From an uncultured Oscillospiraceae bacterium (lineage in GTDB: Bacteria; Bacillota; Clostridia; Oscillospirales; Oscillospiraceae), in the NCBI GenBank assembly GCA_934646005.1, contig CAKUED010000010.1:36461-100460 (forward strand): a stretch of 64,000 nt of DNA, written 5' to 3'. The position numbers and the translations under genes are program-made. The stretch's first letter is position 1. The number at the start of each line of letters is the position of its first letter. Below, piece by piece: positions 1-64,000 of the stretch. Under the pieces are notes generated by a model that ran no database searches, was not told the origin of the DNA, and saw only the letters and a program-made list of their open reading frames with translations.

Positions 1-1
1 T

Positions 2-394
2 GCCGCCGTCTTTACGGACGTTCCGGCGGACGCGTGGTATCTCCCGGCGCTGAGCTGGGCGGTCGAGGCAGGCTGCGCCGGCGGCGTGGGCGGCGGTCGG
101 TTCGACCCGAACGGCAGCGTCACGCGCCAGCAGGCGGCGGCGATGCTCTTCCGCTACGCGGGCGGGCAGTCGGGCGGCGAGGCGCTGTTCACCGGCATCT
201 ATGACGCGCAGTATTCCGACAGCGCCGCCATTGCCGCCTGGGCAAAGCCCGCGATGTATTGGGCGGTATTTCATGAAGTGATCTCCGGCGTGGGCGCGGA
301 CCGTATCGCACCGACCGCCCCCGCCACGCGCGCGCAGGTGGCTGCGATCCTCCTGCGCTATCTCGACCAGAATACAGGGGAGGAAGAAGCATGA
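2..394 (+). CDS. SLH-domain surface protein, C-terminal fragment
   Basis: The reading frame is open from the first complete codon of the window, so the 5' part lies upstream. The visible 130 residues are S-layer homology (SLH) repeats. One starts with FTDVPADAWY and contains GRFDPNGSVTRQQAAAML; a second, more divergent one ends in PTAPATRAQVAAILLRYL. SLH domains hold proteins non-covalently on the cell wall, usually through pyruvylated wall polymer. The stop overlaps the next start as ATGA, so this gene is probably translationally coupled to the dockerin gene. The missing N-terminus would carry the functional domain, so no activity can be given. Confidence 0.85.
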   Translation, partial: AAVFTDVPADAWYLPALSWAVEAGCAGGVGGGRFDPNGSVTRQQAAAMLFRYAGGQSGGEALFTGIYDAQYSDSAAIAAWAKPAMYWAVFHEVISGVGADRIAPTAPATRAQVAAILLRYLDQNTGEEEA

Positions 395-999
395 GAAAGG
401 GCATAAGAAGAGCGCTGCTGCTCGCGCTGGTGCTGGCGCTGCTGTGCATCGGCGCACTGGCGGCGGACAAGGCGACGCTCACGCAAGACGCGACGCAGGC
501 GGCTGCCTACACCGTAAAGCTGCTGGATGCCGACGGCAAGGAAGTCACGCCGGTCGATGGCAAGTACGAGGGCGTTGAAAAGTTCCAACTGAACTACGAA
601 AACGCGACGGGCGAACAGCTCGTGATGCTGCTGCTGGACAGCGCCGTGCCGACCGAAAACAACATTTACTACATTGACCAGAAATCCGGCAGCGGCAGCT
701 TTACCATCTACCCCAAGCAGATGATGAGCGGCACATACCATCTGATGGTTGCCAACACGAGCTGCAACAAGGCGGCTGAGATCGTGTATGAAGCGGATTA
801 CATTCTGGGTGACGCGAACGGTGACGGTAAAGTTACCGCGTCTGACGCTACTTCGGTTCTGCGCCACGCTGCAAAGATCGAGTATATTACGGTGGCGAAT
901 CTGCTAAAAGCGGCAGACGTGAACAAGGACGGCGATGTCACAACAGCGGACGCAACAAAGCTGCTGAGATTCATCGCAAAAATTGACACAGAGCTCTGA
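391..999 (+). CDS. Small secreted dockerin type I protein
   Basis: This 202-residue protein has a clear signal peptide (MRKGIRRALLLALVLALLCIG, cleaved near ALAA). Residues about 30-135 are a beta-rich domain I do not recognise. Residues about 137-202 form a dockerin: two calcium-loop repeats, GDANGDGKVTASDATSVLR and ADVNKDGDVTTADATKLLR, each with the D-x-N-x-D-G-x-V and S/T-A-D-A signature. Dockerins bind cohesin domains. The next gene carries a cohesin-like domain plus SLH repeats, so this product could dock onto that cell-surface protein. No catalytic domain is present, so it looks like an adaptor or accessory subunit. Confidence 0.85.
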   Translation: MRKGIRRALLLALVLALLCIGALAADKATLTQDATQAAAYTVKLLDADGKEVTPVDGKYEGVEKFQLNYENATGEQLVMLLLDSAVPTENNIYYIDQKSGSGSFTIYPKQMMSGTYHLMVANTSCNKAAEIVYEADYILGDANGDGKVTASDATSVLRHAAKIEYITVANLLKAADVNKDGDVTTADATKLLRFIAKIDTEL

Positions 1000-1045
1000 A
1001 ACACCTTTGTAAATAAACCTGATAAAACGGGAGGCGGTTGACGAA

Positions 1046-4000
1046 ATGAAACGTGTATTGGCATTTATCCTTGCGCTTGTGATGACCATGTCGTTGTTCA
1101 CGGTTTGTGGCTTCGCGGCTGGTTCGACAGGCAACTCGGATATGGAAGTGAATCCCCCGGAGGGGAAAACGATGACAGACCTTGTCGTGGGTGACACGGT
1201 AACGGTCGTACTTAAAAATAAGGCAATGACTGTTTCGTCGTTTGCGTGCGGCGTTGCCTTTGACAAAGAGCGGTTCACCTGTGAATCCATTGTGGGCACG
1301 GGCAAGAATCCGAACAAGTATTATCTGACGGATGAGTATGATGAGACGGTCGCGAACACGGCAGCGTCCAAAACGACTGAATCCAACAACACCGGCACAG
1401 TGGGCTTTACCTGGGGCGGTACGGAAGACACCAACTACGTCGCCGGTACGATCGCAACGATCACCTTCACCGTCAAGGGGATCGGCACGGCAACGCCCTT
1501 CACCCTCTATGAGGACAGCGACGGCGCTAACGGCATGAAGAGCGATTCCATTATGCAAGTCGAGGCAAAAGCCTATGCTGAGCTTAGCGGTTTCGTTGGC
1601 TTTAACCTTGAAAAGCCGCGCAAGGGCGGCACGCCGCAGACCAACGTGAACAACACGAGCGTTACCGGCACAGTCTACTATACCGGCACGGTCACATGGT
1701 CACCCGATCACACGACGTTCGCGCCCGGTACTGAGTATACCGCAAACGTTACGCTCACACCGAGCGCGGGCTATAAGTTCGTTCCCAGTGGTACGAACGC
1801 AACGAAGATCAGCTATCCTGACGGGACTGTGAGCAACCTGACGGTTGCCGCTGACGGTAGTTCGCTGACCTTTACCGTTCCGTTCGCGGCAACGGAAAAA
1901 GCAGACAAGCTGGGCGGCACGGTCACGATCGACGGTGCGACCGATGGCAAGGCAAAATTCGGCGATACGCTGACTGCAACACCCAATCTGAACTACGGCA
2001 ACGAAACTCCGGGCACGCTGGGCTATCGGTGGATGCGCGACGACAAAGGCATTGCCAACGCGAGCAGCAATACCTATACCACTGTGGAAGCGGACGTCGG
2101 TCATACTATTTCGGTCGAGGTCTGGAACTCCAACAACACCGGCAGCGTGACCAGCGCCGCCGTGACCATTGAAAAGGCGGACTATGCGGGCGCAGCGCCT
2201 GCCGCGCCGACAGTCGATGGGGACGACCTTCTTGCGGTGACGGATAGATCCATCACACTGACCTACACTACCGAGGGCGAATACGAATTTGCCTGCGTTG
2301 CGAAGGACGGAAACGTTGCGAACGCCACATGGCAGACCGACAAGACCTTTGGAAATTTGCAGCCCAACACGGAGTATGACTTCTACGCCCGCGTTAGGGC
2401 GACGAACACGACCAACGCCTCTGCCCCCTCGGCAAAGGTGACTGCGAGAACAGCCAAGTCTACCGCTCCTGCGGAGTTCACGGAGAACACACTCCTGAAG
2501 GGGATCAAAGCGTACTCCGGCGAGTACGACGGCGCTGAACATGATGCGTTCACGGTCAGCCTGCCCGAAGGATGGTCTGTGCAGTATGCGCGAGCGAATG
2601 CAGATGGCGTTGTCTGGACGGATAGCGTATCGAAGGTACGCAATGTAGCGGACTCTGCTGCGTATATCGTTAAGTTCACGCACGATGACTATAACCCGGT
2701 CGTGCCCACCCAGCAATTTGAAGTGAAGGTCACCCCGAAGGACATCAGCCGGAAGGACGGCGTGACCATCGTGACTCCCAGCTACGATAAGCCGACCTAC
2801 ACCGGCGAAAAGGTCAGCCCGAAGAACCTCAAGCTCTACTGGGCAACGGGTAAGGAACTGACCGTGGGCACGGACGTTACAATTGATGACTCCGCCTTCG
2901 AGAATATCAACCGCCCGAACGGTACGATCACCGTGACGGCTGTTGAAGGCGGCAATTACAAAGGCTCTTGCAATGTCTATTTTAGCATCCAGCCCAAGAC
3001 CATCACGCCGACGATCGCAGCGATCCCAGCTCAGACGTATACGGGCGGCAAGCTGACCCCGTACTTCAGCGTTCGCACCGAAAGCGGCTCTGCCATGACT
3101 GTGGGCAAGGATTACACTGTGTCCTACGCGAACAACGAGGATGCTGGCACAGCGACCGTGACGCTCCATCCCATTTCTGAGACCGAGGGCACGAGCAACT
3201 ACACATTTACGGACAACATCTACACCGCGAACTTCACGATCAATAAAGCGGCGTTCCCCAACAGCACGATAGCCTCTATGAACGTGCGCAGCAACGAAGC
3301 AAAAACAGGTGTGCAGTATAAACTGCCCACGCTGATGAACGTGACAGGCGCAACGTATGGTGCTGTCACCACCGAAGGCGATTTGATTACCAACGCCACT
3401 CTGGGTGCGAATGACACGCTGACCTTCGACACCAGCGCGAAGCCGGATGGCACTGTGGGCAAGATCAAGGTCACGATCACGGAAGGAAAGAACTACCTTG
3501 GCGATACCTTTGTGCTGACCGTCACCGCGAAGGACAAAGAGGACGCGGACGTGTCGATCACGGACGACACGGTGACCGGCACTGTGACCTACGGCAGGAC
3601 CTTCACCGCAACGGCTTCCGCTGCGAATCCGGGCACGGCTGCCGGGAGCTGGACGTGGGAATCCTCTGACCCCAGCATTTTGGAGATCGTCAGCGGTCAG
3701 GGGACAAACAAGGTCGAGGTCAAGGCTGTAAAGGCGAGCACCACCGGCGCGACCCTGACGGCAAAGTATTCCAGCGAGACCCATGAGGATACTGCTACGA
3801 CGAATGCCTATACGGTCGCTCAGCAGCCCATCGCGGTTGCGTACATCGATCTGAAGGATCGTGAATATGACGGTACGCTGGTGGTCTATCCCGCAGACAT
3901 TGATACGAGCAAGATGTCGATCGGCGGCAAATTTGCAGGGGATGATGTTTCCGTAATCGTGACCGGCGGCAGTTACGATGAGAAAAATGTCGGTTCGCGC

Positions 4001-5479
4001 ACGGCGGAGCTGGATCTCGAGCTGCACGGTGCAGCAAAGGACAACTATTATCTCCCCGTTCCGACCTACACGGTCGAGAATGCAAAGATCACCCCGAAGG
4101 ATGTCACCATCATCGGCGCGACCGTGGCTCCCAGCAAGGAATACGACGGTACGACCAACGCTGACATCACCAGCACCAGCTATACGGTAGTCGGTGCGGT
4201 CACTGGCGACAAGGTGAGTGTCGATGCCGCGAACGCAAAGGCGAGCTATGAGAGCAAGGACGTTGGCACGGGCAAGCCCGTCAGGTTCAGCGGCTTCTCG
4301 CTGACGGGCGACGACGCGAAGAACTACAAGCTGACCGCCCAGCCCACCACCACGGCGGACATCACAAGGAGAACGCTCACGGTCACGGGCATCACGGTCG
4401 CCGACAAGACCTATGACGCCACGACTGACGCACAGATCACGAACATTACCTATGACGGCATCGTGCCCGGCGAACAGGTCTACGCGAGAATACTTGCCAG
4501 CTTTGACGATGCGAACGCGGGCACAGATAAGACCGTAACGTTCAACGTCGATAGTCTTGCGGGCAAGGACGCCCGGAACTATCAGCTTTACACCAGCACC
4601 CTGCCTGTGGTGACGGCGACGATCCGCAAGGCACAGCTCGTCGGCGCGCCGGCGTTTGGCAAGATCACGAAGGCTGGCACGAAGCTGTCCGAGGTCACCT
4701 ACGACCTCAGCGGCATCAAGGGCGTGAACGGTGAGGACGTATCGCCCGCGTTCAGCTGGACTGACGCTGCCGACACGGTCATTGAGGCGAACAAGAGCTA
4801 CAGCTGGACGATCAGCACGACGAACACGAACTACGAATCTCCGCTGACCGGCTCGACCGTGCTGTATCCTGTTTCCACGAGCTACAGCGAGCAGGTCAAG
4901 AAGCAGTCCGAGGAGTTCGAGGCGAAAAAGCGCGGCGAGCTGCCCGAGGACGAGTTGGACTTCCGCGATGTGTATGAGGACGATTACTTCTTTGACGCCG
5001 TGCAGTGGGCTGCCGAAAACGGCATCACCGGCGGCGTGGGCAACGACCGCTTCGGTCCGAACCTCGATTGCAGCCGCGGGCAGACGATGACGTTCCTGTG
5101 GCGCGCGAGCGGCGAACCCGAACCCGATTCCTTCAGCACCGACCTCACCGACGTCGCTGCCGACAGCTACTACTATGAGGCTGTTCTGTGGGCAATGCAG
5201 GAGGGCGTCACCACCGGCGCGGGCGCGGGCCGCTTCGCTCCCGACGCGACCGTCACGCGCGGTCAGTTCGTGACGTTCCTGTACCGTCTGGCGAACGCGT
5301 CCAGCGACGGTGTGCATCCGTTCGCGGACGTTCCGGCTGGCTCGTACTACGAAAAGGCGATCGCCTGGGCATTTGCCGAGGGCATCACCAGAGGCACGAG
5401 CGGCACGACGTTCAGCCCCGACGCGCCCTGCACCAGAGCGCAGATCATCACCTTCCTGTACAGATACTTTAACAGGTAA
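1046..5479 (+). CDS. Large cohesin-like / MBG-repeat / SLH surface protein
   Basis: The product has 1477 residues. ATG at 1046 follows a GGGAGG site. Domains in order: a signal peptide (1-25); a cohesin-like beta domain (about 30-185, with VGDTVTVVLKN, VSSFACGVAFD and GTIATITFTVKGIG); Ig/fibronectin-like modules (about 200-480); a long run of MBG/YDG-type repeats (about 500-1280, recurrent YDG and YTG motifs such as SKEYDGTTNADIT); a short charged linker; and three SLH repeats (about 1305-1477). This is the layout of a cell-wall-anchored scaffold or adhesin. With the dockerin gene immediately upstream it may form a minimal cohesin-dockerin pair. The cohesin call rests on pattern only. No enzymatic domain is visible. 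Confidence 0.8.
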   Translation: MKRVLAFILALVMTMSLFTVCGFAAGSTGNSDMEVNPPEGKTMTDLVVGDTVTVVLKNKAMTVSSFACGVAFDKERFTCESIVGTGKNPNKYYLTDEYDETVANTAASKTTESNNTGTVGFTWGGTEDTNYVAGTIATITFTVKGIGTATPFTLYEDSDGANGMKSDSIMQVEAKAYAELSGFVGFNLEKPRKGGTPQTNVNNTSVTGTVYYTGTVTWSPDHTTFAPGTEYTANVTLTPSAGYKFVPSGTNATKISYPDGTVSNLTVAADGSSLTFTVPFAATEKADKLGGTVTIDGATDGKAKFGDTLTATPNLNYGNETPGTLGYRWMRDDKGIANASSNTYTTVEADVGHTISVEVWNSNNTGSVTSAAVTIEKADYAGAAPAAPTVDGDDLLAVTDRSITLTYTTEGEYEFACVAKDGNVANATWQTDKTFGNLQPNTEYDFYARVRATNTTNASAPSAKVTARTAKSTAPAEFTENTLLKGIKAYSGEYDGAEHDAFTVSLPEGWSVQYARANADGVVWTDSVSKVRNVADSAAYIVKFTHDDYNPVVPTQQFEVKVTPKDISRKDGVTIVTPSYDKPTYTGEKVSPKNLKLYWATGKELTVGTDVTIDDSAFENINRPNGTITVTAVEGGNYKGSCNVYFSIQPKTITPTIAAIPAQTYTGGKLTPYFSVRTESGSAMTVGKDYTVSYANNEDAGTATVTLHPISETEGTSNYTFTDNIYTANFTINKAAFPNSTIASMNVRSNEAKTGVQYKLPTLMNVTGATYGAVTTEGDLITNATLGANDTLTFDTSAKPDGTVGKIKVTITEGKNYLGDTFVLTVTAKDKEDADVSITDDTVTGTVTYGRTFTATASAANPGTAAGSWTWESSDPSILEIVSGQGTNKVEVKAVKASTTGATLTAKYSSETHEDTATTNAYTVAQQPIAVAYIDLKDREYDGTLVVYPADIDTSKMSIGGKFAGDDVSVIVTGGSYDEKNVGSRTAELDLELHGAAKDNYYLPVPTYTVENAKITPKDVTIIGATVAPSKEYDGTTNADITSTSYTVVGAVTGDKVSVDAANAKASYESKDVGTGKPVRFSGFSLTGDDAKNYKLTAQPTTTADITRRTLTVTGITVADKTYDATTDAQITNITYDGIVPGEQVYARILASFDDANAGTDKTVTFNVDSLAGKDARNYQLYTSTLPVVTATIRKAQLVGAPAFGKITKAGTKLSEVTYDLSGIKGVNGEDVSPAFSWTDAADTVIEANKSYSWTISTTNTNYESPLTGSTVLYPVSTSYSEQVKKQSEEFEAKKRGELPEDELDFRDVYEDDYFFDAVQWAAENGITGGVGNDRFGPNLDCSRGQTMTFLWRASGEPEPDSFSTDLTDVAADSYYYEAVLWAMQEGVTTGAGAGRFAPDATVTRGQFVTFLYRLANASSDGVHPFADVPAGSYYEKAIAWAFAEGITRGTSGTTFSPDAPCTRAQIITFLYRYFNR

Positions 5480-5496
5480 GGACGGGTAAAATTTCG

Positions 5497-5528
5497 CCCC
5501 CGCCCGGCTCACCGGGCGGGGGTATTTT
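5497..5528 (+). terminator. Rho-independent terminator after the surface-protein gene
   Basis: An 11-bp perfect GC-rich stem (CCCCCGCCCGG / CCGGGCGGGGG) with a 4-nt loop is followed by TATTTT. Confidence 0.9.
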
Positions 5529-5546
5529 GCAAGTCAGGAGAGAATC

Positions 5547-6749
5547 GTGAAAAACGCGAAGCTGAGAAAAAACGCAAAATACTGCGCAATGCAGGCGATC
5601 TACTGGATGCTTGCCTGCATCTGCGTCGCCTACGCGGGCGTGTTTCTGCCCGCGCGGGGCTATTCCAACGCCGAATACGGCATCATCATGGCGGTGGGCT
5701 ATGTGCTGGGGATGCTGCTCCAGCCGCTGGTCTCCAGCCTGACCGACCGCACCACGCGCCTGACAGCGACGCAGATGCTCGCCATCACGACGCTGGCGGT
5801 CGCGCTGCCGGTGACGGGGCTGGCGGTATTCAAAACGCGCGGGATCGCGCTGACTGTGAGCTATGTGTGCTTCCTCGCGTTCCAGCTCGTGCTGCAGCCG
5901 CTTGTAAATGCCTACTGCTTCTACCTGCAAACGCCGGAAGCGCCGATCCGCTTCGGCATCGCGCGCGGTTTTGGCTCGCTTGGCTGGGCGGGGCTGTCGG
6001 CGGTGATGGGCGGGATGGTCACGCGGCTGGGCGACCATATCCTGCCCTACGCGGCGCTCATTGTGCTGGCGCTGATGCTGGTGCTGCTGTATCTGTGCCA
6101 TCTGGAGGGACCGTCGCTCCTGCAGCAGTCAAAAACGCGCGGCGGCGCCGTCATGCGCTCCGAGCTGACGCTGCGAAGCCTGTTTGGAAAATACCACGGC
6201 TTTTTGTTCCTGCTGATCGGCAATATGTTCATATTCTTCGGGCATTCGCAGATCGATAATTTCCCGTATCAGGTGCTGACGAATGTCGGCGGCAACAGCA
6301 CAACGCTGGGGCTGTTCATCGCGTATACCGCCCTGCTGGAGATCCCGTTCATGTTCCTGTCTGACCGCGTCTGCGAAAAGCTGACGTATCAGCGTGTGCT
6401 GCGCCTGTCCGCTGCGTTTTTTGTGGTCAAGGCGGCGCTGCTGTTTGCAATGCGGTCACTCGCGGGTGTGTTCATCTCGAACTCGTTCCAGATCGTGTCG
6501 TTCGCGCTGTTTGTTCCGGCGGCGGTCATCTACGCCGGGAATGTTGCGGGGGCGCAGGATGCCAACAAGGCGCAGTCGCTCGTGACTGCCACGACCACCG
6601 CCGGCAACATCCTCACCAGCGCCGTGGGAGGTCTCCTCATCGACGGCATCGGCGTGTACGGAATGCTGGGCGTCGGTGTGGTGGTGACGCTCATCGGCGC
6701 GCTGTTCGTCATCTGCGGCATCGGCAAAAAAGCACTGAAGGTAGTGTAA
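5547..6749 (+). CDS. MFS transporter (MFS_1-like, sugar/nucleoside-symporter type)
   Basis: This 400-residue membrane protein starts at GTG 5547, six bases after AGGAG. It has about twelve hydrophobic segments and the cytoplasmic-loop signature after TM2 (SLTDRTTRLT; equivalent LSDRVCEKLTYQRV in the second half). It contains GIARGFGSLGWA, typical of the LacY/PPP-like branch of the major facilitator superfamily. It probably works as an H+-coupled symporter or exporter at the cytoplasmic membrane. The substrate cannot be read from sequence. It is monocistronic, lying between two terminators. Confidence 0.8.
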   Translation: MKNAKLRKNAKYCAMQAIYWMLACICVAYAGVFLPARGYSNAEYGIIMAVGYVLGMLLQPLVSSLTDRTTRLTATQMLAITTLAVALPVTGLAVFKTRGIALTVSYVCFLAFQLVLQPLVNAYCFYLQTPEAPIRFGIARGFGSLGWAGLSAVMGGMVTRLGDHILPYAALIVLALMLVLLYLCHLEGPSLLQQSKTRGGAVMRSELTLRSLFGKYHGFLFLLIGNMFIFFGHSQIDNFPYQVLTNVGGNSTTLGLFIAYTALLEIPFMFLSDRVCEKLTYQRVLRLSAAFFVVKAALLFAMRSLAGVFISNSFQIVSFALFVPAAVIYAGNVAGAQDANKAQSLVTATTTAGNILTSAVGGLLIDGIGVYGMLGVGVVVTLIGALFVICGIGKKALKVV

Positions 6750-6754
6750 AAATT

Positions 6755-6788
6755 CTGAGGACTCGTTTGAGTCCTCAGATTATCTTTA
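6755..6788 (+). terminator. Terminator of the MFS gene
   Basis: Perfect 10-bp stem CTGAGGACTC / GAGTCCTCAG with loop GTTT, followed by a weak T-rich tract. Confidence 0.8.
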
Positions 6789-6796
6789 TATAAAAT

Positions 6797-6982
6797 AGCC
6801 TCGCAGAGTTTCGCCGCCGCAGCGGCGAAAATGATGTAAATCGTTTTGTCCGGCGGCGTGTACGTCGGACAAAACACACTACGCACTGCGGAGTGTAGAA
6901 TTTTTGCGCTTGCGCAAAAACTATGCGCGCAGCAGGGCGCAAACCTCTCAAACGAAAACCCAGCGAAGCGGTTTTCATTTGA
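6797..6982 (-). repeat. Multi-hairpin intergenic repeat, copy 1
   Basis: On the minus strand this reads as the same ordered element found at 12906, 54050 and 59629: a TCAAACGAAAACC-type stem, a TTTTTGCGC/GCGCAAAAA stem, a stem enclosing the loop ACGTACACGCCGC, a GC-rich stem, and the end motif CTCTGCGAGGC. Here the third stem is TTTTGTCCG/CGGACAAAA instead of TTTTTGCCG/CGGCAAAAA, and the fourth is TTTCGCCGC/GCGGCGAAA. Both stay paired. The element fills most of the gap between two convergent genes. Confidence 0.85.
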
Positions 6983-6986
6983 ATGC

Positions 6987-7022
6987 AAAAGCGGGAGAAT
7001 CCTTTTGGATTCTCCCGCTTTT
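6987..7022 (-). terminator. Terminator of the small HPr-like gene
   Basis: A 16-bp perfect inverted repeat, AAAAGCGGGAGAATCC / GGATTCTCCCGCTTTT, with loop TTTT. It lies just 3' of the minus-strand gene at 7060-7323 and abuts repeat copy 1, where the other copies also carry a variable hairpin. Confidence 0.85.
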
Positions 7023-7059
7023 GCAACATCAGTCGCCGCCATTGCAGCGCCTGTGGACT

Positions 7060-7323
7060 TTATTTTGCCTTCGCTTCCGCTTCCTGCTCATCCTCAAGCT
7101 CTGTCACGAACTCGAGCATCTTCGCCTCGTCCTCGCGGCAGGTGGTGAACAGCTCCAGGCTGTCGCCTGCTTCGCTGAGGAGCTGACCGAGCGCGATATA
7201 CTGGCTCAGCGAGCTTTTCAGGTTCAGAACGTCGCCCTCCGGGGACTTCAGCAGCACGTCGTGTTCGCAGCTAGCGATCGCCTTGCGGAATGCGTCAACT
7301 TCCTTGATGTTTTTCAGCTTCAT
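7060..7323 (-). CDS. Small protein resembling an HPr-like fold (hypothetical)
   Basis: The product has 87 residues, and ATG follows GGGAGG at good spacing. The segment LKSPEGDVLNLKSSLSQYIALGQLL has the pattern of the HPr regulatory-site region (a short strand, then a Ser-containing helix). The phosphorylatable His15 motif (GLHARPA-like) of true HPr is absent, and the C-terminus is acidic with EAEAKAK. It may be a non-catalytic HPr-like regulator; hprK at 49874 makes the idea testable. The family assignment is weak, but expression is well supported by a promoter and a strong terminator. Confidence 0.6.
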   Translation of the reverse strand: MKLKNIKEVDAFRKAIASCEHDVLLKSPEGDVLNLKSSLSQYIALGQLLSEAGDSLELFTTCREDEAKMLEFVTELEDEQEAEAKAK

Positions 7324-7372
7324 AATGATTGCCTCCCATGCAATTTTTTCTTTGATTTCTGATTACGCCCGT

Positions 7373-7401
7373 ATTGTAAAGAGTTTTTGCCGGAAATGCA
7401 A
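7373..7401 (-). promoter_or_regulatory. Sigma-A promoter of the HPr-like gene
   Basis: On the minus strand TTGCAT (7401-7396) and TACAAT (7378-7373) are separated by 17 bp. The start codon lies 50 bp downstream. Confidence 0.65.
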
Positions 7402-7657
7402 GACCAAAACTATACGAACTGAACAAAAATATGCTGCGAGTTTTGGACAAATTGCACAACCGGCGCGCGGATGGGGGACGCCGACTGAAAATCGCTGCAT
7501 CCAGTATACAGGAAAAATCGCCGCCTGTCCAGCGGGTTGCGGCAATTCACAACTTTTTTCCATGCGACTATGCAAATAAATCGTTTTGTGCTATACTATC
7601 TGGTATTCAAAGCGACCGCCCGCGCGTACGGGCTGCCCCGAAACGGAGGAAACTGGT
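7402..7657 (+). promoter_or_regulatory. Intergenic region with proB promoter
   Basis: This gap separates the divergent HPr-like gene and proB. An extended -10, TG-C-TATACT, sits at 7589-7597, about 60 bp before proB; the -35 is poor. AACGGAGG at 7643-7650 is the proB ribosome site. I see no riboswitch or other gene here. Confidence 0.5.
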
Positions 7658-8443
7658 ATGCAGAAGCAGCAGACCGTGGTGTTCAAGGTCGGCACCTCGA
7701 CCCTGACGCATGAAAACGGCAAAACGAACATCCGCCGGCTGGAGGAGCTGGTGATGACGCTCTCGGATCTTGCGAACGCCGGCATCCGCGTGGTGCTGGT
7801 CACGTCCGGCGCGATCGGCGTGGGCGTGGGCAAGCTCGGTCTGCCGGAGCGACCTCGCGATACTGCCGGAAAGCAGGCGGCGGCGACCGTTGGGCAGTGC
7901 GAGCTGATGTTCATGTATGACAAAATGTTCTCGCAGTACGGGCACACGGTCGGGCAGCTCCTCATCACGCGTGAGGACGTGGACGACCCCAAGCGGCACG
8001 ACAATCTTGTCGCGGCGTTCTCGCGGCTGTTTGAATTTGGCGCGATCCCGGTCATCAACGAAAATGACGCCGTGGCGGTCGAGGAGATCGTGTACGGCGA
8101 TAACGATTCGCTGTCGGCGGTGGTGGCGACGCTCATCCACGCGGACAAGCTGGTGATCCTGACGGAGACAGACGGGCTGTACACCGCCGACCCGACGGTC
8201 GATCCTGCGGCGTACCGCATTGCGGAGGTGCCGGAGATCACGGATGAGATCCTTGCCTGCGCCTCGTCGCACGGGACAAAGCTCGGCACAGGCGGCATGA
8301 CAACCAAGGTGCACGCCGCGCAGATCGCAACGGCGGCTGGTATTGATACATACGTTATCTGCGGGCGCGACACGCACAATATTTACAGGCTCATGGACGG
8401 CGAGCGCGTGGGCACGCATTTTTGCGCAAGGAGGAACGGATGA
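7658..8443 (+). CDS. proB: Glutamate 5-kinase
   Basis: ProB phosphorylates L-glutamate to glutamyl-5-phosphate, the first step of proline synthesis. The start at 7658 is set by CGGAGGA seven bases upstream. The protein has 261 residues, all amino-acid-kinase domain: VVFKVGTSTLT at the N-terminus, VTSGAIGVGVGKLG, INENDAV and GTGGMTTKVHAA. The C-terminal PUA domain found in many ProB proteins (about 370 residues) is absent, as in other short forms. It overlaps proA as ATGA and heads the proBAC operon. Confidence 0.95.
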   Translation: MQKQQTVVFKVGTSTLTHENGKTNIRRLEELVMTLSDLANAGIRVVLVTSGAIGVGVGKLGLPERPRDTAGKQAAATVGQCELMFMYDKMFSQYGHTVGQLLITREDVDDPKRHDNLVAAFSRLFEFGAIPVINENDAVAVEEIVYGDNDSLSAVVATLIHADKLVILTETDGLYTADPTVDPAAYRIAEVPEITDEILACASSHGTKLGTGGMTTKVHAAQIATAAGIDTYVICGRDTHNIYRLMDGERVGTHFCARRNG

Positions 8444-9684
8444 TGCTGGAAGAGTACGGCAAACGGGCAAAGGCGGCGGCGCGGGCGCTTGCGTGCGCGA
8501 CGACCGAGGAAAAAAACGACGCGCTTTTAAAAATCGCGGCGGCAATTGAGGAAAACGCCCCCGTCATCCTGACGGCGAACGCGGACGATCTTACGAATGG
8601 GCGCGCAAGCGGGCTTTCGGATGCGCTGCTGGATCGGCTGGCGCTGAATGAGGCGCGCATCGCGGGCATCGCGGACAGCCTGCGGCAGGTCGCGCAGCTC
8701 CCCGACCCGGTGGGGCGCGTGCTGGAAGAGACAACGCGCCCGAATGGGCTGCGGCTGCGTAAGATCGCCGTGCCCATCGGCGTGATCGCGGTCATTTACG
8801 AGGCGCGCCCGAACGTGACGGCGGACTCGGCGGGGCTGTGCCTGAAATCGGGCAACGCCGTGCTGCTGCGCGGCGGCAAGGAAGCCATCCACTCCAACAT
8901 CGCGCTGGCGCAGGTCATGCGCGCGGCGCTGGAAAGTACAGCGATCCCGGCGGACGCCATCCAGCTCGTGACCGACACGACGCATGAGAGCGCGCAGGCG
9001 CTCATGCATCTGAACGGCTATGTGGACGTGCTCATCCCGCGCGGCAGCAAGCGGCTCATTCAGGCGGTGGTGCAGCAGGCGACCGTCCCGGTCATCGAGA
9101 CGGGCGCGGGCGTGTGCCATGTGTATGTGGACAAGGCGGCGAGGGTGGAGATGGCGGCGGAGATCATTGAAAACGCCAAGACGAGCCGCCCGTCGGTCTG
9201 CAACGCGGCGGAATGTATGCTCATCCACCGCGACATTGCGGCAAAGGCGCTGCCGGTGATCGCGGAGCGGCTGCGCGGGAAGCACACCGTCATCCGCGGC
9301 GACGCGCGTGTGCAGGAGATCTTGAACGGTGCGTGCGAGGCGGCGACGCAGGACGACTGGGGCAGGGAGTACGGCGATTATATCATCGCCGCGCGCGTGG
9401 TCGATTCCATCGACGAGGCGATCGACTACATCTATCAGTATTCCACCGGGCACTCGGAGTGCATCGTGACGGACGACGCGGACGCGGCGGCGGAGTTTAT
9501 GCGCCGGGTGGACGCGGCGGCGGTGTATCACAACGCCTCCACGCGCTTTACCGACGGCGGCGAGTTCGGGCTCGGCGCGGAGATCGGCATCTCCACGCAG
9601 AAGCTCCACGCGCGCGGTCCGCTCGGTCTGCGGGAGCTGACAAGCATGAAATATGAGATTTTCGGCAGCGGACAGGTCCGCTGA
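8440..9684 (+). CDS. proA: Glutamate-5-semialdehyde dehydrogenase (gamma-glutamyl phosphate reductase)
   Basis: ProA reduces glutamyl-5-phosphate to glutamate-5-semialdehyde with NADPH. AAGGAGG at 8428-8434 serves the tandem ATG-ATG at 8440/8443; the first overlaps the proB stop. The product has 414 residues, the usual length. The ALDH-fold signatures are present: the nucleotide-site region YEARPNVTADSAGLCLKSGN, the catalytic cysteine in SRPSVCNAAE, and the C-terminal GLGAEIGISTQKLHARGP. Second gene of proBAC. Confidence 0.96.
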   Translation: MMLEEYGKRAKAAARALACATTEEKNDALLKIAAAIEENAPVILTANADDLTNGRASGLSDALLDRLALNEARIAGIADSLRQVAQLPDPVGRVLEETTRPNGLRLRKIAVPIGVIAVIYEARPNVTADSAGLCLKSGNAVLLRGGKEAIHSNIALAQVMRAALESTAIPADAIQLVTDTTHESAQALMHLNGYVDVLIPRGSKRLIQAVVQQATVPVIETGAGVCHVYVDKAARVEMAAEIIENAKTSRPSVCNAAECMLIHRDIAAKALPVIAERLRGKHTVIRGDARVQEILNGACEAATQDDWGREYGDYIIAARVVDSIDEAIDYIYQYSTGHSECIVTDDADAAAEFMRRVDAAAVYHNASTRFTDGGEFGLGAEIGISTQKLHARGPLGLRELTSMKYEIFGSGQVR

Positions 9685-9694
9685 GGAGGGTACT

Positions 9695-10495
9695 ATGACC
9701 TACGGATTTATCGGGCTGGGCAATATGGCGTCCGCCATCCTGCGCGGCATGGCAAAGGCGGGCGTGTTCGCGGAAAACGCGCTGGTCGGCTACAATCCCA
9801 GCGCCGCCAAGGTGCAGGCGTTGCAGGCGGAGATGCCGCTGCGCGCGTGCGCGTCGGCGCGGGAGGTCGCGGAGGCGGCGGATGTGGTCGTACTGGCGGT
9901 CAAGCCGCAGGTGCTGCCGGATGTGCTGCCGGAAATCAAGCCGGTGGTGACGGCGGACAAGCTCGTCGTGTCCATCGCGGCGGGCAAGCCGACGGCGTAT
10001 TATGAAGGGCAGCTCACGGGCGGCGTGCCGGTCGTGCGTGTGATGCCGAACATCGCGGCGCGCGTGGGCGCGTCGGCAAGCGCCGTCTGCGGCGGCAAAA
10101 ACGCGCAGGAGGCGCATTTGGAGCTGGTGCGGGCGATGTTCCGCACGGTCGGCGCGGTCTACGACCTGCCGGAGAAGCACTTTCCGGCGTTTGGCGCGCT
10201 GGGCGGCGCGTCGGGCGCGTTCGTATTTTTGTACATCGACGCGCTGGCGTCCGCGGGCGTGAAGGCGGGGCTGCCGCGCGCGCTGGCGCAGCAGATCGCG
10301 GAACAGACCGTGCTCGGCAGCGCGCAGCTTTCGCAGCAGTCGGCGGAGCACCCCATCGCGCTGATGGATCAGGTCTGCTCGCCCGGCGGCACGACCATCG
10401 AGGGCGTGCACACCCTCAAGCGCCTCGGCTTCGAGACGGCGGTGCAGCAGGCGATCGACGCGATCATTGAGAAGGACAAGCGTCTGGCACAGTAA
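9695..10495 (+). CDS. proC: Pyrroline-5-carboxylate reductase
   Basis: ProC catalyses the last step of proline synthesis, reducing pyrroline-5-carboxylate with NAD(P)H. ATG 9695 follows GAGGAGGG. The product has 266 residues. The N-terminal Rossmann motif is GFIGLGNMASAILRGM, then VVLAVKPQVLPDVL and VVRVMPNIAARVG. The C-terminal dimerisation domain carries the P5CR signature MDQVCSPGGTTIEGVHTL. It lies 10 bp after proA and ends the operon before a strong bidirectional terminator. Confidence 0.96.
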   Translation: MTYGFIGLGNMASAILRGMAKAGVFAENALVGYNPSAAKVQALQAEMPLRACASAREVAEAADVVVLAVKPQVLPDVLPEIKPVVTADKLVVSIAAGKPTAYYEGQLTGGVPVVRVMPNIAARVGASASAVCGGKNAQEAHLELVRAMFRTVGAVYDLPEKHFPAFGALGGASGAFVFLYIDALASAGVKAGLPRALAQQIAEQTVLGSAQLSQQSAEHPIALMDQVCSPGGTTIEGVHTLKRLGFETAVQQAIDAIIEKDKRLAQ

Positions 10496-10507
10496 TTTTA
10501 CAGCATA

Positions 10508-10542
10508 AAAACACCCGTTGGGGTTTCCCCAACGGGTGTTTT
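10508..10542. terminator. Bidirectional terminator between proC and the PIG-L gene
   Basis: A 16-bp perfect stem AAAACACCCGTTGGGG / CCCCAACGGGTGTTTT with a 3-nt loop ends in T4 on both strands, serving two convergent operons. Confidence 0.95.
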
Positions 10543-10551
10543 CTATACGAT

Positions 10552-11397
10552 TTAGAGGTATTTGTTTACCCAGTCAATATAGGGTTTGAGGTTAATTTTG
10601 GGGCGGCAGTCGAAGGCGATGTACGGCTCGACGAATGTGCCGCTGGCGGTCTGGCGTTCGCGGCGGGTCGCCACGAGATCCTCGATGATCTTCTCCTGCG
10701 AGACATAGGCGCGGATGGCGTCGTCGATGTGGTCCTCCACGTCGGGGCTGGCGACGAGAATGCGGTTGGCGCGCAGCGCGCTGTCCCGCCCGTGTACCAT
10801 CGCGTCCTCGGGGTCAAAATCCGCCCAGACAGAATACTGGAGCGTGGAGCGCACGGCGTGCGGTGTGCCGTGATCGACCAGCGCGGCGTCGCCCGCTTGC
10901 GGCACGTCAAAGCTCGCCATCATGTACGTCGCCAGATGGTCGATGTGCTCATGGTAGTGGTTGGGGATCATGACGCGCGTGACCTTTTTTTCGCGCAAAA
11001 AGCGCAGCATCCGCGGCATATCGCCGGGCTTGCCGTCCGCCTTTTCCCAGCCGATGTGCCCATAGGCGGAAAAATCGGGGAAATTCATGCGCAGGATGTG
11101 GTCGGCGGGCACGCCAAGGCGGGCGTAGCAGTCGAACGTTTCGCGCGTGCGCACCTCTTCAATCGTCGCCTTTTCTTCCACAGTGCTGTAGCCCGCGTCG
11201 CCGCGGCAGAAGATCACCACATACACTTCCGCGCCCGCCTCCTGCGCTGCGAGCATTGCGTAGCCCGCGCCCAGGATCGCGTCATCGTCGTGCGGGCTCA
11301 TGACCGCCAGCACCTCGTCCTTGCCAAAGCCGGGGAACAGCACGCTGATGTCCTTGGAAACAGCCTTTGTGTCGGTATTGCAGTAAGTAAATTTCAT
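10552..11397 (-). CDS. PIG-L family (LmbE-like) deacetylase
   Basis: The product has 281 residues. Zinc-site motifs of the LmbE/PIG-L family are visible: SPHDDDAILGAG at about residues 34-45 and HYHEHIDHLATY at about 143-154. These enzymes hydrolyse N-acetyl groups from amino-sugar conjugates (GlcNAc-PI, GlcNAc-malate in bacillithiol synthesis) or N-glycans. The gene lies 11 bp downstream of the M24-fold gene and is probably co-transcribed with it. The AraC gene upstream suggests inducible use of a substrate. It is longer than the BshB type (about 235), so bacillithiol synthesis is not implied. Confidence 0.85.
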   Translation of the reverse strand: MKFTYCNTDTKAVSKDISVLFPGFGKDEVLAVMSPHDDDAILGAGYAMLAAQEAGAEVYVVIFCRGDAGYSTVEEKATIEEVRTRETFDCYARLGVPADHILRMNFPDFSAYGHIGWEKADGKPGDMPRMLRFLREKKVTRVMIPNHYHEHIDHLATYMMASFDVPQAGDAALVDHGTPHAVRSTLQYSVWADFDPEDAMVHGRDSALRANRILVASPDVEDHIDDAIRAYVSQEKIIEDLVATRRERQTASGTFVEPYIAFDCRPKINLKPYIDWVNKYL

Positions 11398-11408
11398 AAG
11401 TACACCTC

Positions 11409-12758
11409 TTAATAGCCCGCGCCAACCAGATGCTGGAGGCGAATGGGCAGGTCGTTGAACACCTCCACATGGCGGCCGAACTTGCCCAGCGTTTTTTCGA
11501 CGAGCACATAGTCAAATTCGGGGATGATGACGTCGTTCCAGGTGCTGCCGAAGCCGCGCGCGGCGACGTCCAGCATCATGACGATCTGGTTGCCAAGCGG
11601 CTCGTCGGAGTCCAGCGTGATCGCGCCGTAAAATTCCTGACACTCGGTGTAGCCGGAGTTGTGCGTGCCGGTGTAGGGCTTGAGCATGGCAAGGTCGATG
11701 GGCTTGCCGATGCGGCGGCTGACCTCGTCGCGGCGGCTCTCAAAATAGTCCACCAGCGCCTGCTCCTGAAGTCGCGCGGGGAGGTTATTTTCGGCGACGT
11801 GGATGTACGCGTCCAGACCGACCTTGTACGCCTCGTCCACAAAGTCCAGCCAGTATTTCTGCGCCTCGGTGAGCTGCCCATTCGGGCCGGTGCATACGAC
11901 GCTGCACCGCTCGCAGGCGGTCAGACCGTCCATCGCGGGTCCCACGCCCAGATGCACAAAATCGCCCTCGCGGATGACGTGGTTGAGCGCCTTGCCGACG
12001 ATGGAGCGGTTATCCTCGCCGCTCGTGACCATGACGTCAAAGCCCTGTTCCTCCACGCCCAGCTCACTGGCAACGGCGTAGCCCCACTGCGCGACCTGCG
12101 TCTGGAGCATGCCTGGCTTCATCACGGCGAGCATCGCCTCGATCATCACGTCGGAGACCTTCGCCGCCTGCCGGGTGAGCGCCATTTCGATGTCGGACTT
12201 TTCGTATTTGATCTTGAAGTAGAGCTCCTGCGCGTCGCGCAGATTCCCTTTGCCGACGTAGTCCTCAAACCACTCGTACACGCTCAGCGGCATGACCGCG
12301 CGCGGCGTGAGCAGTGCCAGCGCCCTGGGTTTGCCGCCGCAGATGTCCTCGACCACGTCCTCGATGCGGTCAGCCTCCACGGGGTATTCCTCGTCCGCCA
12401 GCTTCAGCATTTCCACGCGCCCGACGCGGCAGCCGGAGCGCGGCGAGAGCTGCTCGGCGACGTAGCAGCCCTCCAGACCCGCCAGAATGGCAAAGCCGTT
12501 TTTGCCGACGATGCCCGCCACAGGCTCAACGGAGATGTTGGTGTTGCCGCCGAGATACGGCACGTCGCCGTGGTAGTGCTCGTCGGAATAGACGATGCCG
12601 CCGTCATAGCCCGCCGCGGCGAGCGCCTGATAAACAGCCTTCTGGCGGCGTCTAAATTCCTCCGTGCCGACGCGCAGCGTCTTGTCGATCTTCGGCGCGC
12701 AGGCGAGGATGTCGGCGACGATGTTCGCCTGCTTGTTCCATTCGTGAATGTTGAACAT
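11409..12758 (-). CDS. M24 (pita-bread fold) family protein with altered metal site
   Basis: The 449-residue product has a creatinase-type N-terminal domain (about 1-170) and a C-terminal M24 domain. Aligned by eye to aminopeptidase P-type enzymes, the five metal ligands are not all kept: the two Asp positions appear as VHLGVGPAMDG and LTACERC, while the His (GTHNSGYTEC) is present and the usual Glu pair reads MMLDVAARG. It may therefore work like creatinase or be a non-peptidase hydrolase. It is the first gene of a two-gene operon with the PIG-L deacetylase. ATG follows AAGGAGGG. Confidence 0.75.
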   Translation of the reverse strand: MFNIHEWNKQANIVADILACAPKIDKTLRVGTEEFRRRQKAVYQALAAAGYDGGIVYSDEHYHGDVPYLGGNTNISVEPVAGIVGKNGFAILAGLEGCYVAEQLSPRSGCRVGRVEMLKLADEEYPVEADRIEDVVEDICGGKPRALALLTPRAVMPLSVYEWFEDYVGKGNLRDAQELYFKIKYEKSDIEMALTRQAAKVSDVMIEAMLAVMKPGMLQTQVAQWGYAVASELGVEEQGFDVMVTSGEDNRSIVGKALNHVIREGDFVHLGVGPAMDGLTACERCSVVCTGPNGQLTEAQKYWLDFVDEAYKVGLDAYIHVAENNLPARLQEQALVDYFESRRDEVSRRIGKPIDLAMLKPYTGTHNSGYTECQEFYGAITLDSDEPLGNQIVMMLDVAARGFGSTWNDVIIPEFDYVLVEKTLGKFGRHVEVFNDLPIRLQHLVGAGY

Positions 12759-12905
12759 AGTACCCTCCTTTTGTGGAAAATGGTCTGTGTATTTTTACAA
12801 ATACCATTTTAGCGCAGCCCGCGGGGGACTTCATTGGTCAATTGCTACCGGGATATGGTGGATTCCGACCTATGAGCGTTTCAAAAAAGTGTTTTTGAAA
12901 CGCTC

Positions 12906-13095
12906 TCAAACGAAAACCGCTTCGCTGGGTTTCCGTTTGAACGGGCTTGCAGCCTGCTGCGCGCATAATTTTTGCGCGAGCGCAAAAATTCCACACTTGC
13001 AGGCTGAGCAGAATTTTTGCCGACGTACACGCCGCCGGCAAAAATGATCTGCATTTTATTTTGCGCCTGCGGGCGCAAAACTCTGCGAGGCTTTT
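12906..13095 (+). repeat. Multi-hairpin intergenic repeat, copy 2
   Basis: The element is 190 nt and fills most of the 12759-13129 gap. It is flanked on the left by a perfect 14-bp hairpin (12874-12905, GAGCGTTTCAAAAA / TTTTTGAAACGCTC). Inside, in order: the TCAAACGAAAACC stem, AATTTTTGCGC-GA-GCGCAAAAATT (12967-12990), TTTTTGCCG/CGGCAAAAA around ACGTACACGCCGC, TTTTGCGC/GCGCAAAA (13059-13080), and the end motif CTCTGCGAGGCTTTT. No coding sequence is evident in this gap. Confidence 0.85.
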
Positions 13096-13129
13096 GAATA
13101 ACGATCGTGAGAACTGCGGCGGAAGACGC

Positions 13130-14020
13130 TCATTTCTGGTGTGTGCGGCGGTAGTCGCCGGGGAGCATCCCGGTGTGCTTTTTGAACACGGTGTAGAAAA
13201 ATTTTACGTCGCCGAAGCCGCACGCGAGAGCGATGTCGGCAACGGTGCGCTGCGTGCTCGAGAGCAGCTCGCACACGCGGCGGATGCGCACCTTCTGGAT
13301 GCGGGCGGTGATGGTCTCACCGGTCGCTTCGCGGAAAATGCGCCCCAGATAGTCGGGGTTCAGGTGCACCTCATCCGCCAGTGCCTGCACGGTCAGCTCC
13401 TCGCCGCAGCGCTGCTCGATGCTGGCGATGACGCTCTGCACCGCCTGCTTTTTACCTGGCGCGCCGCGCTTTTTTTCGGCGGCGTCCGACAGGCGGATCG
13501 CCGTGATGATGACCTGCAAAAGATACGCGCGGATGATCTCCATGTAGCCGGGGTACTGGTTGCGGTATTCGTAATACATCTTGTGAAAGAGCTCGCTGAA
13601 CGTGGTGTACAGGTCGCCGGAGACGCCGAAGCTCGCGTCCTTGCCGCGCCGCGCGCCAAGCAGCGAGCGGAACATGAACGAGCCGCTCAGCGCCTCGATG
13701 GCGCGGCTTCCGGCAAGGGACAGATCGAAAAATTCCGGCGTGAACATCAGATCGTACACCACGAACGGCTCTGCCGTGCGGCGGCTGGGGCAGAATTTGT
13801 GCGTCGTGCCGACGTTAATAAGAAACAGGTCGCCCTGCCGCGCGGGGGCGGACTTGTCCTCCACAACGTGCGTCGCCGCGCCGGAGAGGACATAGACGAC
13901 CTCGATATACTCATGCCGGTGGGCAACGCCCACAAAATCCGGGAAATCCGTGGAGACCTGCATATGAAAATGCTCTCCCGGCTTAAAAAACTGCTCGGCG
14001 GTCATCACCGGCACATCCAT
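13130..14020 (-). CDS. AraC family transcriptional regulator
   Basis: The start at 14020 is chosen because AGGAGGG precedes it and the protein then begins MDVPVMTAEQFF. The product has 296 residues. The N-terminal cupin-like sensing domain (about 10-150) contains FHMQVSTDFPDFVGVAHRHEYIE. The C-terminal double HTH (about 195-296) carries VQALADEVHLNPDYLGRIFR and the AraC signature in VADIALACGFGDVKFFYTVFKKHTG. It is upstream of, and on the same strand as, the M24/PIG-L operon, which it probably controls in response to a small ligand. Confidence 0.9.
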   Translation of the reverse strand: MDVPVMTAEQFFKPGEHFHMQVSTDFPDFVGVAHRHEYIEVVYVLSGAATHVVEDKSAPARQGDLFLINVGTTHKFCPSRRTAEPFVVYDLMFTPEFFDLSLAGSRAIEALSGSFMFRSLLGARRGKDASFGVSGDLYTTFSELFHKMYYEYRNQYPGYMEIIRAYLLQVIITAIRLSDAAEKKRGAPGKKQAVQSVIASIEQRCGEELTVQALADEVHLNPDYLGRIFREATGETITARIQKVRIRRVCELLSSTQRTVADIALACGFGDVKFFYTVFKKHTGMLPGDYRRTHQK

Positions 14021-14241
14021 GTGCGCGCCCTCCTGTTCGGTGTTTCTGCTTTTGATTATACTAAGCGGCGACGAAATGGCAAGGATTTTGTGGCATATCC
14101 CGACTTTTTTTGCTTTTGCATCCTGCACACCTGCTGTGCGGCATCCTAAATCCATTTTATTTCACTTGCGGATATGCGCGAAATGATATATAATCACTGT
14201 GAAAAAAGGGCGCACAACGCCGGAAATGGAGCGAAGCGGAC

Positions 14242-15132
14242 ATGAATACGCAGCATTTACAGTACGTTGTAGAGATCGAACGCACGCGGTCGATCTCACA
14301 GGCGGCGGAAAACCTGTTCATCGGGCAGCCGAATCTCAGCCGTATCCTGCACGATCTGGAAAAGACGCTGGGCTTCCGCATTTTTGAGCGGACGAGCCGC
14401 GGCGTGCGCCCCACGGAGCGCGGAGCAAAATTCCTGCTGCACGCGCGGGGCGTTCTGCGCGAGATGGAATATATCGAGGCGCTCGGACCGCGCCACGCCG
14501 TGCGCAGCCGCCTGCGCGTGTGTCTGCCGCGCTCGGCACGGCTGTTCGATCTGGCAGGGGAGTACCTTGCCTCGCTGGCGTCCCCGGGTGAGCTGGAAGT
14601 GACCATCCGCGAGTGCCACGCGCGGCAGGCGCTGCAAATGCTGACCGTGGGCGAGGCGGAATTGGGCGTTTTGCGCTTCCGCTCGGAATATCTGGACTAT
14701 TTTGACGAGCAGACGGCGGAGCGGGAGTTCAGCTTTCAGGTGCTGGGGCGGTTTAAATATGAGCTGGTGCTGCCGCGTGACCACCCGCTGGCGCGGCGCG
14801 AGGAGATCCACATGGAGGACCTGACGGAGTACCCGCAGATCATCCACGGCGACGCGCAGCGCCCGCGCGTGCGCACCGAAGATACGGCATGCCGCACGAT
14901 CTACACCGTGGACCGCATGGCGCAGCTCCAGCTTTTGCAGACCATCTGGGGCGTGTACACGTGGCTTCCGCCGATGCCGGAGCAGTACCTCCAGCGGTGG
15001 GGTCTCATTCAGAAGCCGTGCGAGGACAATACGGTGGTGTATCAGGACGCTCTCGTTTACAATCCGCAGTACGCGATGACCGAGATCGAGGCGGGCTTTG
15101 TGCAGTATGTGATCCGCGAGTATCGCAAATAA
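14242..15132 (+). CDS. LysR family transcriptional regulator
   Basis: The product has 296 residues. The winged HTH at the N-terminus reads HLQYVVEIERTRSISQAAEN...QPNLSRILHDLEKTLG, followed by a PBP-like effector domain (about 90-290). It is divergent from the AraC gene and immediately upstream of the malate/fumarate operon, so it is a plausible regulator of either. Its ribosome site is weak (GGAGCGAAGCGGAC). Promoter-like TATATAAT lies at about 14185, upstream of the start. Confidence 0.88.
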   Translation: MNTQHLQYVVEIERTRSISQAAENLFIGQPNLSRILHDLEKTLGFRIFERTSRGVRPTERGAKFLLHARGVLREMEYIEALGPRHAVRSRLRVCLPRSARLFDLAGEYLASLASPGELEVTIRECHARQALQMLTVGEAELGVLRFRSEYLDYFDEQTAEREFSFQVLGRFKYELVLPRDHPLARREEIHMEDLTEYPQIIHGDAQRPRVRTEDTACRTIYTVDRMAQLQLLQTIWGVYTWLPPMPEQYLQRWGLIQKPCEDNTVVYQDALVYNPQYAMTEIEAGFVQYVIREYRK

Positions 15133-15199
15133 GCATTCCTATATGAAAAGTGATATACGTTCTGAGAGAAAAGCATTTCTGTTTTTCTCCCGGATTCGA

Positions 15200-15240
15200 T
15201 ATAATCGGGAGCAGGGGGGACGAATGCCCCGGCATTCGTC
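15200..15240 (+). promoter_or_regulatory. -10 element and palindromic operator upstream of the malate-dehydrogenase-like gene
   Basis: TATAAT at 15200-15205 has only a poor -35. It is followed by a perfect 10-bp inverted repeat with a 2-nt spacer at 15219-15240 (GACGAATGCC-CC-GGCATTCGTC). This palindrome would lie about +8 to +29 of the transcript, a classic repressor position; it could instead be an RNA hairpin. It does not match the Rex consensus. Confidence 0.55.
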
Positions 15241-15291
15241 AAAGTTTCCAACTCGCGAATTAAATTATTATGATAAAGGATGGTACAGGGT

Positions 15292-16236
15292 ATGAGTAAG
15301 ATTTCTGTGATCGGCGCGGGCAGTGTGGGCGCGACTATTGCAAACGACCTGATGATCCAGGGCACGGCTTCCGAGATCGTTCTGGTGGACATCAACAAGC
15401 AGAAGGCATTCGGCGAGGCGCTGGATATTTATCAGGGCGCGCCGTTCTGCTCTCCCGCCATTGTGCGCTCGGGCGACTATGCCGCGACCGCCGGCTCTGA
15501 CATCGTGGTCATCACGTCGGGTATGCCGCGCAAGGCAGGTCAGTCCCGTCTGGACCTCGCGCAGGCAAACGTCAATATCATCAAGGACATCGCGCCGCAG
15601 GTCGTGAAGGCCGCGCCGAACGCGAAATATGTCATCGTCTCGAACCCCGTGGACGTGCTGACCTATGTGTTCCACAAGGTCTCCGGGCTGCCTGAGAACC
15701 AGATCATCGGCTCCGGCACGATCCTCGACACCAGCCGCCTGCAGTCCGAGCTGGCGAAGATCTTCCGCATCAGCCCCAAGAACGTGCACGCGCACGTCTA
15801 CGGCGAGCATGGCGATTCCTCGTTCGTGCCCTGGTCGCTGGTACACATCGCCAACAACCATGTGGACGCCTACAAGGAAAGCTCCCCGGATAAGGACCGC
15901 ATCGACTGGCATCAGCAGTACGCCGAGATCGAAGAGTTCGTCCGTACCTCGGGCGGTCAGGTCATCAAGGCGAAGGGCGCAACGTTCTATGCCGTCGCGA
16001 TGTCCGTGTGCCACCTGTGCAAGTGCCTGCTGAACACCGCCGGCACGGCGCTGACGATCTCCACGCTGATGCACGGAGAATACGGTGTGAGCGATGTGTG
16101 TCTGTCCACGCTGGCGCTGGTCGATAACACCGGCGTGCGCGGCAAGATCCTCAACAAGCTCACCGACGAGGAGGTCGCCAGACTCCAGAACAGCGCAAAC
16201 AAGCTCAAGGAAGTCATCGCGCAGATCAACATTTAA
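15292..16236 (+). CDS. LDH-fold NAD-dependent dehydrogenase, predicted malate dehydrogenase
   Basis: The product has 314 residues. Overall the sequence is L-lactate-dehydrogenase-like: GAGSVGATIANDL, SNPVDVLTYVFHK, GSGTILDTSRLQ and the catalytic His in YGEHGDSSFVPW. The substrate-specificity loop, however, reads GMPRKAGQSRLDL. The residue at LDH position 102 (Arg80 here, codon 15529-15531) is Arg, as in malate dehydrogenases, not the Gln of lactate dehydrogenases. The Q102R change alone is known to convert a Bacillus LDH into an MDH. With fumarase and fumarate reductase downstream, oxaloacetate to malate is the likely reaction. Automated annotation would call this L-LDH. Confidence 0.75.
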   Translation: MSKISVIGAGSVGATIANDLMIQGTASEIVLVDINKQKAFGEALDIYQGAPFCSPAIVRSGDYAATAGSDIVVITSGMPRKAGQSRLDLAQANVNIIKDIAPQVVKAAPNAKYVIVSNPVDVLTYVFHKVSGLPENQIIGSGTILDTSRLQSELAKIFRISPKNVHAHVYGEHGDSSFVPWSLVHIANNHVDAYKESSPDKDRIDWHQQYAEIEEFVRTSGGQVIKAKGATFYAVAMSVCHLCKCLLNTAGTALTISTLMHGEYGVSDVCLSTLALVDNTGVRGKILNKLTDEEVARLQNSANKLKEVIAQINI

Positions 16237-16250
16237 CGAATACCATACAG

Positions 16251-16331
16251 CCCGCGCCGGAAAAACCGGCGCGGGCGCAGGATGTATCAGGGCGTCACAT
16301 CGCGCGGCGGACTGCCGGATGTGACGTTTTT
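16251..16331 (+). terminator. Double hairpin between the dehydrogenase and fumarase genes
   Basis: A 10-bp stem CCCGCGCCGG/CCGGCGCGGG (16251-16275) has no T-tract. A second stem CGTCACATC/GATGTGACG (16293-16326) is followed by T5. It could terminate or attenuate, setting the dehydrogenase level apart from the downstream operon. Confidence 0.7.
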
Positions 16332-16373
16332 CCTGAGTGACCGACAAATTACACTATCGGAGGGAACAGTTTT

Positions 16374-17750
16374 ATGGAATACCGCATGGAGCATGATTCA
16401 ATGGGCGAGGTCCGCGTCCCGGCGGACCGCTACTGGGCGGCGCAGACCCAGCGCAGCCACGAGAATTTCCCCATCGGCGTGGGTATCGAGATCATGCCGC
16501 GTGAGATCACACACGCCTTCGGCATCCTGAAAAAGGCGGCGGCGATCGCCAACCACGCGCTGCGCCCCGAAAAGATGACGGACGAAAAGCTGGCGGCGAT
16601 CTCGCAGGCGTGCGACGAGGTCATTTCGGGCAGCCTGAACGACCATTTCCCGCTGGTGGTGTGGCAGACCGGCTCGGGCACGCAGTCGAACATGAACGCC
16701 AACGAGGTCATTGCCAACCGTGGCAATGAGATCGCGGGCAAAAAGCTCCTGCACCCGAATGACGACATCAATATGTCCCAGTCGTCGAACGACACCTTCC
16801 CCACGGCGATGCACATCGCTGCCGTCGCCGCCATCGAGGACAAGCTCTTCCCGGCGATCGACAAGCTGGTGGCGACGCTGCTGCGTCTGGAAGAAGAAAA
16901 CCGCGGCATCGTAAAATCCGGGCGCACGCATTTGCAGGACGCCACGCCCATCGAGTTCTCGCAGGAGATCTCCGGCTGGCGCAGCAGTCTGGAAAAGGAC
17001 CGCAAAATGCTCGAGCTCGCGCTCCCGCCGCTGAAAGAGCTGGCACTGGGCGGCACGGCGGTCGGCACGGGTCTGAACGCGCCGAAGGGCTTTGACATCA
17101 AGGTCGCCGAGGCAGTCTCCGAGCTGACCGGCAAGGACTTCATCACCGCGCCGAATAAATTCCACGCCCTCACGAGCAAGGACGAGCTCGTTTTTGCGCA
17201 CGGCGCGGTCAAGGCGCTGGCGGCGGACATGATGAAGATCGCAAACGACGTGCGCTGGCTGGCATCCGGCCCGCGCGACGGTCTGGGCGAAATTTTCATC
17301 CCCGAAAACGAACCCGGCTCGTCCATCATGCCCGGCAAGGTCAACCCCACGCAGTGCGAGGCGGTCACGATGGTCGCCGTGCAGGTCATGGGCAACGATG
17401 TGGCGGTGGGTCTTGCCGCGTCGCAGGGCAACTTTGAGCTGAACGTGTTCATGCCCGTCTGCATCTACAACTTCCTGCAATCCGCGCGGCTGCTGGCGGA
17501 GTCGATCGTGTCCTTTAACGATCACTGCGCCGTGGGCATCACCGCCAACCGCGAAAAGATGCACCACAATCTCTACAATTCGCTCATGCTGGTCACGGCG
17601 CTCAACCCCTACATCGGCTATGAAAACGCCGCCAAGACCGCAAAGAAGGCATATAAGGAAAACATCTCGCTGAAGGAAGCGTGCGTGGCGCTCGGCTTCC
17701 TGACGGCGGAAAAATTCGACGAAGTGTTCCATCCCGAACAGATGGTCTGA
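16374..17750 (+). CDS. fumC: Class II fumarate hydratase (fumarase C)
   Basis: This enzyme interconverts malate and fumarate and is iron-independent. It has 458 residues, typical of FumC. Visible motifs are [18 protein letters not shown], the substrate-site segment [27 protein letters not shown] and the family signature [16 protein letters not shown]. It starts at 16374 behind CGGAGGG. The gap to the heterodisulfide-reductase-like gene is 10 bp, so it is the first gene of a long operon ending at 27730. In this setting it makes the fumarate used by the downstream reductase. Confidence 0.95.
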
Positions 17751-17760
17751 GGTGAGGTTT

Positions 17761-18552
17761 ATGACATTCAGTTATTTTCCGGGCTGCACGCTGAAAACAA
17801 AGGGCAAGCAGCTCGACCTGTACGGCAGAAAAGCCGCGCAGGCGCTGGGATTTGAGCTGTGCGAGCTGCCGGACTGGCAGTGCTGCGGCGCGGTGTATCC
17901 CATGGCGAAGGACGAAATTGCGACCCGCCTGTCGTCTGTGCGGGCGCTTGCCGCCGCGCGCGACGCCGGGCAGGAGCTGGTGACGCTGTGCTCGGCGTGC
18001 CATCACGTCATCAAGCGCGTGAACGGCGATCTGCAGCGCGACGAGACCATTGCCTCGCGCGTGCAGAATTACTTACAGCTCGACGTGCCGTACACGGGCG
18101 AGACGACGGTGCTGCACTATCTGGAGGTCCTGCGTGACCGCGTCGGCTTTGACGAGCTGGCGAAAAAGGTCACAAATCCGCTCACGGGGCGCAGGATCGG
18201 CGCGTATTACGGCTGTCTGCTGCTCCGCCCCGGCAAGGAAATGGGTTTTGACGACCCCGAAAATCCGACCATTCTGGAGGATTTTATCCGCGCCATCGGC
18301 GCAGAGCCTGTCGTGTGGGCGCGGCGCAACGAGTGCTGCGGCGGCTACACCGTGGTCGAGGGCAGGGAGTTCGCCAAAAAGCAGGTGGACAAGCTCATGG
18401 AAAACGCCAAAGCGTGCGGCGCACAGGAGCTCATCACCGCCTGCCCGCTTTGTATGTACAATCTCACCGCGAACGCGGAGGCGGGGCTGCCGGTGCATTA
18501 CTTTACCGAGCTGCTTGCCGAGGCGCTGGGCGTGAAGGAGGATGCCGAATGA
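17761..18552 (+). CDS. hdrB: Heterodisulfide-reductase-like subunit HdrB (CCG domains)
   Basis: The product has 263 residues and two CCG cysteine-rich domains: an N-terminal one (YFPGC...WQCCGAVYP...CSACHH) and a C-terminal one (ECCGGYTVVEG...CPLCMYN). In HdrB each binds a non-cubane [4Fe-4S] cluster that splits disulfides in methanogens. This organism is unlikely to use CoM-S-S-CoB, so here HdrB may act as a redox relay or on another thiol. The stop overlaps hdrC as ATGA. A similar CCG module is part of thiol:fumarate reductase TfrB of methanogens. Confidence 0.9.
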   Translation: MTFSYFPGCTLKTKGKQLDLYGRKAAQALGFELCELPDWQCCGAVYPMAKDEIATRLSSVRALAAARDAGQELVTLCSACHHVIKRVNGDLQRDETIASRVQNYLQLDVPYTGETTVLHYLEVLRDRVGFDELAKKVTNPLTGRRIGAYYGCLLLRPGKEMGFDDPENPTILEDFIRAIGAEPVVWARRNECCGGYTVVEGREFAKKQVDKLMENAKACGAQELITACPLCMYNLTANAEAGLPVHYFTELLAEALGVKEDAE

Positions 18553-18935
18553 ACAGGGACTATCTGATCGAGGATGTAAAGCGCATCGCCGGCGTCAATC
18601 CGAGAAAGTGCATGAAGTGCGGCAAGTGCTCCGGCGCGTGCCCGGCGTATGACGAGATGGACTACCATCCGCATCAGTTCGTGGATATGGTCGAAACAGG
18701 ACGCATCGAAGAGCTGATGAACTCGCGCGGCATTTACCGCTGCCTGAGCTGCTTTGCGTGTGTGGAGCGCTGCCCGCGCAGTGTTGAGCCTGCCGCGCTC
18801 ATCGAAGCCGTGCGCGACGCCGTCGTGCGTCAGCAGGGCGCGGATCACCTGAAGGCGGAACGCATCCCCGAAATCCTGGACGAGGACATCCCGCAGCAGG
18901 CGATCACCAGCGCATTCCGTAAATATAAAAAGTAA
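18549..18935 (+). CDS. hdrC: Heterodisulfide-reductase-like subunit HdrC
   Basis: The product has 128 residues, and the start is fixed by ATGA overlap with hdrB. Two [4Fe-4S] ferredoxin motifs are present: CMKCGKCSGACP (about 21-32) and CLSCFACVERCP (about 64-75). HdrC passes electrons between the HdrA ferredoxin domains and the HdrB clusters in the cytoplasm. The length is somewhat below the 180-190 residues of methanogen HdrC, as in bacterial Flx-Hdr sets. Confidence 0.92.
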   Translation: MNRDYLIEDVKRIAGVNPRKCMKCGKCSGACPAYDEMDYHPHQFVDMVETGRIEELMNSRGIYRCLSCFACVERCPRSVEPAALIEAVRDAVVRQQGADHLKAERIPEILDEDIPQQAITSAFRKYKK

Positions 18936-18947
18936 GGGGGGAGAGCA

Positions 18948-20939
18948 ATGCAGAGGATCGGTGTGTTTGTCTGCCACTGCGGTACGAATATCGCCGCAAC
19001 GGTGGACGTCAAAAAAGTCGCGGAAACTCTTGGGCATGAGCCCGGCGTTGTTTTCTCGACCGAGTATCAGTATATGTGCTCGCAGAGCGGGCAGGATCTC
19101 ATCAAAAACGCCATTCACGAGCACAAGCTCACAGGCGTGGTCGTGTGCTCCTGCTCCCCGCGTATGCACGAGCAGACGTTCCGCAAGACCTGCGCGTCGG
19201 CGGGGCTGAACGGCTACATGGTGGAGATCGCCAACATCCGCGAGCAGTGCTCCTGGATCCATAAGGATAAAGAGGAAGCCACGGAAAAGGCGGTCATCCT
19301 CGGCAGAGCCGCCATCGCCAAGGTGCATCTGAACGCGCCGCTCACGGCGGGCGAGAGCCCCGTGACGAAGCGCGCGCTCGTCATCGGCGGCGGCATCGCC
19401 GGCATCCAGACGGCGCTGGACATCGCCGACGCCGGCTTTGAGGTGGACATCGTGGAAAAGAAGCCCACCATCGGCGGCAAAATGACCCAGATCGACAAGA
19501 CGTTCCCCACGCTCGACTGCGCGGCGTGCATCCTCACGCCGAAAATGGTCGAGGCGGCGCAGAACGAAAAGATCAAGATCTACGCCTATTCCGAGGTCGA
19601 GGCGGTCAAGGGCTTTGTCGGAAACTTCCATGTGACCATCCGCAAAAAGGCGCGGTATGTGAAAGAGGACGTCTGCACCGGCTGCGGTCTTTGCACCGAA
19701 AAGTGCCCGCAGAAAAAAGTCCCGAACGATTTTAACCTCGGGCTCGACACCCGCCGCGCCATCTACATCCCGTTTGCGCAGGCCGTGCCGAAGATCGCCA
19801 CCATCGACGCAGACTACTGCACCATGCTCAAGACCGGCAAGTGCGGCGTGTGCTCCAAGGTGTGCACCGCGGGCGCGATCGACTACAAGCAGCAGGATAC
19901 GCTGGTGGAGCAGGAGTACGGCGCGATCGTGGTCGCTACCGGCTTTAACCCCATCAAGCTCGATAAGTTCGATGAGTTTGCGTACTCGCAGAGCCCGGAC
20001 GTGGTGTCCAGTCTCGAATTTGAGCGCCTGATGAACGCTGCCGGTCCGACCGGCGGCACGCTGCTGCGCCCGTCCGACGGCACGCACCCGAAAACGCTGG
20101 TGTTCGTGCAGTGCGTCGGCTCGCGCTGCGACGGCGCGGAGAAGGGCAAGCCCTACTGCTCGAAGATCTGCTGTATGTACACGGCGAAGCACGCCATGCT
20201 CTGCCGCGAAAAATACCCCGACACGGATGTGTATGTGTTCTACATCGACGTGCGCACCCCCGGCAAGAACTTTGACGAGTTCTACCGCCGCGCGGTCGAG
20301 GAATACGGCGTGCACTACATCAAGGGCATGGTCGGCAAGGTCGTGCCGGAAAACGGCAAGCTGAAGGTGCAGGCGTCCGACCTCATCGGCGGGCGGCAGC
20401 TCCACATCGACGCGGACATGGTCGTGCTCGCGGCGGCGATCGAGCCGGACGAGACGGCAAGACCCCTTGCCACGATGCTCACCGCGTCCATGGATACGAA
20501 CGACTTCTTTACCGAAGCGCACCCGAAGCTGCGCCCGGTGGAAAGCCCCACGGCGGGCATCTTCCTCTCCGGCGCGTGCCAGGGACCGAAGGACATCCCC
20601 GAAACGGTCGCGCAGGCGGGCGCGGCGGCGTCCAAGGTCATCGGGCTGCTTGCCAAGGACCATCTGACGTGCAACCCGTGCGTTGCGCAGCCGGACGAGA
20701 TGATGTGCAACGGCTGCTCCAACTGCGAAAAGGTGTGCCCCTACGGCGCAATTACTTATATCGACAAGGAATTTAGAGGTCCGAACCGCACGACGCTCCT
20801 CCGCCGCGTGGCGCAGGTCAACCCGGCGGTGTGCCAGGGCTGCGGCGCGTGCACGGTGGCGTGTATGTCCGGCGCGATGGATCTCAAGGGCTTCTCCAAC
20901 AAGCAGATCATGGCGGAGGTGGATGCGATATGCAGGTAA
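18948..20939 (+). CDS. hdrA: Heterodisulfide-reductase-like flavoprotein subunit HdrA
   Basis: The product has 663 residues, and ATG follows GGGGGGAG. An N-terminal Cys domain (VCHCGTNIAATVDV, CSPRMHEQTFR) is followed by a Rossmann FAD domain (ALVIGGGIAGIQTALDIAD, about 142-160), the conserved HdrA segment FPTLDCAACILTPKM, an inserted ferredoxin domain (CTGCGLCTEKCPQ), and a C-terminal 2x[4Fe-4S] domain (CNGCSNCEKVCPYG, CQGCGACTVACMSG). HdrA carries the bifurcating FAD in methanogen complexes. In this operon it would sit between the NADH module (Flx genes) and HdrBC/FrdAB. It overlaps the next gene by 10 bp. Confidence 0.94.
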   Translation: MQRIGVFVCHCGTNIAATVDVKKVAETLGHEPGVVFSTEYQYMCSQSGQDLIKNAIHEHKLTGVVVCSCSPRMHEQTFRKTCASAGLNGYMVEIANIREQCSWIHKDKEEATEKAVILGRAAIAKVHLNAPLTAGESPVTKRALVIGGGIAGIQTALDIADAGFEVDIVEKKPTIGGKMTQIDKTFPTLDCAACILTPKMVEAAQNEKIKIYAYSEVEAVKGFVGNFHVTIRKKARYVKEDVCTGCGLCTEKCPQKKVPNDFNLGLDTRRAIYIPFAQAVPKIATIDADYCTMLKTGKCGVCSKVCTAGAIDYKQQDTLVEQEYGAIVVATGFNPIKLDKFDEFAYSQSPDVVSSLEFERLMNAAGPTGGTLLRPSDGTHPKTLVFVQCVGSRCDGAEKGKPYCSKICCMYTAKHAMLCREKYPDTDVYVFYIDVRTPGKNFDEFYRRAVEEYGVHYIKGMVGKVVPENGKLKVQASDLIGGRQLHIDADMVVLAAAIEPDETARPLATMLTASMDTNDFFTEAHPKLRPVESPTAGIFLSGACQGPKDIPETVAQAGAAASKVIGLLAKDHLTCNPCVAQPDEMMCNGCSNCEKVCPYGAITYIDKEFRGPNRTTLLRRVAQVNPAVCQGCGACTVACMSGAMDLKGFSNKQIMAEVDAICR

Positions 20940-21367
20940 ATGAAAGCTGGAAACCCACCATCGTTGCATTTTGCTGCAACTGGTGCTCGTATGCGGGCGC
21001 GGATCTGTCGGGCACGAACCGGCTGAACTATCCGGCGAACGTCAAGATCATCCGCATCCCGTGCTCCTGCCGTCTGAACCCGATGTTCATCCTGCGCGCG
21101 TTCCAGCGCGGCGCGGACGGCGTGATCCTGTGCGGCTGCCACCCCGGCGACTGCCACTACACCACCGGCAACTACTATGCCCGCCGCCGCATGACGCTGC
21201 TGTTCTCGATGCTCGACTTCCTCGGCATCGAAAAGGAGCGCACGCGCGTGGAGTGGGTGTCCGCCGCGGAGGGCGCAAAATTTGCCGCCACGATGAACGA
21301 TTTTGTGGCGACGATCACCAAACTCGGCGAAAACCGCAGATTGGAGGACCTGAGATGCAAGGAGTAA
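20930..21367 (+). CDS. MvhD/FlxD-like [2Fe-2S] subunit
   Basis: The product has 145 residues, starts at ATG 20930 and overlaps hdrA. It has the MvhD-family cysteine pattern: FCCNWCSYAGADLSG, the segment CSCRLNP, and CGCHPGDCHYTTGNYYARRR. MvhD carries a [2Fe-2S] cluster and links the electron-donating module (hydrogenase, formate dehydrogenase or Flx) to HdrA. No hydrogenase subunits are present, so the donor must be the NADH-type module encoded next. This matches FlxD of the bacterial FlxABCD-HdrABC complex. Confidence 0.88.
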   Translation: MQVNESWKPTIVAFCCNWCSYAGADLSGTNRLNYPANVKIIRIPCSCRLNPMFILRAFQRGADGVILCGCHPGDCHYTTGNYYARRRMTLLFSMLDFLGIEKERTRVEWVSAAEGAKFAATMNDFVATITKLGENRRLEDLRCKE

Positions 21368-22329
21368 AGGAAAAGGCATTGGCGCTGCTCCAGAGCGGGA
21401 CGGTCGATCGCGTGCTCGGCTGGAAGGCGGGCGAGTTCTTCTACGACCTGACCCCGGCGGTGTTCACATCTGCCGAAGAAATTGAAAAGGATTTCGTCTG
21501 GAGCGCATTCTCGGCAGCCAATCTCTCAAAATACCTCATTCAGGAGTCCCGCAAGGGCGGCAAGGTCGCGGCGTTTTTGAAGCCGTGTGACAGCTACTCC
21601 TTTGTGCAGCTTCTGAAGGAGCACCGCATCTGGCGTGACCACGTTTACGTTGTGGGCGTGCAGTGTGACGGGATGTGTGACATCGACAAGATCCGCGCCG
21701 CGGGCTGCAAGGGCGTCACGGCGGTCGCGGAGGACGGCGATGCGCTTCGCGTCACGACGCTCACGGGCGAAAAGACCGTAAACAAGCAGGATGTGCTGCT
21801 TGGGCGCTGCACGGTGTGCAAGTCCAAGAAGCTCGTGGAATTTGACGAGCTGCTCGGCGAGCAGGGCGAGGAGCTGGATTCTGCCCGCTTTGACGAGGTG
21901 GCAAAGCTCGAAGCCATGACCCCCGAAGAGCGCTATGCGTTCTGGCGCGGCGAGCTTTCGCGCTGCATCCGCTGCAACGCCTGCCGCAACGTCTGCCCCG
22001 CGTGCTCGTGCGAAAAGTGTGTGTTTGATAACCACGACCTCGGTACGGATAATAAGGCGGCGGCGGACAGCTTTGAGGAGAATTTCTTCCACATCATCCG
22101 CGCGTTCCATGTGGCGGCGCGCTGCACCGACTGCGGCGAGTGCTCGCGGGTCTGCCCGCAGCATATCCCGCTGCATCTGCTCAACCGCAAGTTCATTAAG
22201 GACATCAACGACCTGTACGGCGTTTATCAGGCTGGCGCGGATATGGATACGAAGCCGCCGCTGATGAACTTTACCAAGGACGACTGTGAGCCGTCCGTCG
22301 TATACGAACGGGGAGGTGCAAAGGCATGA
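21355..22329 (+). CDS. Iron-sulfur subunit of Flx-type NADH module (HdrA/F420-dehydrogenase-beta-like)
   Basis: ATG 21355 overlaps the previous gene by 13 bp. The product has 324 residues. The N-terminal part (about 1-190) resembles subunits with a variable Cys motif (PCDSYSF, VQCDGMCDIDK, CTVCKSKK). The C-terminal part has two [4Fe-4S] motifs (CIRCNACRNVCPACSC and CTDCGECSRVCPQ). The closest context is FlxB/FlxC of FlxABCD-HdrABC. I cannot say which of the two letters applies, so the symbol is left empty. It overlaps the next gene as ATGA. Confidence 0.75.
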   Translation: MQGVKEKALALLQSGTVDRVLGWKAGEFFYDLTPAVFTSAEEIEKDFVWSAFSAANLSKYLIQESRKGGKVAAFLKPCDSYSFVQLLKEHRIWRDHVYVVGVQCDGMCDIDKIRAAGCKGVTAVAEDGDALRVTTLTGEKTVNKQDVLLGRCTVCKSKKLVEFDELLGEQGEELDSARFDEVAKLEAMTPEERYAFWRGELSRCIRCNACRNVCPACSCEKCVFDNHDLGTDNKAAADSFEENFFHIIRAFHVAARCTDCGECSRVCPQHIPLHLLNRKFIKDINDLYGVYQAGADMDTKPPLMNFTKDDCEPSVVYERGGAKA

Positions 22330-23348
22330 AAAAGCTCCCGATCGCAAAGCTGCCGGAGCTGTTCGCGGCGATCAGCGGCGAAAAGACCCTGTACATCCCG
22401 GCGCAGGACGCCTCCGGCGTCAGCAAATTTGCCGTCTGGCAGGAGGGCATGACGCTCTCGCCCGCGCTCAATACCGTGCGCAGCGCGAAGGATCTGTTCT
22501 TCCCGCAGGTGGAAAACCTCATGGGCTTTAAGGTCACGGGCAAGCAGATCGAGGTGCTGGAAAACCGCGACGTGACCGCGCCGTTCGTGCTGTTCGGCGT
22601 GCGCGCGTGCGACTGCCGCAGCTTTGACGTGCTCGACCGCGTGTTCCTCGCAGAGCCGGTGGATACCTACTATCAGACCCGCCGCGAAAACGGCACGATC
22701 GTGACCATGGCGTGCACCGAGCCGGAGGAAACGTGCTTCTGCGGTGCGTTCGGCATTGACGCGGCAGACCCGGCGGGCGACGTGACGTGCTGGATGGATG
22801 CCGAAAATCTCTACTGGCGCGCCAACACCGAAAAGGGCGAGGCACTGACAAAGAGCCTGAGCTGCCTGACTGACGGCGGCGACGACGCGGTCGCAGAGCA
22901 GCAGGCGCAGACGCGCGCGGTGATGAGCAAGCTGCCGCTGCACGATCTGGATCTGTCGAGCTTCGGCGCGGGCAAAACGAAGGCGCTCTTTGACCGCCCG
23001 GAATGGAAGCAGCTCTCTGAAAGCTGCCTTGGCTGCGGAACGTGCACGTTCGTGTGCCCGACCTGCCAGTGCTACGACATTCAGGAGTTCAATACCGGCA
23101 AGACCGTCAAGCGTTTCCGCTGCTGGGATAGCTGTATGTATTCCGACTTTACGAAAATGTCCGCCGGTCAGCCGCGCCCGACACAGCTCGAGCGCTTCCG
23201 CCAGCGCTTTATGCACAAGCTGGTGTATTACCCGGAAAATAACGACGGGCTGTATAGCTGCGTGGGCTGCGGGCGCTGCCTGCAAAAGTGCCCCATCCAC
23301 ATGAACATTGCCAAAGTCATCCGAACACTGGGGGAGGAAGCAAAATGA
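22326..23348 (+). CDS. Iron-sulfur subunit of Flx-type NADH module (AsrA/HyhB-like)
   Basis: The product has 340 residues and starts by ATGA overlap. The fold pattern is like anaerobic sulfite reductase subunit A and the beta subunit of sulfhydrogenase: FGVRACDCRSFDVLDRVF in the middle, then two [4Fe-4S] motifs, CLGCGTCTFVCPTCQC and CVGCGRCLQKCP. It relays electrons from the flavin/NADH subunit to the other Fe-S subunits. No siroheme subunit (AsrC) is present, so sulfite reduction is not supported. It overlaps the next gene by 4 bp. Confidence 0.8.
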   Translation: MKKLPIAKLPELFAAISGEKTLYIPAQDASGVSKFAVWQEGMTLSPALNTVRSAKDLFFPQVENLMGFKVTGKQIEVLENRDVTAPFVLFGVRACDCRSFDVLDRVFLAEPVDTYYQTRRENGTIVTMACTEPEETCFCGAFGIDAADPAGDVTCWMDAENLYWRANTEKGEALTKSLSCLTDGGDDAVAEQQAQTRAVMSKLPLHDLDLSSFGAGKTKALFDRPEWKQLSESCLGCGTCTFVCPTCQCYDIQEFNTGKTVKRFRCWDSCMYSDFTKMSAGQPRPTQLERFRQRFMHKLVYYPENNDGLYSCVGCGRCLQKCPIHMNIAKVIRTLGEEAK

Positions 23349-24172
23349 GAAAAGATCCCTTGATCCCCAACATCGGCGTGGTCACGAAAATTCGCGTGGA
23401 CACGCCCGACGTCAAGACCTTCCGCGTGGTGGGACTTGACGGCAAAAAGCCGTTTGAGCACATCCCGGGGCAATGCGCGATGCTCTCTATCCCCGGTGTG
23501 GGCGAGGCGCTGTTTTCCATCACGTCGTCGCCGACGGAAGAGGAATTTGTGGAGTTTTCCATCAAAAAATGCGGCTGCGTAACGCAGTGGCTGCACCAGA
23601 TGGAGGAGGGGCAGCAGATCACGCTGCGAGGACCCTACGGCAACGGCTTCCCCGTGGACACGGCGTTCGCGGGCAAGGACCTGCTGTTCATCGCCGGCGG
23701 CATCGGTCTTGCGCCGCTGCACTCCGTTATCAACTACTGCCGCCACTACCGTGACCGCTACGGTAAGATCGACATCGTCTACGGCTCGCGCTCCAAGGAG
23801 GATCTGGTCGATTTCCAGGAGATCCTGGACGTGTGGTGCAAGGAGGATGGCATCAACGTCCACCTGACCATCGACCGCGAGCAGCCGGACTGGGACGGGC
23901 ACGTCGGCTTTGTGCCGAACTATGTGAAGGAGCTGGGCTTTACCACGGATAAGACCGTTGTGATGTGCGGTCCTCCCATCATGATCAAGTTCACCCTCGC
24001 GGGGCTGATGGAGCTGGGCTTTGCCCGCACGCAGGTGTACACCACGATGGAGCTGAAGATGAAATGCGCGCTCGGCAAGTGCGGACGCTGCAACATCGGC
24101 AGCAAATACGTCTGCAAGGACGGCCCGGTGTTCCGCTTTGACCAGCTCGACGAGCTGCCCAATGAATATTAA
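23345..24172 (+). CDS. FAD/NAD(P)H-binding reductase subunit (FlxA/AsrB-like)
   Basis: The product has 275 residues. It belongs to the ferredoxin-NADP reductase superfamily: an FAD domain (HIPGQCAMLSIPGVGEALFS, the RGPYGNGFP loop), a nucleotide domain (LLFIAGGIGLAPLHSVI, VMCGPPIMIKF), and a C-terminal [2Fe-2S] motif C-x4-C-x2-C-x8-C (CALGKCGRCNIGSKYVC) as in PyrK and AsrB. This is the entry point for NADH (or NADPH) electrons. GGAGGAAGC precedes the ATG. It defines the complex as pyridine-nucleotide-linked rather than hydrogen- or formate-linked. Confidence 0.88.
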   Translation: MRKDPLIPNIGVVTKIRVDTPDVKTFRVVGLDGKKPFEHIPGQCAMLSIPGVGEALFSITSSPTEEEFVEFSIKKCGCVTQWLHQMEEGQQITLRGPYGNGFPVDTAFAGKDLLFIAGGIGLAPLHSVINYCRHYRDRYGKIDIVYGSRSKEDLVDFQEILDVWCKEDGINVHLTIDREQPDWDGHVGFVPNYVKELGFTTDKTVVMCGPPIMIKFTLAGLMELGFARTQVYTTMELKMKCALGKCGRCNIGSKYVCKDGPVFRFDQLDELPNEY

Positions 24173-24184
24173 GGAGAAACAGCG

Positions 24185-24859
24185 ATGGAAACTATGGTAA
24201 ATGTTTTTCTGTTCGGCAAAAAGTATGAAGTTCCCGCCAGCCTGACCATCATGGAAGCGATGGAATATGCCGGCTATCAGCTCGTGCGCGGCTGCGGCTG
24301 CCGCAACGGTTTCTGCGGCGCGTGCGCCACGATCTACCGCATCGCGGGCGACCGGGAGCTCAAGGCGTGCCTCGCGTGCTCCACGCGAGTGGAGAACAAT
24401 ATGTATGTGGCGACGCTGCCGTTCTTCCCGCTGGTAAAAGAGGTCTACGACATTGAAAAGGTCCGCCCGGATGAGCGCATCATGATGCAGCTCTATCCCG
24501 AGATTTATTCCTGTGTCGGCTGCAACGCCTGCACCAAGGCGTGCACGCAGGGGCTGAACGTAATGCAGTACATCGCCTACGCCCAGCGCGGCGAATACGA
24601 AAAGTGCGCGGAGGAGTCGTTTGACTGCGTGATGTGCGGCGTCTGCTCATCGCGCTGCCCGGCAGGCATCTCGCACCCGCAGGTCGCGATGCTCGCCCGC
24701 CGTCTCAACGGCAAATATCTCGCCCCGCACTGTGACCACCTGACCGAGCGTGTGCAGGAAATTCGGGACGGCAAGTTCGAAAAGCTCATTGAGGACCTGA
24801 TGGGCAAGCCCATCGACGAGATCAAGGAGCTTTACAACCACCGCGAGATCGAAAAGTAA
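24185..24859 (+). CDS. Fumarate reductase iron-sulfur subunit (soluble type)
   Basis: The product has 224 residues. The N-terminal [2Fe-2S] domain (CGCRNGFCGACA...CLAC, about 38-65) is followed by a 2x[4Fe-4S] ferredoxin domain (CVGCNACTKACTQG and CVMCGVCSSRCPAG, about 105-155). SdhB/FrdB proteins have the same domain order. The quinone-binding partners FrdC/FrdD are not encoded nearby, and the second motif set is of the 2x[4Fe-4S] form, not [3Fe-4S]. Electrons therefore come from the soluble Hdr/Flx partners rather than a quinol. It lies 12 bp before the flavoprotein gene. Confidence 0.85.
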   Translation: METMVNVFLFGKKYEVPASLTIMEAMEYAGYQLVRGCGCRNGFCGACATIYRIAGDRELKACLACSTRVENNMYVATLPFFPLVKEVYDIEKVRPDERIMMQLYPEIYSCVGCNACTKACTQGLNVMQYIAYAQRGEYEKCAEESFDCVMCGVCSSRCPAGISHPQVAMLARRLNGKYLAPHCDHLTERVQEIRDGKFEKLIEDLMGKPIDEIKELYNHREIEK

Positions 24860-24871
24860 GGAGGGAACGTC

Positions 24872-26488
24872 ATGTATACTGATCCGAAAATGCTCGAATC
24901 CATCCGCAAGGTCGAAGCGGCCCGCGCGGAAAACATCAAGCTCGATCCCCGCAGAATGACGGCGGAGGAAAAAGACGTTCTGCTCAAAACGTACCATCCC
25001 GACTACCGCGAGAATCAGTTCACCGTGCTGGACTTTGGTCCGAACAAGGGCGAAAAAGTCCCCACAGAGCTGGCGGCGCTGCTCGAGGGCACGTCCCGCA
25101 TTCTGAATAAAGAGATCGACCTGTCCTGCCCGGACTATGACACGGACGTGCTCATCATCGGCGCGGGCGGCGCGGGCTGCTCGGCGGCGATCGAAGCCGA
25201 CAAGGCGGGCGTCAAGACCATGATCGTGACGAAGCTGCGCATGGGCGACGCGAACACGATGATGGCAGAGGGCGGCATTCAGGCGGCGGACAAGCCGAAC
25301 GATTCTCCCGCCCAGCACTTCCTGGACGCCTACGGCGGCGGACATTTCGCCGCGCAGAAGGACCTTCTTTACAAGCTCGTCACCGAAGCGCCGGAAGCCA
25401 TCGAATGGCTCTCCGAACTCGGCGTGGAGTTTGACAAAGCGCCCGACGGCACGATGATCACCACCCACGGCGGCGGCACGTCCCGCAAGCGGATGCACGC
25501 GGCAAAGGACTATTCCGGCGCGGAGATCATGCGCACGCTGCGCGATGAGGTGCTCAACCGTCAGATCCCCGTGGTGGACTTCACCTCCGCCATCGAGCTT
25601 GTGAAGGACGAAAACGGTCACTGCGCGGGTGCGATCCTTATGAACATGGAGACGAAGGAGCTGTACGTTGCGCGCGCCAAGACCGTCATTCTTGCCACCG
25701 GCGGCGCGGGGCGGCTGCACTATCAGGGCTTCCCGACCTCGAACCACTACGGCGCGACGGCGGACGGGCTCATCCTCGGCTACCGCGCGGGCGCGAAGCT
25801 GCTGTATGCCGATACGCTTCAGTACCATCCCACGGGCGCGGCGTTCCCGGCGCAGATCTACGGCGCACTGGTGACGGAAAAGGTGCGCTCGGTCGGCGCG
25901 ATGCTTGTGAACTGTGACGGCGAAGTGTTCATGAACCCGCTGGAGACGCGCGACGTTGCCGCCGCGTCCATCATCCGCGAGTGCTCCGCCCGCAATAAGG
26001 GCATCCAGACGCCGCTTGGCGACGCGGTGTGGCTGGACACGCCGATGATCGAGCTGAAAAACAGCGCGGGCACGATCGAAAAGCGTATCCCCGCCATGAT
26101 GCGGATGTTCGGCAAGCACGGCATCGACATCCGTACCGAGCCGATCCTCGTCTATCCGACGCTGCACTATCAGAACGGCGGTCTGCACATCACCTCCGAC
26201 GGGCAGACAGACGTTGAAAACCTGTTCGCCGCCGGCGAGGTCGTGGGCGGTATCCACGGGCGCAACCGTCTGATGGGCAACAGTCTGCTCGACGTCATCG
26301 TCTTTGGGCGCAACGCGGGCGTGCACGCCTCCGAAAAGGCAAAGAGCGTGACGGTCGGCAAGCTGACGCTCAGCCATCTCGAAGCGTTTGAGGCAGAGCG
26401 TGCCGTGAGCGGCAAGGCGGCGGAAAAGCTGTCGCCGCAGCTCCTGCCGGATTATGCCCGCAGAGAAGAGCCCACCCTGGCAAAGTAA
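24872..26488 (+). CDS. Fumarate reductase / succinate dehydrogenase flavoprotein subunit
   Basis: The product has 538 residues. FAD motif: VLIIGAGGAGCSAAIEAD. Active-site region of the SDH/FRD family: HPTGAAFPAQ, a conserved Arg in TEKVRSVGA, HYQNGGLHI, and GRNRLMGNSLLDVIVFGR. At the position of the covalent-FAD His of membrane FrdA (SHTVAAEGG) it reads ANTMMAEGG, so FAD is probably non-covalent, as in L-aspartate oxidase. Aspartate oxidase is an alternative, but no nadA/nadC is present and the partner Fe-S gene argues for fumarate reduction. It receives electrons from the preceding gene's product. Confidence 0.85.
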   Translation: MYTDPKMLESIRKVEAARAENIKLDPRRMTAEEKDVLLKTYHPDYRENQFTVLDFGPNKGEKVPTELAALLEGTSRILNKEIDLSCPDYDTDVLIIGAGGAGCSAAIEADKAGVKTMIVTKLRMGDANTMMAEGGIQAADKPNDSPAQHFLDAYGGGHFAAQKDLLYKLVTEAPEAIEWLSELGVEFDKAPDGTMITTHGGGTSRKRMHAAKDYSGAEIMRTLRDEVLNRQIPVVDFTSAIELVKDENGHCAGAILMNMETKELYVARAKTVILATGGAGRLHYQGFPTSNHYGATADGLILGYRAGAKLLYADTLQYHPTGAAFPAQIYGALVTEKVRSVGAMLVNCDGEVFMNPLETRDVAAASIIRECSARNKGIQTPLGDAVWLDTPMIELKNSAGTIEKRIPAMMRMFGKHGIDIRTEPILVYPTLHYQNGGLHITSDGQTDVENLFAAGEVVGGIHGRNRLMGNSLLDVIVFGRNAGVHASEKAKSVTVGKLTLSHLEAFEAERAVSGKAAEKLSPQLLPDYARREEPTLAK

Positions 26489-26518
26489 GAATTAGAGAGA
26501 TTTAAGGGGAAATACGTC

Positions 26519-27730
26519 ATGTCATTTTCAATGAACGCCGCCAACTTCCTGATGCTGTCGGTCTTTGCGATCGCGGCAGTCGGGTATATTCTGGGGCGCA
26601 TCACCATCAAGGGGATCAGCCTCGGCACGGCAGGCGTGTTTGTTATCGCACTCATCTACGGCGCATTTTTCGGATTGCACTTCAACTCCAAGTTCGTGCT
26701 CGAGGAGGTCAACTATGCCTCACAGGCGCTGAAGATCGTGGAAAATCTGGGGCTTGTGTTCTTTGTCACGTCCGTCGGCTTCATCGCCGGTCCGAACTTC
26801 TTTAAGAACATGAAGCACAACTTCAAGTCCTATGTGCTGCTGGGCTTTGTCATCATCTTCTCCGGCGGCATCGCGGCTACGCTCTGCCTGCTCGTTGCCC
26901 GCGCGCTGGAGAGCGGCACGCCGGGCTATGACCCGCAGCAGCTCACCGCCATCGTTACCGGGCTTCTGTCGGGCGCGCTGACGTCCACCCCGGCGTTCTC
27001 GGCGACGAAGGAGGCTGTCGCAGCACAGTATCAGGACGCCGTCACGGTCGGCTACGGTATCGCGTACCTGTTCGGCGTCATCGGTGTGGTGCTGTTCGTG
27101 CAGCTCATGCCGCGCATCGTCCATGCCGATATGGCGGAGGAGGTGCGCAAGATCACCCATGTGGAAACGGGCGATGTGGAGAAGTTCAAGGGAAAGCTCC
27201 TGGAGTTTGACGACTTTGGCTTTACGCCGTTCGCGCTTGCCGCGGTGCTGGGCATTCTGGTCGGGTCAGTCAAGCTGTTCGGCTTCTTCTCGCTCACGAC
27301 GACGGGCGGCACGCTGCTCATCTCTCTGGTGTTCGGGCACTTCGGTCATGTCGGTCGTGCCGACCTGATGCCAAGCAAAAAGGTGCTCGAGACGTTCCGC
27401 GAGCTGGGGCTGATGGTCTTTCTGATCGGCGCGGGCGTGTCCGGCGGCATGAGCTTTGTACGCTACTTTAAGCCGATCTACTTCGTCTACGGCATCGTGA
27501 TGACGCTGCTGCCGATGATCCTCGGCTATCTCGTGGCGCGCTATGTGCTGAAGCTGAACCTGCTGAACATCCTCGGTTCGATCACGGGCGGCATGACGTC
27601 CACCCCGGCGCTCGGCACGCTCATCCATGTGGCGGGCACGAGCAACGTCGCCTCCGCCTACGCGGCGACGTACCCCATCGCGCTCATCGCGGTGGTGCTG
27701 GTGACGCAGTTCCTGGTGACAGTATTTTGA
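26519..27730 (+). CDS. AAEx-family (AspT/YidE/SucE-like) transporter, short form
   Basis: This 403-residue membrane protein has two related halves, each with about five membrane segments. The paired AAEx motifs are TGLLSGALTSTPAFSATKEA in the first half and TGGMTSTPALGTLIHVAGT in the second. Typical members are about 540-560 residues with central TrkA-C domains, which are missing here. The family includes the aspartate:alanine antiporter AspT and the succinate exporter SucE1 of Corynebacterium. As the last gene of the fumarate-reductase operon, 30 bp after the flavoprotein, dicarboxylate (succinate) export or a fumarate/aspartate exchange is the best guess. Confidence 0.8.
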   Translation: MSFSMNAANFLMLSVFAIAAVGYILGRITIKGISLGTAGVFVIALIYGAFFGLHFNSKFVLEEVNYASQALKIVENLGLVFFVTSVGFIAGPNFFKNMKHNFKSYVLLGFVIIFSGGIAATLCLLVARALESGTPGYDPQQLTAIVTGLLSGALTSTPAFSATKEAVAAQYQDAVTVGYGIAYLFGVIGVVLFVQLMPRIVHADMAEEVRKITHVETGDVEKFKGKLLEFDDFGFTPFALAAVLGILVGSVKLFGFFSLTTTGGTLLISLVFGHFGHVGRADLMPSKKVLETFRELGLMVFLIGAGVSGGMSFVRYFKPIYFVYGIVMTLLPMILGYLVARYVLKLNLLNILGSITGGMTSTPALGTLIHVAGTSNVASAYAATYPIALIAVVLVTQFLVTVF

Positions 27731-27733
27731 GTA

Positions 27734-27769
27734 AAAAATCGCCTGCCGGATTTCCGGCAGGCGATTTTT
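27734..27769. terminator. Bidirectional terminator at the end of the fumarate-reductase operon
   Basis: A long perfect stem AAAAATCGCCTGCCGGA / TCCGGCAGGCGATTTTT with a 2-nt loop. It is shared with the convergent L,D-transpeptidase gene. Confidence 0.95.
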
Positions 27770-27774
27770 CTGAC

Positions 27775-28719
27775 TTATTTCGATGCTCTCCATGGATTCT
27801 CCGGCAGCGGGTCGGTCGGATCCCAGCCGCTTCTGGCGTCACTCAGGTCGATCTGCGGGGCGGCGGGGATCTGCGTGGGCAGCTCCAGATCGTCCACCAG
27901 CTCCACAGGCGTGCCGATGGGGATGTTGTCGTAGATCCACTTGGCAGCCTCCACCGTCAGGCGGATGCAGCCCATGGACGCGCACGTGCCGAGGAGGTTA
28001 TATTCATCCGCCTCCAGATCGTCGGGATTCGGCGTGTAATACGGCACGGAGTGGAAGAGGATCTCGTGCGTGATGCGGGTGATGTACTGCCCGTAGACAT
28101 AATTCCAGTTGGATTTTGCCGAGCCGTAGAGCGTGTGCCAGCGGATTTTCTCGCCCGCGTAATATGTGCCGTAGGGCGTTGCGTAGCCGGTGGAGCAGAG
28201 GAACACATTCTGCACCAGCGAGTATGTACCGTCCTCCGCCTGCGCCCAGACCACCACGGTGTTCTGCTTGTGCCCGATGGAAATGCGGTACGGCTGCGCC
28301 AGCGTTTTGAGGCGCGCGTAATGCGCTGCGTCGTAATTTTCGATCTCCAGCGCCGCGTCATACGTCCACGTCTCCCCGCCGCTGGTCAGCTCCGCCGTGA
28401 TCGTTGTGGAGGACGGCATGGTTTCGGAAAAACAGACCGTGATGCGGCACACGGCGTAAGCACCCTTCTGCGCCAGCAGCATCTGCGGCTGCGAGATGGG
28501 CACGCCGTCGCGATACCAGCGCAGCGTACACAGCCGCGCCACGCCGTCCGGCAGATCGGGGAAGCGCAGCACGGCGGACGCCGTGGGCTCCTGCGGCGAA
28601 GCCGTACCAACGGTGAGCGTGGCAGGCAGCGTATACCCCCGCGCGCCCTGCGCGCTCACAGGCAGGCACAGCGCCGCGAGCAGCAGGCAGACAGTCAACA
28701 GAGAAATGATCCGTTTCAT
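27775..28719 (-). CDS. Secreted L,D-transpeptidase (YkuD domain)
   Basis: The product has 314 residues. ATG 28719 is chosen over the upstream in-frame GTG because AGGAG sits five bases before it. A signal peptide (MKRIISLLTVCLLLAALCLPVSA) precedes about 145 residues of extracellular beta domain and a C-terminal YkuD domain (about 165-295). The catalytic motif is H-x14-17-S-x-G-C: HSVPYY, then GTCASMGCIRLT with Cys as nucleophile. It makes 3-3 cross-links in peptidoglycan or attaches proteins to the wall. Confidence 0.9.
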   Translation of the reverse strand: MKRIISLLTVCLLLAALCLPVSAQGARGYTLPATLTVGTASPQEPTASAVLRFPDLPDGVARLCTLRWYRDGVPISQPQMLLAQKGAYAVCRITVCFSETMPSSTTITAELTSGGETWTYDAALEIENYDAAHYARLKTLAQPYRISIGHKQNTVVVWAQAEDGTYSLVQNVFLCSTGYATPYGTYYAGEKIRWHTLYGSAKSNWNYVYGQYITRITHEILFHSVPYYTPNPDDLEADEYNLLGTCASMGCIRLTVEAAKWIYDNIPIGTPVELVDDLELPTQIPAAPQIDLSDARSGWDPTDPLPENPWRASK

Positions 28720-28851
28720 AGGCACTCCTGATCGGGAAACTAGTTTTCACTTGCTACATTATACTGCATTATGTCGGAAAAAGGCAACAGTGGATTTTTG
28801 CGCTCCGGGTGTGCTATACTGATGCTACCAAGAAAAAAGGGGGATGATGGA

Positions 28852-29247
28852 ATGTATCCCAAACGAAAGCCAAAATCGGACCGCGAGCGCTTTTTGGAGG
28901 CGTTTACAAAAAAGGTCGGCGCTGCGCCGGACGTCTATGTGCGCCGCAAGCTCGCCGCGGGTGTGGACGAAGGGCAGCTTCGGCAGATGTATGATCTGCT
29001 GGCGGTGGAGATCGCCCGGCGCGTGCACTGCACCGCCATCCGCTACGCGGAGCTGAACACCGACGCGCAGCGCGCCTCCGCGCGCATGATCCGCCGCGCG
29101 TCGCAGGAGAAAATTCCGCGCTGCGCACGCTGCGGGGCGCAGATGGTCCTGCGCACGGCGCAGAAGGGCGCGCGCAAGGGGCAGCGCTTCTGGGGCTGCT
29201 CCAATTACCCGGTGTGCCGGTTTACGATGGAGTACGGCGAAAAATGA
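28852..29247 (+). CDS. Small protein with topoisomerase-type C4 zinc finger
   Basis: The product has 131 residues, with ATG 28852 eight bases after AGGGGG. The C-terminal 45 residues form a zf-C4_Topoisom finger, CARCGAQMV...FWGCSNYPVCRF, a DNA-binding module found at the ends of topoisomerase I and in nuclease-type proteins. The N-terminal 80 residues are helical and basic, with no recognisable catalytic motif. It overlaps truA as ATGA. It probably binds nucleic acid; its role is unknown. Confidence 0.75.
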   Translation: MYPKRKPKSDRERFLEAFTKKVGAAPDVYVRRKLAAGVDEGQLRQMYDLLAVEIARRVHCTAIRYAELNTDAQRASARMIRRASQEKIPRCARCGAQMVLRTAQKGARKGQRFWGCSNYPVCRFTMEYGEK

Positions 29248-29981
29248 AACAGAATTATAAGCTGACCATCGCCTACGACGGCTCGCGCTACTACGGCTGG
29301 GAGCACCAGCCGGACAAGCCCACCGTCCAGGGTAAGCTCGAAGATGTGCTCACGCGCATGACGGGCGTGCCGGTCGATGTGATCGGCGCGGGGCGGACGG
29401 ACGCGGGCGTACACGCCAAGGCGATGACGGCGAACGCCGTGCTGGACACGGAGCTTTCGCCGGAGGACATCCGCGACTACATGAACCGCTACCTGCCGGA
29501 CGATATTTGCGTGCGCGAGGTGCGTGCCGCGTCTGAGCGCTTCCACGCGCGCTACAAGGCGGTGGGCAAGACGTATTGCTATACCTGCTACACCGGCGCG
29601 CTCAAGCCGGTCTTTGACCGCAAGTATGTCCTGACGCTCGACTGCGCGCCGGACGTTGCCGCCATGCAGCGCGCCGCGGCGCTGCTCGTGGGCGAGCACG
29701 ACTTCAAGAGCTTCTGCGGCAATCCGAAAATGAAAAAATCCACCGTCCGACTGGTGGATTCCATCGAGATCGTGCAGAAGCGCGACTATCTGTACCTCAA
29801 TTTTCACGGCACGGGCTTTTTGCAGAACATGGTGCGCATTCTGGTGGGCACGCTGCTGGAGGTCGGCTACGGCAAGCGCCCGGCAGAGGAAATGCCCGAA
29901 ATTCTGGAAGCAAAAGACCGCACCCGGGCGGGCTATACCGTGCCCCCACAGGGGCTGTGTTTGGTGAAGGTGGATTATTAG
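29244..29981 (+). CDS. truA: tRNA pseudouridine(38-40) synthase
   Basis: TruA isomerises uridines 38-40 in the anticodon arm. The product has 245 residues, the usual size. The start at 29244 overlaps the zinc-finger gene. Motifs: LTIAYDGSRYYGWEHQP near the N-terminus, the catalytic Asp in GAGRTDAGVHAK (about residue 52), FHARYKAVGKTYCY and FLQNMVRILVGTLLEVG. Confidence 0.95.
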   Translation: MKQNYKLTIAYDGSRYYGWEHQPDKPTVQGKLEDVLTRMTGVPVDVIGAGRTDAGVHAKAMTANAVLDTELSPEDIRDYMNRYLPDDICVREVRAASERFHARYKAVGKTYCYTCYTGALKPVFDRKYVLTLDCAPDVAAMQRAAALLVGEHDFKSFCGNPKMKKSTVRLVDSIEIVQKRDYLYLNFHGTGFLQNMVRILVGTLLEVGYGKRPAEEMPEILEAKDRTRAGYTVPPQGLCLVKVDY

Positions 29982-29991
29982 ACGCACCCAT

Positions 29992-30164
29992 GGCTTCCCC
30001 TTGGGGGGAAGCTGTCGCCGTAGGCGACTGATGAGGGGAAGGGTTCTTGTTTTTGAGCTGCTGCGCGTTTTTGAGCCGAAACGTGGCAGCATTTCAGAAC
30101 GTACAGCCCTTCTCCTCATCCGTCAGCCTTCGGCTGCCACCTTCCCCTCAAGGGGAAGGCTTTT
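29992..30164. repeat. Interspersed palindromic repeat (gut-Firmicute type)
   Basis: The left arm GGCTTCCCCTTGGGGGGAAGC with GTCGCCGTAGGCGAC and GATGAGGGG is mirrored by the right arm CCTTCCCCTCAAGGGGAAGG with CAGCCTTCGGCTG and CTCCTCATCCGTCAG. Related arms occur at 63602-63950. It looks like a non-autonomous, MITE-like element between two convergent genes. Confidence 0.75.
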
Positions 30165-30178
30165 AGGTGCGGTGCAAA

Positions 30179-30850
30179 TCACAGCGTCACGACTTCGCAC
30201 ACAGTCAGCGTCCGTCCATCAATATGAAACCGCACGTCGGACCCTGCAAAATTAAACCCGTAGCGGCGGGTGGGGTCGTGCTGATAGCCGGGGATCGGTC
30301 CGCAGGCGAGCGCCTGACGCAGACCGGCGCGTTTCTCGCTCGGTATTTTTTCTTCCAGCTCCGGCGGAAAGACGACCGTCAGAGGCTCGGCATCGCGTTT
30401 GCCGTCAAAGGCGTCCACCGCGTCGGGGTGGCTGTCGGCGTAGGGAAGATACGGCTTAATGTCGTAGATCGGCGTGTCGTCCACAAGGTCCGCGCCCGCC
30501 ACGCGCAGCACAGGTCCGTTTTTTGCGCCCCAGTCGATGCCCAGCAGCCGCACGCTGGAGAGCCCGATGGGATTCGGGCGGAACGGCGAGCGCGTTGCAA
30601 ACACGCCCACGCGCGTTTTGCCGCCGAGCTTGGGCGGCAGCACCGTCGCCGACCAGCCATCGCGCACCGCGCGGTCAAACTGCCACAGCAGCCAGATGTG
30701 CGAAAAGCCGTCCAGCCCGCGCAGCGCGTCGGGATTGCGGTACGGCGGCTCGAACACGATGGTCGCCTCCAGCGCGCCGGCAAGACCGCTCTGGCGCGGC
30801 ACGCCGAATTTGGTCGGGAAATCCGTATGGATGCGGGCAATGATCTTCAT
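30179..30850 (-). CDS. trmO: TrmO/TsaA-family tRNA methyltransferase
   Basis: The product has 223 residues. ATG 30850 follows AGGAG. TrmO (YaeB, formerly VirR/TsaA) N6-methylates threonylcarbamoyl-A37 in some tRNAs using SAM. Family motifs: IARIHTDFPTKFGVPRQSG, LDGFSHIWLLWQFD, RVGVFATRSPFRPNPIGLS and DIKPYLPYAD. The beta-barrel SAM domain and the C-terminal part (about 150-223) are both present. Confidence 0.9.
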   Translation of the reverse strand: MKIIARIHTDFPTKFGVPRQSGLAGALEATIVFEPPYRNPDALRGLDGFSHIWLLWQFDRAVRDGWSATVLPPKLGGKTRVGVFATRSPFRPNPIGLSSVRLLGIDWGAKNGPVLRVAGADLVDDTPIYDIKPYLPYADSHPDAVDAFDGKRDAEPLTVVFPPELEEKIPSEKRAGLRQALACGPIPGYQHDPTRRYGFNFAGSDVRFHIDGRTLTVCEVVTL

Positions 30851-30915
30851 GGCAGACGCTCCTGTTTGGTAGTAGCAGTATTTTACCACACCGGCGAAAA
30901 AATGCAAATTTCGTT

Positions 30916-30943
30916 TTGCGATTTGCGCAAAAAAGAGTACAAT
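30916..30943 (+). promoter_or_regulatory. greA promoter
   Basis: TTGCGA (30916-30921) and TACAAT (30938-30943) are spaced by 16 bp, about 35 bp upstream of greA. Confidence 0.55.
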
Positions 30944-30977
30944 AACAGCAGAAACACAAAGTAAGGGAAGGATACAC

Positions 30978-31481
30978 ATGCACGACGAATTGACGGCAGT
31001 CGATATTCAGAAAATGCAGGAGGAGCTGGACTACCGCCGCATCACGCTGCGTCCGCAGCTTATTGAGGATGTTAAGACCGCGCGGGAATTTGGCGATCTG
31101 AGCGAAAATTTTGAATATAAGTCCGCGAAGCGCGAAAAAAACCGCAATGACAGCCGCATCCGCTATCTCGAGCGCATGATCAAAACGGCGAACGTCATCG
31201 AGGTCAACACCAAAGACGGCGAGGCGGGGCTGTTTGACCGCGTGGAAATTTACATTGAAGAGGACGACGAGACGCAGACCATCCAGCTTGTGACGACGCT
31301 GCGCCAGAACGCGCTGGAGGGACGTATCAGCAAGGAATCGCCCGTCGGGCGCGCTGTGCTGGGGCATCGCGTCGGTGACCGCGTGGAGGTCGAGACCGAC
31401 AGCGGCTATTGCTATTTCATCCAAATTCGTAAGATCGAAAAGGGCACGGATGACGCGTCCTTACCGATAAGTAGTTATTAA
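30978..31481 (+). CDS. greA: Transcription elongation factor GreA
   Basis: The product has 167 residues. The N-terminal coiled coil (about 5-75) includes the acidic tip AREFGDLSENFEYKSAKREK, with the Asp/Glu pair that enters the polymerase secondary channel. The C-terminal FKBP-like domain contains ESPVGRAVLGHRVGDRVEV. GreA rescues backtracked RNA polymerase by stimulating transcript cleavage. It is monocistronic with its own promoter and terminator. Confidence 0.95.
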   Translation: MHDELTAVDIQKMQEELDYRRITLRPQLIEDVKTAREFGDLSENFEYKSAKREKNRNDSRIRYLERMIKTANVIEVNTKDGEAGLFDRVEIYIEEDDETQTIQLVTTLRQNALEGRISKESPVGRAVLGHRVGDRVEVETDSGYCYFIQIRKIEKGTDDASLPISSY

Positions 31482-31486
31482 GTATT

Positions 31487-31516
31487 GCGGCGGCTCGTTT
31501 GAGCCGCCGCGATTTT
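31487..31516. terminator. greA terminator
   Basis: A 10-bp stem GCGGCGGCTC / GAGCCGCCGC with loop GTTT, followed by GATTTTTA. It can also serve the convergent DUF1294 gene. Confidence 0.85.
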
Positions 31517-31767
31517 TATCGGTAAAAATACAAAAACAGCCCGATTTGCAGCGCCAGCAGCAGGGGAACGGTGATGTAAAATTTCGGCTTGCGCGTTTTG
31601 TGGTGCGCCAGCACCATGCCCAGCAGCGCCCCGCCCGCGCCGCCGAGCGCGGCAAGCGTGAGCAGCGTCGCCTCCGGGATGCGGCGGCGGTGACGGACAG
31701 CAAAATATTTATCCGCGCACATAAATCCGAGCGCGAGCGCATTGATTAGAATCAGGTAGACAGGCAT
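31516..31767 (-). CDS. DUF1294 family small membrane protein
   Basis: The product has 83 residues. ATG 31767 is preceded by AAAGGA. There are two or three hydrophobic segments, with the family pattern MCADKYFAVRHRRRIPEATL, GGAGGALLGMVLAHHKTRKPKF. DUF1294 proteins are of unknown function; some are fused to cold-shock domains, which this one lacks. Confidence 0.85.
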   Translation of the reverse strand: MPVYLILINALALGFMCADKYFAVRHRRRIPEATLLTLAALGGAGGALLGMVLAHHKTRKPKFYITVPLLLALQIGLFLYFYR

Positions 31768-31795
31768 GACAACATTCCTTTCGGGAGGGGTTTCG

Positions 31796-32323
31796 ATGAA
31801 AAAAGCAGTGTTTTTGGCGTGCGCGTTCGGCATTCTGCTCTGCGGCTGCGCGGCGGCAGAGCCCGCGTGGGAGACGGTGGACGACACCATCGTGCTGGAC
31901 GCCGGGAGCTATCTGGACAGCGCCTACACGATGCTCTTTGACGTGCCCGCCGACGCGCAGGAGGACGCACTGTGCTCCGGCGACGGGCGCACGGTGTACA
32001 CGAACGCGGCGGGGGACTATGAGATCGTGGGACAGACGATGCTCTGCGCCGACGCGGACACGGCGGTGCGCCGCCTGAGCGGCTTTTCGCCGGACAATCT
32101 GGACGTGATCGAGACGACGCGCTTCGGGCTGCCGGAGTACCGCTTTGCGTGGTACACGAGCGGCGACGAGGGCGGCAGCCTCTGCCGCGCCGACGTGCTG
32201 CTGGACGGGACGGTCTGCTATGCGCTGACGTTCTCCGCCCGCGAGCGCTGCGGCAGCACCTATGATAGCACAGCGGAGCAGGTTTTTGCCACCCTTTCGC
32301 TGTTTGAGGACGAAGGTTTTTAG
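31796..32323 (+). CDS. Putative lipoprotein
   Basis: The product has 175 residues, with ATG 31796 after GGGAGGGG. The N-terminus MKKAVFLACAFGILLCGC has a lipobox ending in Cys18, so the mature protein is probably lipid-anchored outside the membrane. The rest resembles small mixed alpha/beta domains of hypothetical clostridial lipoproteins. I recognise no catalytic or binding motif. Its start lies 28 bp from the divergent DUF1294 start, so the two share a regulatory region. Confidence 0.7.
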   Translation: MKKAVFLACAFGILLCGCAAAEPAWETVDDTIVLDAGSYLDSAYTMLFDVPADAQEDALCSGDGRTVYTNAAGDYEIVGQTMLCADADTAVRRLSGFSPDNLDVIETTRFGLPEYRFAWYTSGDEGGSLCRADVLLDGTVCYALTFSARERCGSTYDSTAEQVFATLSLFEDEGF

Positions 32324-32350
32324 AAGTGTGCAAACAGATGCAGAAATTGC

Positions 32351-32379
32351 TTGACAAACGCGATGTGGATTGCTATAAT
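32351..32379 (+). promoter_or_regulatory. Consensus sigma-A promoter of the tRNA locus
   Basis: TTGACA (32351-32356), a 17-bp spacer and TATAAT (32374-32379): a perfect match to consensus. Confidence 0.95.
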
Positions 32380-32392
32380 AACTCCTGCATTT

Positions 32393-32415
32393 GGGTCTGT
32401 AGCTCAGCTGGGAGC
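32393..32415 (+). pseudogene. 5' tRNA fragment (truncated tRNA-like sequence)
   Basis: GGGTCTGTAGCTCAGCTGGG is nearly identical to the first 22 bases of the tRNA-Ala 100 bp downstream (one base differs in the acceptor strand). After GGGAG the similarity stops; the following 80 bp cannot complete an acceptor stem or a normal anticodon arm. It lies directly after the tRNA promoter, so it is transcribed as leader. A partial duplication or an attachment-site remnant would explain it. Confidence 0.6.
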
Positions 32416-32494
32416 GCAAGCGGTACGGTTTTAGCTATCGTGTTGTATCTCATGCGGGAGCCACGCGGTTCACCCTCAAAAAGTTCATAAAAAT

Positions 32495-32570
32495 GGGCCT
32501 GTAGCTCAGCTGGGAGAGCGTTCGGTTCGCATCCGAGAGGTCGAGAGTTCGAGTCTCTTCAGGTCCACCA
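32495..32570 (+). tRNA. tRNA-Ala (anticodon CGC)
   Basis: The gene is 76 nt with encoded CCA. Acceptor stem GGGCCTG / CAGGTCC contains the G3-U70 wobble pair that defines alanine tRNAs. D arm GCTC..GAGC, anticodon stem TTCGG/CCGAG with loop TTCGCAT giving CGC (reads GCG), T arm GAGAG-TTCGAGT-CTCTT. It is followed by a strong terminator. Confidence 0.95.
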
Positions 32571-32574
32571 AATA

Positions 32575-32615
32575 CGGGATAATCCGATAAAATTCGGATT
32601 ATCCCGAACTTTTTT
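32575..32615 (+). terminator. tRNA-Ala terminator
   Basis: A 13-bp perfect stem CGGGATAATCCGA / TCGGATTATCCCG, followed by AACTTTTTT. It overlaps the end of the recombinase remnant. Confidence 0.92.
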
Positions 32616-33618
32616 ATGCGGTATGCGAACGCAGCGGTTGCAAAATGACTGGCTCCCCATTTTTGACGGAAAAGTTCTGAAATTCCTCAAAAGACACGTT
32701 GAAGTCAATCTCAATATTGTAGTCGCGGCTGACGCGAACGGCTTTGACGAATTGCGCAACGATCATTTTCTTTGCCTCAAAGGAGCAGGTGTCGAACAGA
32801 TCTGCCCATGTGAGCAGTCGGTCGTATTCCTGCCGCAGATTCTCCGCCGAAGCCAGCAGCGACTCATATTCTGTCTGTGCCGCGTCTATGCGGGTCTGCG
32901 CCAGGGCAATCATCGTTTCTGTTTCTTTCACCAGTGCGTTCAGAAGCTCCACGCTGAGATTGCTCTGACCGCGAATGACTTTCAGCGTTTCCGCCTTATA
33001 ATCGGAGAGGTCTTTCTGCTTCTCTGCCAGATGCGCATTGGCCTGATCGAGCTTGATTCTTGCAAGCTCGATTTCTTTTTTATGCTGGTGATTCAGAATC
33101 TCGGATTCCGGCGCGGCAGCGATCTCTGCAAACTTCATGCGGATCACTTTCTCCACGATACCGTCAAGCTTTGTGACGCCGTAGCTGGATTGCCCGTCGC
33201 ATTCGCCGGGATGCCGGACGTTGTAATGGCACTGGTATCGCATTCGCGGTTCGTATTTCACTGTGCCATCCGCGCGATACACGCGCCTGCCGCTGGTCGT
33301 CAGCGTCAGCCGGTTTCCGCAGTGGGCACAGAAAGTATTCCCGACCAGTAGGGATTTTCCCTTGCAGTTCAGCGGCACGTTGCCATGCGGGAGCGTCCGC
33401 TGGCGCATGATCTCCTGTGCCTTGGAAAAGGTGGAAACGTCGATGATGCGCAGCTCGTCAATGTAGCCGGACTGTGACTCGCCGTTTTTGATGATACCGA
33501 TATAGGCAATGTTCTTGATAATTCGGTTGACGGTTGTGTTCGGAAAACCTTTTCCGTCGCGGCTTTTGATGCCCTGCTCATGCAGATAGTGAGAAAGGCG
33601 CTGTGCACCATATGCTGA
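32614..33618 (-). pseudogene. Large serine recombinase, C-terminal part (broken gene)
   Basis: About 335 residues are recognisable: the end of the Recombinase domain (RLSHYLHEQGIKSRDGKGF, IIKNIAYIGIIKNG), a zinc-ribbon (CAHCGNRLTL...YQCHYNVRHPGEC), a coiled coil (about 210-300) and the recombinase C-terminus. The N-terminal catalytic domain is not upstream; instead a catalytic-domain fragment lies on the opposite strand at 33629. The frame opens by chance at 33708, but residues before SAYGAQ do not fit the family. The gene is dead unless the neighbouring segment re-inverts. Confidence 0.8.
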
Positions 33619-33628
33619 GCGCAATAAC

Positions 33629-33868
33629 ATGACCATCGTTGGAACGTATATTGACCGGGCGTTATCTGCAAAAACAGCAGATCGACCGGAGTTCCAGCGC
33701 ATGATCAAGGACAGCGCAAAAGAGCTGTTTGAGATCGTACTTGTATGGAAGCTTGACCGCTTTTCCCGTGATCGTTACGACAGCGCCCACTACAAACACA
33801 TTCTGAAAAAGAACGGTGTGAAGGTTGTTTCTGCGAAAGAGCATATCTCCGAAGGCCCGGAAGGCATC
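33629..33868 (+). pseudogene. Serine recombinase catalytic-domain fragment, inverted
   Basis: The translated segment (IDRALSAKTADRPEFQRMIK, VLVWKLDRFSRDRYDS, GVKVVSAKEHISEGPEGI) is the middle of a resolvase catalytic domain. The first about 30 residues with the catalytic Ser and the part after GPEGI are missing. It points away from the C-terminal fragment, head to head, so an inversion plus deletion has split one recombinase gene. The open frame runs a few codons into the IS end and stops. Confidence 0.8.
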
Positions 33869-33951
33869 TGTTTGGTATTCCTTTTGGCATAGCAAAACAC
33901 CCCACTTGTTAGATAGTATATCATACTGTCTAACAAATGGGGTGCAGTTCA
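33869..33951 (-). mobile_element. IS3-family (IS150-like) left-end remnant
   Basis: On the minus strand the sequence starts TGAACTGCACCCC, typical of IS150-group ends, has a hairpin GTTAGACAGTATG..CATACTATCTAAC-like repeat, then ATG at 33890 opening MPKGIPNR, the usual N-terminus of OrfA in this group. It stops where it joins the recombinase fragment, so only about 80 bp remain. IS insertion probably caused the rearrangement. Confidence 0.7.
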
Positions 33952-33976
33952 CTGTTCGGGAGGGGCTTTCTGCGTA

Positions 33977-34759
33977 TTAGCCTAACGCGACATCCAGCAC
34001 CATCATGGCACTGAAGCCGACGGCGAAGAAGACTGTGCCGATGTTGGAGTGGCTGCCCTGCGACATTTCGGGGATCAGCTCCTCCACCACGACGTACAGC
34101 ATCGCGCCGGCGGCGAAGCTCAGCAGGTACGGCAGCGCCGGGATGACGAGCTGCGCGGCGAGGATGGTGAGCACCGCGCCAATCGGCTCGACCACGCCGG
34201 ACAGGACGCCGTTTATGAACGCTTTGGACTTTTTCATCCCGCCCGCGCGCAGCGGCAGCGAGATGATCGCGCCCTCGGGGAAGTTCTGGATGGCGATGCC
34301 GAGTGACAGCGCCAGCGCGCCCGCCGCCGAGATCTGTGCGCCGCCGGACAGGAAGCCCGCGTACACAACGCCCACTGCCATCCCCTCGGGGATGTTGTGG
34401 AGCGTGACCGCCAGCAGCATCATGGTCGTGCGCTGCAAATGGCTTTTCGGACCTTCCGTCTGCCCGCTTCTTGCGTGCAGGTGGGGGATGATGTGATCCA
34501 GCGCCAGCAGGAACAGCACGCCGATCCAGAAGCCGAGAAAAGCGGGCAGAAACGCCAGCACGCCGAGGTGCGCCGACTGCTCGATGGCGGGGATGAGCAG
34601 ACTCCAAACGCTTGCCGCCACCATCACACCGGCGGCGAAGCCGGTGAGCGAGCGCTGCACCTTGTCACCGGGCGCGTTTTTGAGGAAGAACACGCACGCC
34701 GCGCCGAACGTTGTGCCGAGAAACGGGATGAGAATGCCGTAAAACGTCTGTAGCTGCAT
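33977..34759 (-). CDS. ZIP family metal transporter (ZupT-like)
   Basis: The product has 260 residues and about eight membrane segments. TM4 motif HNIPEGMAVGV and TM5 motif IAIQNFPEGAIISLPL contain the His/Glu metal-site pairs of ZIP proteins, and a cytoplasmic loop is His-rich (IIPHLHARSG). ZIPs bring Zn2+, Fe2+ or Mn2+ into the cytoplasm, although some gut homologues are annotated only as ZIP. The start overlaps the ATPase stop as ATGA, so importer-type and efflux-type transporters are translationally coupled, which is unusual. Confidence 0.9.
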   Translation of the reverse strand: MQLQTFYGILIPFLGTTFGAACVFFLKNAPGDKVQRSLTGFAAGVMVAASVWSLLIPAIEQSAHLGVLAFLPAFLGFWIGVLFLLALDHIIPHLHARSGQTEGPKSHLQRTTMMLLAVTLHNIPEGMAVGVVYAGFLSGGAQISAAGALALSLGIAIQNFPEGAIISLPLRAGGMKKSKAFINGVLSGVVEPIGAVLTILAAQLVIPALPYLLSFAAGAMLYVVVEELIPEMSQGSHSNIGTVFFAVGFSAMMVLDVALG

Positions 34760-36849
34760 CAGGACTCCTTTTCATCCGGGAGCAGGTTCGTCATGCTCTT
34801 GAGACTGATGGCGAGCGTAGAGGCGTTATGCAGCAGCGCGGAGGTCGTGGGCGGCAGGATGCCCGCCACGCCCAGCACGATGAGCCCGAAGTTGAAGCCC
34901 ACGATGGAGCGGTAATTGCGGTGGATACGCGCCATGAGCGCGCGGCTGATCTTTCGCAGCGTGACGAGCTCGAACAGGTCCTCCGACGCGATGGTAATAT
35001 CCGCGATCTCGCGCGCGATGGCGGCGCCGGTGGAGATGGCGATGCCCGCGTCCGCTTCGGACAGGGCGGGGGAGTCGTTCACGCCGTCGCCGATCATGAT
35101 GACCGTATGCCCGGCGGCGCGCTCGCAGCGGATGTATGCCGCCTTGTCCTCCGGCAGGACCTCGGCATAGAACTCGTCCACGCCGACCTCCTGTGCCACG
35201 CACGCGGCGGTCTTGCGGTTATCGCCCGTCATCATGACGACCTTGCGGATGCCGCATTCATGCAGCGCGCGGATGGCATCCTTTGCCTCGGCGCGCAGCG
35301 GGTCGTTGATGCAGATGACGGCGGCGAGCTTGCCCGCGATGCACAGATACAGGTGTGAATCCTGCGCGGGCAGAGCGTCGAATTTCTCCATCTCGTCCTG
35401 CGGGATGGTGCAGCCTTCGTCCTCAAACACGAAGTGCGCGCTGCCGATGATGACCTTGTGCCCCTCGACCATGCTGGAAATGCCGTGCGCCACGATGTAC
35501 TGCACCTGCGAGTGGTATTCCTCGTGCGACAGCCCGCGGCGCTTGGCCTCCTCGACCACGGCGGCCGCCATGGAGTGGGGGTAGTGCTCTTCGAGACACG
35601 CGGCGAGACGGAGCATTTCCTCCGCGTCGCGCCCGCCGAACGGGACGACGCAGGAGACCGCCGGGACGGCGTAGGTCAGCGTGCCGGTCTTGTCAAAGAC
35701 GACGGTGTCGGCGTTCGACACAGCCTCCAAGAAGCGCCCGCCCTTGACGGAGATATGGTGGTGGCTCGATTCGCGCATGGCGGAGAGCACGGCGATGGGC
35801 ATGGCGAGCTTGAGCGCGCACGAGAAATCGACCATCAGCACCGCCAGCATTTTGGTGACGTTGCGCGTGAGCGCGTAGGTGAGCACCGTGCCGCCCAGCG
35901 TGTACGGCACGAGCCGGTCGGCAAGGCGAGCCGCCTTATCCTCGGCGGTGGATTTGAGCTTTTCGGATTCCTCGATCATGCGCACGATGCGGTCATAGCG
36001 GCCGCTGCCCAGCGCTTTTTGCACCTCCACGACGCATTCGCCTTCTTCGGCGACCGTGCCCGCGTAGACAAGGCTGCCGGGGCGCTTGGCGACGGGGAGG
36101 GATTCGCCGGTGATGGACGTCTGATTGACCGCTGCTTCGCCGTCCACGACCTTGCCGTCGAGCGGGATGAGACCGCCGGTGCGGACGATCATGAGGTCGC
36201 CGGGCTTCACGTCGGCAATGGGGACGAGCAGCTCCGTTTCGCCGCTGCGCACCCAGACGTGATCGACATTCAGAGACATCGCGCCGGCAAGATCGGCGAC
36301 GGACTTTTTGTGTGTCCACTCTTCGAGAATCTCGCCAAGGCGCAGCATGAACATGACTGAGCCTGCCGTCTGGAAGTCGCCGCGGACCATCGAGACGGTG
36401 ACGGCGGTGGCGTCCAGCACGGCGACGGACAGCCTGCCGCGCAGCAGCGCGGACAGACCGTGGCGGATGTACTTGACCGAGCGGATGAGCGCCAGCGCCG
36501 TGGTGATGGGCGCGGGCAGGAACAGGCGCGAGAATGCGCGGCGGCAGACCGTAAAGACGAGCTTATCCTCGTATTCGCGGTTGAGTGCGCGGGCGGTGTG
36601 ATCCGGCACGAGCGCGAGCGCCTGCTCGGATGTGAACGAGAAGGATGCGAGCGCCGCAACTACGCCGTCACGGCTGCCGGTGTAGGCGATGACTGCGTCC
36701 TGTGTGCGGTCATACACCTTGACGCTCTGCACACCGGGGACGGCGCGCAGATAATACTCCAGAATATCCGCCTCGCGCAGCGACATGGCGCGGTACGCAA
36801 GGTGCACCCGCAGCCGCCCGGGCGTCTGGTGGAGAATGAGACATTTCAT
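34759..36849 (-). CDS. Heavy-metal P1B-type ATPase
   Basis: The product has 696 residues. An N-terminal HMA-like domain lacks the CxxC motif (about 1-75, QTPGRLRVHLAYRAMS). Actuator motif TSITGESLPVAK, phosphorylation site DKTGTLT, and hinge MIGDGVNDSPALSEADAGIA are intact. The transmembrane metal site that is normally CPC/CPx reads DFSCALKLAMP, a non-canonical Ser-Cys-Ala form. It is probably an exporter of a divalent metal (Mn, Zn or Fe). It lies between a small membrane protein gene upstream and a coupled ZIP gene downstream. Confidence 0.88.
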   Translation of the reverse strand: MKCLILHQTPGRLRVHLAYRAMSLREADILEYYLRAVPGVQSVKVYDRTQDAVIAYTGSRDGVVAALASFSFTSEQALALVPDHTARALNREYEDKLVFTVCRRAFSRLFLPAPITTALALIRSVKYIRHGLSALLRGRLSVAVLDATAVTVSMVRGDFQTAGSVMFMLRLGEILEEWTHKKSVADLAGAMSLNVDHVWVRSGETELLVPIADVKPGDLMIVRTGGLIPLDGKVVDGEAAVNQTSITGESLPVAKRPGSLVYAGTVAEEGECVVEVQKALGSGRYDRIVRMIEESEKLKSTAEDKAARLADRLVPYTLGGTVLTYALTRNVTKMLAVLMVDFSCALKLAMPIAVLSAMRESSHHHISVKGGRFLEAVSNADTVVFDKTGTLTYAVPAVSCVVPFGGRDAEEMLRLAACLEEHYPHSMAAAVVEEAKRRGLSHEEYHSQVQYIVAHGISSMVEGHKVIIGSAHFVFEDEGCTIPQDEMEKFDALPAQDSHLYLCIAGKLAAVICINDPLRAEAKDAIRALHECGIRKVVMMTGDNRKTAACVAQEVGVDEFYAEVLPEDKAAYIRCERAAGHTVIMIGDGVNDSPALSEADAGIAISTGAAIAREIADITIASEDLFELVTLRKISRALMARIHRNYRSIVGFNFGLIVLGVAGILPPTTSALLHNASTLAISLKSMTNLLPDEKES

Positions 36850-36915
36850 AGACTTGCTTGAACCTCCAAAAAGTGAGGAGAGCCGCAGTCCGCGGCTCTC
36901 CTCAGAACATACCTG

Positions 36916-37176
36916 TTATTCCGCGTCCGCAGAAGTGTTTTCGATGACCTCCGGTGCAGCCTCTGCCGCGCGGCGCTCATTGATCGCCTTGGCGTCGGCG
37001 TAGATGTCCTCCGCGCCCTCGCGTACGTTGGTGACGGTCTTCATCACGCAGTCCTTCGCGCGGATGGCGGCGGCGGTGGTGTGCGCGTAGACGGATTTTG
37101 CCTCCTTGCTGCTGAGGATCTTCAGCCCCGCAGTGCCGAACAGAACGCCTGCTGCAAACAAACCGAGATGTTTCAT
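36916..37176 (-). CDS. Small membrane protein associated with metal ATPase (DUF6110/DUF1490-like)
   Basis: The product has 86 residues. An N-terminal glycine-containing hydrophobic segment (GLFAAGVLFGTAGLKIL) is followed by a basic/amphipathic helix (KEAKSVYAHTTAAAIRAKDC, NVREGAEDIYADAKAINERR) and an acidic tail. The layout resembles actinobacterial DUF1490/PacL proteins, which partner P1B ATPases in metal-efflux platforms. It is the first gene of the metal operon and has its own strong promoter. The functional parallel is inferred from arrangement and context, not from strong identity. Confidence 0.7.
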   Translation of the reverse strand: MKHLGLFAAGVLFGTAGLKILSSKEAKSVYAHTTAAAIRAKDCVMKTVTNVREGAEDIYADAKAINERRAAEAAPEVIENTSADAE

Positions 37177-37245
37177 ATAATACCTCCTGTGATGGCGCCG
37201 TTTGCAGAGAAACGGCTGAAATTAAATACGTCTAACTGTGTCAGC

Positions 37246-37274
37246 ATTATAGCACGGCAAATTCGAGATTGCAA
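37246..37274 (-). promoter_or_regulatory. Promoter of the metal-transport operon
   Basis: On the minus strand TTGCAA (37274-37269), a 17-bp spacer and TATAAT (37251-37246). A TCTAAC half-site lies just downstream at 37231-37236; the same hexamer forms the palindrome at 37862-37877. Confidence 0.75.
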
Positions 37275-37318
37275 GATTTTCGGAACAAAAATACGCTGCA
37301 AAACGACGAAAAATCGCC

Positions 37319-37845
37319 TTATTTTACCGCCCGTTTTTTATATCCGCAGTCGCAGTACGGCCCGCCGGAGGCGAGGGTGTACTCGCGCACAAAGTCCGAC
37401 GTGCCGCCAGCTTGTTATCCTCCGCCAGCGCGGAGATGAAGTTGTAGCTGCCGTCCGCGCCGAGCCAGATGGTGTCGCCGGTGAGATAGCGGTTTTCGGT
37501 CTCACCGACGTACAGCGTCACGCCGCGGAACAGCCCCGGACTGTCAGACTCCACCGCGCCGACGTTGTCGGTGTCCTGATGGGTGATGAGGATGTGGCGG
37601 ATGCTCGCCGGGTCGATGCCCAGCCAGCCCATTTTTTCGGCAAGGCGGTCGTAATTATAGCCCGCGTCGATCATGATGGTCGTGCCGCCCCTGCGGTAAA
37701 AGAAAATATTCGCCACCCACTCGCGCACGCACGCGACGTGCTCGTCGATCCAGCCGGTGTTCAGCGGCTTGAAAATCTCCTTGCCGCGGTACATCTTGCT
37801 CATTTCCTTTTTCTGAAACTCCGCCGCCTTTTTGGACAGTCGCAC
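37319..37845 (-). pseudogene. MBL-fold hydrolase remnant, frameshifted and shortened
   Basis: The first 130 codons read as a metallo-beta-lactamase-fold protein (NIFFYRRGGTTIMIDAGYN, GIDPASIRHILITHQDTDNVG). The metal motif HxHxDH has become HQDTDN, losing two ligands. Near 37405 the frame slips: the current frame ends at 37324, but one base out of frame the sequence continues sensibly as GGTSDFVREYTLASGGPYCD and stops at 37319. The middle of the MBL domain is also missing. The start is uncertain (in-frame ATGs at 37803 and 37794). Confidence 0.6.
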
Positions 37846-37861
37846 TGCCTCCTCTGGACGC

Positions 37862-37877
37862 GTTAGATATATCTAAC
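37862..37877. promoter_or_regulatory. Perfect 16-bp palindrome, candidate operator
   Basis: GTTAGATATATCTAAC lies about 17 bp upstream of the MBL remnant. The arms contain the TTAG/CTAA pattern used by some metal-responsive DtxR-like and other regulators. Half-site TCTAAC recurs near the metal operon promoter. Confidence 0.5.
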
Positions 37878-37976
37878 TACTGGGGAGCTGAAAGGCTGCG
37901 CGGGGCAGCCATTCAGCAGTTCTATTTTGACACATGATTCGGCAATTTTCAAGTGGAAAATCGAATTTTGTGCGAT

Positions 37977-39098
37977 TTAGAGCGTTTTTGCGAACTCGCT
38001 AAGGGCGGCGAGACCGCCCATCAGCGAGGGCTTGTCGCAGGCGTAGCCGATGCGCATACTCTGCGGCTGCTCAAAGCAGTCGCCGGGGGTGACGAACGCG
38101 CCGGTCTCGTCGTAGAGGCGCTTGCAGAACTCGTAGGACGGGATGGGGAAGTCGTAATACACGAGCGCCGTTGTGCCCGCCTGCGGCTTGGTGTAGTAAA
38201 AATGCGGCTGCGCGGCGATCCAACTGTCCAGAATTTGCAGATTTTCGCGCACGAGCGCGCGGTTGCGGGTGAGCATGACATCGGCGTGCTTCAGCGCGAG
38301 GGACGCGACAGCGTCGTCAAGCACGCCGCAGCTAATGAGGTTATAGTCGCGGTGCGACAGGAAGGCGGTGAGCGCCGCCTGATCGTGCGTGGCGATCCAG
38401 CCCATGCGCAGCCCCGCGAGCGAAAAGACTTTGGACATACTGCTGACCGAGATGCCCTTTTCGTAGAGATCGACGATCGACGGCGACCATCCGTCCTTCT
38501 GCGTCAGGTGGCGGTAGACCTCGTCGCAGAGGATGTACGCGTCCACGCTGCGGGCGATGTCCACGATCGCGCGCAGCAGCTCCTCGCTCATAAGCGCGCC
38601 GGTGGGGTTGTTGGGGTTATTGATGCAGATGAGCTTGGTGTCCGGCGTGATGAGGCGGCGCAGCTCATCGAGGTCGGGCAGATAGTCGTTTTCCTGCCGC
38701 AGGCGCAGGATGTCCACCTGCGCGCCGAGCGCTTCGGGGATGGAGTAGAGCTGCTGATAGGTGGGCATGATGCTGACCACGCGGTCACGCGGGGAGACGA
38801 GCGAGCAGAACACATGATAATTTGCGCCCGCTGCGCCGTGCGTGGGCACGATCTCGTCCGGCCGGAGCGTTTTGTAGAGCTTGCAGATGCCGCCGCGCAG
38901 CGCGTCGCTGCCGACGATGTCGCCGTAGGTCAGGCGGCGGGCGAAGAGTTCGGCAAAGAAGCGGGACTTATCCTCGCCGGTCAGGGCGAAGAGCGTATCG
39001 AGCGAAACGGAGTCACAGCACGTTTCGGCGATGTTATAGCGCGCGCCGGTCTCGTAGGCATTCATCCATTCTTCCACGGCAAAGGGCTTGATGTACAT
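37977..39098 (-). CDS. PLP-dependent class I/II aminotransferase
   Basis: The product has 373 residues, fold type I. Motifs: INNPNNPTGALMSEE, the PLP-contact Asp in ILCDEVYRHL, and the Schiff-base Lys in SSMSKVFSLAGLRMGW (about residue 224). The C-terminal Arg-containing segment is SMRIGYAC. The group includes aminotransferases and capreomycidine-synthase-like enzymes; the substrate is unclear. GGAGGT precedes the ATG. It is monocistronic behind a 155-nt structured leader, so it may be controlled at the RNA level. Confidence 0.85.
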   Translation of the reverse strand: MYIKPFAVEEWMNAYETGARYNIAETCCDSVSLDTLFALTGEDKSRFFAELFARRLTYGDIVGSDALRGGICKLYKTLRPDEIVPTHGAAGANYHVFCSLVSPRDRVVSIMPTYQQLYSIPEALGAQVDILRLRQENDYLPDLDELRRLITPDTKLICINNPNNPTGALMSEELLRAIVDIARSVDAYILCDEVYRHLTQKDGWSPSIVDLYEKGISVSSMSKVFSLAGLRMGWIATHDQAALTAFLSHRDYNLISCGVLDDAVASLALKHADVMLTRNRALVRENLQILDSWIAAQPHFYYTKPQAGTTALVYYDFPIPSYEFCKRLYDETGAFVTPGDCFEQPQSMRIGYACDKPSLMGGLAALSEFAKTL

Positions 39099-39254
39099 AA
39101 ATTCGACCTCCAGAAAAAGAATAAAGCACCCAGGGTCAGAGCTTATCCGGCTTTCGCCGGAATACCTGCGCCCTGATCCTGAATGCTTGCGTAACCGCTG
39201 AATCAGCGGCTATCTGACCCCTCATCCGGTGACGAGGGAAGCGTTTATTGCGTT
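39099..39254 (-). promoter_or_regulatory. Long structured 5' leader of the aminotransferase gene
   Basis: Transcribed leftwards, the leader contains an outer stem GGGTCAGA / TCTGACCC (about 85 nt apart) enclosing a hairpin CCGCTGA-TTCAGCGG and a hairpin TCCGGC-GAAA-GCCGGA joined by an unpaired purine-rich region. Before it lies CCCTC...GAGGG. This three-way-junction shape is typical of riboswitch aptamers. I cannot match it to a known class. No clear intrinsic terminator precedes the gene, so control of translation would be the likely mode. Confidence 0.5.
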
Positions 39255-39260
39255 GGGTCT

Positions 39261-39288
39261 ATGATAATCACTTTTGCGAAAATGTCAA
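39261..39288 (-). promoter_or_regulatory. Promoter of the aminotransferase leader
   Basis: On the minus strand TTGACA (39288-39283), a 16-bp spacer and TATCAT (39266-39261). It overlaps the stop codon of the FeoB-associated gene. Confidence 0.7.
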
Positions 39289-39428
39289 GACTTTTTGTGC
39301 GAGCAGGCGTCACAGCCGGAGCAGCCGCAGCCGCACCCGCCGCGCTTTTTGCGCCGGACCGCGCCGCGCACGGCAAATGCGAGCAGCGCGAGGAGCGCCA
39401 GAACGATCAGAATATCCCAAATATTCAT
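39285..39428 (-). CDS. FeoB-associated Cys-rich membrane protein
   Basis: The product has 47 residues: one membrane helix (MNIWDILIVLALLALLAFAV), then a basic stretch and the Cys cluster GGCGCGCSGCDAC. This is the PF12669-type protein that commonly follows feoB in Firmicutes and may take the place of FeoC or help pass iron. The ATG overlaps the feoB stop (ATGA). Confidence 0.88.
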   Translation of the reverse strand: MNIWDILIVLALLALLAFAVRGAVRRKKRGGCGCGCSGCDACSHKKS

Positions 39429-41773
39429 CCGAACAGCTCCACCGCCATTCCGATCAGGCGCACGATATACGCCGCGACCCACGCCAGCGCGCACTGCCAC
39501 AGCGCGAGCCCGACCGCCCATTTTGCGCCCAGCTCCCGCCGGACGGACGCGACCGCCGCGATGCAGGGCGTATAGAGCAGGCTGAACACCAGCAGCGCCG
39601 CGGCGGACAGCGGCGTGAGCAGCGCCGTGATGCTGCCGCCGAGCAGGACCTCCAGCGTGGACACGACGCTCTCTTTGGCGAGGAAGCCGCTGATGAGCGC
39701 GGTGCAGATGCGCCAGTCGCCAAGCCCCAGCGGGGCAAATATGGGCACGAGCACGCCCGCGATCAGGGCGAGGATGCTGCTGTCGGGGTTCGCGACCAGG
39801 TCGAGCCGCAGGTCAAAGCTCTGCAAGAACCAGACGACGACCGTGGCGATGAGGATGATGGAAAACGCGCGCTGGAGGAAATCCTTCGCTTTTTCCCACA
39901 GAAGCTGCGTCACGTTTTTAAGGCTCGGCAAACGGTAGTTCGGCAGCTCCATCACAAACGGGATCGGCTCGCCGCGGAAGATCGTATCCTTATAGAGCAG
40001 CGCCGCCAGAATGCCGATGACGATGCCGAGAAAATATATGCCCGTGATAATGAGCCCGCCGCGCCCGGGGAAGAAGGCACTGACAAAGAAGGAATAGATC
40101 GGCAGCTTTGCTGTGCAGCTCATAAAGGGCGTGAGCAGGATGGTCATTTTGCGGTCGCGCGTGCTGGTGAGTGTGCGCGTCGCCATCACGGCGGGCACGG
40201 TGCAGCCGAAGCCGATGAGCATGGGCACGATGCTTTTGCCGGACAGACCGATCTTGCGCAGGAGCTTGTCCATCACGAACGCAACGCGGGCGATGTAGCC
40301 GCTGTCCTCCATCAGGGACAGGAAGAGGAACAGCGTGACGATGATGGGCAGAAAGCTCAGCACGCTCCCGACGCCTGTAAAAATGCCGTCGATCATGAGC
40401 GAGTGGATGGCGGGGTTGACGTTTGCGGCGGTGAGCGCGGCGTCCACCGCGGCGGAAAGCGCGTCGATGCCTGCCGCCAGCAGCGATTGCAGCCCCGCGC
40501 CGATGACGTTGAACGTCAGGTAAAACACCAGCAGCATAATGCCGATAAAGCAGGGGATGGCGGTAAATTTGCCGGTGAGCACGCGGTCGATTTTTTCGCT
40601 GCGGATACGCTCGCGGCTCTCGCGCGGCTTGACCACCGTCTGCTCGCACAGGCGCTCGATGAAGTCAAAGCGCATATCCGCGATGGCGGCGCTGCGGTCA
40701 AGCCCGCGCTCCTGCTCCATCTGGCAGACGATGTGCTCCAGCATCTCGCGCTCGTTTTCCTCCAAACCCAGCGCGTCCAGCACGAGCGGGTCGCCCTCGA
40801 TGGCTTTGGTGGCGGCGAAGCGGACGGGGATATTCGCGCGCGCGGCGTGATCCTCGATGAGGTGGCTCACGGCGTGGATGCAGCGGTGCACCGCACCGCC
40901 GTGGTCGTCTTTATCACAGAAGTCCTGCCGCAGCGGGCGCTCCTGATATTTTGCGATGTGGACCGCGTGGCGTACCAGCTCGTCCACGCCCTCGTTTTTT
41001 GCCGCCGAGATGGGCACGACCGGCACGCCGAGCATTGCCTCCATGGCGTTGACATTGATCGAGCCCTGATTACCCAGCAGCTCGTCCATCATGTTGAGCG
41101 CGAGCACCATCGGCACGTCCATCTCCAGAAGCTGCATGGTGAGGTAGAGATTGCGCTCAATGTTCGTGGCGTCCACGATGTTGATGATCGCCGTCGGTTT
41201 GCTGTTCAGGACGAAATTGCGCGAAACGATCTCCTCGCTGCTGTACGGCGACATGGAGTAGATGCCCGGCAGGTCCGTGACGAGCGTGCCCGGGTAGCCG
41301 TGGATCGCGCCGTCCTTGCGGTCAACGGTCACGCCGGGGAAATTGCCGACGTGCTGGCGCGAGCCGGTGAGCTGGTTAAAAAGCGTCGTTTTGCCGCAGT
41401 TCTGATTGCCGACAAGCGCATACGTCAGCGTCGTGCCCTCCGGCAGCGGGTGCTCCTCCGCCTTGCTGTGAAAGCGCCCCTCCTCGCCGAGACCGGGGTG
41501 GTCGGCGTCCTGCGTGCGCTCTGAGCCTGCATGACTGCGGCTGCGGCGCGCGATCGGCTCGATCTCGATCTGCTCCGCCTCGGCAAGACGGAGCGTCAGC
41601 TCATAGCCGTGGATCTGCAGCTCCATGGGGTCGCCCATCGGCGCGAGCTTGACGAGCGTGACCTCCGCGCCGGGGATCATGCCCATGTCGAGAAAATGCT
41701 GGCGCAGTGCGCCCGCGCCGCCCACGCGGCGGATGACGGCACTTTTGCCGGTGGTCAGTTCCTTCAGGGTCAT
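39425..41773 (-). CDS. feoB: Ferrous iron transporter, fused FeoA-FeoB
   Basis: The product has 782 residues. Residues 1-75 are a FeoA SH3-like domain (LTTGKSAVIRRVGG, FLDMGMIPGAEVTLV). Then follow the GTPase domain (G1 GNQNCGKTTLFN, G3 DLPGIYSM, G4-type ALNMMDE), the helical domain, and the membrane core with two Gate motifs (IPCFIGIMLL and CTAKLPIYSF). FeoB imports Fe2+ under anoxic conditions. FeoA is normally a separate gene, so the fusion is noteworthy though known in some Clostridia. AGGAGG precedes the start. The upstream PPTase gene is 16 bp away. Confidence 0.95.
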   Translation of the reverse strand: MTLKELTTGKSAVIRRVGGAGALRQHFLDMGMIPGAEVTLVKLAPMGDPMELQIHGYELTLRLAEAEQIEIEPIARRSRSHAGSERTQDADHPGLGEEGRFHSKAEEHPLPEGTTLTYALVGNQNCGKTTLFNQLTGSRQHVGNFPGVTVDRKDGAIHGYPGTLVTDLPGIYSMSPYSSEEIVSRNFVLNSKPTAIINIVDATNIERNLYLTMQLLEMDVPMVLALNMMDELLGNQGSINVNAMEAMLGVPVVPISAAKNEGVDELVRHAVHIAKYQERPLRQDFCDKDDHGGAVHRCIHAVSHLIEDHAARANIPVRFAATKAIEGDPLVLDALGLEENEREMLEHIVCQMEQERGLDRSAAIADMRFDFIERLCEQTVVKPRESRERIRSEKIDRVLTGKFTAIPCFIGIMLLVFYLTFNVIGAGLQSLLAAGIDALSAAVDAALTAANVNPAIHSLMIDGIFTGVGSVLSFLPIIVTLFLFLSLMEDSGYIARVAFVMDKLLRKIGLSGKSIVPMLIGFGCTVPAVMATRTLTSTRDRKMTILLTPFMSCTAKLPIYSFFVSAFFPGRGGLIITGIYFLGIVIGILAALLYKDTIFRGEPIPFVMELPNYRLPSLKNVTQLLWEKAKDFLQRAFSIILIATVVVWFLQSFDLRLDLVANPDSSILALIAGVLVPIFAPLGLGDWRICTALISGFLAKESVVSTLEVLLGGSITALLTPLSAAALLVFSLLYTPCIAAVASVRRELGAKWAVGLALWQCALAWVAAYIVRLIGMAVELFG

Positions 41774-41789
41774 ATGTAAGAGCCTCCTG

Positions 41790-42452
41790 TTACAGGGATT
41801 CGGTGGTTTGCCGGGAAAAGCCGCAGGCGCGCAGAATATCCGCGCTCGTCAGGCGCTGCGGCGCGGCGGGGGGATCGGAAGCGTGGGTGCAGACGGCAAG
41901 GCAATAGCCGTCAAATTGCTGCGTGCTGCCGAAAAACGCACCGTCCGGCGTTTGGACGCTCTGCCCGCGCAGAAGGGGGAGAGCGTCAAGCGACTGCAAT
42001 GGCAGCGTCAGCCCGCGCCCACAGGCCTTGAGCAGCGCCTCCTTCAGCGTCCAGAGCGTGAAAAATCGGGCGTCGTAGTCTGTGCCGTCTGCCAGCCAGC
42101 GCTGTTCGTCCGGCGTGAATACGCGTGCGGCGACGCGCTCCGGCGCGGGGCGTATCTGCTCTAAATCAGCGCCGACGTCGCTATCCGACACCGCGAGCAG
42201 GGCATAGCCGCCGCTGTGTGAGAGACTGAAAAACACGCCCGGTGCGCACGGCTTACCATATTGCCCGGCACGCAGCGCGCCCTCACGCAGGCGCAGCACG
42301 CCCGCCGTCAGCGCCCCGGCGGCAAGACAGAGCGCCGCCGCGTCCGGCGGCATTTTTTCCGCCCGCCGCACGCGCGCGGGAAACCGGCGCTCACAAAACG
42401 CCATCGGCAGCGCGCGCGCCTCATTTGCGGAGAGAAGATAGAGCTGCGTCAT
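41790..42452 (-). CDS. 4'-phosphopantetheinyl transferase (Sfp type)
   Basis: The product has 220 residues, with ATG 42452 after AGGAGGT. Sfp-family motifs: FFSLSHSGGYALLAVSD, the Mg-binding VGADLEQIRP, and WTLKEALLKACGRGL. It transfers phosphopantetheine from CoA to carrier proteins. No NRPS/PKS genes are in the window, so the target is unknown; it could serve as the general ACP-activating enzyme. It is the first gene of an apparent operon with feoAB, an odd pairing unless the product activates an iron-related pathway elsewhere. Confidence 0.9.
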   Translation of the reverse strand: MTQLYLLSANEARALPMAFCERRFPARVRRAEKMPPDAAALCLAAGALTAGVLRLREGALRAGQYGKPCAPGVFFSLSHSGGYALLAVSDSDVGADLEQIRPAPERVAARVFTPDEQRWLADGTDYDARFFTLWTLKEALLKACGRGLTLPLQSLDALPLLRGQSVQTPDGAFFGSTQQFDGYCLAVCTHASDPPAAPQRLTSADILRACGFSRQTTESL

Positions 42453-42502
42453 ACGGACCTCCTGACTTTTTCTGTATTGTACTATGGTACGACCGAAAGT
42501 GC

Positions 42503-42539
42503 AATAAAAATCCGCGCCGTATCCGAAGATACGGCGCGG
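42503..42539 (-). terminator. Terminator of the purine permease gene
   Basis: A 12-bp stem CCGCGCCGTATC / GATACGGCGCGG with a tetraloop. On the minus strand a T-rich run follows (ATTTTTATT). Confidence 0.88.
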
Positions 42540-42562
42540 CGAATAGATTTTTGATCTGCGAA

Positions 42563-43966
42563 TTAGTGGGAGAGGAAGAACATCAGCGTGAAGAGGATGC
42601 CGATGACCCAGGTGCCGGCGTTGATCTCCTTGATCTTGCCGGTGAAGATCTTGATGAAGATGTAGGCGATCAGACCGAACGCGATGCCGTAGGAGATGTT
42701 GTAAGTCAGCGGCATGAACGCGATGGTGAGGAACGCCGGGATGGCAGTAGCAGGATCGCCCCATTCGATGTCCTTGACGTTTGACATCATCAGAACGCCG
42801 ACATAGATCAGAGCCGCGGCGCAGGCGTAGGTCGGGATGAGCTGCGCGACAGGCGCGAGGAACATGGCGATGAAGAACAGAGCCGCAGTCGCCATGGAGG
42901 CAAGACCCGTGCGGCCGCCTTCGGCAACGCCGGAGGAGGACTCGACGAAGGTGGTAACGGTGGACGTGCCGCAGACAGCGCCGCAGCAGGTAGCGATGGC
43001 GTCAGCCAGCATCGCCTTGTCCATGTTGGGGACGTTGCCTTCCGGGGTGAGCATATTGCCGGTCGCGCAGGCGCCGTACAGCGTGCCCAGGGTATCGAAC
43101 ATATCGACCATGCAGAATGCAAGCATGGAGGTGAGGAACGTCACGATGAAGTTGGTGCTGCCGTTGGCGGCAATGTAAGCGGAGAAGTCAAAGCCTTCGG
43201 TAAAGACCTTGCCGAACGCCATCGAGCCGAAGTCCTTGAACGCGCCGAAGAAGTCGGAGGACAGGTTGGGCGCGACGGAGGTCTCATAGAAGCCGGGGAC
43301 GGTGATAAAGCCGATGATGTAGTACAGGATCGCGCCGCCGAGCATACCCCAGAGGACAGCGCCCTTGACCTTCTTCTTGGACAGAGCGCCGATGACGAAC
43401 ACCGCGATGAGGGTGATGAGGACCGGGAAAATTTCTGCCCAGGTCACGCCGCCGGTGAAGACGTTGAAGGATCTGAGGTTCACGAGCGTTGCGCCGTCAT
43501 CCACAACGATACCGGCGTTCTGCATGCCGATGAAGGCGATGAACAGACCGATACCGGCGGAGATCGCCGTTTTGACAGCCTTGGGGATGGCGTCGAAGAT
43601 CATCTTGCGCAGACCCGTGACGGTCAGCAGGACGAACACGATGCCGTCAACCAGGACGAGCACGAGCGCGTTTGCGTAGCTCATGCCGAAGCCGAAGCAG
43701 ACGGTGTAGACGAAGAAAGCGTTCAGACCCATGCCGGACGCCTGCGCCAGCGGGAGGTTCGACAGCAGACCGATGAGGACCGTGCCGATGACCGCCGAGA
43801 TGGCAGTTGCGATATAGATCGCGCCGTAGCTGACGACGCCGAGATCAGCGAACATCCCGGCGTTGACCATGAGGATGTACGCCATCGCCATGAAGGTGGT
43901 GATACCGGCCATGATCTCTGTGCGGACCGTTGTGCCGTGCTCCTTCAGGTGAAACCGTTTTTCCAT
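42563..43966 (-). CDS. NCS2-family purine permease (AzgA type)
   Basis: The product has 467 residues and about 12-14 membrane segments. AzgA-subfamily signatures: GITTFMAMAYILMVNAGM, the substrate-site region SGMGLNAFFVYTV, AGIGLFIAFIGMQNAGI, and FVESSSGVAEGGRTGLAS. It probably imports adenine, guanine or hypoxanthine with protons. AAGGAG precedes the ATG. No classical purine riboswitch core is visible in the leader, unlike many clostridial homologues. Confidence 0.92.
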   Translation of the reverse strand: MEKRFHLKEHGTTVRTEIMAGITTFMAMAYILMVNAGMFADLGVVSYGAIYIATAISAVIGTVLIGLLSNLPLAQASGMGLNAFFVYTVCFGFGMSYANALVLVLVDGIVFVLLTVTGLRKMIFDAIPKAVKTAISAGIGLFIAFIGMQNAGIVVDDGATLVNLRSFNVFTGGVTWAEIFPVLITLIAVFVIGALSKKKVKGAVLWGMLGGAILYYIIGFITVPGFYETSVAPNLSSDFFGAFKDFGSMAFGKVFTEGFDFSAYIAANGSTNFIVTFLTSMLAFCMVDMFDTLGTLYGACATGNMLTPEGNVPNMDKAMLADAIATCCGAVCGTSTVTTFVESSSGVAEGGRTGLASMATAALFFIAMFLAPVAQLIPTYACAAALIYVGVLMMSNVKDIEWGDPATAIPAFLTIAFMPLTYNISYGIAFGLIAYIFIKIFTGKIKEINAGTWVIGILFTLMFFLSH

Positions 43967-44291
43967 TGTGATTTCTCCTTTTTTTCTCAGTTTTCGCCCT
44001 GCATATAAAATTTGTCAGGACGCCTAAAAGAATGATAGCACAAGCGGTTCGCGTCCCGCAAGAGCGCGGAAGGTGGCAAAAGCGGCAAAGTGAGCACCGC
44101 TTTTTTGTGCAAAACGACCAAGAAGAATTATTCGTGCCGGAATGAAGGCGGAACATGGAGAAAATGCTGCGATTTTGGAACTATTACGCTTTCGACATTG
44201 TCGAATCTTTATGGAAAACGCACGAAAATACGGAACGGACGGGCAGATTTTTTGTTACTGCCCGGAAAGCGACTGCTGATTGATCCAGCGG
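43967..44291. other. Intergenic region between purine permease and plsC
   Basis: It holds a hairpin with T6 (44078-44107, AAAAGCGG / CCGCTTTTTT), which may end plsC transcripts, and a minus-strand TATCAT -10 (44037-44032) with TTGCGG upstream for the permease gene. No ORF, tRNA or known riboswitch is seen. Confidence 0.5.
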
Positions 44292-45134
44292 TTACGAAAG
44301 GACATCCTCCATGCGCGCACGCACGCGCGCGCCGATCTGCGCGGTGGTCTGCTCGCGGCAGTCCTGCGCGGGGATGAGTTCGAGGATGTCCAGATACACG
44401 TCGCTGCGGCGGCGGAACATCCGGCGCAGCACCGTGCGCGTGCCGCGCAGCGTGCACACGACGATGGGCACGTCCGCCTTCTGCGCGATCTTGAACACGC
44501 CGTTGCGGAACGGCAGCAGCGGCTCAGTGGTCTTGTTCGTTGCACCCTCGGGAAAGGCGGCGACGTTTGTAACGCCGTCTTGCAGGTATTGCACGGCTCT
44601 CACAATGGCGCGCAGCGACGCGCGGTCGTGCTCGCGGTCGATGGACAGGCACAGCAGCCCCCGCATCAGCCCGGAAACGACGGGGATGGCTTCGTTTTCC
44701 TTTTTAGAGAGAAACGCCAGCGGGACGCGCGGCAGGGCGCGGTAAAAAATGATCGGGTCGATGGCGCACAGGTGGTTCGAGACCAGCAGGAAGCGCCCGC
44801 CTCTCGGCAGCTTTTCGCTGCCTGTGACGTGTACGCGCACGCCGCCGAGGAACAGCGCCAGGTACGCAAACTGCACGGTCAGGAAATGACACCACGCGCT
44901 GGGGCGTGCGCGTTCGCGGCGGCTCACACAGGCGGCACTGAGGCTCATCAGCAGCAAAAACGCCAGCGTCAGCGCGAAAAACGCCGCGACGGCGCACAGC
45001 GGCAGCCGCCAGAGAATATCCCAGTCCGCGAACCACCCGCACCGCCACGAAAGCGTTGCGGCGAGCAGCGGACTGAGGATTAAAAACACAGGGACGATCA
45101 CAGGCTCACCAGCTTTTTGAAAATTCACAAGCAT
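44292..45134 (-). CDS. plsC: 1-acyl-sn-glycerol-3-phosphate acyltransferase (PlsC family)
   Basis: Acylates lysophosphatidate to phosphatidate at the membrane. The product has 280 residues, with two N-terminal hydrophobic segments. The catalytic HX4D motif is in SNHLCAIDPIIFY. Further blocks: LSIDRE, FPEGATNKTTEPLLPF and VPIVVCTLRG. The ATG at 45134 is picked because the promoter -10 at 45149-45154 lies only about 15 bp upstream, so any earlier codon would precede the RNA start. The leader is therefore very short and lacks a clear ribosome site. Confidence 0.82.
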   Translation of the reverse strand: MLVNFQKAGEPVIVPVFLILSPLLAATLSWRCGWFADWDILWRLPLCAVAAFFALTLAFLLLMSLSAACVSRRERARPSAWCHFLTVQFAYLALFLGGVRVHVTGSEKLPRGGRFLLVSNHLCAIDPIIFYRALPRVPLAFLSKKENEAIPVVSGLMRGLLCLSIDREHDRASLRAIVRAVQYLQDGVTNVAAFPEGATNKTTEPLLPFRNGVFKIAQKADVPIVVCTLRGTRTVLRRMFRRRSDVYLDILELIPAQDCREQTTAQIGARVRARMEDVLS

Positions 45135-45148
45135 CAACTGACGCAAGC

Positions 45149-45177
45149 ATTATAGACCACTTTTTTGAAAATGCAAA
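45149..45177 (-). promoter_or_regulatory. plsC promoter
   Basis: On the minus strand TTTGCA (45177-45172), a 17-bp spacer and TATAAT (45154-45149). It lies very close to the start codon. Confidence 0.65.
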
Positions 45178-45219
45178 GAAAAATTCGGGCGGACGATTTT
45201 TTCGTCCGCCCGATTGCTA

Positions 45220-47012
<1,793 letters not shown>

Positions 47013-47035
47013 TCATCACAAAAGGGGGAGGAAGT

Positions 47036-47320
47036 ATGGATACGGTCGCATCCGTATGCGCGCTGACGGTGTCGCTGGCGGCGGCGGTGGGCGTGTTCGT
47101 GCGCATTTTTTCGTCGATCACCGCCATCCGCAAGGGGCAGCAATGCCTGCTGCGGCAGCAGATGCTGGAGGTGTATTACAAGTGCCGAGAGTCGCGCACG
47201 ATCCGGCAGTACCGCTACGAAAATTTTGCCATGAGCTATCACGCCTACAAGGCGCTCGGCGGCAACAGCTTCATCGACCACATCAAGCAGGAGGTGGACG
47301 GCTGGGAGGTCGTGCCGTGA
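47036..47320 (+). CDS. Small phage-type membrane protein upstream of holin
   Basis: The product has 94 residues, and ATG follows GGGGGAGG. One N-terminal membrane segment (VASVCALTVSLAAAVGVFVR) is followed by a basic cytoplasmic domain (LLRQQMLEVYYKCRESRTIR, YHAYKALGGNSFIDHI). Proteins of this pattern sit in clostridial prophage lysis modules; the function is unknown. The next gene starts within its stop (GTGA). Confidence 0.65.
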   Translation: MDTVASVCALTVSLAAAVGVFVRIFSSITAIRKGQQCLLRQQMLEVYYKCRESRTIRQYRYENFAMSYHAYKALGGNSFIDHIKQEVDGWEVVP

Positions 47321-47559
47321 TCCGCCAAAAGCGCCGCTGGCGCAAGGGCGAGATGGCGCGCACGATCGTGCTGTACTGCCTGCGGGTGCTGACGCTGGTA
47401 CTCATCTGGGCGGTAGCGGTCAAAACGTATGCGGTCATCAAATGGGGCGCGGCAGATGTCAGCGACGTGCTCGTCTACGCGGGCGGCGCATTCGGCGTGG
47501 AGCTGATCTCGCTGGCATTCAAACGTGTTTTTGCAAAAAAGAATGAGGAGGAATCGTAA
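47317..47559 (+). CDS. Small membrane protein of the lysis cassette
   Basis: GTG 47317 overlaps the previous stop and has GGGAGG upstream; ATG at 47353 is the alternative. The 80 residues contain two hydrophobic stretches (TIVLYCLRVLTLVLIWAVAV and DVLVYAGGAFGVELISLAF). It could be a second holin-like or anti-holin protein. It ends at the A of the next ATG. Confidence 0.6.
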   Translation: MIRQKRRWRKGEMARTIVLYCLRVLTLVLIWAVAVKTYAVIKWGAADVSDVLVYAGGAFGVELISLAFKRVFAKKNEEES

Positions 47560-47774
47560 TGGAGATCATCAAAAAACGGCTGGGGAATCTTTTGAGCGTC
47601 AAGTCGCTGGTGACGCTGGCGCTGACGGGGGTGTTTGCGTATATGGCGGTCGGCGGGACGATTTCGCAGGATTTTATGACCATTTACGCGGTCATCATTG
47701 CGTTTTATTTTGGCACGCAATCGCAAAAGACCCAGGACGCGATGGACTGGGGTGCGGGCGATGGTCAGAATTAA
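47559..47774 (+). CDS. Holin-like protein
   Basis: The product has 71 residues and two membrane segments (SLVTLALTGVFAYMAVGG and FMTIYAVIIAFYFGTQSQ), with a charged N-terminus and a short polar tail, as in phage holins of the phi-LC3/Bhl type. It overlaps the amidase start by 14 bp, the usual holin-endolysin order. AGGAGG lies upstream of the ATG. Confidence 0.75.
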   Translation: MEIIKKRLGNLLSVKSLVTLALTGVFAYMAVGGTISQDFMTIYAVIIAFYFGTQSQKTQDAMDWGAGDGQN

Positions 47775-48420
47775 GGAACAGCTTGCCTGCCGGTCGAATT
47801 ACGGCGGCAGGCGGACGAACAAAATTGAGTGGATCGTCATGCATTATACGGGCAACGATGGGGATTCGGACGAGAGTAATGCACGGTATTTTCAAAACCC
47901 GCTGAACCCGGTCGCGTCGGCGCACTATTTTGTGGACGACGACTCGATCACGCGCTCTGTGCCCGATGAGTTCGTGGCGTATCACTGCGGCGCGCAGAGC
48001 TACAAACACGCACACTGCCGCAACGCGAACTCCATCGGAGTCGAGCTGTGCGACGCGCGGCGCGACGGCGCGGTCATGGCGACGGAGAAGACGCTCCAGA
48101 ACGCGGCGGAGCTGGTGTACTGGCTGTGCAGGCAGTACGAGATCCCGTATGACCATATCATCACGCATTACATGGTGACCGGCAAGCTGTGCCCCGCGTA
48201 TTGGGTGCACGGCGACGGGCTGATCAGGTTTAGAAAACAGGTCGAGGAGGTGGGCGAGGTGGTCGAACAGGCGAAGATGATCGTGGACGGCAAAAGCGTC
48301 CCCGTGGAGCGCATTCTCAAAAACGGGACGAACTACATTAAAATACGCGACGTCGCCAAAGCGCTGAATTTGGAAGTGGGATTTCAGGGCAACATCGCCG
48401 TATTAAGCAGAAAAGCGTAA
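47761..48420 (+). CDS. N-acetylmuramoyl-L-alanine amidase (endolysin-like)
   Basis: The product has 219 residues. An Amidase_2/PGRP domain (about 1-150) has zinc ligands in VMHYTGND and a later His/Cys pair (ITHYMVTGKLCPAY), plus SIGVELCD. The C-terminal 55 residues (KMIVDGKSVPVERILKNGTN) look like a copper-amine-oxidase-N/stalk repeat, a wall-associated module. There is no signal peptide, so export would need the holin-like protein upstream. It cleaves the bond between MurNAc and the stem peptide. Confidence 0.88.
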   Translation: MVRIKEQLACRSNYGGRRTNKIEWIVMHYTGNDGDSDESNARYFQNPLNPVASAHYFVDDDSITRSVPDEFVAYHCGAQSYKHAHCRNANSIGVELCDARRDGAVMATEKTLQNAAELVYWLCRQYEIPYDHIITHYMVTGKLCPAYWVHGDGLIRFRKQVEEVGEVVEQAKMIVDGKSVPVERILKNGTNYIKIRDVAKALNLEVGFQGNIAVLSRKA

Positions 48421-48424
48421 ACAA

Positions 48425-48462
48425 ACGCCCCGCCGAAACAAATCGGCGGGGCGTTGCTTTTT
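48425..48462 (+). terminator. Terminator of the lysis cassette
   Basis: A 12-bp stem ACGCCCCGCCGA / TCGGCGGGGCGT with a 6-nt loop, followed by TTGCTTTTTT. Confidence 0.92.
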
Positions 48463-48509
48463 TACGAGCGGGGCGGTATAATCGGAAAAAACGGCGGGAG
48501 GTGAGCGCG

Positions 48510-49364
48510 ATGCGGTACGACGCGCACATTCATATGCTGCTGGACGGCGAGGACTGGCGCGCGGCGATCGCGCGGCACAAAGCTGCGCCGGACGAGGACT
48601 ACATCCGCGTGGTGCTCGCGCGCTACCGGGCGCTGGGCTATACGCATCTGCGCGACGGCGGCGACCGCTGGGGCGTGTGTACCTGCGCGGCGCGGCTGGC
48701 GGGGGAGTATGGCATCGTCTATAAAACGCCCGCGTTCCCCATCCACAAGGCGGGCTGCTACGGCAGCTTCATCGGGCGCGGGTACGAAGATCTTTCGGAA
48801 TACGGCACGCTGGTGGAGCGCGCGGCGCGCGAAGGTGCGGATTTTATCAAGATCATGCTCTCCGGGATCATGGATTTTGACCGCTTCGGCGTCATCACCG
48901 GCGAGCCGTATGCGCCGGACGAGATTCGGGAACTCATCCGCATTGCGCACGCGGCGGGCTTTCGCGTGATGGCGCACGCCAACGGCGCGCGCACGGTACA
49001 GGCGGCGGCGGAAGCGGGCGTGGACTCGGTGGAGCACGGGGCGTATCTCGACGAGGCGGCGCTGCGCGCCATGGCGGAGCACGGCACGCTCTGGACGCCG
49101 ACGATCGTGACGATCGGGAATCTGATCGGCTGCGGGCGCTACCCGGACGAGGTTCTGAAACCGCTGTTCCGGCTGCACGCGGAGAATATCCGGCGCGCGG
49201 CAATGCTCGGTGTGCCCATTGCCGTCGGCAGCGACGCGGGCGCGTACCGCGTTCTGCACGCACAGGGCGCGGCGGATGAGCGGCACTATTTAGAGGACAT
49301 CCTCGGAGAGGATTCCGAAGCGCTGCGGCGCGGCGAGCGGTTTTTTGATGCTTGGTTTACATAA
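48510..49364 (+). CDS. Amidohydrolase family protein
   Basis: The product has 284 residues. ATG 48510 is used because GGGAGG lies eight bases upstream; GTG 48501 overlaps that site. Metal-site motifs of the amidohydrolase superfamily: YDAHIHM, ADFIKIMLSG (candidate bridging Lys), RVMAHANG, SVEHGAY and AVGSDAGAY. The shape is close to imidazolonepropionase-like/prolidase-type members, but the usual N-terminal beta-sandwich is absent and the protein is short. The substrate is unknown. It is monocistronic. Confidence 0.8.
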   Translation: MRYDAHIHMLLDGEDWRAAIARHKAAPDEDYIRVVLARYRALGYTHLRDGGDRWGVCTCAARLAGEYGIVYKTPAFPIHKAGCYGSFIGRGYEDLSEYGTLVERAAREGADFIKIMLSGIMDFDRFGVITGEPYAPDEIRELIRIAHAAGFRVMAHANGARTVQAAAEAGVDSVEHGAYLDEAALRAMAEHGTLWTPTIVTIGNLIGCGRYPDEVLKPLFRLHAENIRRAAMLGVPIAVGSDAGAYRVLHAQGAADERHYLEDILGEDSEALRRGERFFDAWFT

Positions 49365-49369
49365 AATAA

Positions 49370-49401
49370 ACGGATGCTGTAAAAATGCAGCGTCCGTTTT
49401 T
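49370..49401 (+). terminator. Terminator of the amidohydrolase gene
   Basis: Stem ACGGATGCTG / CAGCGTCCGT (one G-T pair), then TTTTTCGC. Confidence 0.8.
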
Positions 49402-49411
49402 CGCTAGAAAC

Positions 49412-49443
49412 AAAAAAAGCGGGCGCTGCGTTTGCAGCACCCG
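49412..49443 (-). terminator. rpmB terminator
   Basis: On the minus strand GGGTGCTGC-AAAC-GCAGCGCCC is followed by GCTTTTTTTG. Confidence 0.85.
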
Positions 49444-49455
49444 TTTATTTTGCCA

Positions 49456-49644
49456 TCAGATCGCGCGCTCAACCTTATTGGAACGCAGGCATCTCGTACA
49501 GACGTACACATGGCGCGGAGAACCGTCAACGATCGCCTTCACGCGCTTGACGTTGGGCTTCCAGCTCCGGTTTGCCCGACGATGAGAGTGGGAGACCTTG
49601 ATACCGAACGTAACGCCCTTGCCGCAAATATCGCACTTTGCCAT
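49456..49644 (-). CDS. rpmB: Large ribosomal subunit protein bL28
   Basis: The product has 62 residues, with ATG 49644 eight bases after AAGGAGG. It contains MAKCDICGKGVTFG, the conserved SHSHRRANRSWKPN, and a second CxxC (VCTRCLRS). It is the zinc-binding C+ paralogue of bL28. Confidence 0.96.
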   Translation of the reverse strand: MAKCDICGKGVTFGIKVSHSHRRANRSWKPNVKRVKAIVDGSPRHVYVCTRCLRSNKVERAI

Positions 49645-49873
49645 CAACTGCACCTCCTTGCCACTGGAAAATCCATAAAATCAGCAGTCCCGTGGACGCC
49701 GAACAATATAGTAACAGATGTTTCCACAAAAAGCAAGCATAAATTCGAGAAAATTCTGAAAATTTCTTTTTGCGCCCCCAAGCGGCGCGTTTGACGGTTG
49801 CGAAACAGCGGACGGCATGGTATCATAAGGTCATCGGACGCGCCGAGCGCGCGATTTTTTAGAGGTGAACGCT

Positions 49874-50821
49874 ATGCCCAACACATACTCGGTTTTACTC
49901 TCTGAGCTGGTGGAGGAATTTAATCTGGAGCTGTTCCATCAGTCCTCCGACTATGAAAAGATCCATGTGATGGTGGATGACATCAGCCGTCCGGGTCTGC
50001 ATCTGGCGGGCTTCTTTGAGCATTTTGAGCCGATGCGCGTGTACGTCTGTGGGACGGTGGAGTCGGCGTATCTGCAAAAGCTGTCCAGTCAGGAGCGGCT
50101 CATTATTTTTGACCACTTCCTGTCGTACAAAATTCCGGCGCTTATTTTTGCGCGCGGCATCCCGGCGCTGCCGGAGTGCCTGGAGATGGCGAAAAAGCAC
50201 GACGTGACCGTGCTCAGCAGCAAGGATACAACATCCTATATCGTCTCGAACCTCATCACCTACCTCAAGGGCGCGCTTGCCCCGCGCGTGACGCGCCACG
50301 GCGTGCTGGTGGAAATTTACGGCGAGGGCGTGCTCATCATGGGCGAGAGCGGCATCGGCAAGAGTGAAACGGCTGTGGAGCTCCTGAAGCGCGGACACCG
50401 CCTGATCGCGGACGACGCGGTGGAGCTCAAAAAGATCTCGTCGCACGAGCTGCTTGGCTCGCCGCCGGCGGTGCTCAAGCATTATGTGGAGCTGCGCGGT
50501 GTGGGCGTTATCAACGTGGCGCGGCTGTTCGGCATGGGCGCGGTCAAGGACTGCGCGAACGTCGATCTGATCGTGAACATGGTCCCCTGGCGCGACGGAG
50601 AGGAATATGACCGGCTGGGTCTGGAAACGCATTACACGGAAATTCTGGATGTGAAGATCCCGTCCATCACCGTGCCGATCACGCCGGGGCGCAACCTTGC
50701 CGTGATCCTGGAAACGGCGGCGATGAACAACCGCCAGAAATACATGGGCTTCAACGCGGCAAAGGAATTTACCGAGCAGATGAATCGGTTTTTTGCCTCG
50801 AAGGACGACGGATACAGATAA
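49874..50821 (+). CDS. hprK: HPr kinase/phosphorylase
   Basis: The product has 315 residues. ATG 49874 is preceded by AGAGGTG; an in-frame GTG three codons earlier lies inside that site. The N-terminal domain (about 1-130) is followed by the kinase domain with P-loop GESGIGKSETAVELL (about 155), RLIADDAVELKK, the signature RGVGVINV, and the C-terminal PITPGRNLAVILETAAMN. It phosphorylates HPr on Ser46 to signal carbon status in low-GC Gram-positives. The HPr-like protein at 7060 is a possible, unproven partner. Confidence 0.95.
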   Translation: MPNTYSVLLSELVEEFNLELFHQSSDYEKIHVMVDDISRPGLHLAGFFEHFEPMRVYVCGTVESAYLQKLSSQERLIIFDHFLSYKIPALIFARGIPALPECLEMAKKHDVTVLSSKDTTSYIVSNLITYLKGALAPRVTRHGVLVEIYGEGVLIMGESGIGKSETAVELLKRGHRLIADDAVELKKISSHELLGSPPAVLKHYVELRGVGVINVARLFGMGAVKDCANVDLIVNMVPWRDGEEYDRLGLETHYTEILDVKIPSITVPITPGRNLAVILETAAMNNRQKYMGFNAAKEFTEQMNRFFASKDDGYR

Positions 50822-50837
50822 ATACAGTCTGCCGACG

Positions 50838-50871
50838 GCGGACGCTGCGTTTGCGGCGTCCGCTGTTTTTT
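50838..50871 (+). terminator. hprK terminator
   Basis: An 8-bp stem GCGGACGC / GCGTCCGC with a 10-nt loop, then TGTTTTTT. Confidence 0.82.
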
Positions 50872-50952
50872 GCGTGCCGCGGGAAAATTTGGAACGCGCG
50901 AACGGTATCAAATCCGCCCCTTGGGAAATACTGCACAGAAAGGGGGAGTTTG

Positions 50953-51732
50953 ATGCAGGGAAAGGTCGAGATCTGCGGGGTCAACACGGCGAAGCTCAAA
51001 ACGCTGACGAACGACGAGATGATGCGTCTCATCGACGCCGCGCAGCAGGGCGACGAGCAGGCGCGCCGGAAGCTGGTGGAGGGCAATCTCAAGCTGGTGC
51101 TGTCGGTCATCCAGCGGTTTCTGGGGCGGGGCGAGAACCCGGACGATCTGTTTCAGGTCGGGTGCATCGGGCTGCTCAAAGCCATCGCCAACTTTGACAC
51201 AAGCAAAAACGTGCGCTTTTCCACCTACGGCGTGCCGATGATCGCGGGCGAGCTGCGGCGCTATCTGCGCGATTACAGCCCCATCCGCATCAGCCGCTCC
51301 ATGCGCGACACGGCATATAAGGTGCTCCAGTGCAAGGAGCAGCTCACGAACGAGCACGGGCGCGAGCCGACGCAGCAGCAGATCGCGGACAAGTTAGGGC
51401 TTGCGCTGGAGGAGGTCACGAACGCGCTGGACGCGATGACCGCGCCGGTGTCGCTCTATGAGCCGGTCTACTCCGACGGCGGCGACCCGCTGACGGTGAT
51501 GGAGCAGGTGCGCGACCGAAAGAATACCGACGAGCGCTGGATCGAGTCCATCGCCCTGCGCGAGGCGATCCGGGGACTGTCCGACCGCGAAAAGCGCATT
51601 CTCGCGCTGCGCTTTTACAGCGGCAAGACGCAGATGGAGGTCGCGGGCGAGGTCGGCATCTCGCAGGCGCAGGTCTCGCGGCTGGAGAAAAACGCGCTGG
51701 GGTCGCTCCGCCGCGCCATCAGCGTCAATTAA
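50953..51732 (+). CDS. sigG: Sporulation sigma factor SigG
   Basis: The product has 259 residues, and ATG follows GGGGGAG. The N-terminal SigG-type stretch KVEICGVNTAKLKTLTNDEM is diagnostic. Sigma region 2 contains PDDLFQVGCIGLLKAIANFD, region 3 GREPTQQQIADKLG, and region 4.2 MEVAGEVGISQAQVSRLEKNAL. SigG drives late forespore genes. This is the main evidence that the host forms endospores. The YlmC/YmxH gene follows. Confidence 0.95.
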   Translation: MQGKVEICGVNTAKLKTLTNDEMMRLIDAAQQGDEQARRKLVEGNLKLVLSVIQRFLGRGENPDDLFQVGCIGLLKAIANFDTSKNVRFSTYGVPMIAGELRRYLRDYSPIRISRSMRDTAYKVLQCKEQLTNEHGREPTQQQIADKLGLALEEVTNALDAMTAPVSLYEPVYSDGGDPLTVMEQVRDRKNTDERWIESIALREAIRGLSDREKRILALRFYSGKTQMEVAGEVGISQAQVSRLEKNALGSLRRAISVN

Positions 51733-51811
51733 CGCGCCGCTGGGCGCGTACATACCGCGCCGGATCGCCGCATATAAAATATAGAATATGATTGAGAGGT
51801 GGGGGGAGCGG

Positions 51812-52090
51812 ATGGTCAACCGATTTTCCGAGCTGCGCAACAAGGAGGTCATCCACATCTGCGAGGGCTGCCGGCTGGGGTACATGAACGATCTGCTGAT
51901 CGACCTCGACTGCGGGCAGGTGCGCGCCATCATCGTGCCCGGTCCGTGCAAGTTTCTGGGGCTGTTCGGGCGGGAGGATGACTATGTGATCCCCTGGGGC
52001 TGCATCCGCCGCATCGGCGAGGATATTCTGCTGGTGGACGGCCCGCTGGCGGAGTGGAAAACACCGCGCAAAAGAAAACGACTTTTTTGA
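51812..52090 (+). CDS. YlmC/YmxH family PRC-barrel protein
   Basis: The product has 92 residues from ATG 51812 (GGGGGG upstream; ATG 51788 is in frame but has no good site). Motifs: RFSELRNKEVIHICEGCRLG, DLLIDLDCGQVRAIIVPG and DYVIPWGCIRRIGEDILLV, a PRC-barrel-like fold. YlmC/YmxH members accompany sporulation genes in Bacillus and Clostridia, and this one follows sigG. The molecular role is not known. Confidence 0.88.
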   Translation: MVNRFSELRNKEVIHICEGCRLGYMNDLLIDLDCGQVRAIIVPGPCKFLGLFGREDDYVIPWGCIRRIGEDILLVDGPLAEWKTPRKRKRLF

Positions 52091-52120
52091 AAAAACTGCC
52101 GGTTTTTTGTGAAAAAACAC

Positions 52121-52149
52121 TTGCATCGCGGCGGGTTTTCAAGTATAAT
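52121..52149 (+). promoter_or_regulatory. rpsB-tsf promoter
   Basis: TTGCAT (52121-52126), a 17-bp spacer and TATAAT (52144-52149). A leader of about 120 nt precedes rpsB. It contains GCGCTGTGCGAAAGCGC hairpin material and may host autoregulation by uS2, which I cannot show. Confidence 0.8.
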
Positions 52150-52278
52150 ACCTAGGCGCTGTGCGAAAGCGCGGCGACAATACCAAACCACACACCCGAT
52201 GATCCTCTGTTCGGTGTCCGCAAGGATGGGCGGGGGAGATGATGCGGGTGGCGGTCAAAACAAAAGGAGAATATCAAA

Positions 52279-53022
52279 ATGGCAGTCGTATCCATGAAGC
52301 AGCTTCTGGAAGCTGGCGTCCACTTCGGTCACCAGACCCGTCGCTGGAACCCCAAAATGGCAACCTACATCTACACCGAGCGCAACGGTATCTACATCAT
52401 TGACCTGCAGAAGACCGTGAAGAAGCTGGAGGAGGCTTACGCATTCGTGCGCGAGCTGGCAGCGAACGGTCAGAACATCCTGTTCGTCGGCACGAAGAAG
52501 CAGGCGCAGGACGCGATCAAGGAAGAGGCCGAGCGTGTCGGTCAGTACTATGTGAACGCCCGCTGGCTCGGCGGTATGCTCACGAACTTCCGCACCATGC
52601 GCACCCGTATCGACCGTCTGGCTCAGCTCAAGAAGATGGAAGAGGACGGCACGTTCGCGATGCTTCCGAAGAAGGAAGTCATCAAGCATCAGGGCGAGAT
52701 CGCCAAGCTCGAGAAGTACCTCGGCGGCGTGAAGGAAATGAAGAAGCTGCCCGGCGCGCTGTTCATCGTTGACCCCCGCAAGGAGCGCAACGCCATCGCC
52801 GAGGCCCGCAAGCTGCACATCCCCATCGTTGCGATCGTCGATACCAACTGCGACCCGGACGAGGTCGATTATGTGATCCCCGGCAACGATGACGCCATCC
52901 GCGCCATCCGCCTCATCGCCGCCACCATGGCAAACGCCGTTGTGGAAGGTCGTCAGGGCGAGGAGAACACCGAAGCACCCGCCGCGGAAGCTGCTGCGCC
53001 CGAGGCTGCTCAGGCTGAATAA
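52279..53022 (+). CDS. rpsB: Small ribosomal subunit protein uS2
   Basis: The product has 247 residues. Motifs: [53 protein letters not shown] and [12 protein letters not shown]. The C-terminus is an Ala/Glu tail. AAAGGAGA precedes the ATG. First gene of rpsB-tsf. Confidence 0.98.
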
Positions 53023-53035
53023 TCTGTCTCAATAA

Positions 53036-53063
53036 GTGCCCGCCTGTTTGCGCGGGCACTTTT
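53036..53063 (+). terminator. Attenuator-like hairpin between rpsB and tsf
   Basis: Stem GTGCCCGC / GCGGGCAC with an 8-nt loop, then TTTT. It probably lowers tsf relative to rpsB without separating the operon. Confidence 0.7.
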
Positions 53064-53094
53064 CAAAAGAAAAACGATACAGGAGGAACTTACA

Positions 53095-54021
53095 ATGGCA
53101 TTTACTGCTGCTGATGTCAAGAAACTGCGTGAAATGACCAACGTCGGTATGATGGACTGCAAGAAGGCGCTCGTGGAGACCGACGGCGATATGGATAAGG
53201 CGGTCGAATGGCTGCGTGAAAAGGGTCTGGCGAAGGCTGCCAAGAAGGCAAGCCGCATCGCTGCCGAAGGTATGGCGTATGCCGAGGTTTGCAGCGAGTG
53301 CGGCGTGGGCGCCGTGGTCGAGGTGAACTGTGAGACCGACTTCTGCGCGAAGTCCGCTCCGTTTGTGGAGTTCGTGAAGGACATCTGCAAGGTCGTTATG
53401 ACCGACGCTCCCGCCGACGTTGCGGCTCTGACCGAGTGCAAGTATCCCGGCTCTGACCTGAAGGTCTCCGAGATCCTGCCCGAAAAGGTCATGTCCATCG
53501 GCGAAAACCTGCAGATCCGCCGCTTTGTGCGCTTTGACAAGAACACGTCCGTGTCCTACGTCCATGCGGGCGGCAAGATCGGCGTGCTGGTGAACCTCGC
53601 GGTCGAGGGCGGCATCGACGCCACCACCATCGGCAAGGACATCGCCATGCAGATCGCGGCCCTGAACCCCCGCTTCTGGGACAAGAGCGACGTCACCGAC
53701 GATGTGATCGAGGAAGAGAAGAAGATCCTTGTTGCCCAGATGGACAACGACCCCAAGATGGCTTCCAAGCCGCAGCAGGTCAAGGAAAAGATCGCCGCCG
53801 GCAAGCTCAACAAGTTCTACGAAGAGAACTGCCTGCTCCAGCAGCCGTTCGTCAAGGATGGCAGCGTCTCCGTCGAGCAGTACATGAACGCCGCTGCCAA
53901 GGAGCTTGGCGGCAAGGTCACGTTCGTGGACGCCGTCCGCTTTGAAAAGGGCGAGGGCATCGAGAAGAAGCAGGAGGACTTCGCCGCAGAAGTCGCCGCG
54001 CAGATGAACATGGGCAAGTAA
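53095..54021 (+). CDS. tsf: Translation elongation factor Ts
   Basis: The product has 308 residues. The N-terminal UBA-like domain contains the EF-Ts signature LREMTNVGMMDCKKALVETDGD. The core has VVEVNCETDFCAKSAPFVEF and later LLQQPFVKDGSVSVEQYM. EF-Ts exchanges GDP on EF-Tu. AGGAGG precedes the ATG. It ends just before a 14-bp hairpin (54021-54050) and repeat copy 3. Confidence 0.98.
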   Translation: MAFTAADVKKLREMTNVGMMDCKKALVETDGDMDKAVEWLREKGLAKAAKKASRIAAEGMAYAEVCSECGVGAVVEVNCETDFCAKSAPFVEFVKDICKVVMTDAPADVAALTECKYPGSDLKVSEILPEKVMSIGENLQIRRFVRFDKNTSVSYVHAGGKIGVLVNLAVEGGIDATTIGKDIAMQIAALNPRFWDKSDVTDDVIEEEKKILVAQMDNDPKMASKPQQVKEKIAAGKLNKFYEENCLLQQPFVKDGSVSVEQYMNAAAKELGGKVTFVDAVRFEKGEGIEKKQEDFAAEVAAQMNMGK

Positions 54022-54049
54022 GATAAAGTCAAATAAATTTGACTTTATC

Positions 54050-54315
54050 TCAAGCGAAAACCGCTTCGCTGAGTTTTCGTTTGAAAAGGCTTGCACTCTG
54101 CCGCGTGCATAATTTTTGCGCAGAGCGCAAAAATTCCACTACGGCGCTTCGCGCTGCATAAGTTCGACTGAGCCAAGAGCGCTGCGCAAGGCTTGCGCTC
54201 TTGGAGTCTCACTTAACTTGCAGAGCGTAAAGTATTTTTGCCGACGCGCATGTTGCCGGCAAAAATGATCCGAATCATTTTTCGCCGTGCGCGGCGAAAA
54301 CTCTGCGAGGCTTTT
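54050..54315 (+). repeat. Multi-hairpin intergenic repeat, copy 3 (enlarged)
   Basis: The copy is 266 nt, the longest. It has the usual order: CGAAAACC stem, AATTTTTGCGC-AGA-GCGCAAAAATT, TTTTTGCCG/CGGCAAAAA (loop ACGCGCATGTTGC, diverged), TCGCCG-TGCG-CGGCGA and CTCTGCGAGGCTTTT. An extra block of about 75 nt (about 54150-54230) forms its own inverted repeat (CCAAGAGCGC...GCGCTCTTGG). The left flank is AGATAAAGTCAAAT / ATTTGACTTTATCT. Confidence 0.85.
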
Positions 54316-54323
54316 ATATGAGC

Positions 54324-54353
54324 AAAAGGGGACGATATTTGTCGTCCCCTTTT
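54324..54353. terminator. Terminator-type hairpin after repeat copy 3
   Basis: Perfect 12-bp stem AAAAGGGGACGA / TCGTCCCCTTTT with loop TATTTG. Confidence 0.85.
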
Positions 54354-54431
54354 CTGCGCAGTATTTTCTTGTTGCATTCTGCGGAAATCGTGGGTATAAT
54401 AAACCTACAAAATTGATAGGGGGTCATTTTT

Positions 54432-54653
54432 ATGGCTGCGAAAATTGAAAAAACCACCATCATCGGCGATGTTCTGGACATCGCGCCGCAGACTGCGCCG
54501 CTGTTCATGTCCATCGGGATGCACTGCCTGGGCTGCCCCGCCTCCCGCGGCGAGACCGTGGAAGAAGCGTGCGCCGTGCACGGCGTGGACGCTGACGCGT
54601 TCCTGGAGCAGGTCAACAAGTTTATTGAAGCCAGCGAAGAAGCAGGGCTTTAA
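54432..54653 (+). CDS. DUF1858 domain protein
   Basis: The product has 73 residues, with GGGGG upstream of the ATG. It is all one DUF1858 domain: TIIGDVLDIAPQTAPLFMSIGMHCLGCPASRGETVEEAC. The conserved Cys-Gly-Cys-Pro suggests a thiol or cluster-related role; DUF1858 is often fused to hybrid-cluster or ferredoxin-type proteins in anaerobes. The function is unknown. Confidence 0.88.
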   Translation: MAAKIEKTTIIGDVLDIAPQTAPLFMSIGMHCLGCPASRGETVEEACAVHGVDADAFLEQVNKFIEASEEAGL

Positions 54654-54662
54654 GACAGACCG

Positions 54663-54689
54663 AAAAAGGAGGCAGATGCCTCCTTTTTT
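54663..54689 (+). terminator. Terminator of the DUF1858 gene
   Basis: Stem AAAAAGGAGGCA / TGCCTCCTTTTTT with a 2-nt loop. Confidence 0.85.
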
Positions 54690-54709
54690 CATGGAGTGAG
54701 GAAACGGGT

Positions 54710-55399
54710 ATGAAGCTACCGCTTTCAAACCGGCTGCGGGCGTGCGCGCAGATGGTCGCGCCGGGCAGCCGCGTGGCGGACATCGGGACGGATCACGGGT
54801 ATCTGCCGATCTGGCTGCTGCACAACGGCATCGCGTCACACGTCATCGCCTGCGACCTGCGCGAGCAGCCGCTCGCATCCGCGCGGCAGAACGCCGCACG
54901 CTTCGGCACGGAGGGCATCGAGTTCCGCCTGTCGGACGGGCTGGCAGAGATCGCGCCGGACGAGGCGGATACCATCGTGTGCGCCGGAATGGGCGGCGAC
55001 CTGATCGCCATGATTTTAGATGCCGCGCCGTGGCTGCGCGATGAGCGCTATACGCTCATTTTGCAGCCGCAGAGCGCCGCGCCCGCGCTGCGGCGGTATC
55101 TGACGCAAAGCGGCTTCGGCATCCGCGAGGAGGCACTTTTGCAGGAGGGGCGGTTTTATTACACCGTCCTGCGGGCGCGTTTTGGCGGCGCGCAGCCGCT
55201 CAGCCCCGGGCAGGAGCATCTGCCGCCGCAGCTTTTAGCCTGCGGCAGTCCGCTGCTGCCGGAGTACGCCGCGCGCGTGGAATCGCTCCTGCGCACGACG
55301 GTGGAGGGACTCTCGGGCGCGCAGACGCAGCGCCCGGAAAAGCGCGCGTACTATGAACAGGCGCTGCGCGAGGTGGAAACGATCAGGAGGTCGCTATGA
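54710..55399 (+). CDS. trmK: tRNA (adenine(22)-N1)-methyltransferase TrmK
   Basis: The product has 229 residues. The SAM-binding motif reads VADIGTDHGYLPIWLL, followed by VIACDLREQPLASARQNA and the TrmK/SpoU-like TIVCAGMGGDLIAMIL, with LILQPQSAAPALRRYL. It methylates A22 in tRNAs of Gram-positives. The stop overlaps the Nif3-like gene, the standard trmK-nif3 pairing in Firmicutes. Confidence 0.92.
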   Translation: MKLPLSNRLRACAQMVAPGSRVADIGTDHGYLPIWLLHNGIASHVIACDLREQPLASARQNAARFGTEGIEFRLSDGLAEIAPDEADTIVCAGMGGDLIAMILDAAPWLRDERYTLILQPQSAAPALRRYLTQSGFGIREEALLQEGRFYYTVLRARFGGAQPLSPGQEHLPPQLLACGSPLLPEYAARVESLLRTTVEGLSGAQTQRPEKRAYYEQALREVETIRRSL

Positions 55400-56196
55400 T
55401 AAAGGTTTGTGACGTTCTCGCGGCGCTGTTTGACGCTGCGCCGGAGTATATGAAAATGGAATGGGACAACGTGGGGCTGCTCTGCGGGCGGCGCACGGCG
55501 GCTGTGAGGCGCGTCATGGTGGCGCTCGACCCGATGCCGGATGTGTTCGCCGAAGCAAAGGCACGCGGCTGTGAGCTGATCGTGACGCACCATCCGCTCA
55601 TCTTCCAGCCCGTGCGGGCGGTGAATGACGCGAGCTACGAGGGCGAGAACCTGCTCTGGCTCATTGAAAACGGCATCGCCGCCATCAACCTGCACACGAA
55701 TCTCGATTGCGCGCCGGGCGGCGTCAACGACATTCTGGCGCGGACGCTCGGACTTTCGGACATTTCCGTGCTCGATCCTATGGGGCAGGACGCACAGGGC
55801 CGCGACTACGGGCTCATCCGCGTGGGGACCGTCGCGCCGTGCGCGCTGCGGGACTTTGCCGCGCACGTCAAGGCGGTGCTTTCGTGCCCCGGTGTGCGCT
55901 TTGCGGACGGCGGAAAAACGGTCCACAAGGTCGCGGTCGGCGGCGGGAGCTGCGGCAGCGAGCTGGAGGCAGTCCTCGCCGCGGGGTGCGACACGTTCGT
56001 GACCGCCGACCTCAAATACAACCACTTTGAGGAGGCAAAATACCGCGGGCTGAACCTTATCGATGCCGGACATTTTGAAACAGAAAACCCCGTCTGCACC
56101 CATCTCGCGGACATCCTGCGCGCGGCATTCCCGGAGCTGGAGGTCTATATCTCCCGGACGCACCGGGATGAGACGCAATTTCTTACAAACGGTTGA
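55396..56196 (+). CDS. Nif3-like dinuclear metal centre protein
   Basis: The product has 266 residues. Metal ligands: LIVTHHPLIFQPVRAV, NLDCAPGGVND, and a C-terminal pair in GHFETENPV. This is the short form without the inserted PII-like domain of B. subtilis YqfO. It is translationally coupled to trmK. The biochemical role of the family remains open (GTP cyclohydrolase 1 type 2 is the usual label). Confidence 0.9.
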   Translation: MIKVCDVLAALFDAAPEYMKMEWDNVGLLCGRRTAAVRRVMVALDPMPDVFAEAKARGCELIVTHHPLIFQPVRAVNDASYEGENLLWLIENGIAAINLHTNLDCAPGGVNDILARTLGLSDISVLDPMGQDAQGRDYGLIRVGTVAPCALRDFAAHVKAVLSCPGVRFADGGKTVHKVAVGGGSCGSELEAVLAAGCDTFVTADLKYNHFEEAKYRGLNLIDAGHFETENPVCTHLADILRAAFPELEVYISRTHRDETQFLTNG

Positions 56197-56257
56197 TTTT
56201 GTGTACAGACCTGTGATAAAATAACAAAAACTCACCGCAGAAGGGAAGATACATTTT

Positions 56258-56995
56258 ATGTCGGGACATTCCAAGTGGCATAACATCCAGAAAACCAAGG
56301 GCGCGCAGGACGCCAAGCGCGCGGCGGCGTTTACGAAAATTTCCAAGGAAATGATCGTCGCGGTCAAGGAGGGCGGCGGCGTCGCCGACCCGGCGTATAA
56401 CTCGCGTCTGGCGACCGTCATTACCAAGGCGAAGGCGGCGAATATGCCGAATGACAACATCAAGCGCGTGCTCGAAAAGGCGGCAGCCGCCGGTACGGGC
56501 GATGCGTATGAATCCATCACCTATGAAGGACACGGTCCGTGCGGCGTGGCGGTGATCGTGGAAACGATGACCGATAACCGCAACCGCACCGCGGGCAGCG
56601 TCCGCCACCATTTCGATAAATTCGGCGGCAGCCTCGGCACGAACGGCTGCGTGAGCTGGTCGTTTGACAAGAAGGGCGTCATCGTTATCGACAACGAGGA
56701 CGGTGAGCTGGACGAGGACACCGTCATGATGGACGCGCTGGACGCCGGTGCGGCGGATTTCCAGCCGGAAGAGGGCTGCTACACCGTCTACACCGACCCG
56801 GCGGACTTCAACGCCGTTGCCAAGGCGCTGGAGGACAAGGGCTATACGTTCGAGTCCGCGCAGATCGAAATGGTCCCGCAGACCTACCAGAAGCTCGAAA
56901 AGCCCGAGGACATCGCCAACATGGAAAAAATGCTCGACCTCTTTGAAGAGGACGACGATGTGCAGAACGTCTGGCACAACTGGGATCAGGATTGA
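56258..56995 (+). CDS. yebC: YebC/PmpR family protein
   Basis: The product has 245 residues. Signature: MSGHSKWHNIQKTKGAQDAK, RLATVITKAKAANMPNDNI, DNRNRTAGSVRHHFDKFGG. The family acts on transcription and, by more recent work, on translation through polyproline stretches. AGAAGGGAAG precedes the ATG. Confidence 0.95.
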   Translation: MSGHSKWHNIQKTKGAQDAKRAAAFTKISKEMIVAVKEGGGVADPAYNSRLATVITKAKAANMPNDNIKRVLEKAAAAGTGDAYESITYEGHGPCGVAVIVETMTDNRNRTAGSVRHHFDKFGGSLGTNGCVSWSFDKKGVIVIDNEDGELDEDTVMMDALDAGAADFQPEEGCYTVYTDPADFNAVAKALEDKGYTFESAQIEMVPQTYQKLEKPEDIANMEKMLDLFEEDDDVQNVWHNWDQD

Positions 56996-57007
56996 AAGAA
57001 GAAACGA

Positions 57008-57042
57008 CCGCCCCGGAACGTTCCGTTCCGGGGCGGCTTTTC
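57008..57042 (+). terminator. yebC terminator
   Basis: A 12-bp stem CCGCCCCGGAAC / GTTCCGGGGCGG, then CTTTTCG. Confidence 0.88.
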
Positions 57043-57057
57043 GTGCAAAATCGAACG

Positions 57058-57145
57058 CACCCGTGTAGGGGCGGACGACTCTGTCCGCCCTGCAGAACGC
57101 GCCCGCAAAAATGGACGTACCAATGCGACCCCTACGCAATTTTGA
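57058..57145. repeat. Interspersed palindromic repeat between two identical terminator stems
   Basis: The ends GTGTAGGGG and CCCCTACGC are inverted. Inside is GGGCGGAC-GACTCT-GTCCGCCC. It is a short non-coding element of a kind common in gut Firmicutes. Confidence 0.65.
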
Positions 57146-57192
57146 GAATTGCAACGCAACAGGCTGCGAATGTCAATAAAACTATGAAACGA

Positions 57193-57223
57193 CCGCCCCG
57201 GAACGAGCTGTGTTCCGGGGCGG
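57193..57223. terminator. brnQ-side terminator (copy of the yebC stem)
   Basis: The same 12-bp stem as at 57008 (CCGCCCCGGAAC / GTTCCGGGGCGG) with a different loop (GAGCTGT). The 18 bases leading into both stems (ACGACCGCCCCGGAAC) are duplicated. Confidence 0.8.
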
Positions 57224-57234
57224 GTTTTGGTTAT

Positions 57235-58590
57235 TCAGCGTGCTGCTTTGCGTTTGCAGAGGTGGATGACGAGACCGACCACGAAGCCGAGGGCGGCGGG
57301 AAGCAGCCAGCCAAGGTTGTCGCCGAACAGCGGCAGGCAGGACTTTGCAAAGCCGATGGGCACATCCAGACGCAGCGCCTGCTGCACGCCCTTCGGGAGC
57401 GTTTTCATGCAGTCGAAAATGGCGGCGAACCAGGTGCCGACCATCGTGGCGATGTACACGGCGCGGTCGTGGCGGAAGAGCTTGCCTACGAACGCCAGCA
57501 CGATGAGCGCAATGGCGGGCGGATAGATGAGCATGAGCATGGGGATGGAATACTCGATGATGGCGCTGAGCCCCACGTTGGACACGGCGAACGAGAACAC
57601 GGTGAAGATGACTGCCCAGACGGGGTAGGTGATCTTGCCCTTCGTCATTTTGGTAAACGTCTCCGAGCAGGAGGTGACAAGCCCGATGGAGGTCTTGAGG
57701 CAGGCGAACGTGATGGTGATGGCGAGGATGATCTGCCCGGCGCTGCCGAAATAATGCCCTGCGATCTGCGTGAGGGCAATGCCGCCGTTTTCGGACGTTT
57801 CAAACAGCCCGCGCGACTGCGCGCCCATGAGGATGGTGAGCACATAGATGACCGCCATCAGAATGCCGGTCAGAATGCCGGAGGAGAGCACGTCGCGCGC
57901 GACGATGTCGTCATTCTCCACACCCATGCGGCGGATAACGTCAATGACCACGATGCCGAACGCAAGACCTGCGATGGCGTCCATCGTGCCGTAGCCTTCA
58001 ATGAACGACGCGGCGAACGCGCCGGTGCGGTAGTTCTCCGCCGGTTCAACGGACGAGACGGACGCGCCGGGATTGACAAGCGCCGCGATGACGAGCACGG
58101 CGAGGAAAACGAGGAACAGGGGGTTGATGATCTTGCCGATCCAGACGGTGATCTTGCCCGGACGCAGCGAGAAAAACAGCACGAATGCGAAGAACACCGC
58201 CGAGAAGAGCAGCAGCGCGAGCCCTTCACGCTCCGCGCTCACCAGCGGCGCGAGCCCGGTCGTAAACGACACCGTTGCGCAGCGGGGGATGGCAAAGAGC
58301 GGCCCGATGGTGAGGTAGAGAATGCAGGTGAAGAAAATGCCGTAGCCCTTGCCGACCTTGCCGGAGAGCGTTTGCAGCCCATCAGAATGCGTGATGCCGA
58401 TGGCGGCGACGCCGAAGATGGGGATACCGACGGCGGTGATGATAAAGCCGATGATCGCGGGCAGGACGTTGCTGCCTGCCATCTGACCGAGATGGACGGG
58501 GAAGATGAGGTTGCCCGCGCCGAAGAACATTCCGAACAGCGTGCCCGCCACGAGGATCTTCTGGCGGAGGTTGAGTTTTTTGTTTGCCAT
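57235..58590 (-). CDS. brnQ: Branched-chain amino acid carrier (LIVCS family)
   Basis: The product has 451 residues and about 12 membrane segments. BrnQ motifs: FGMFFGAGNLIFPVHLGQMAG, AVGIPIFGVAAIG, FTTGLAPLVS and EGYGTMDAIAGLAFGIVV. It takes up Leu, Ile and Val with Na+ or H+. It is divergent from a LysR gene 127 bp away that probably regulates it. AAGGAG precedes the ATG. Confidence 0.95.
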   Translation of the reverse strand: MANKKLNLRQKILVAGTLFGMFFGAGNLIFPVHLGQMAGSNVLPAIIGFIITAVGIPIFGVAAIGITHSDGLQTLSGKVGKGYGIFFTCILYLTIGPLFAIPRCATVSFTTGLAPLVSAEREGLALLLFSAVFFAFVLFFSLRPGKITVWIGKIINPLFLVFLAVLVIAALVNPGASVSSVEPAENYRTGAFAASFIEGYGTMDAIAGLAFGIVVIDVIRRMGVENDDIVARDVLSSGILTGILMAVIYVLTILMGAQSRGLFETSENGGIALTQIAGHYFGSAGQIILAITITFACLKTSIGLVTSCSETFTKMTKGKITYPVWAVIFTVFSFAVSNVGLSAIIEYSIPMLMLIYPPAIALIVLAFVGKLFRHDRAVYIATMVGTWFAAIFDCMKTLPKGVQQALRLDVPIGFAKSCLPLFGDNLGWLLPAALGFVVGLVIHLCKRKAAR

Positions 58591-58717
58591 GGTTTTGTCT
58601 CCTTTTTCTTTCTGACCACTATTCTAGCGGAAGTGCTTGCAAAATGGAAGTACTTAATTATAATAGATATATGACAAACTGTCATATAAAGAGCGGAACA
58701 CCCGGAGGAACGGCAAG

Positions 58718-59590
58718 ATGGACAGTAAAAAACTTGAAATTCTGGTGACAGCAGTGGACCTCGGCAGCTTTACGAAGGCGTCGGAGGTCGTGGGCTATAC
58801 GCAGTCGGGGCTGACGCATCTGGTGGACAGTCTGGAACGCGAGATCGGGCTGACGCTCGTCCGGCGCGACCGGCGGGGCATCTCGCTCACGCGCGAGGGC
58901 GAGGCGCTGATGCCGTCCATCCGCGAGTTTCTGCGCGCGCACGCGCGGCTGGAAAACCGCATTGCCGACGTGACGGCGCACCGCGCGGAGACGATCCGCA
59001 TCGCCGCCTACGCCAGCATTGCCATGCACTGGATGCCGGAGATCCTCTACCGCTTCCGGCGCGTCTGCCCGGACATCGTGGTCGATCTGCGGATGGTGGA
59101 CCACGCGCTCGAACCGTTTGAGCTGCTGGAAAAATGGCAGACGGACGTCATTTTCGGCGCGAAGCAGAGCGGCTTTGCGTGCGACTGGACGCCGCTGTGT
59201 GACGATCAGATGTACGCTATCCTGCCGCCGGACTATCCCACAGAGGGCGGCAGCTTCCCGATCGAGGAATTTACGGGGCGGGAATTTCTCATGCCCTACG
59301 GACGGTTTGATGTGGACGTGCTGGCGGCATTTGCGCAGCACGGCGTAAAGCCCGTCATTCGCCCGTGCCGCGTGGACGACGAGACGGTCATCCGCATGGT
59401 GAGCAAGGGGCTCGGTATGACGATGATGGCGGAGATGATGCTCCGCGGACGCACGGAGGGCGTGAAGGCCCTGCCCATCGCGCCGCGCACCTGCCGCGAG
59501 CTCGGCATGGGTCTCCAGCCGCGCGACGACCAGCCGGAGAGCATCCTCTGCCTGCGCGACTGCGTGCTGGAATTTATCCAGGAGCTATAA
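58718..59590 (+). CDS. LysR family transcriptional regulator
   Basis: The product has 290 residues. N-terminal HTH: LEILVTAVDLGSFTKASEVVGYTQSGLTHLV. The C-terminal two-lobed effector domain runs about 90-290. It is divergent to brnQ, the usual position for a LysR regulator of the neighbouring transporter. GGAGGAAC precedes the ATG. It ends next to a hairpin and repeat copy 4. Confidence 0.9.
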   Translation: MDSKKLEILVTAVDLGSFTKASEVVGYTQSGLTHLVDSLEREIGLTLVRRDRRGISLTREGEALMPSIREFLRAHARLENRIADVTAHRAETIRIAAYASIAMHWMPEILYRFRRVCPDIVVDLRMVDHALEPFELLEKWQTDVIFGAKQSGFACDWTPLCDDQMYAILPPDYPTEGGSFPIEEFTGREFLMPYGRFDVDVLAAFAQHGVKPVIRPCRVDDETVIRMVSKGLGMTMMAEMMLRGRTEGVKALPIAPRTCRELGMGLQPRDDQPESILCLRDCVLEFIQEL

Positions 59591-59628
59591 AGATTGAGCA
59601 TTTCAAAAATTACATTTTTGAAATGCTC

Positions 59629-59820
59629 TCAAACGAAAACCGCTTCGCTGGGTTTTCGTTTGAACAGGCTTGCACTGCGCTGCGCACATAAATTTTGCGC
59701 GTAGCGCAAAATTACTACACTCCGCTCCGTGGGCAGAATTTTTGCCGACGTACACGCTGCCGGCAAAAAATGATTTGAATCGCTTTTGCGCCTGCGGGCG
59801 CAAAACTCTGCGAGGCTTTT
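59629..59820 (+). repeat. Multi-hairpin intergenic repeat, copy 4
   Basis: The copy is 192 nt. Left flank hairpin: 59596-59628, GAGCATTTCAAAAAT / ATTTTTGAAATGCTC. Stem A is perfect (59629-59641 with 59651-59663, TCAAACGAAAACC / GGTTTTCGTTTGA). Then AATTTTGCGC-GTA-GCGCAAAATT, TTTTTGCCG / CGGCAAAAA around ACGTACACGCTGC, TTTTGCGC / GCGCAAAA, and the end motif CTCTGCGAGGCTTTT. Confidence 0.88.
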
Positions 59821-59832
59821 TGACAAACCGAG

Positions 59833-59869
59833 CGCGCCCGGGTGTTTTAAAACATCCGGGCGCGATTTT
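59833..59869 (+). terminator. Terminator after repeat copy 4
   Basis: Long stem CGCGCCCGGGTGTTTT / AAAACATCCGGGCGCG with one G-T pair, then ATTTTAG. It touches the stop of the convergent ATPase gene. Confidence 0.85.
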
Positions 59870-61283
59870 AGTCGGGCATGACGGTATTCCGTAATTGCGC
59901 GTAGAAGATGCTGTGCTGGAGCAGCGGCGCGGCGGTGGGGAGGGATTCCAGCTGCGTGCAGAAGATCAGCAGCTCCTGCCCCGCGCCGAAGGTATCGGAC
60001 ACGAAGCGCAGCGCGTTTTCCAGATGCGCGCCCGCGGTCTGCTTTGCGGCGGCAGCCGCGTCACGGCGGGCTGCTGCCACGGCTTCGAGCGCGCGCAGGT
60101 CGGCGGCGTTGTCCAGCAGCGGATGCAGACACGCGCTCAGACGGCGCTCCGCCGCCTCTTCCTCCGGCGGGAGGACGGCGCTCTCCTTGCGAATTTGCAC
60201 GGCGCGCTCGCGGCGGGCGAGATTTTCCCGCGCCGCTTCGGCGGGATTCGATTCCGATCGCAGCGCGGACAGGAAACTCGCAAGGCTCTGCGCCAGCGCC
60301 GCGTCCGCGTGCCAGGCCGCAAACTCGCGCCCCAGCGCGTGCAGCAGAAATTCCACCGCTGCCAGCCGCCCGTCAAAGCGCAGCGCGCGCAGCGGTTCGG
60401 CGGCATCGGCGCGCTCGCCTCGCAGGACGGCGGGGAGGTCCAGTCGGTCGCAGCAGGCGGCATACAGCCGGAAGAACGCGGCAAACGACGCGGCGATCTC
60501 GTCGTGCTGCAAATATTCGCCGAACAGCGCGTCCTCCACCGGCAGGGCGAGGCGATCGCAGCTCGTGAGCATTTCCGAAAGATCCTCCCACCCGCGCGCC
60601 GTGACAAAGCCGCGCCCGTGCGCGTGCGGCTGGACGCAGTAAAAATGCGCCGGGTTCAGCTCCAGATACGCGAGGATCGCGGGGTGCAGCCCGCGCGCGT
60701 GGGCATAGGCGCGCCAGATGGGGTAATTTTCTTCGACGGTCAGCAGCCGCACGCGGTCCATCGTGGCGGTGTCAAACAGCCGCGCGGACTCGTTATACTG
60801 CGGCGGATTGCCCGCGCTGACGATCATCCAGCCCTCCGGCAGGCGGTGCGTGCCGAACTGCTTGGTCTGCAAAAGCTGGAGCATTGCGGGCATGAGCGTT
60901 TCGGACACGCAGTTGATCTCATCCAGAAACAAAATGCCCGTCCGGCAGCCCGTTTTTTCCATCTGATCGTACACGGCGGCGAGAATTTCGCTCATGGTGT
61001 ATTCCGTTGCCAGACACGGCTTGCCGCTGTACTGCTTTTCGCAGATGCGCGGCAGACCCAGTGCGCTCTGGCGCGTGTGGTGCGTCATGGTGTACGCGAC
61101 CAGCCCCACGCCCAGCTCCGCCGCAAGCTGCGCAAGCACCGCCGTTTTGCCGACGCCCGGCGGGCCCATCAGCAGCAGCGGGCGCTGCCGCGCGATGGGG
61201 ATACAGAGCTGCCCGTCGGGCGTGCGCTCGGTGTAGGCGCGAAATGCGCGGCGCAGCTCTTCCTTTGCCTTGGCTATATCCAT
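59868..61283 (-). CDS. MoxR-type AAA+ ATPase
   Basis: The product has 471 residues. AAA+ core: Walker A GPPGVGKTAVLAQL, Walker B GILFLDEINCV, sensor 1 IVSAGNPPQYN, and Arg-finger region DTATMDRVRLL. The C-terminal half (about 260-471) is helical and not recognised. MoxR ATPases act as chaperones with VWA partners; the VWA gene overlaps its start by 10 bp, so the two are coupled. The target of the pair is unknown. It is longer than minimal MoxR proteins (about 330). Confidence 0.88.
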   Translation of the reverse strand: MDIAKAKEELRRAFRAYTERTPDGQLCIPIARQRPLLLMGPPGVGKTAVLAQLAAELGVGLVAYTMTHHTRQSALGLPRICEKQYSGKPCLATEYTMSEILAAVYDQMEKTGCRTGILFLDEINCVSETLMPAMLQLLQTKQFGTHRLPEGWMIVSAGNPPQYNESARLFDTATMDRVRLLTVEENYPIWRAYAHARGLHPAILAYLELNPAHFYCVQPHAHGRGFVTARGWEDLSEMLTSCDRLALPVEDALFGEYLQHDEIAASFAAFFRLYAACCDRLDLPAVLRGERADAAEPLRALRFDGRLAAVEFLLHALGREFAAWHADAALAQSLASFLSALRSESNPAEAARENLARRERAVQIRKESAVLPPEEEAAERRLSACLHPLLDNAADLRALEAVAAARRDAAAAAKQTAGAHLENALRFVSDTFGAGQELLIFCTQLESLPTAAPLLQHSIFYAQLRNTVMPD

Positions 61284-62554
61284 GCTTCGTCCCTCCCGGG
61301 CTTTTCGGCATCCAGCACGAGCGTGCGCGCCCAGCGCGGGATGTTGATGTCGTCATAGCGGTATTGCAGCATTACAAATGCAACGGGGTAGTCCGGCGCA
61401 CGCTCCGGGAACACGCCGTAGCCGTCCGTAAAATACAGCACGCCGCCAAGCCGCGCCAGCTCGCCGCGCGCGACGAGCTCGTCAATGTGCCGGAACGCGG
61501 GGCGAAAGTCCGTTCCGCCGCCGCCGTACAGCTCCAGATGCGCCAGATACCACTGAAATTCCTCTAAATTCGTGACCAGCGTGTCCTGCTGGACGGCGCA
61601 GTCGCATTGCAGGATGTGCAGTCGGAAGCGCTCAAAAAACAGGTGCTCTTCGAGCAAGATCGTCCGCACGGCGCTGAGAAACCACGCCGTCATGCCGCGC
61701 GAGCAGGAGGCGGAGGTGTCCAGCACGATGACGAGCTCGCGGAGCTTCCGCTCCTCGGAGTATTCCAGCGGCTCGATGAGCGGCACGCCGCCGTAATGCT
61801 CCAAGCCGTAGGCGTACCACGCATAGGAAAAATCCACATCGCTCACATGGCGGTTTTCGTGCAGGACGGAAAATTCCCACAGCAGCGCGGCAAAGCGCGC
61901 GTGATTATCCGGCAGCTCCGGCAGCGCGAGGCGCTGCCCCGTCGTACCCGCGCCGATCTTTGGCTTTTCGGGCTGGCTGTATGGGCGCAGAGCCGCTCCC
62001 TGTCGCCGCCAGAGCGCGGCGCGCTCGGCTTCGCTGTTGCCGTCCGTGCCGCCGGTTTGCCCGGCGAGGGCGCGTTGCTGCGCGGCGTGCCAATAGGTGT
62101 GGCTGTCGCGCCGGGTGCAGGCGATGAGCGCTTTACGCGGGACGGGAAAATCGGGCGTGAGCTGTTTGCAGATCGCCGGGGCGGAGCTGACCGTTTCCGG
62201 CGCAAGAGCGTAATACGCCCGCCCAAGCGCACCCTCCAGCGGCAGATCCAGCAGGCGGCAGCGCAAAAACTCGGCGCACAGGTCGCACGCGAGCGCCCAT
62301 GCTTCCGCGTCCTGCGGCGCGCGCAGCCACGGATGCCCGAGCATCGCGTGCAGCACGCTGTGCAGCAGAACGTCGTCCGCCGCCGCGTCTGTGCGTGCCT
62401 GTTCCAGAAACAGCGCCGGGGCGAAAAATGCCCGCCCATCCGTGCCGGGAGCGTTCCCCACACACCAGTCGAGCAGCCCCAGCGGCAGCGCCAGCATGGG
62501 CAGCCGCCGGTAAAGCCGCCCGCGCAGGTGCTGATAGAGCTGTGCATTCCCCAT
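61274..62554 (-). CDS. VWA-like / DUF2201 protein, partner of MoxR ATPase
   Basis: The product has 426 residues, with ATG 62554 behind AAAGGTGG. The N-terminal DUF2201_N part (about 1-150) contains LLHSVLHAMLGHPWLR, where a zincin would have HExxH: the Glu is replaced by Ser, so peptidase activity is doubtful. The C-terminal VWA-like domain (about 280-420) has the MIDAS-type DTSASCSRGM, a Thr/Gly-rich loop (YGGGGTDFRPAF) and YFTDGYG. It probably binds a client through the VWA domain and hands it to the ATPase. Confidence 0.85.
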   Translation of the reverse strand: MGNAQLYQHLRGRLYRRLPMLALPLGLLDWCVGNAPGTDGRAFFAPALFLEQARTDAAADDVLLHSVLHAMLGHPWLRAPQDAEAWALACDLCAEFLRCRLLDLPLEGALGRAYYALAPETVSSAPAICKQLTPDFPVPRKALIACTRRDSHTYWHAAQQRALAGQTGGTDGNSEAERAALWRRQGAALRPYSQPEKPKIGAGTTGQRLALPELPDNHARFAALLWEFSVLHENRHVSDVDFSYAWYAYGLEHYGGVPLIEPLEYSEERKLRELVIVLDTSASCSRGMTAWFLSAVRTILLEEHLFFERFRLHILQCDCAVQQDTLVTNLEEFQWYLAHLELYGGGGTDFRPAFRHIDELVARGELARLGGVLYFTDGYGVFPERAPDYPVAFVMLQYRYDDINIPRWARTLVLDAEKPGRDEAWI

Positions 62555-62620
62555 GCCTGCCGCCACCTTTCGTTCGTTCTGCCGTCCAGTATACCACGCC
62601 CGCCGGCATCTGGAAAGGGC

Positions 62621-62654
62621 AAAAAACAGCCGCAGTTCGGTTGGAACTGCGGCT
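62621..62654 (-). terminator. degV terminator
   Basis: On the minus strand AGCCGCAGTTC-CAACC-GAACTGCGGCT is followed by GTTTTTT. Confidence 0.88.
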
Positions 62655-62660
62655 TTGCGC

Positions 62661-63506
62661 TTATTTGCGGATGAAGAGAATGCCCAGCGTGTGCGGGCCG
62701 CAGTGGCACGAGACGGTGCAGCCGGCGTTTGTTTCGATGACCTCGCTAAACGCGCCGTATTTCGCGGCGGCGTCCTTTGCCGCCTGTACCACGGTCGGCT
62801 GCGCGGCGGGGTGGGTGATGAACGCCAGCTCCGGGCGGATGTCGTCGCGTCCCTCCAGCCGCTCCTGCACATACTGTGCGAACGCGTGCTCGGACGTGCC
62901 GCGGTACTTTTTGCACACGCCCATTTTGCCGTCTTTGACCTCGATGCACGGCTTGAGCTTGAGCATATTCGCGCCCAGCGCGGCAACGGCGGAGCAGCGC
63001 CCGCCCTTATACAGATAGTCCAGCCGCTCTACGAGGAAGCTCGCCTCCACCTTGGGAACGAGCGCACGCACCTGCGCGGCGATCTGCTCGCCGGTGAGCC
63101 CCTGCTCCGCCAGCCGCGCCGCGGCGATGACGAGCAGCCCCTGCCCGGTGCTGAGGTTTTCGGAGTCGATGACGATGACGTTCGGGAACGCCTGCGCCGC
63201 GAGGCACGCGTTCTGATAGCAGGCGGAAAAGCCTGAGCCGATGGTGATCTGCAATACGGTATCGTAGTCGGGCGCGAAGCGCGCGAACATCTGCGTGTAT
63301 TCATATTCGCTCACGGCGGCGGTGCTGCACAGCTTGCCGCCTGCGTCCACATGCGCGAAAATATCGGCGGGCGTGATGTCCACGCCGTCATGGAACTGCT
63401 TGCCGTCCTTGATAACGACCAGCGGAGTGAGGGTAATGTCATATCGCCGCAGCAGCGCCGGGGTGAGGTCGCAGGTGCTGTCAGCCAGAATTTTGACTCG
63501 TGCCAT
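62661..63506 (-). CDS. DegV family fatty-acid-binding protein
   Basis: The product has 281 residues. ATG 63506 follows AAAGGAG. DegV signatures: VKILADSTCDLTPALL, QITIGSGFSACYQNA, VIDSENLSTGQGLLVI and LDYLYKGGRCSAV, with the basic GGR fatty-acid site. DegV/FakB proteins present fatty acids to the kinase FakA for phospholipid synthesis; no fakA is in the window. Confidence 0.93.
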   Translation of the reverse strand: MARVKILADSTCDLTPALLRRYDITLTPLVVIKDGKQFHDGVDITPADIFAHVDAGGKLCSTAAVSEYEYTQMFARFAPDYDTVLQITIGSGFSACYQNACLAAQAFPNVIVIDSENLSTGQGLLVIAAARLAEQGLTGEQIAAQVRALVPKVEASFLVERLDYLYKGGRCSAVAALGANMLKLKPCIEVKDGKMGVCKKYRGTSEHAFAQYVQERLEGRDDIRPELAFITHPAAQPTVVQAAKDAAAKYGAFSEVIETNAGCTVSCHCGPHTLGILFIRK

Positions 63507-63601
63507 ATGGTGCTCCTTTAGTAACAATTTGGTCTCGCTCAGTGTACCACCATTTCACCGCCACGGCAATGGGAAAATGGAGAAAATGTCAGGAAGAGCA
63601 C

Positions 63602-63950
63602 ACAAAAAGCCTTCCCCGTACGGGGAAGGCGGCTCGCGCAGCGAGACGGATGAGGAGAAGGGTGGTACGTTTTGAGATGTGGCGCGTTTGCACTAGGCAA
63701 AGGCTTCCCTTGGTGACCAAGGTAGCGAAGCGGCGGCGTGGTACTGAATGACAGCCCGGTGGGCTGTCAGACCCACGCCGTGACCGAGCCGCAGCGAGAC
63801 GCTGTCGCCGAAGGCGACTGAAGGGATCAGAACGTTGCAGGTTTGCAGAGCGCCCTCCCGCGGTAGTACGGCAGAACGTACACCTTCTCATCCCTTCCGG
63901 GTTCGCTGCGCTCACCCACCTCCCCTTGGTCACCAAGGGGAGGCTTTGAC
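63602..63950. repeat. Composite interspersed palindromic repeat region
   Basis: The region has several nested arms: AAAAAGCCTTCCCCGTACGGGGAAGG at the left, CTTCCCTTGGTGACCAAGG, ACAGCCCG-GTGG-GCTGTC, CTGTCGCCGAAGGCGACTG, and CCTCCCCTTGGTCACCAAGG at the right. GATGAGGAGAAGGGT and ACCTTCTCATCCCTTCC are complementary ends. It is the same family as 29992-30164, probably two or three elements inserted into each other. No gene is seen from 63507 to the window end. Confidence 0.75.
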
Positions 63951-64000
63951 GCGTTCGTTTTCGCATCGGCGCGTGCAAAATTTGTTCTTGCATCCTGCGC

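Follow-up and report, generated by a model that had tools for sequence, protein, structure and literature searches.

An Flx-Hdr-Frd operon for a probable soluble, NADH-fed fumarate reductase in an Oscillospiraceae bacterium, and its possible coupling to ferredoxin reduction

Cells that reduce fumarate normally conserve the energy by way of quinones and membranes. The locus described here, in which fumarate reductase genes stand in one operon with those of Flx and Hdr subunits, raises the question of which enzyme is encoded, what would feed electrons to it and whether part of the energy released could be kept as reduced ferredoxin.

Gene content and layout

The operon comprises twelve genes, all on the + strand, at 15280-27730 of the window (the whole stretch of DNA analysed, 64,000 nucleotides). 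Pfam and NCBIfam scans, which between them covered all twelve proteins, match the families that an earlier note had listed for a single-direction operon:

15280..16236, + strand: mdh, LDH/MDH-family NAD enzyme (PF00056/PF02866), optional neighbour
16374..17750, + strand: fumC, class II fumarase, malate to fumarate (PF00206, PF10415), optional neighbour
17752..18552, + strand: hdrB, two CCG domains, i.e., two noncubane cluster sites (PF02754)
18549..18935, + strand: hdrC, two [4Fe-4S] ferredoxin-type subunit (PF13183)
18948..20939, + strand: hdrA, FAD subunit with inserted and C-terminal ferredoxin domains (5odc_A match)
20930..21367, + strand: flxD (MvhD-like), [2Fe-2S] link from Flx to HdrA (PF02662, 185.5 bits)
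21355..22329, + strand: flxC, Fe-S subunit (F420-formate dehydrogenase beta homology)
22326..23348, + strand: flxB, Fe-S subunit, kin of sulfhydrogenase beta and AsrA (PF17179)
23345..24172, + strand: flxA, FAD- and NAD(P)-binding electron input with [2Fe-2S] motif (PF00175, PF00970, PF10418)
24185..24859, + strand: frdB, [2Fe-2S] and two CxxCxxCxxxC motifs (PF12838)
24872..26488, + strand: frdA, fumarate reductase flavoprotein (PF00890, 252 bits)
26519..27730, + strand: AspT/YidE-family transporter (PF06826, TIGR01625), optional neighbour

The starts of hdrC, flxD and flxC were placed at ATG 18549, 20930 and 21355 for spacing, and hdrB begins at either GTG 17752 or ATG 17761. By the coordinates, mdh and fumC are 137 bp apart and fumC and hdrB 1 bp. 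Further downstream, genes overlap (hdrB/hdrC by 4, hdrA/flxD by 10, flxD/flxC by 13, flxC/flxB and flxB/flxA by 4 bp each) or leave short gaps (12 bp for hdrC-hdrA, flxA-frdB and frdB-frdA, 30 bp for frdA-transporter), in agreement with the earlier description of many overlaps and gaps of at most 30 bp from fumC on. As had also been noted, neither a hydrogenase or formate dehydrogenase catalytic subunit nor a membrane anchor or quinone subunit is found over curated cut-off in the twelve proteins. The sole membrane protein among them is the transporter, first called dicarboxylate-type and here refined to the AspT/YidE family, which makes it a candidate for succinate export or dicarboxylate exchange. 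In 62 of 106 related loci with room for it, a homologue on either strand has its start no more than 1.5 kb downstream of frdA.

At the other end, the mdh product, previously labelled MDH-like, scores over cut-off as an L-lactate dehydrogenase (TIGR01771, 322.9 bits against 303.55), but an Arg, R84, kept in 55/55 sequences at the LDH/MDH specificity position, leaves malate dehydrogenase the likelier function. The gene lies within 3 kb upstream of hdrB in at least 56 of the 81 loci that have room (some loci begin closer to hdrB than that, so that more may carry it), and fumC does so in 64 of 81.

Linkage and spread in relatives

The nine-gene core, hdrBCA-flxDCBA-frdBA, was never found broken up in 120 related loci: 89 are complete and in the same order, 30 are cut by a contig end (eight of these contain only frdBA or frdA) and one, L153, has frdBA at the front, all nine genes being seen in 90 of the 120. 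The earlier note would have been refuted by frdAB standing apart from hdr/flx in close relatives, and on this count it was not: wherever the contig extends past frdBA, flx/hdr is attached (112/112 loci), which excludes chance linkage. Moreover, L153 keeps all nine core genes although frdBA was relocated, which argues for selection over mere inheritance.

At 95% identity, the 119 FrdA sequences fall into 101 clusters, and among 291 sampled Clostridia genomes FrdA occurs in 40, HdrA in 44 and both in 39. The whole operon is also present in the assemblies named R. flavefaciens MA2007, ND2009, XPD3002 and 007c (loci L068, L072, L073 and L079, respectively).

Subunits, electron path and competing readings

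The seven subunits of Flx-Hdr complexes, FlxABCD and HdrABC, are encoded together in this one operon. HdrA aligns over its full length with 5odc_A (686 bits) and keeps sixteen ferredoxin-type cysteines in 95/95 sequences; its K414, also kept in 95/95, corresponds to Lys409 of 5odc, which sits at N5 of the bifurcating FAD (PMC6405883). HdrC keeps eight cysteines in 91/91 and stays under the TIGR03290 cut-off (64 bits against 160). HdrB is under the cut-offs of both the HdrB model (127 bits against 345) and the SdhE model (141.1 bits; NF042965, cut-off 500), and was rejected on the latter score as SdhE of 8-methylmenaquinol:fumarate reductase. FlxC has as homologues 9t1s_M, 7bkb_E and 8rvu_E, F420-formate dehydrogenase beta subunits of solved Hdr complexes, whose structure entries also contain HdrA; FlxB is under cut-off with NF040829 (167 bits) and TIGR02910 (138 bits).

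In FrdB, PF12838 is over and PF13510 slightly under cut-off, RnfC and TfrB give partial matches under cut-off, and C110, C113, C116, C120, C148, C151, C154 and C158 are kept in 116/116. FrdA residues H319, R339, H432, R466 and N128 are kept in 119/119; these include the residues of the fumarate site, and Asn128 aligns with the covalent-FAD His of 7d6v, FrdA thus probably binding FAD noncovalently. Might FrdA act on another enoate, or as an L-aspartate oxidase-like enzyme? Its NadB matches (273-276 bits) are close to those of SdhA/FrdA (284), with TfrA at 344, and its N-terminus is unusually extended, by about 88 residues. Nevertheless, this is highly improbable given the conserved fumarate-site residues, the fumarase adjoining in most loci with room, and the expression and regulation of such an operon in a succinate producer (PMC7282089); furthermore, a 35-36% homologue of about 490 aa, encoded separately in three R. 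flavefaciens genomes, may be the NadB.

The likeness to methanogen TfrAB goes further, since TfrA is the top NCBIfam model for FrdA and the TfrB model is matched successively, in a fusion-like manner, by FrdB (19-94), HdrC (126-220) and HdrB (415-487). However, scores are far under the TfrA/TfrB cut-offs and an NADH module is attached; thiol:fumarate reductase TfrAB was rejected, as FrdB (224 aa) gave no CCG domain match in Pfam/NCBIfam scans and so has no such C-terminal domain, and FrdA reaches 344.2 bits against a cut-off of 718.

Quinones were addressed in 45 carrier genomes, i.e., relatives with the operon, the source genome of the window not being among them. Menaquinone synthesis was found in none (menD 0/45, PF02621 0/45), and a canonical Frd/Sdh Fe-S subunit exceeds its cut-off in only two. 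A quinol:fumarate reductase or Sdh was rejected on these menaquinone counts, the missing anchor and the Asn in place of the covalent-FAD His. With complete Flx and HdrABC sets and the FrdA fumarate-site residues, it is well supported that the operon encodes a soluble, NADH-fed, quinone-independent fumarate reductase, and the earlier proposal of a soluble NADH-linked enzyme holds.

As the best reading, and a rather likely one, we infer one soluble hdrBCA-flxDCBA-frdBA complex that bifurcates electrons from NADH to ferredoxin and fumarate, with the following subunit contacts, electron path and stoichiometry. FlxA would oxidise NADH and pass electrons via FlxB, FlxC and FlxD to HdrA, at whose FAD the pair would be split; one electron would take the low-potential branch, via the HdrA ferredoxin domains, to ferredoxin, and the other the high-potential branch, via HdrC and the HdrB CCG clusters, to FrdB and FrdA, where fumarate would become succinate. 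Two rounds would give 2 NADH + fumarate + Fdox -> 2 NAD+ + succinate + Fdred(2-). Fumarate would be supplied by fumarase and the MDH-like enzyme, succinate would probably leave by the AspT-type carrier, and ferredoxin would be re-oxidised by Rnf or [FeFe] hydrogenase. Among the carriers, RnfC is over cut-off in 25/45 and Fe_hyd_lg_C in the other 20/20, in one genome as a fragment only, an Rnf or [FeFe]-hydrogenase-family protein being a possible outlet in all 45.

Bifurcation is consistent with the HdrA lysine, the ferredoxin-type domains and a reaction exergonic on paper (standard-state estimate of -49 to -33 kJ per fumarate, with Fd at -420 to -500 mV). The same complex or pathway could also work without it, both NADH electrons going to FrdAB and the energy gap being lost as heat, or, in a variant, with the low-potential branch of HdrA active under some conditions only. 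The pull of fumarate requires no coupling thermodynamically, sequence cannot reveal bifurcation, and the twelve genes yielded no separate ferredoxin. However, HdrA would be superfluous for a simple NADH:fumarate reductase, and keeping it full-length, with all its cysteines and the FAD-N5 lysine, would be costly if it were unused; together with the ferredoxin outlets of the carriers, this makes the uncoupled version unlikely.

The high-potential branch has its own competitor, in which Flx-HdrABC would reduce a disulfide, as proposed with DsrC in sulfate reducers (PMC4215793), and a separate, thiol- or ferredoxin-linked FrdAB would share only the pathway. Both CCG sites of HdrB are complete, with ten of ten cysteines kept in 91/91, as expected of a real disulfide reductase, a point that we counted against the bifurcating complex. 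Nevertheless, DsrC was found in 0/45 carrier genomes, none of the twelve genes was recognisable as coding for a disulfide carrier, and FrdB, unlike TfrB, has no CCG domain to take up thiol electrons; we consider this relay quite unlikely.

As regards contacts, AlphaFold2 gave no usable model for the FrdB-FrdA pair (pLDDT 57). Partial correlation of distance matrices gave 0.31 for FrdB-FrdA, 0.27 for FrdB-HdrA and 0.04 for FrdB-HdrB, HdrB thus not being singled out as the partner of FrdB; the HdrB-HdrC pair is likewise missed (0.05).

Known systems and sister clusters

The operon and the coupling hypothesis are not new, both being already in print for Pseudoclostridium thermosuccinogenes. PMC7282089, citing a 2019 preprint by Koendjbiharie and van Kranenburg, describes a 'succinate operon' with a fumarase gene, seven genes for Flx-Hdr, two for fumarate reductase and one for a hypothetical protein that may transport succinate, and proposes fumarate reduction linked to ferredoxin reduction. 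Gene kinds, number and block order are those of the window, going by its locus list; the window differs by the mdh-like gene upstream and by the organism. The earlier statement that the combination was biochemically undescribed therefore stands in part: no biochemical proof of the enzyme was found in the literature searched, whereas the operon and the hypothesis had been published. According to the same source, expression rose about 4-fold under CO2 limitation, not significantly for every subunit; the loss of succinate under H2 is seen by the authors as fitting a ferredoxin-coupled fumarate reductase, and the opposite effect of Na2S, which lowers the redox potential, as confusing.

FlxABCD-HdrABC of Desulfovibrio and other anaerobes has the same seven subunits; a thiol/disulfide such as DsrC is its proposed acceptor (PMC4215793), whereas the window cluster has FrdBA attached. 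As summarised there, studies disagree on Hdr/flox-1 of D. alaskensis, which mattered to the fermentation of pyruvate in one of them but not in a second. In tubeworm symbionts, Flx-Hdr genes are interspersed with fumarate reductase and direct transfer was also proposed; unlike the window, the setting described is a reverse TCA cluster that includes korABCD, and a methanogen-like TfrAB is annotated (PMC6315080, PMC11636981). There, tfrAB alone departs from the expression pattern common to the Hdr-Flx cluster (PMC11636981), an observation that speaks against the bifurcating complex.

Flx-HdrA-MetFV sister clusters (L156-L159) share the FlxDCBA input and the HdrC-HdrA core; they differ in their acceptor, MTHFR/MetV, in FTHFS nearby and in an HdrA-like protein of 1009-1483 aa. 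HdrB had no match in the fetched stretches of L156-L159 (Pfam check on L157 only). These clusters, the spread of the operon (40/291 Clostridia) and its linkage through one rearrangement are what is new here. Flx-HdrA could tentatively be seen as a general NADH-bifurcating chassis with swappable high-potential heads, MetFV in some Clostridia and HdrB-FrdBA in the window, where the HdrB CCG clusters would relay electrons into FrdB and reduce no disulfide.

In the gut, succinate is a precursor of propionate; its formation competes with methane for reducing power. If the chassis exists, it would be the main energy saving from fumarate in quinone-free, succinate-making Oscillospirales of gut and rumen, and a soluble bifurcating fumarate reductase would explain how quinone-free Clostridia that make succinate gain energy. 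Such succinate makers include the rumen species Ruminococcus flavefaciens, with the operon in the four strain assemblies named above, so that the biochemistry of the enzyme may be testable in cultured organisms.

Organization of the operon and its surroundings

Gene calls and family scans of the window confirm the operon as the earlier note had observed it, with twelve genes on the plus strand whose families are as it described them. From fumC on, neighbouring genes lie 1-30 bp apart or overlap by 4-13 bp.

13130-14155, strand opposite to the operon: AraC-type regulator (family scan)
14242-15132, same strand as the operon and directly upstream of it: LysR-family regulator (family scan)
15280-27730, plus strand: in order, LDH/MDH-family enzyme, fumarase C, HdrB, HdrC, HdrA, FlxD, FlxC, FlxB, FlxA, fumarate-reductase-like Fe-S subunit, its flavoprotein, AspT-family transporter (family models)

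The LysR-family protein may regulate the succinate operon, and an L,D-transpeptidase gene follows downstream in the opposite direction. A scan for promoters and terminators gave no excess over shuffles (3 found against a mean of 3.0; 8 against a mean of 12.6). The first gene product (15280-16236) scores over the L-LDH cut-off in NCBIfam and belongs to the LDH lineage; all 55 sequences of this enzyme from such operons carry Arg at what we take to be the LDH/MDH specificity position. Malate suits the pathway, though automatic annotation would name this gene lactate dehydrogenase. Elsewhere, the window encodes a protein of 1477 aa containing YDG and SLH domains (1046-5476), a fused FeoA-FeoB ferrous iron transporter (39428-41773, minus strand) and tRNA-Ala (cgc) at 32495-32570, the only tRNA found in it.

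Linkage of the nine core genes and clusters lacking FrdA

Linkage was followed in 120 loci, i.e., the 80 genome loci that matched FrdA best and 40 added from 291 genomes, many of them MAGs, drawn evenly from the Clostridia, the class of Ruminococcus flavefaciens. Of the 40 genomes among the 291 that have FrdA, 39 supplied the added loci, and the fortieth (G001) was already represented by locus L068. The set contains a few duplicates: L042 equals L116 in FrdA, as L133 does L134, and a single genome contributes both L154 and L155 as separate contigs. Clustering of the 119 FrdA sequences, counting that of the window, gives 101 groups at 95% identity and 76 at 90%.

The order hdrB-hdrC-hdrA-flxD-flxC-flxB-flxA-frdB-frdA is complete in 89 loci, while 30 others end at a contig end and are ordered as far as they reach; in the last one, L153, frdB-frdA stand ahead of hdrB, with all nine genes present on a single strand. 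Leaving aside eight cut loci that are uninformative on linkage (seven with only frdB-frdA, one with only frdA), linkage is kept in 112 of 112. Less than 3 kb upstream of hdrB, fumarase occurs in 64 of the 81 loci with room and the MDH-like gene in at least 56 of them, and in 62 of 106 loci with room the transporter gene follows the core, in either orientation. Set against the unbroken core, these counts mark the three neighbours as optional and the nine genes as obligatory.

Among the 291 genomes, at least 44 carry HdrA, at least 40 FrdA and 39 both; since at most five FrdA and four HdrA candidates were scored per genome, the FrdA and HdrA counts are lower bounds. Homologue totals (6670 for FrdB at E<=1e-5 among 6776 candidates, at least 7999 for FrdA) tell no more than that the family is widespread. 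In G077, the genome with FrdA and no HdrA, the contig terminates inside the cluster (L133). Five genomes have HdrA without FrdA: in G038 the same operon extends off the contig end, G028 holds a different cluster, and G043, G071 and G161 carry Flx-HdrA beside proteins like methylenetetrahydrofolate reductase (MTHFR) and FTHFS, families confirmed by Pfam in L157 only. The same arrangement was found in G076 through FlxA.

In four such loci, L156 to L159, HdrC, a very long HdrA-like protein (1009-1483 aa) and FlxDCBA have MTHFR- and MetV-like proteins and FTHFS as neighbours (Pfam on L157 only), a putative second acceptor head for this Flx-HdrA chassis. A further HdrA cluster has another composition:

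L160, 3860-12517: FAD-linked oxidase (GlcD-like), CCG protein, short protein, fused Fer4-CCG protein, HdrA (48%), FlxD, [FeFe] hydrogenase

By eye, its short protein resembles a lipoyl carrier of the GcvH/LbpA type, and the cluster is possibly an H2-linked hydroxyacid system.

Subunit motifs and the proposed electron route

FlxA has FAD- and NAD-binding domains (Pfam), FlxB is similar to sulfhydrogenase beta and AsrA (NCBIfam), and FlxC to the F420-formate dehydrogenase beta chains present in solved Hdr complexes; from these likenesses, the three proteins would form an NADH input line. HdrA aligns across its full length with methanogen HdrA of 5odc (686 bits). In the available parts of two sources, Lys409 of that protein hydrogen-bonds N5 of the bifurcating FAD (PMC6405883, PMC10734219). 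Its equivalent in the window, K414, is invariant (95/95 sequences), and so are sixteen ferredoxin-type cysteines (243, 246, 249, 253; 291, 299, 302, 306; 587, 590, 593, 597; 629, 632, 635, 639); some further HdrA cysteines are variable. The ten cysteines of the two CCG sites in HdrB are conserved in 91/91.

FrdB combines a [2Fe-2S] motif (C39 and C65 in 116/116, C44 and C47 in 115/116, C62 in 105/116) with two full CxxCxxCxxxC motifs, in which all eight cysteines are invariant (116/116); quinone-linked enzymes have a [3Fe-4S] site at the position of the second. In FrdA, H319, R339, H432 and R466 (119/119) align to dicarboxylate-site residues of Sdh/Frd. The position of the covalent-FAD histidine is held by Asn128, also in 119/119, suggesting that the FAD is bound noncovalently and that the enzyme favours fumarate reduction; the link between a non-histidine residue there and these two properties is based on mutants of other enzymes. 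About 88 residues (1-88, window 24872-25135), conserved from about 25 to 60, precede the FAD domain; the 60 listed PDB hits all leave this extension uncovered, and it perhaps has a docking role.

Most likely, NADH would be oxidised at FlxA and its electrons would pass through FlxB, FlxC and FlxD to HdrA, where the FAD would split them, one going to ferredoxin and the other through HdrC and HdrB to FrdB, FrdA and fumarate. According to the available part of one source, E0' is -320 mV for NAD and +33 mV for fumarate (PMC5861303). The computed reaction of 2 NADH, fumarate and oxidised ferredoxin is exergonic by 49 to 33 kJ/mol for assumed ferredoxin values of -420 to -500 mV.

Frd clusters that extend as far as HdrB contain it, whereas it has no match in L156 to L159, which fits a role as the link to FrdB. 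Moreover, consecutive stretches of the methanogen TfrB model match FrdB, HdrC and HdrB, as if TfrB were a natural fusion of these proteins. On the other hand, HdrB retains everything needed for a disulfide reductase. Plain TfrAB was rejected as a description of the operon, FrdB having no CCG domain. An FrdB-HdrB contact is supported neither by the structure model, in which FrdB and FrdA were joined into a single read-through chain and folded with 22 related loci (set aside at a mean pLDDT of 57 and a pTM of 0.55), nor by distance-matrix co-evolution over 88 loci and the window. All raw correlations of the latter (0.69-0.90) indicate that the genes travel together, and the partial ones, with FrdB-HdrA above FrdB-HdrB, are too noisy to name the partner of FrdB.

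Earlier proposals and the carrier genomes

The bifurcating reading of the earlier note, which knew of no biochemical description of this combination, is sound and supported in part; the idea is already in print. In the part available of a study of Pseudoclostridium thermosuccinogenes, which proposes the same coupling of fumarate reduction to ferredoxin reduction, expression of the succinate operon increased some 4-fold when CO2 was limiting, though not every subunit reached significance, and the loss of succinate under H2 was read by its authors as fitting this coupling, Na2S having the opposite effect (PMC7282089). For tubeworm symbionts, available parts of two papers suggest that Flx-Hdr passes electrons directly to TfrAB, although tfrAB departs there from the common expression pattern (PMC6315080, PMC11636981). 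Our search found no report of a purified enzyme in open-licence full texts, most hits being seen as listings and most subscription papers lying outside it. What is added here is the unbroken linkage with its one informative rearrangement, the carriage of the operon by assemblies of named R. flavefaciens strains, sister clusters with a putative different acceptor head, and the finding that neither quinone synthesis nor DsrC is recognisable in carrier genomes.

The 45 carriers, none of them the genome of the window itself, comprise the 40 FrdA-positive genomes of the sample and five more. By its FrdA relatives, the host of the window belongs among Oscillospirales-like Clostridia. Searches for menaquinone synthesis that were positive in 7 and 3 of 14 controls found menD and PF02621, respectively, in none of the 45; Clostridia often have no quinones, so this absence is expected rather than striking. 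A quinone-linked fumarate reductase was rejected on this absence together with the lack of an anchor and the Asn at the covalent-FAD site. Another Frd/Sdh Fe-S subunit occurs in 3 of 45 at E<=1e-15, and in 2 of 45 over the cut-off. DsrC was rejected as a partner, being found in 0/45 with a positive E. coli control.

RnfC is over the cut-off in 25 carriers, and all 20 remaining ones have a match to Fe_hyd_lg_C, a family that includes non-hydrogenase members (in G020 only a 65-codon fragment, E = 6e-21). With one or the other in every genome, there seems to be a possible route for disposing of reduced ferredoxin in all carriers.
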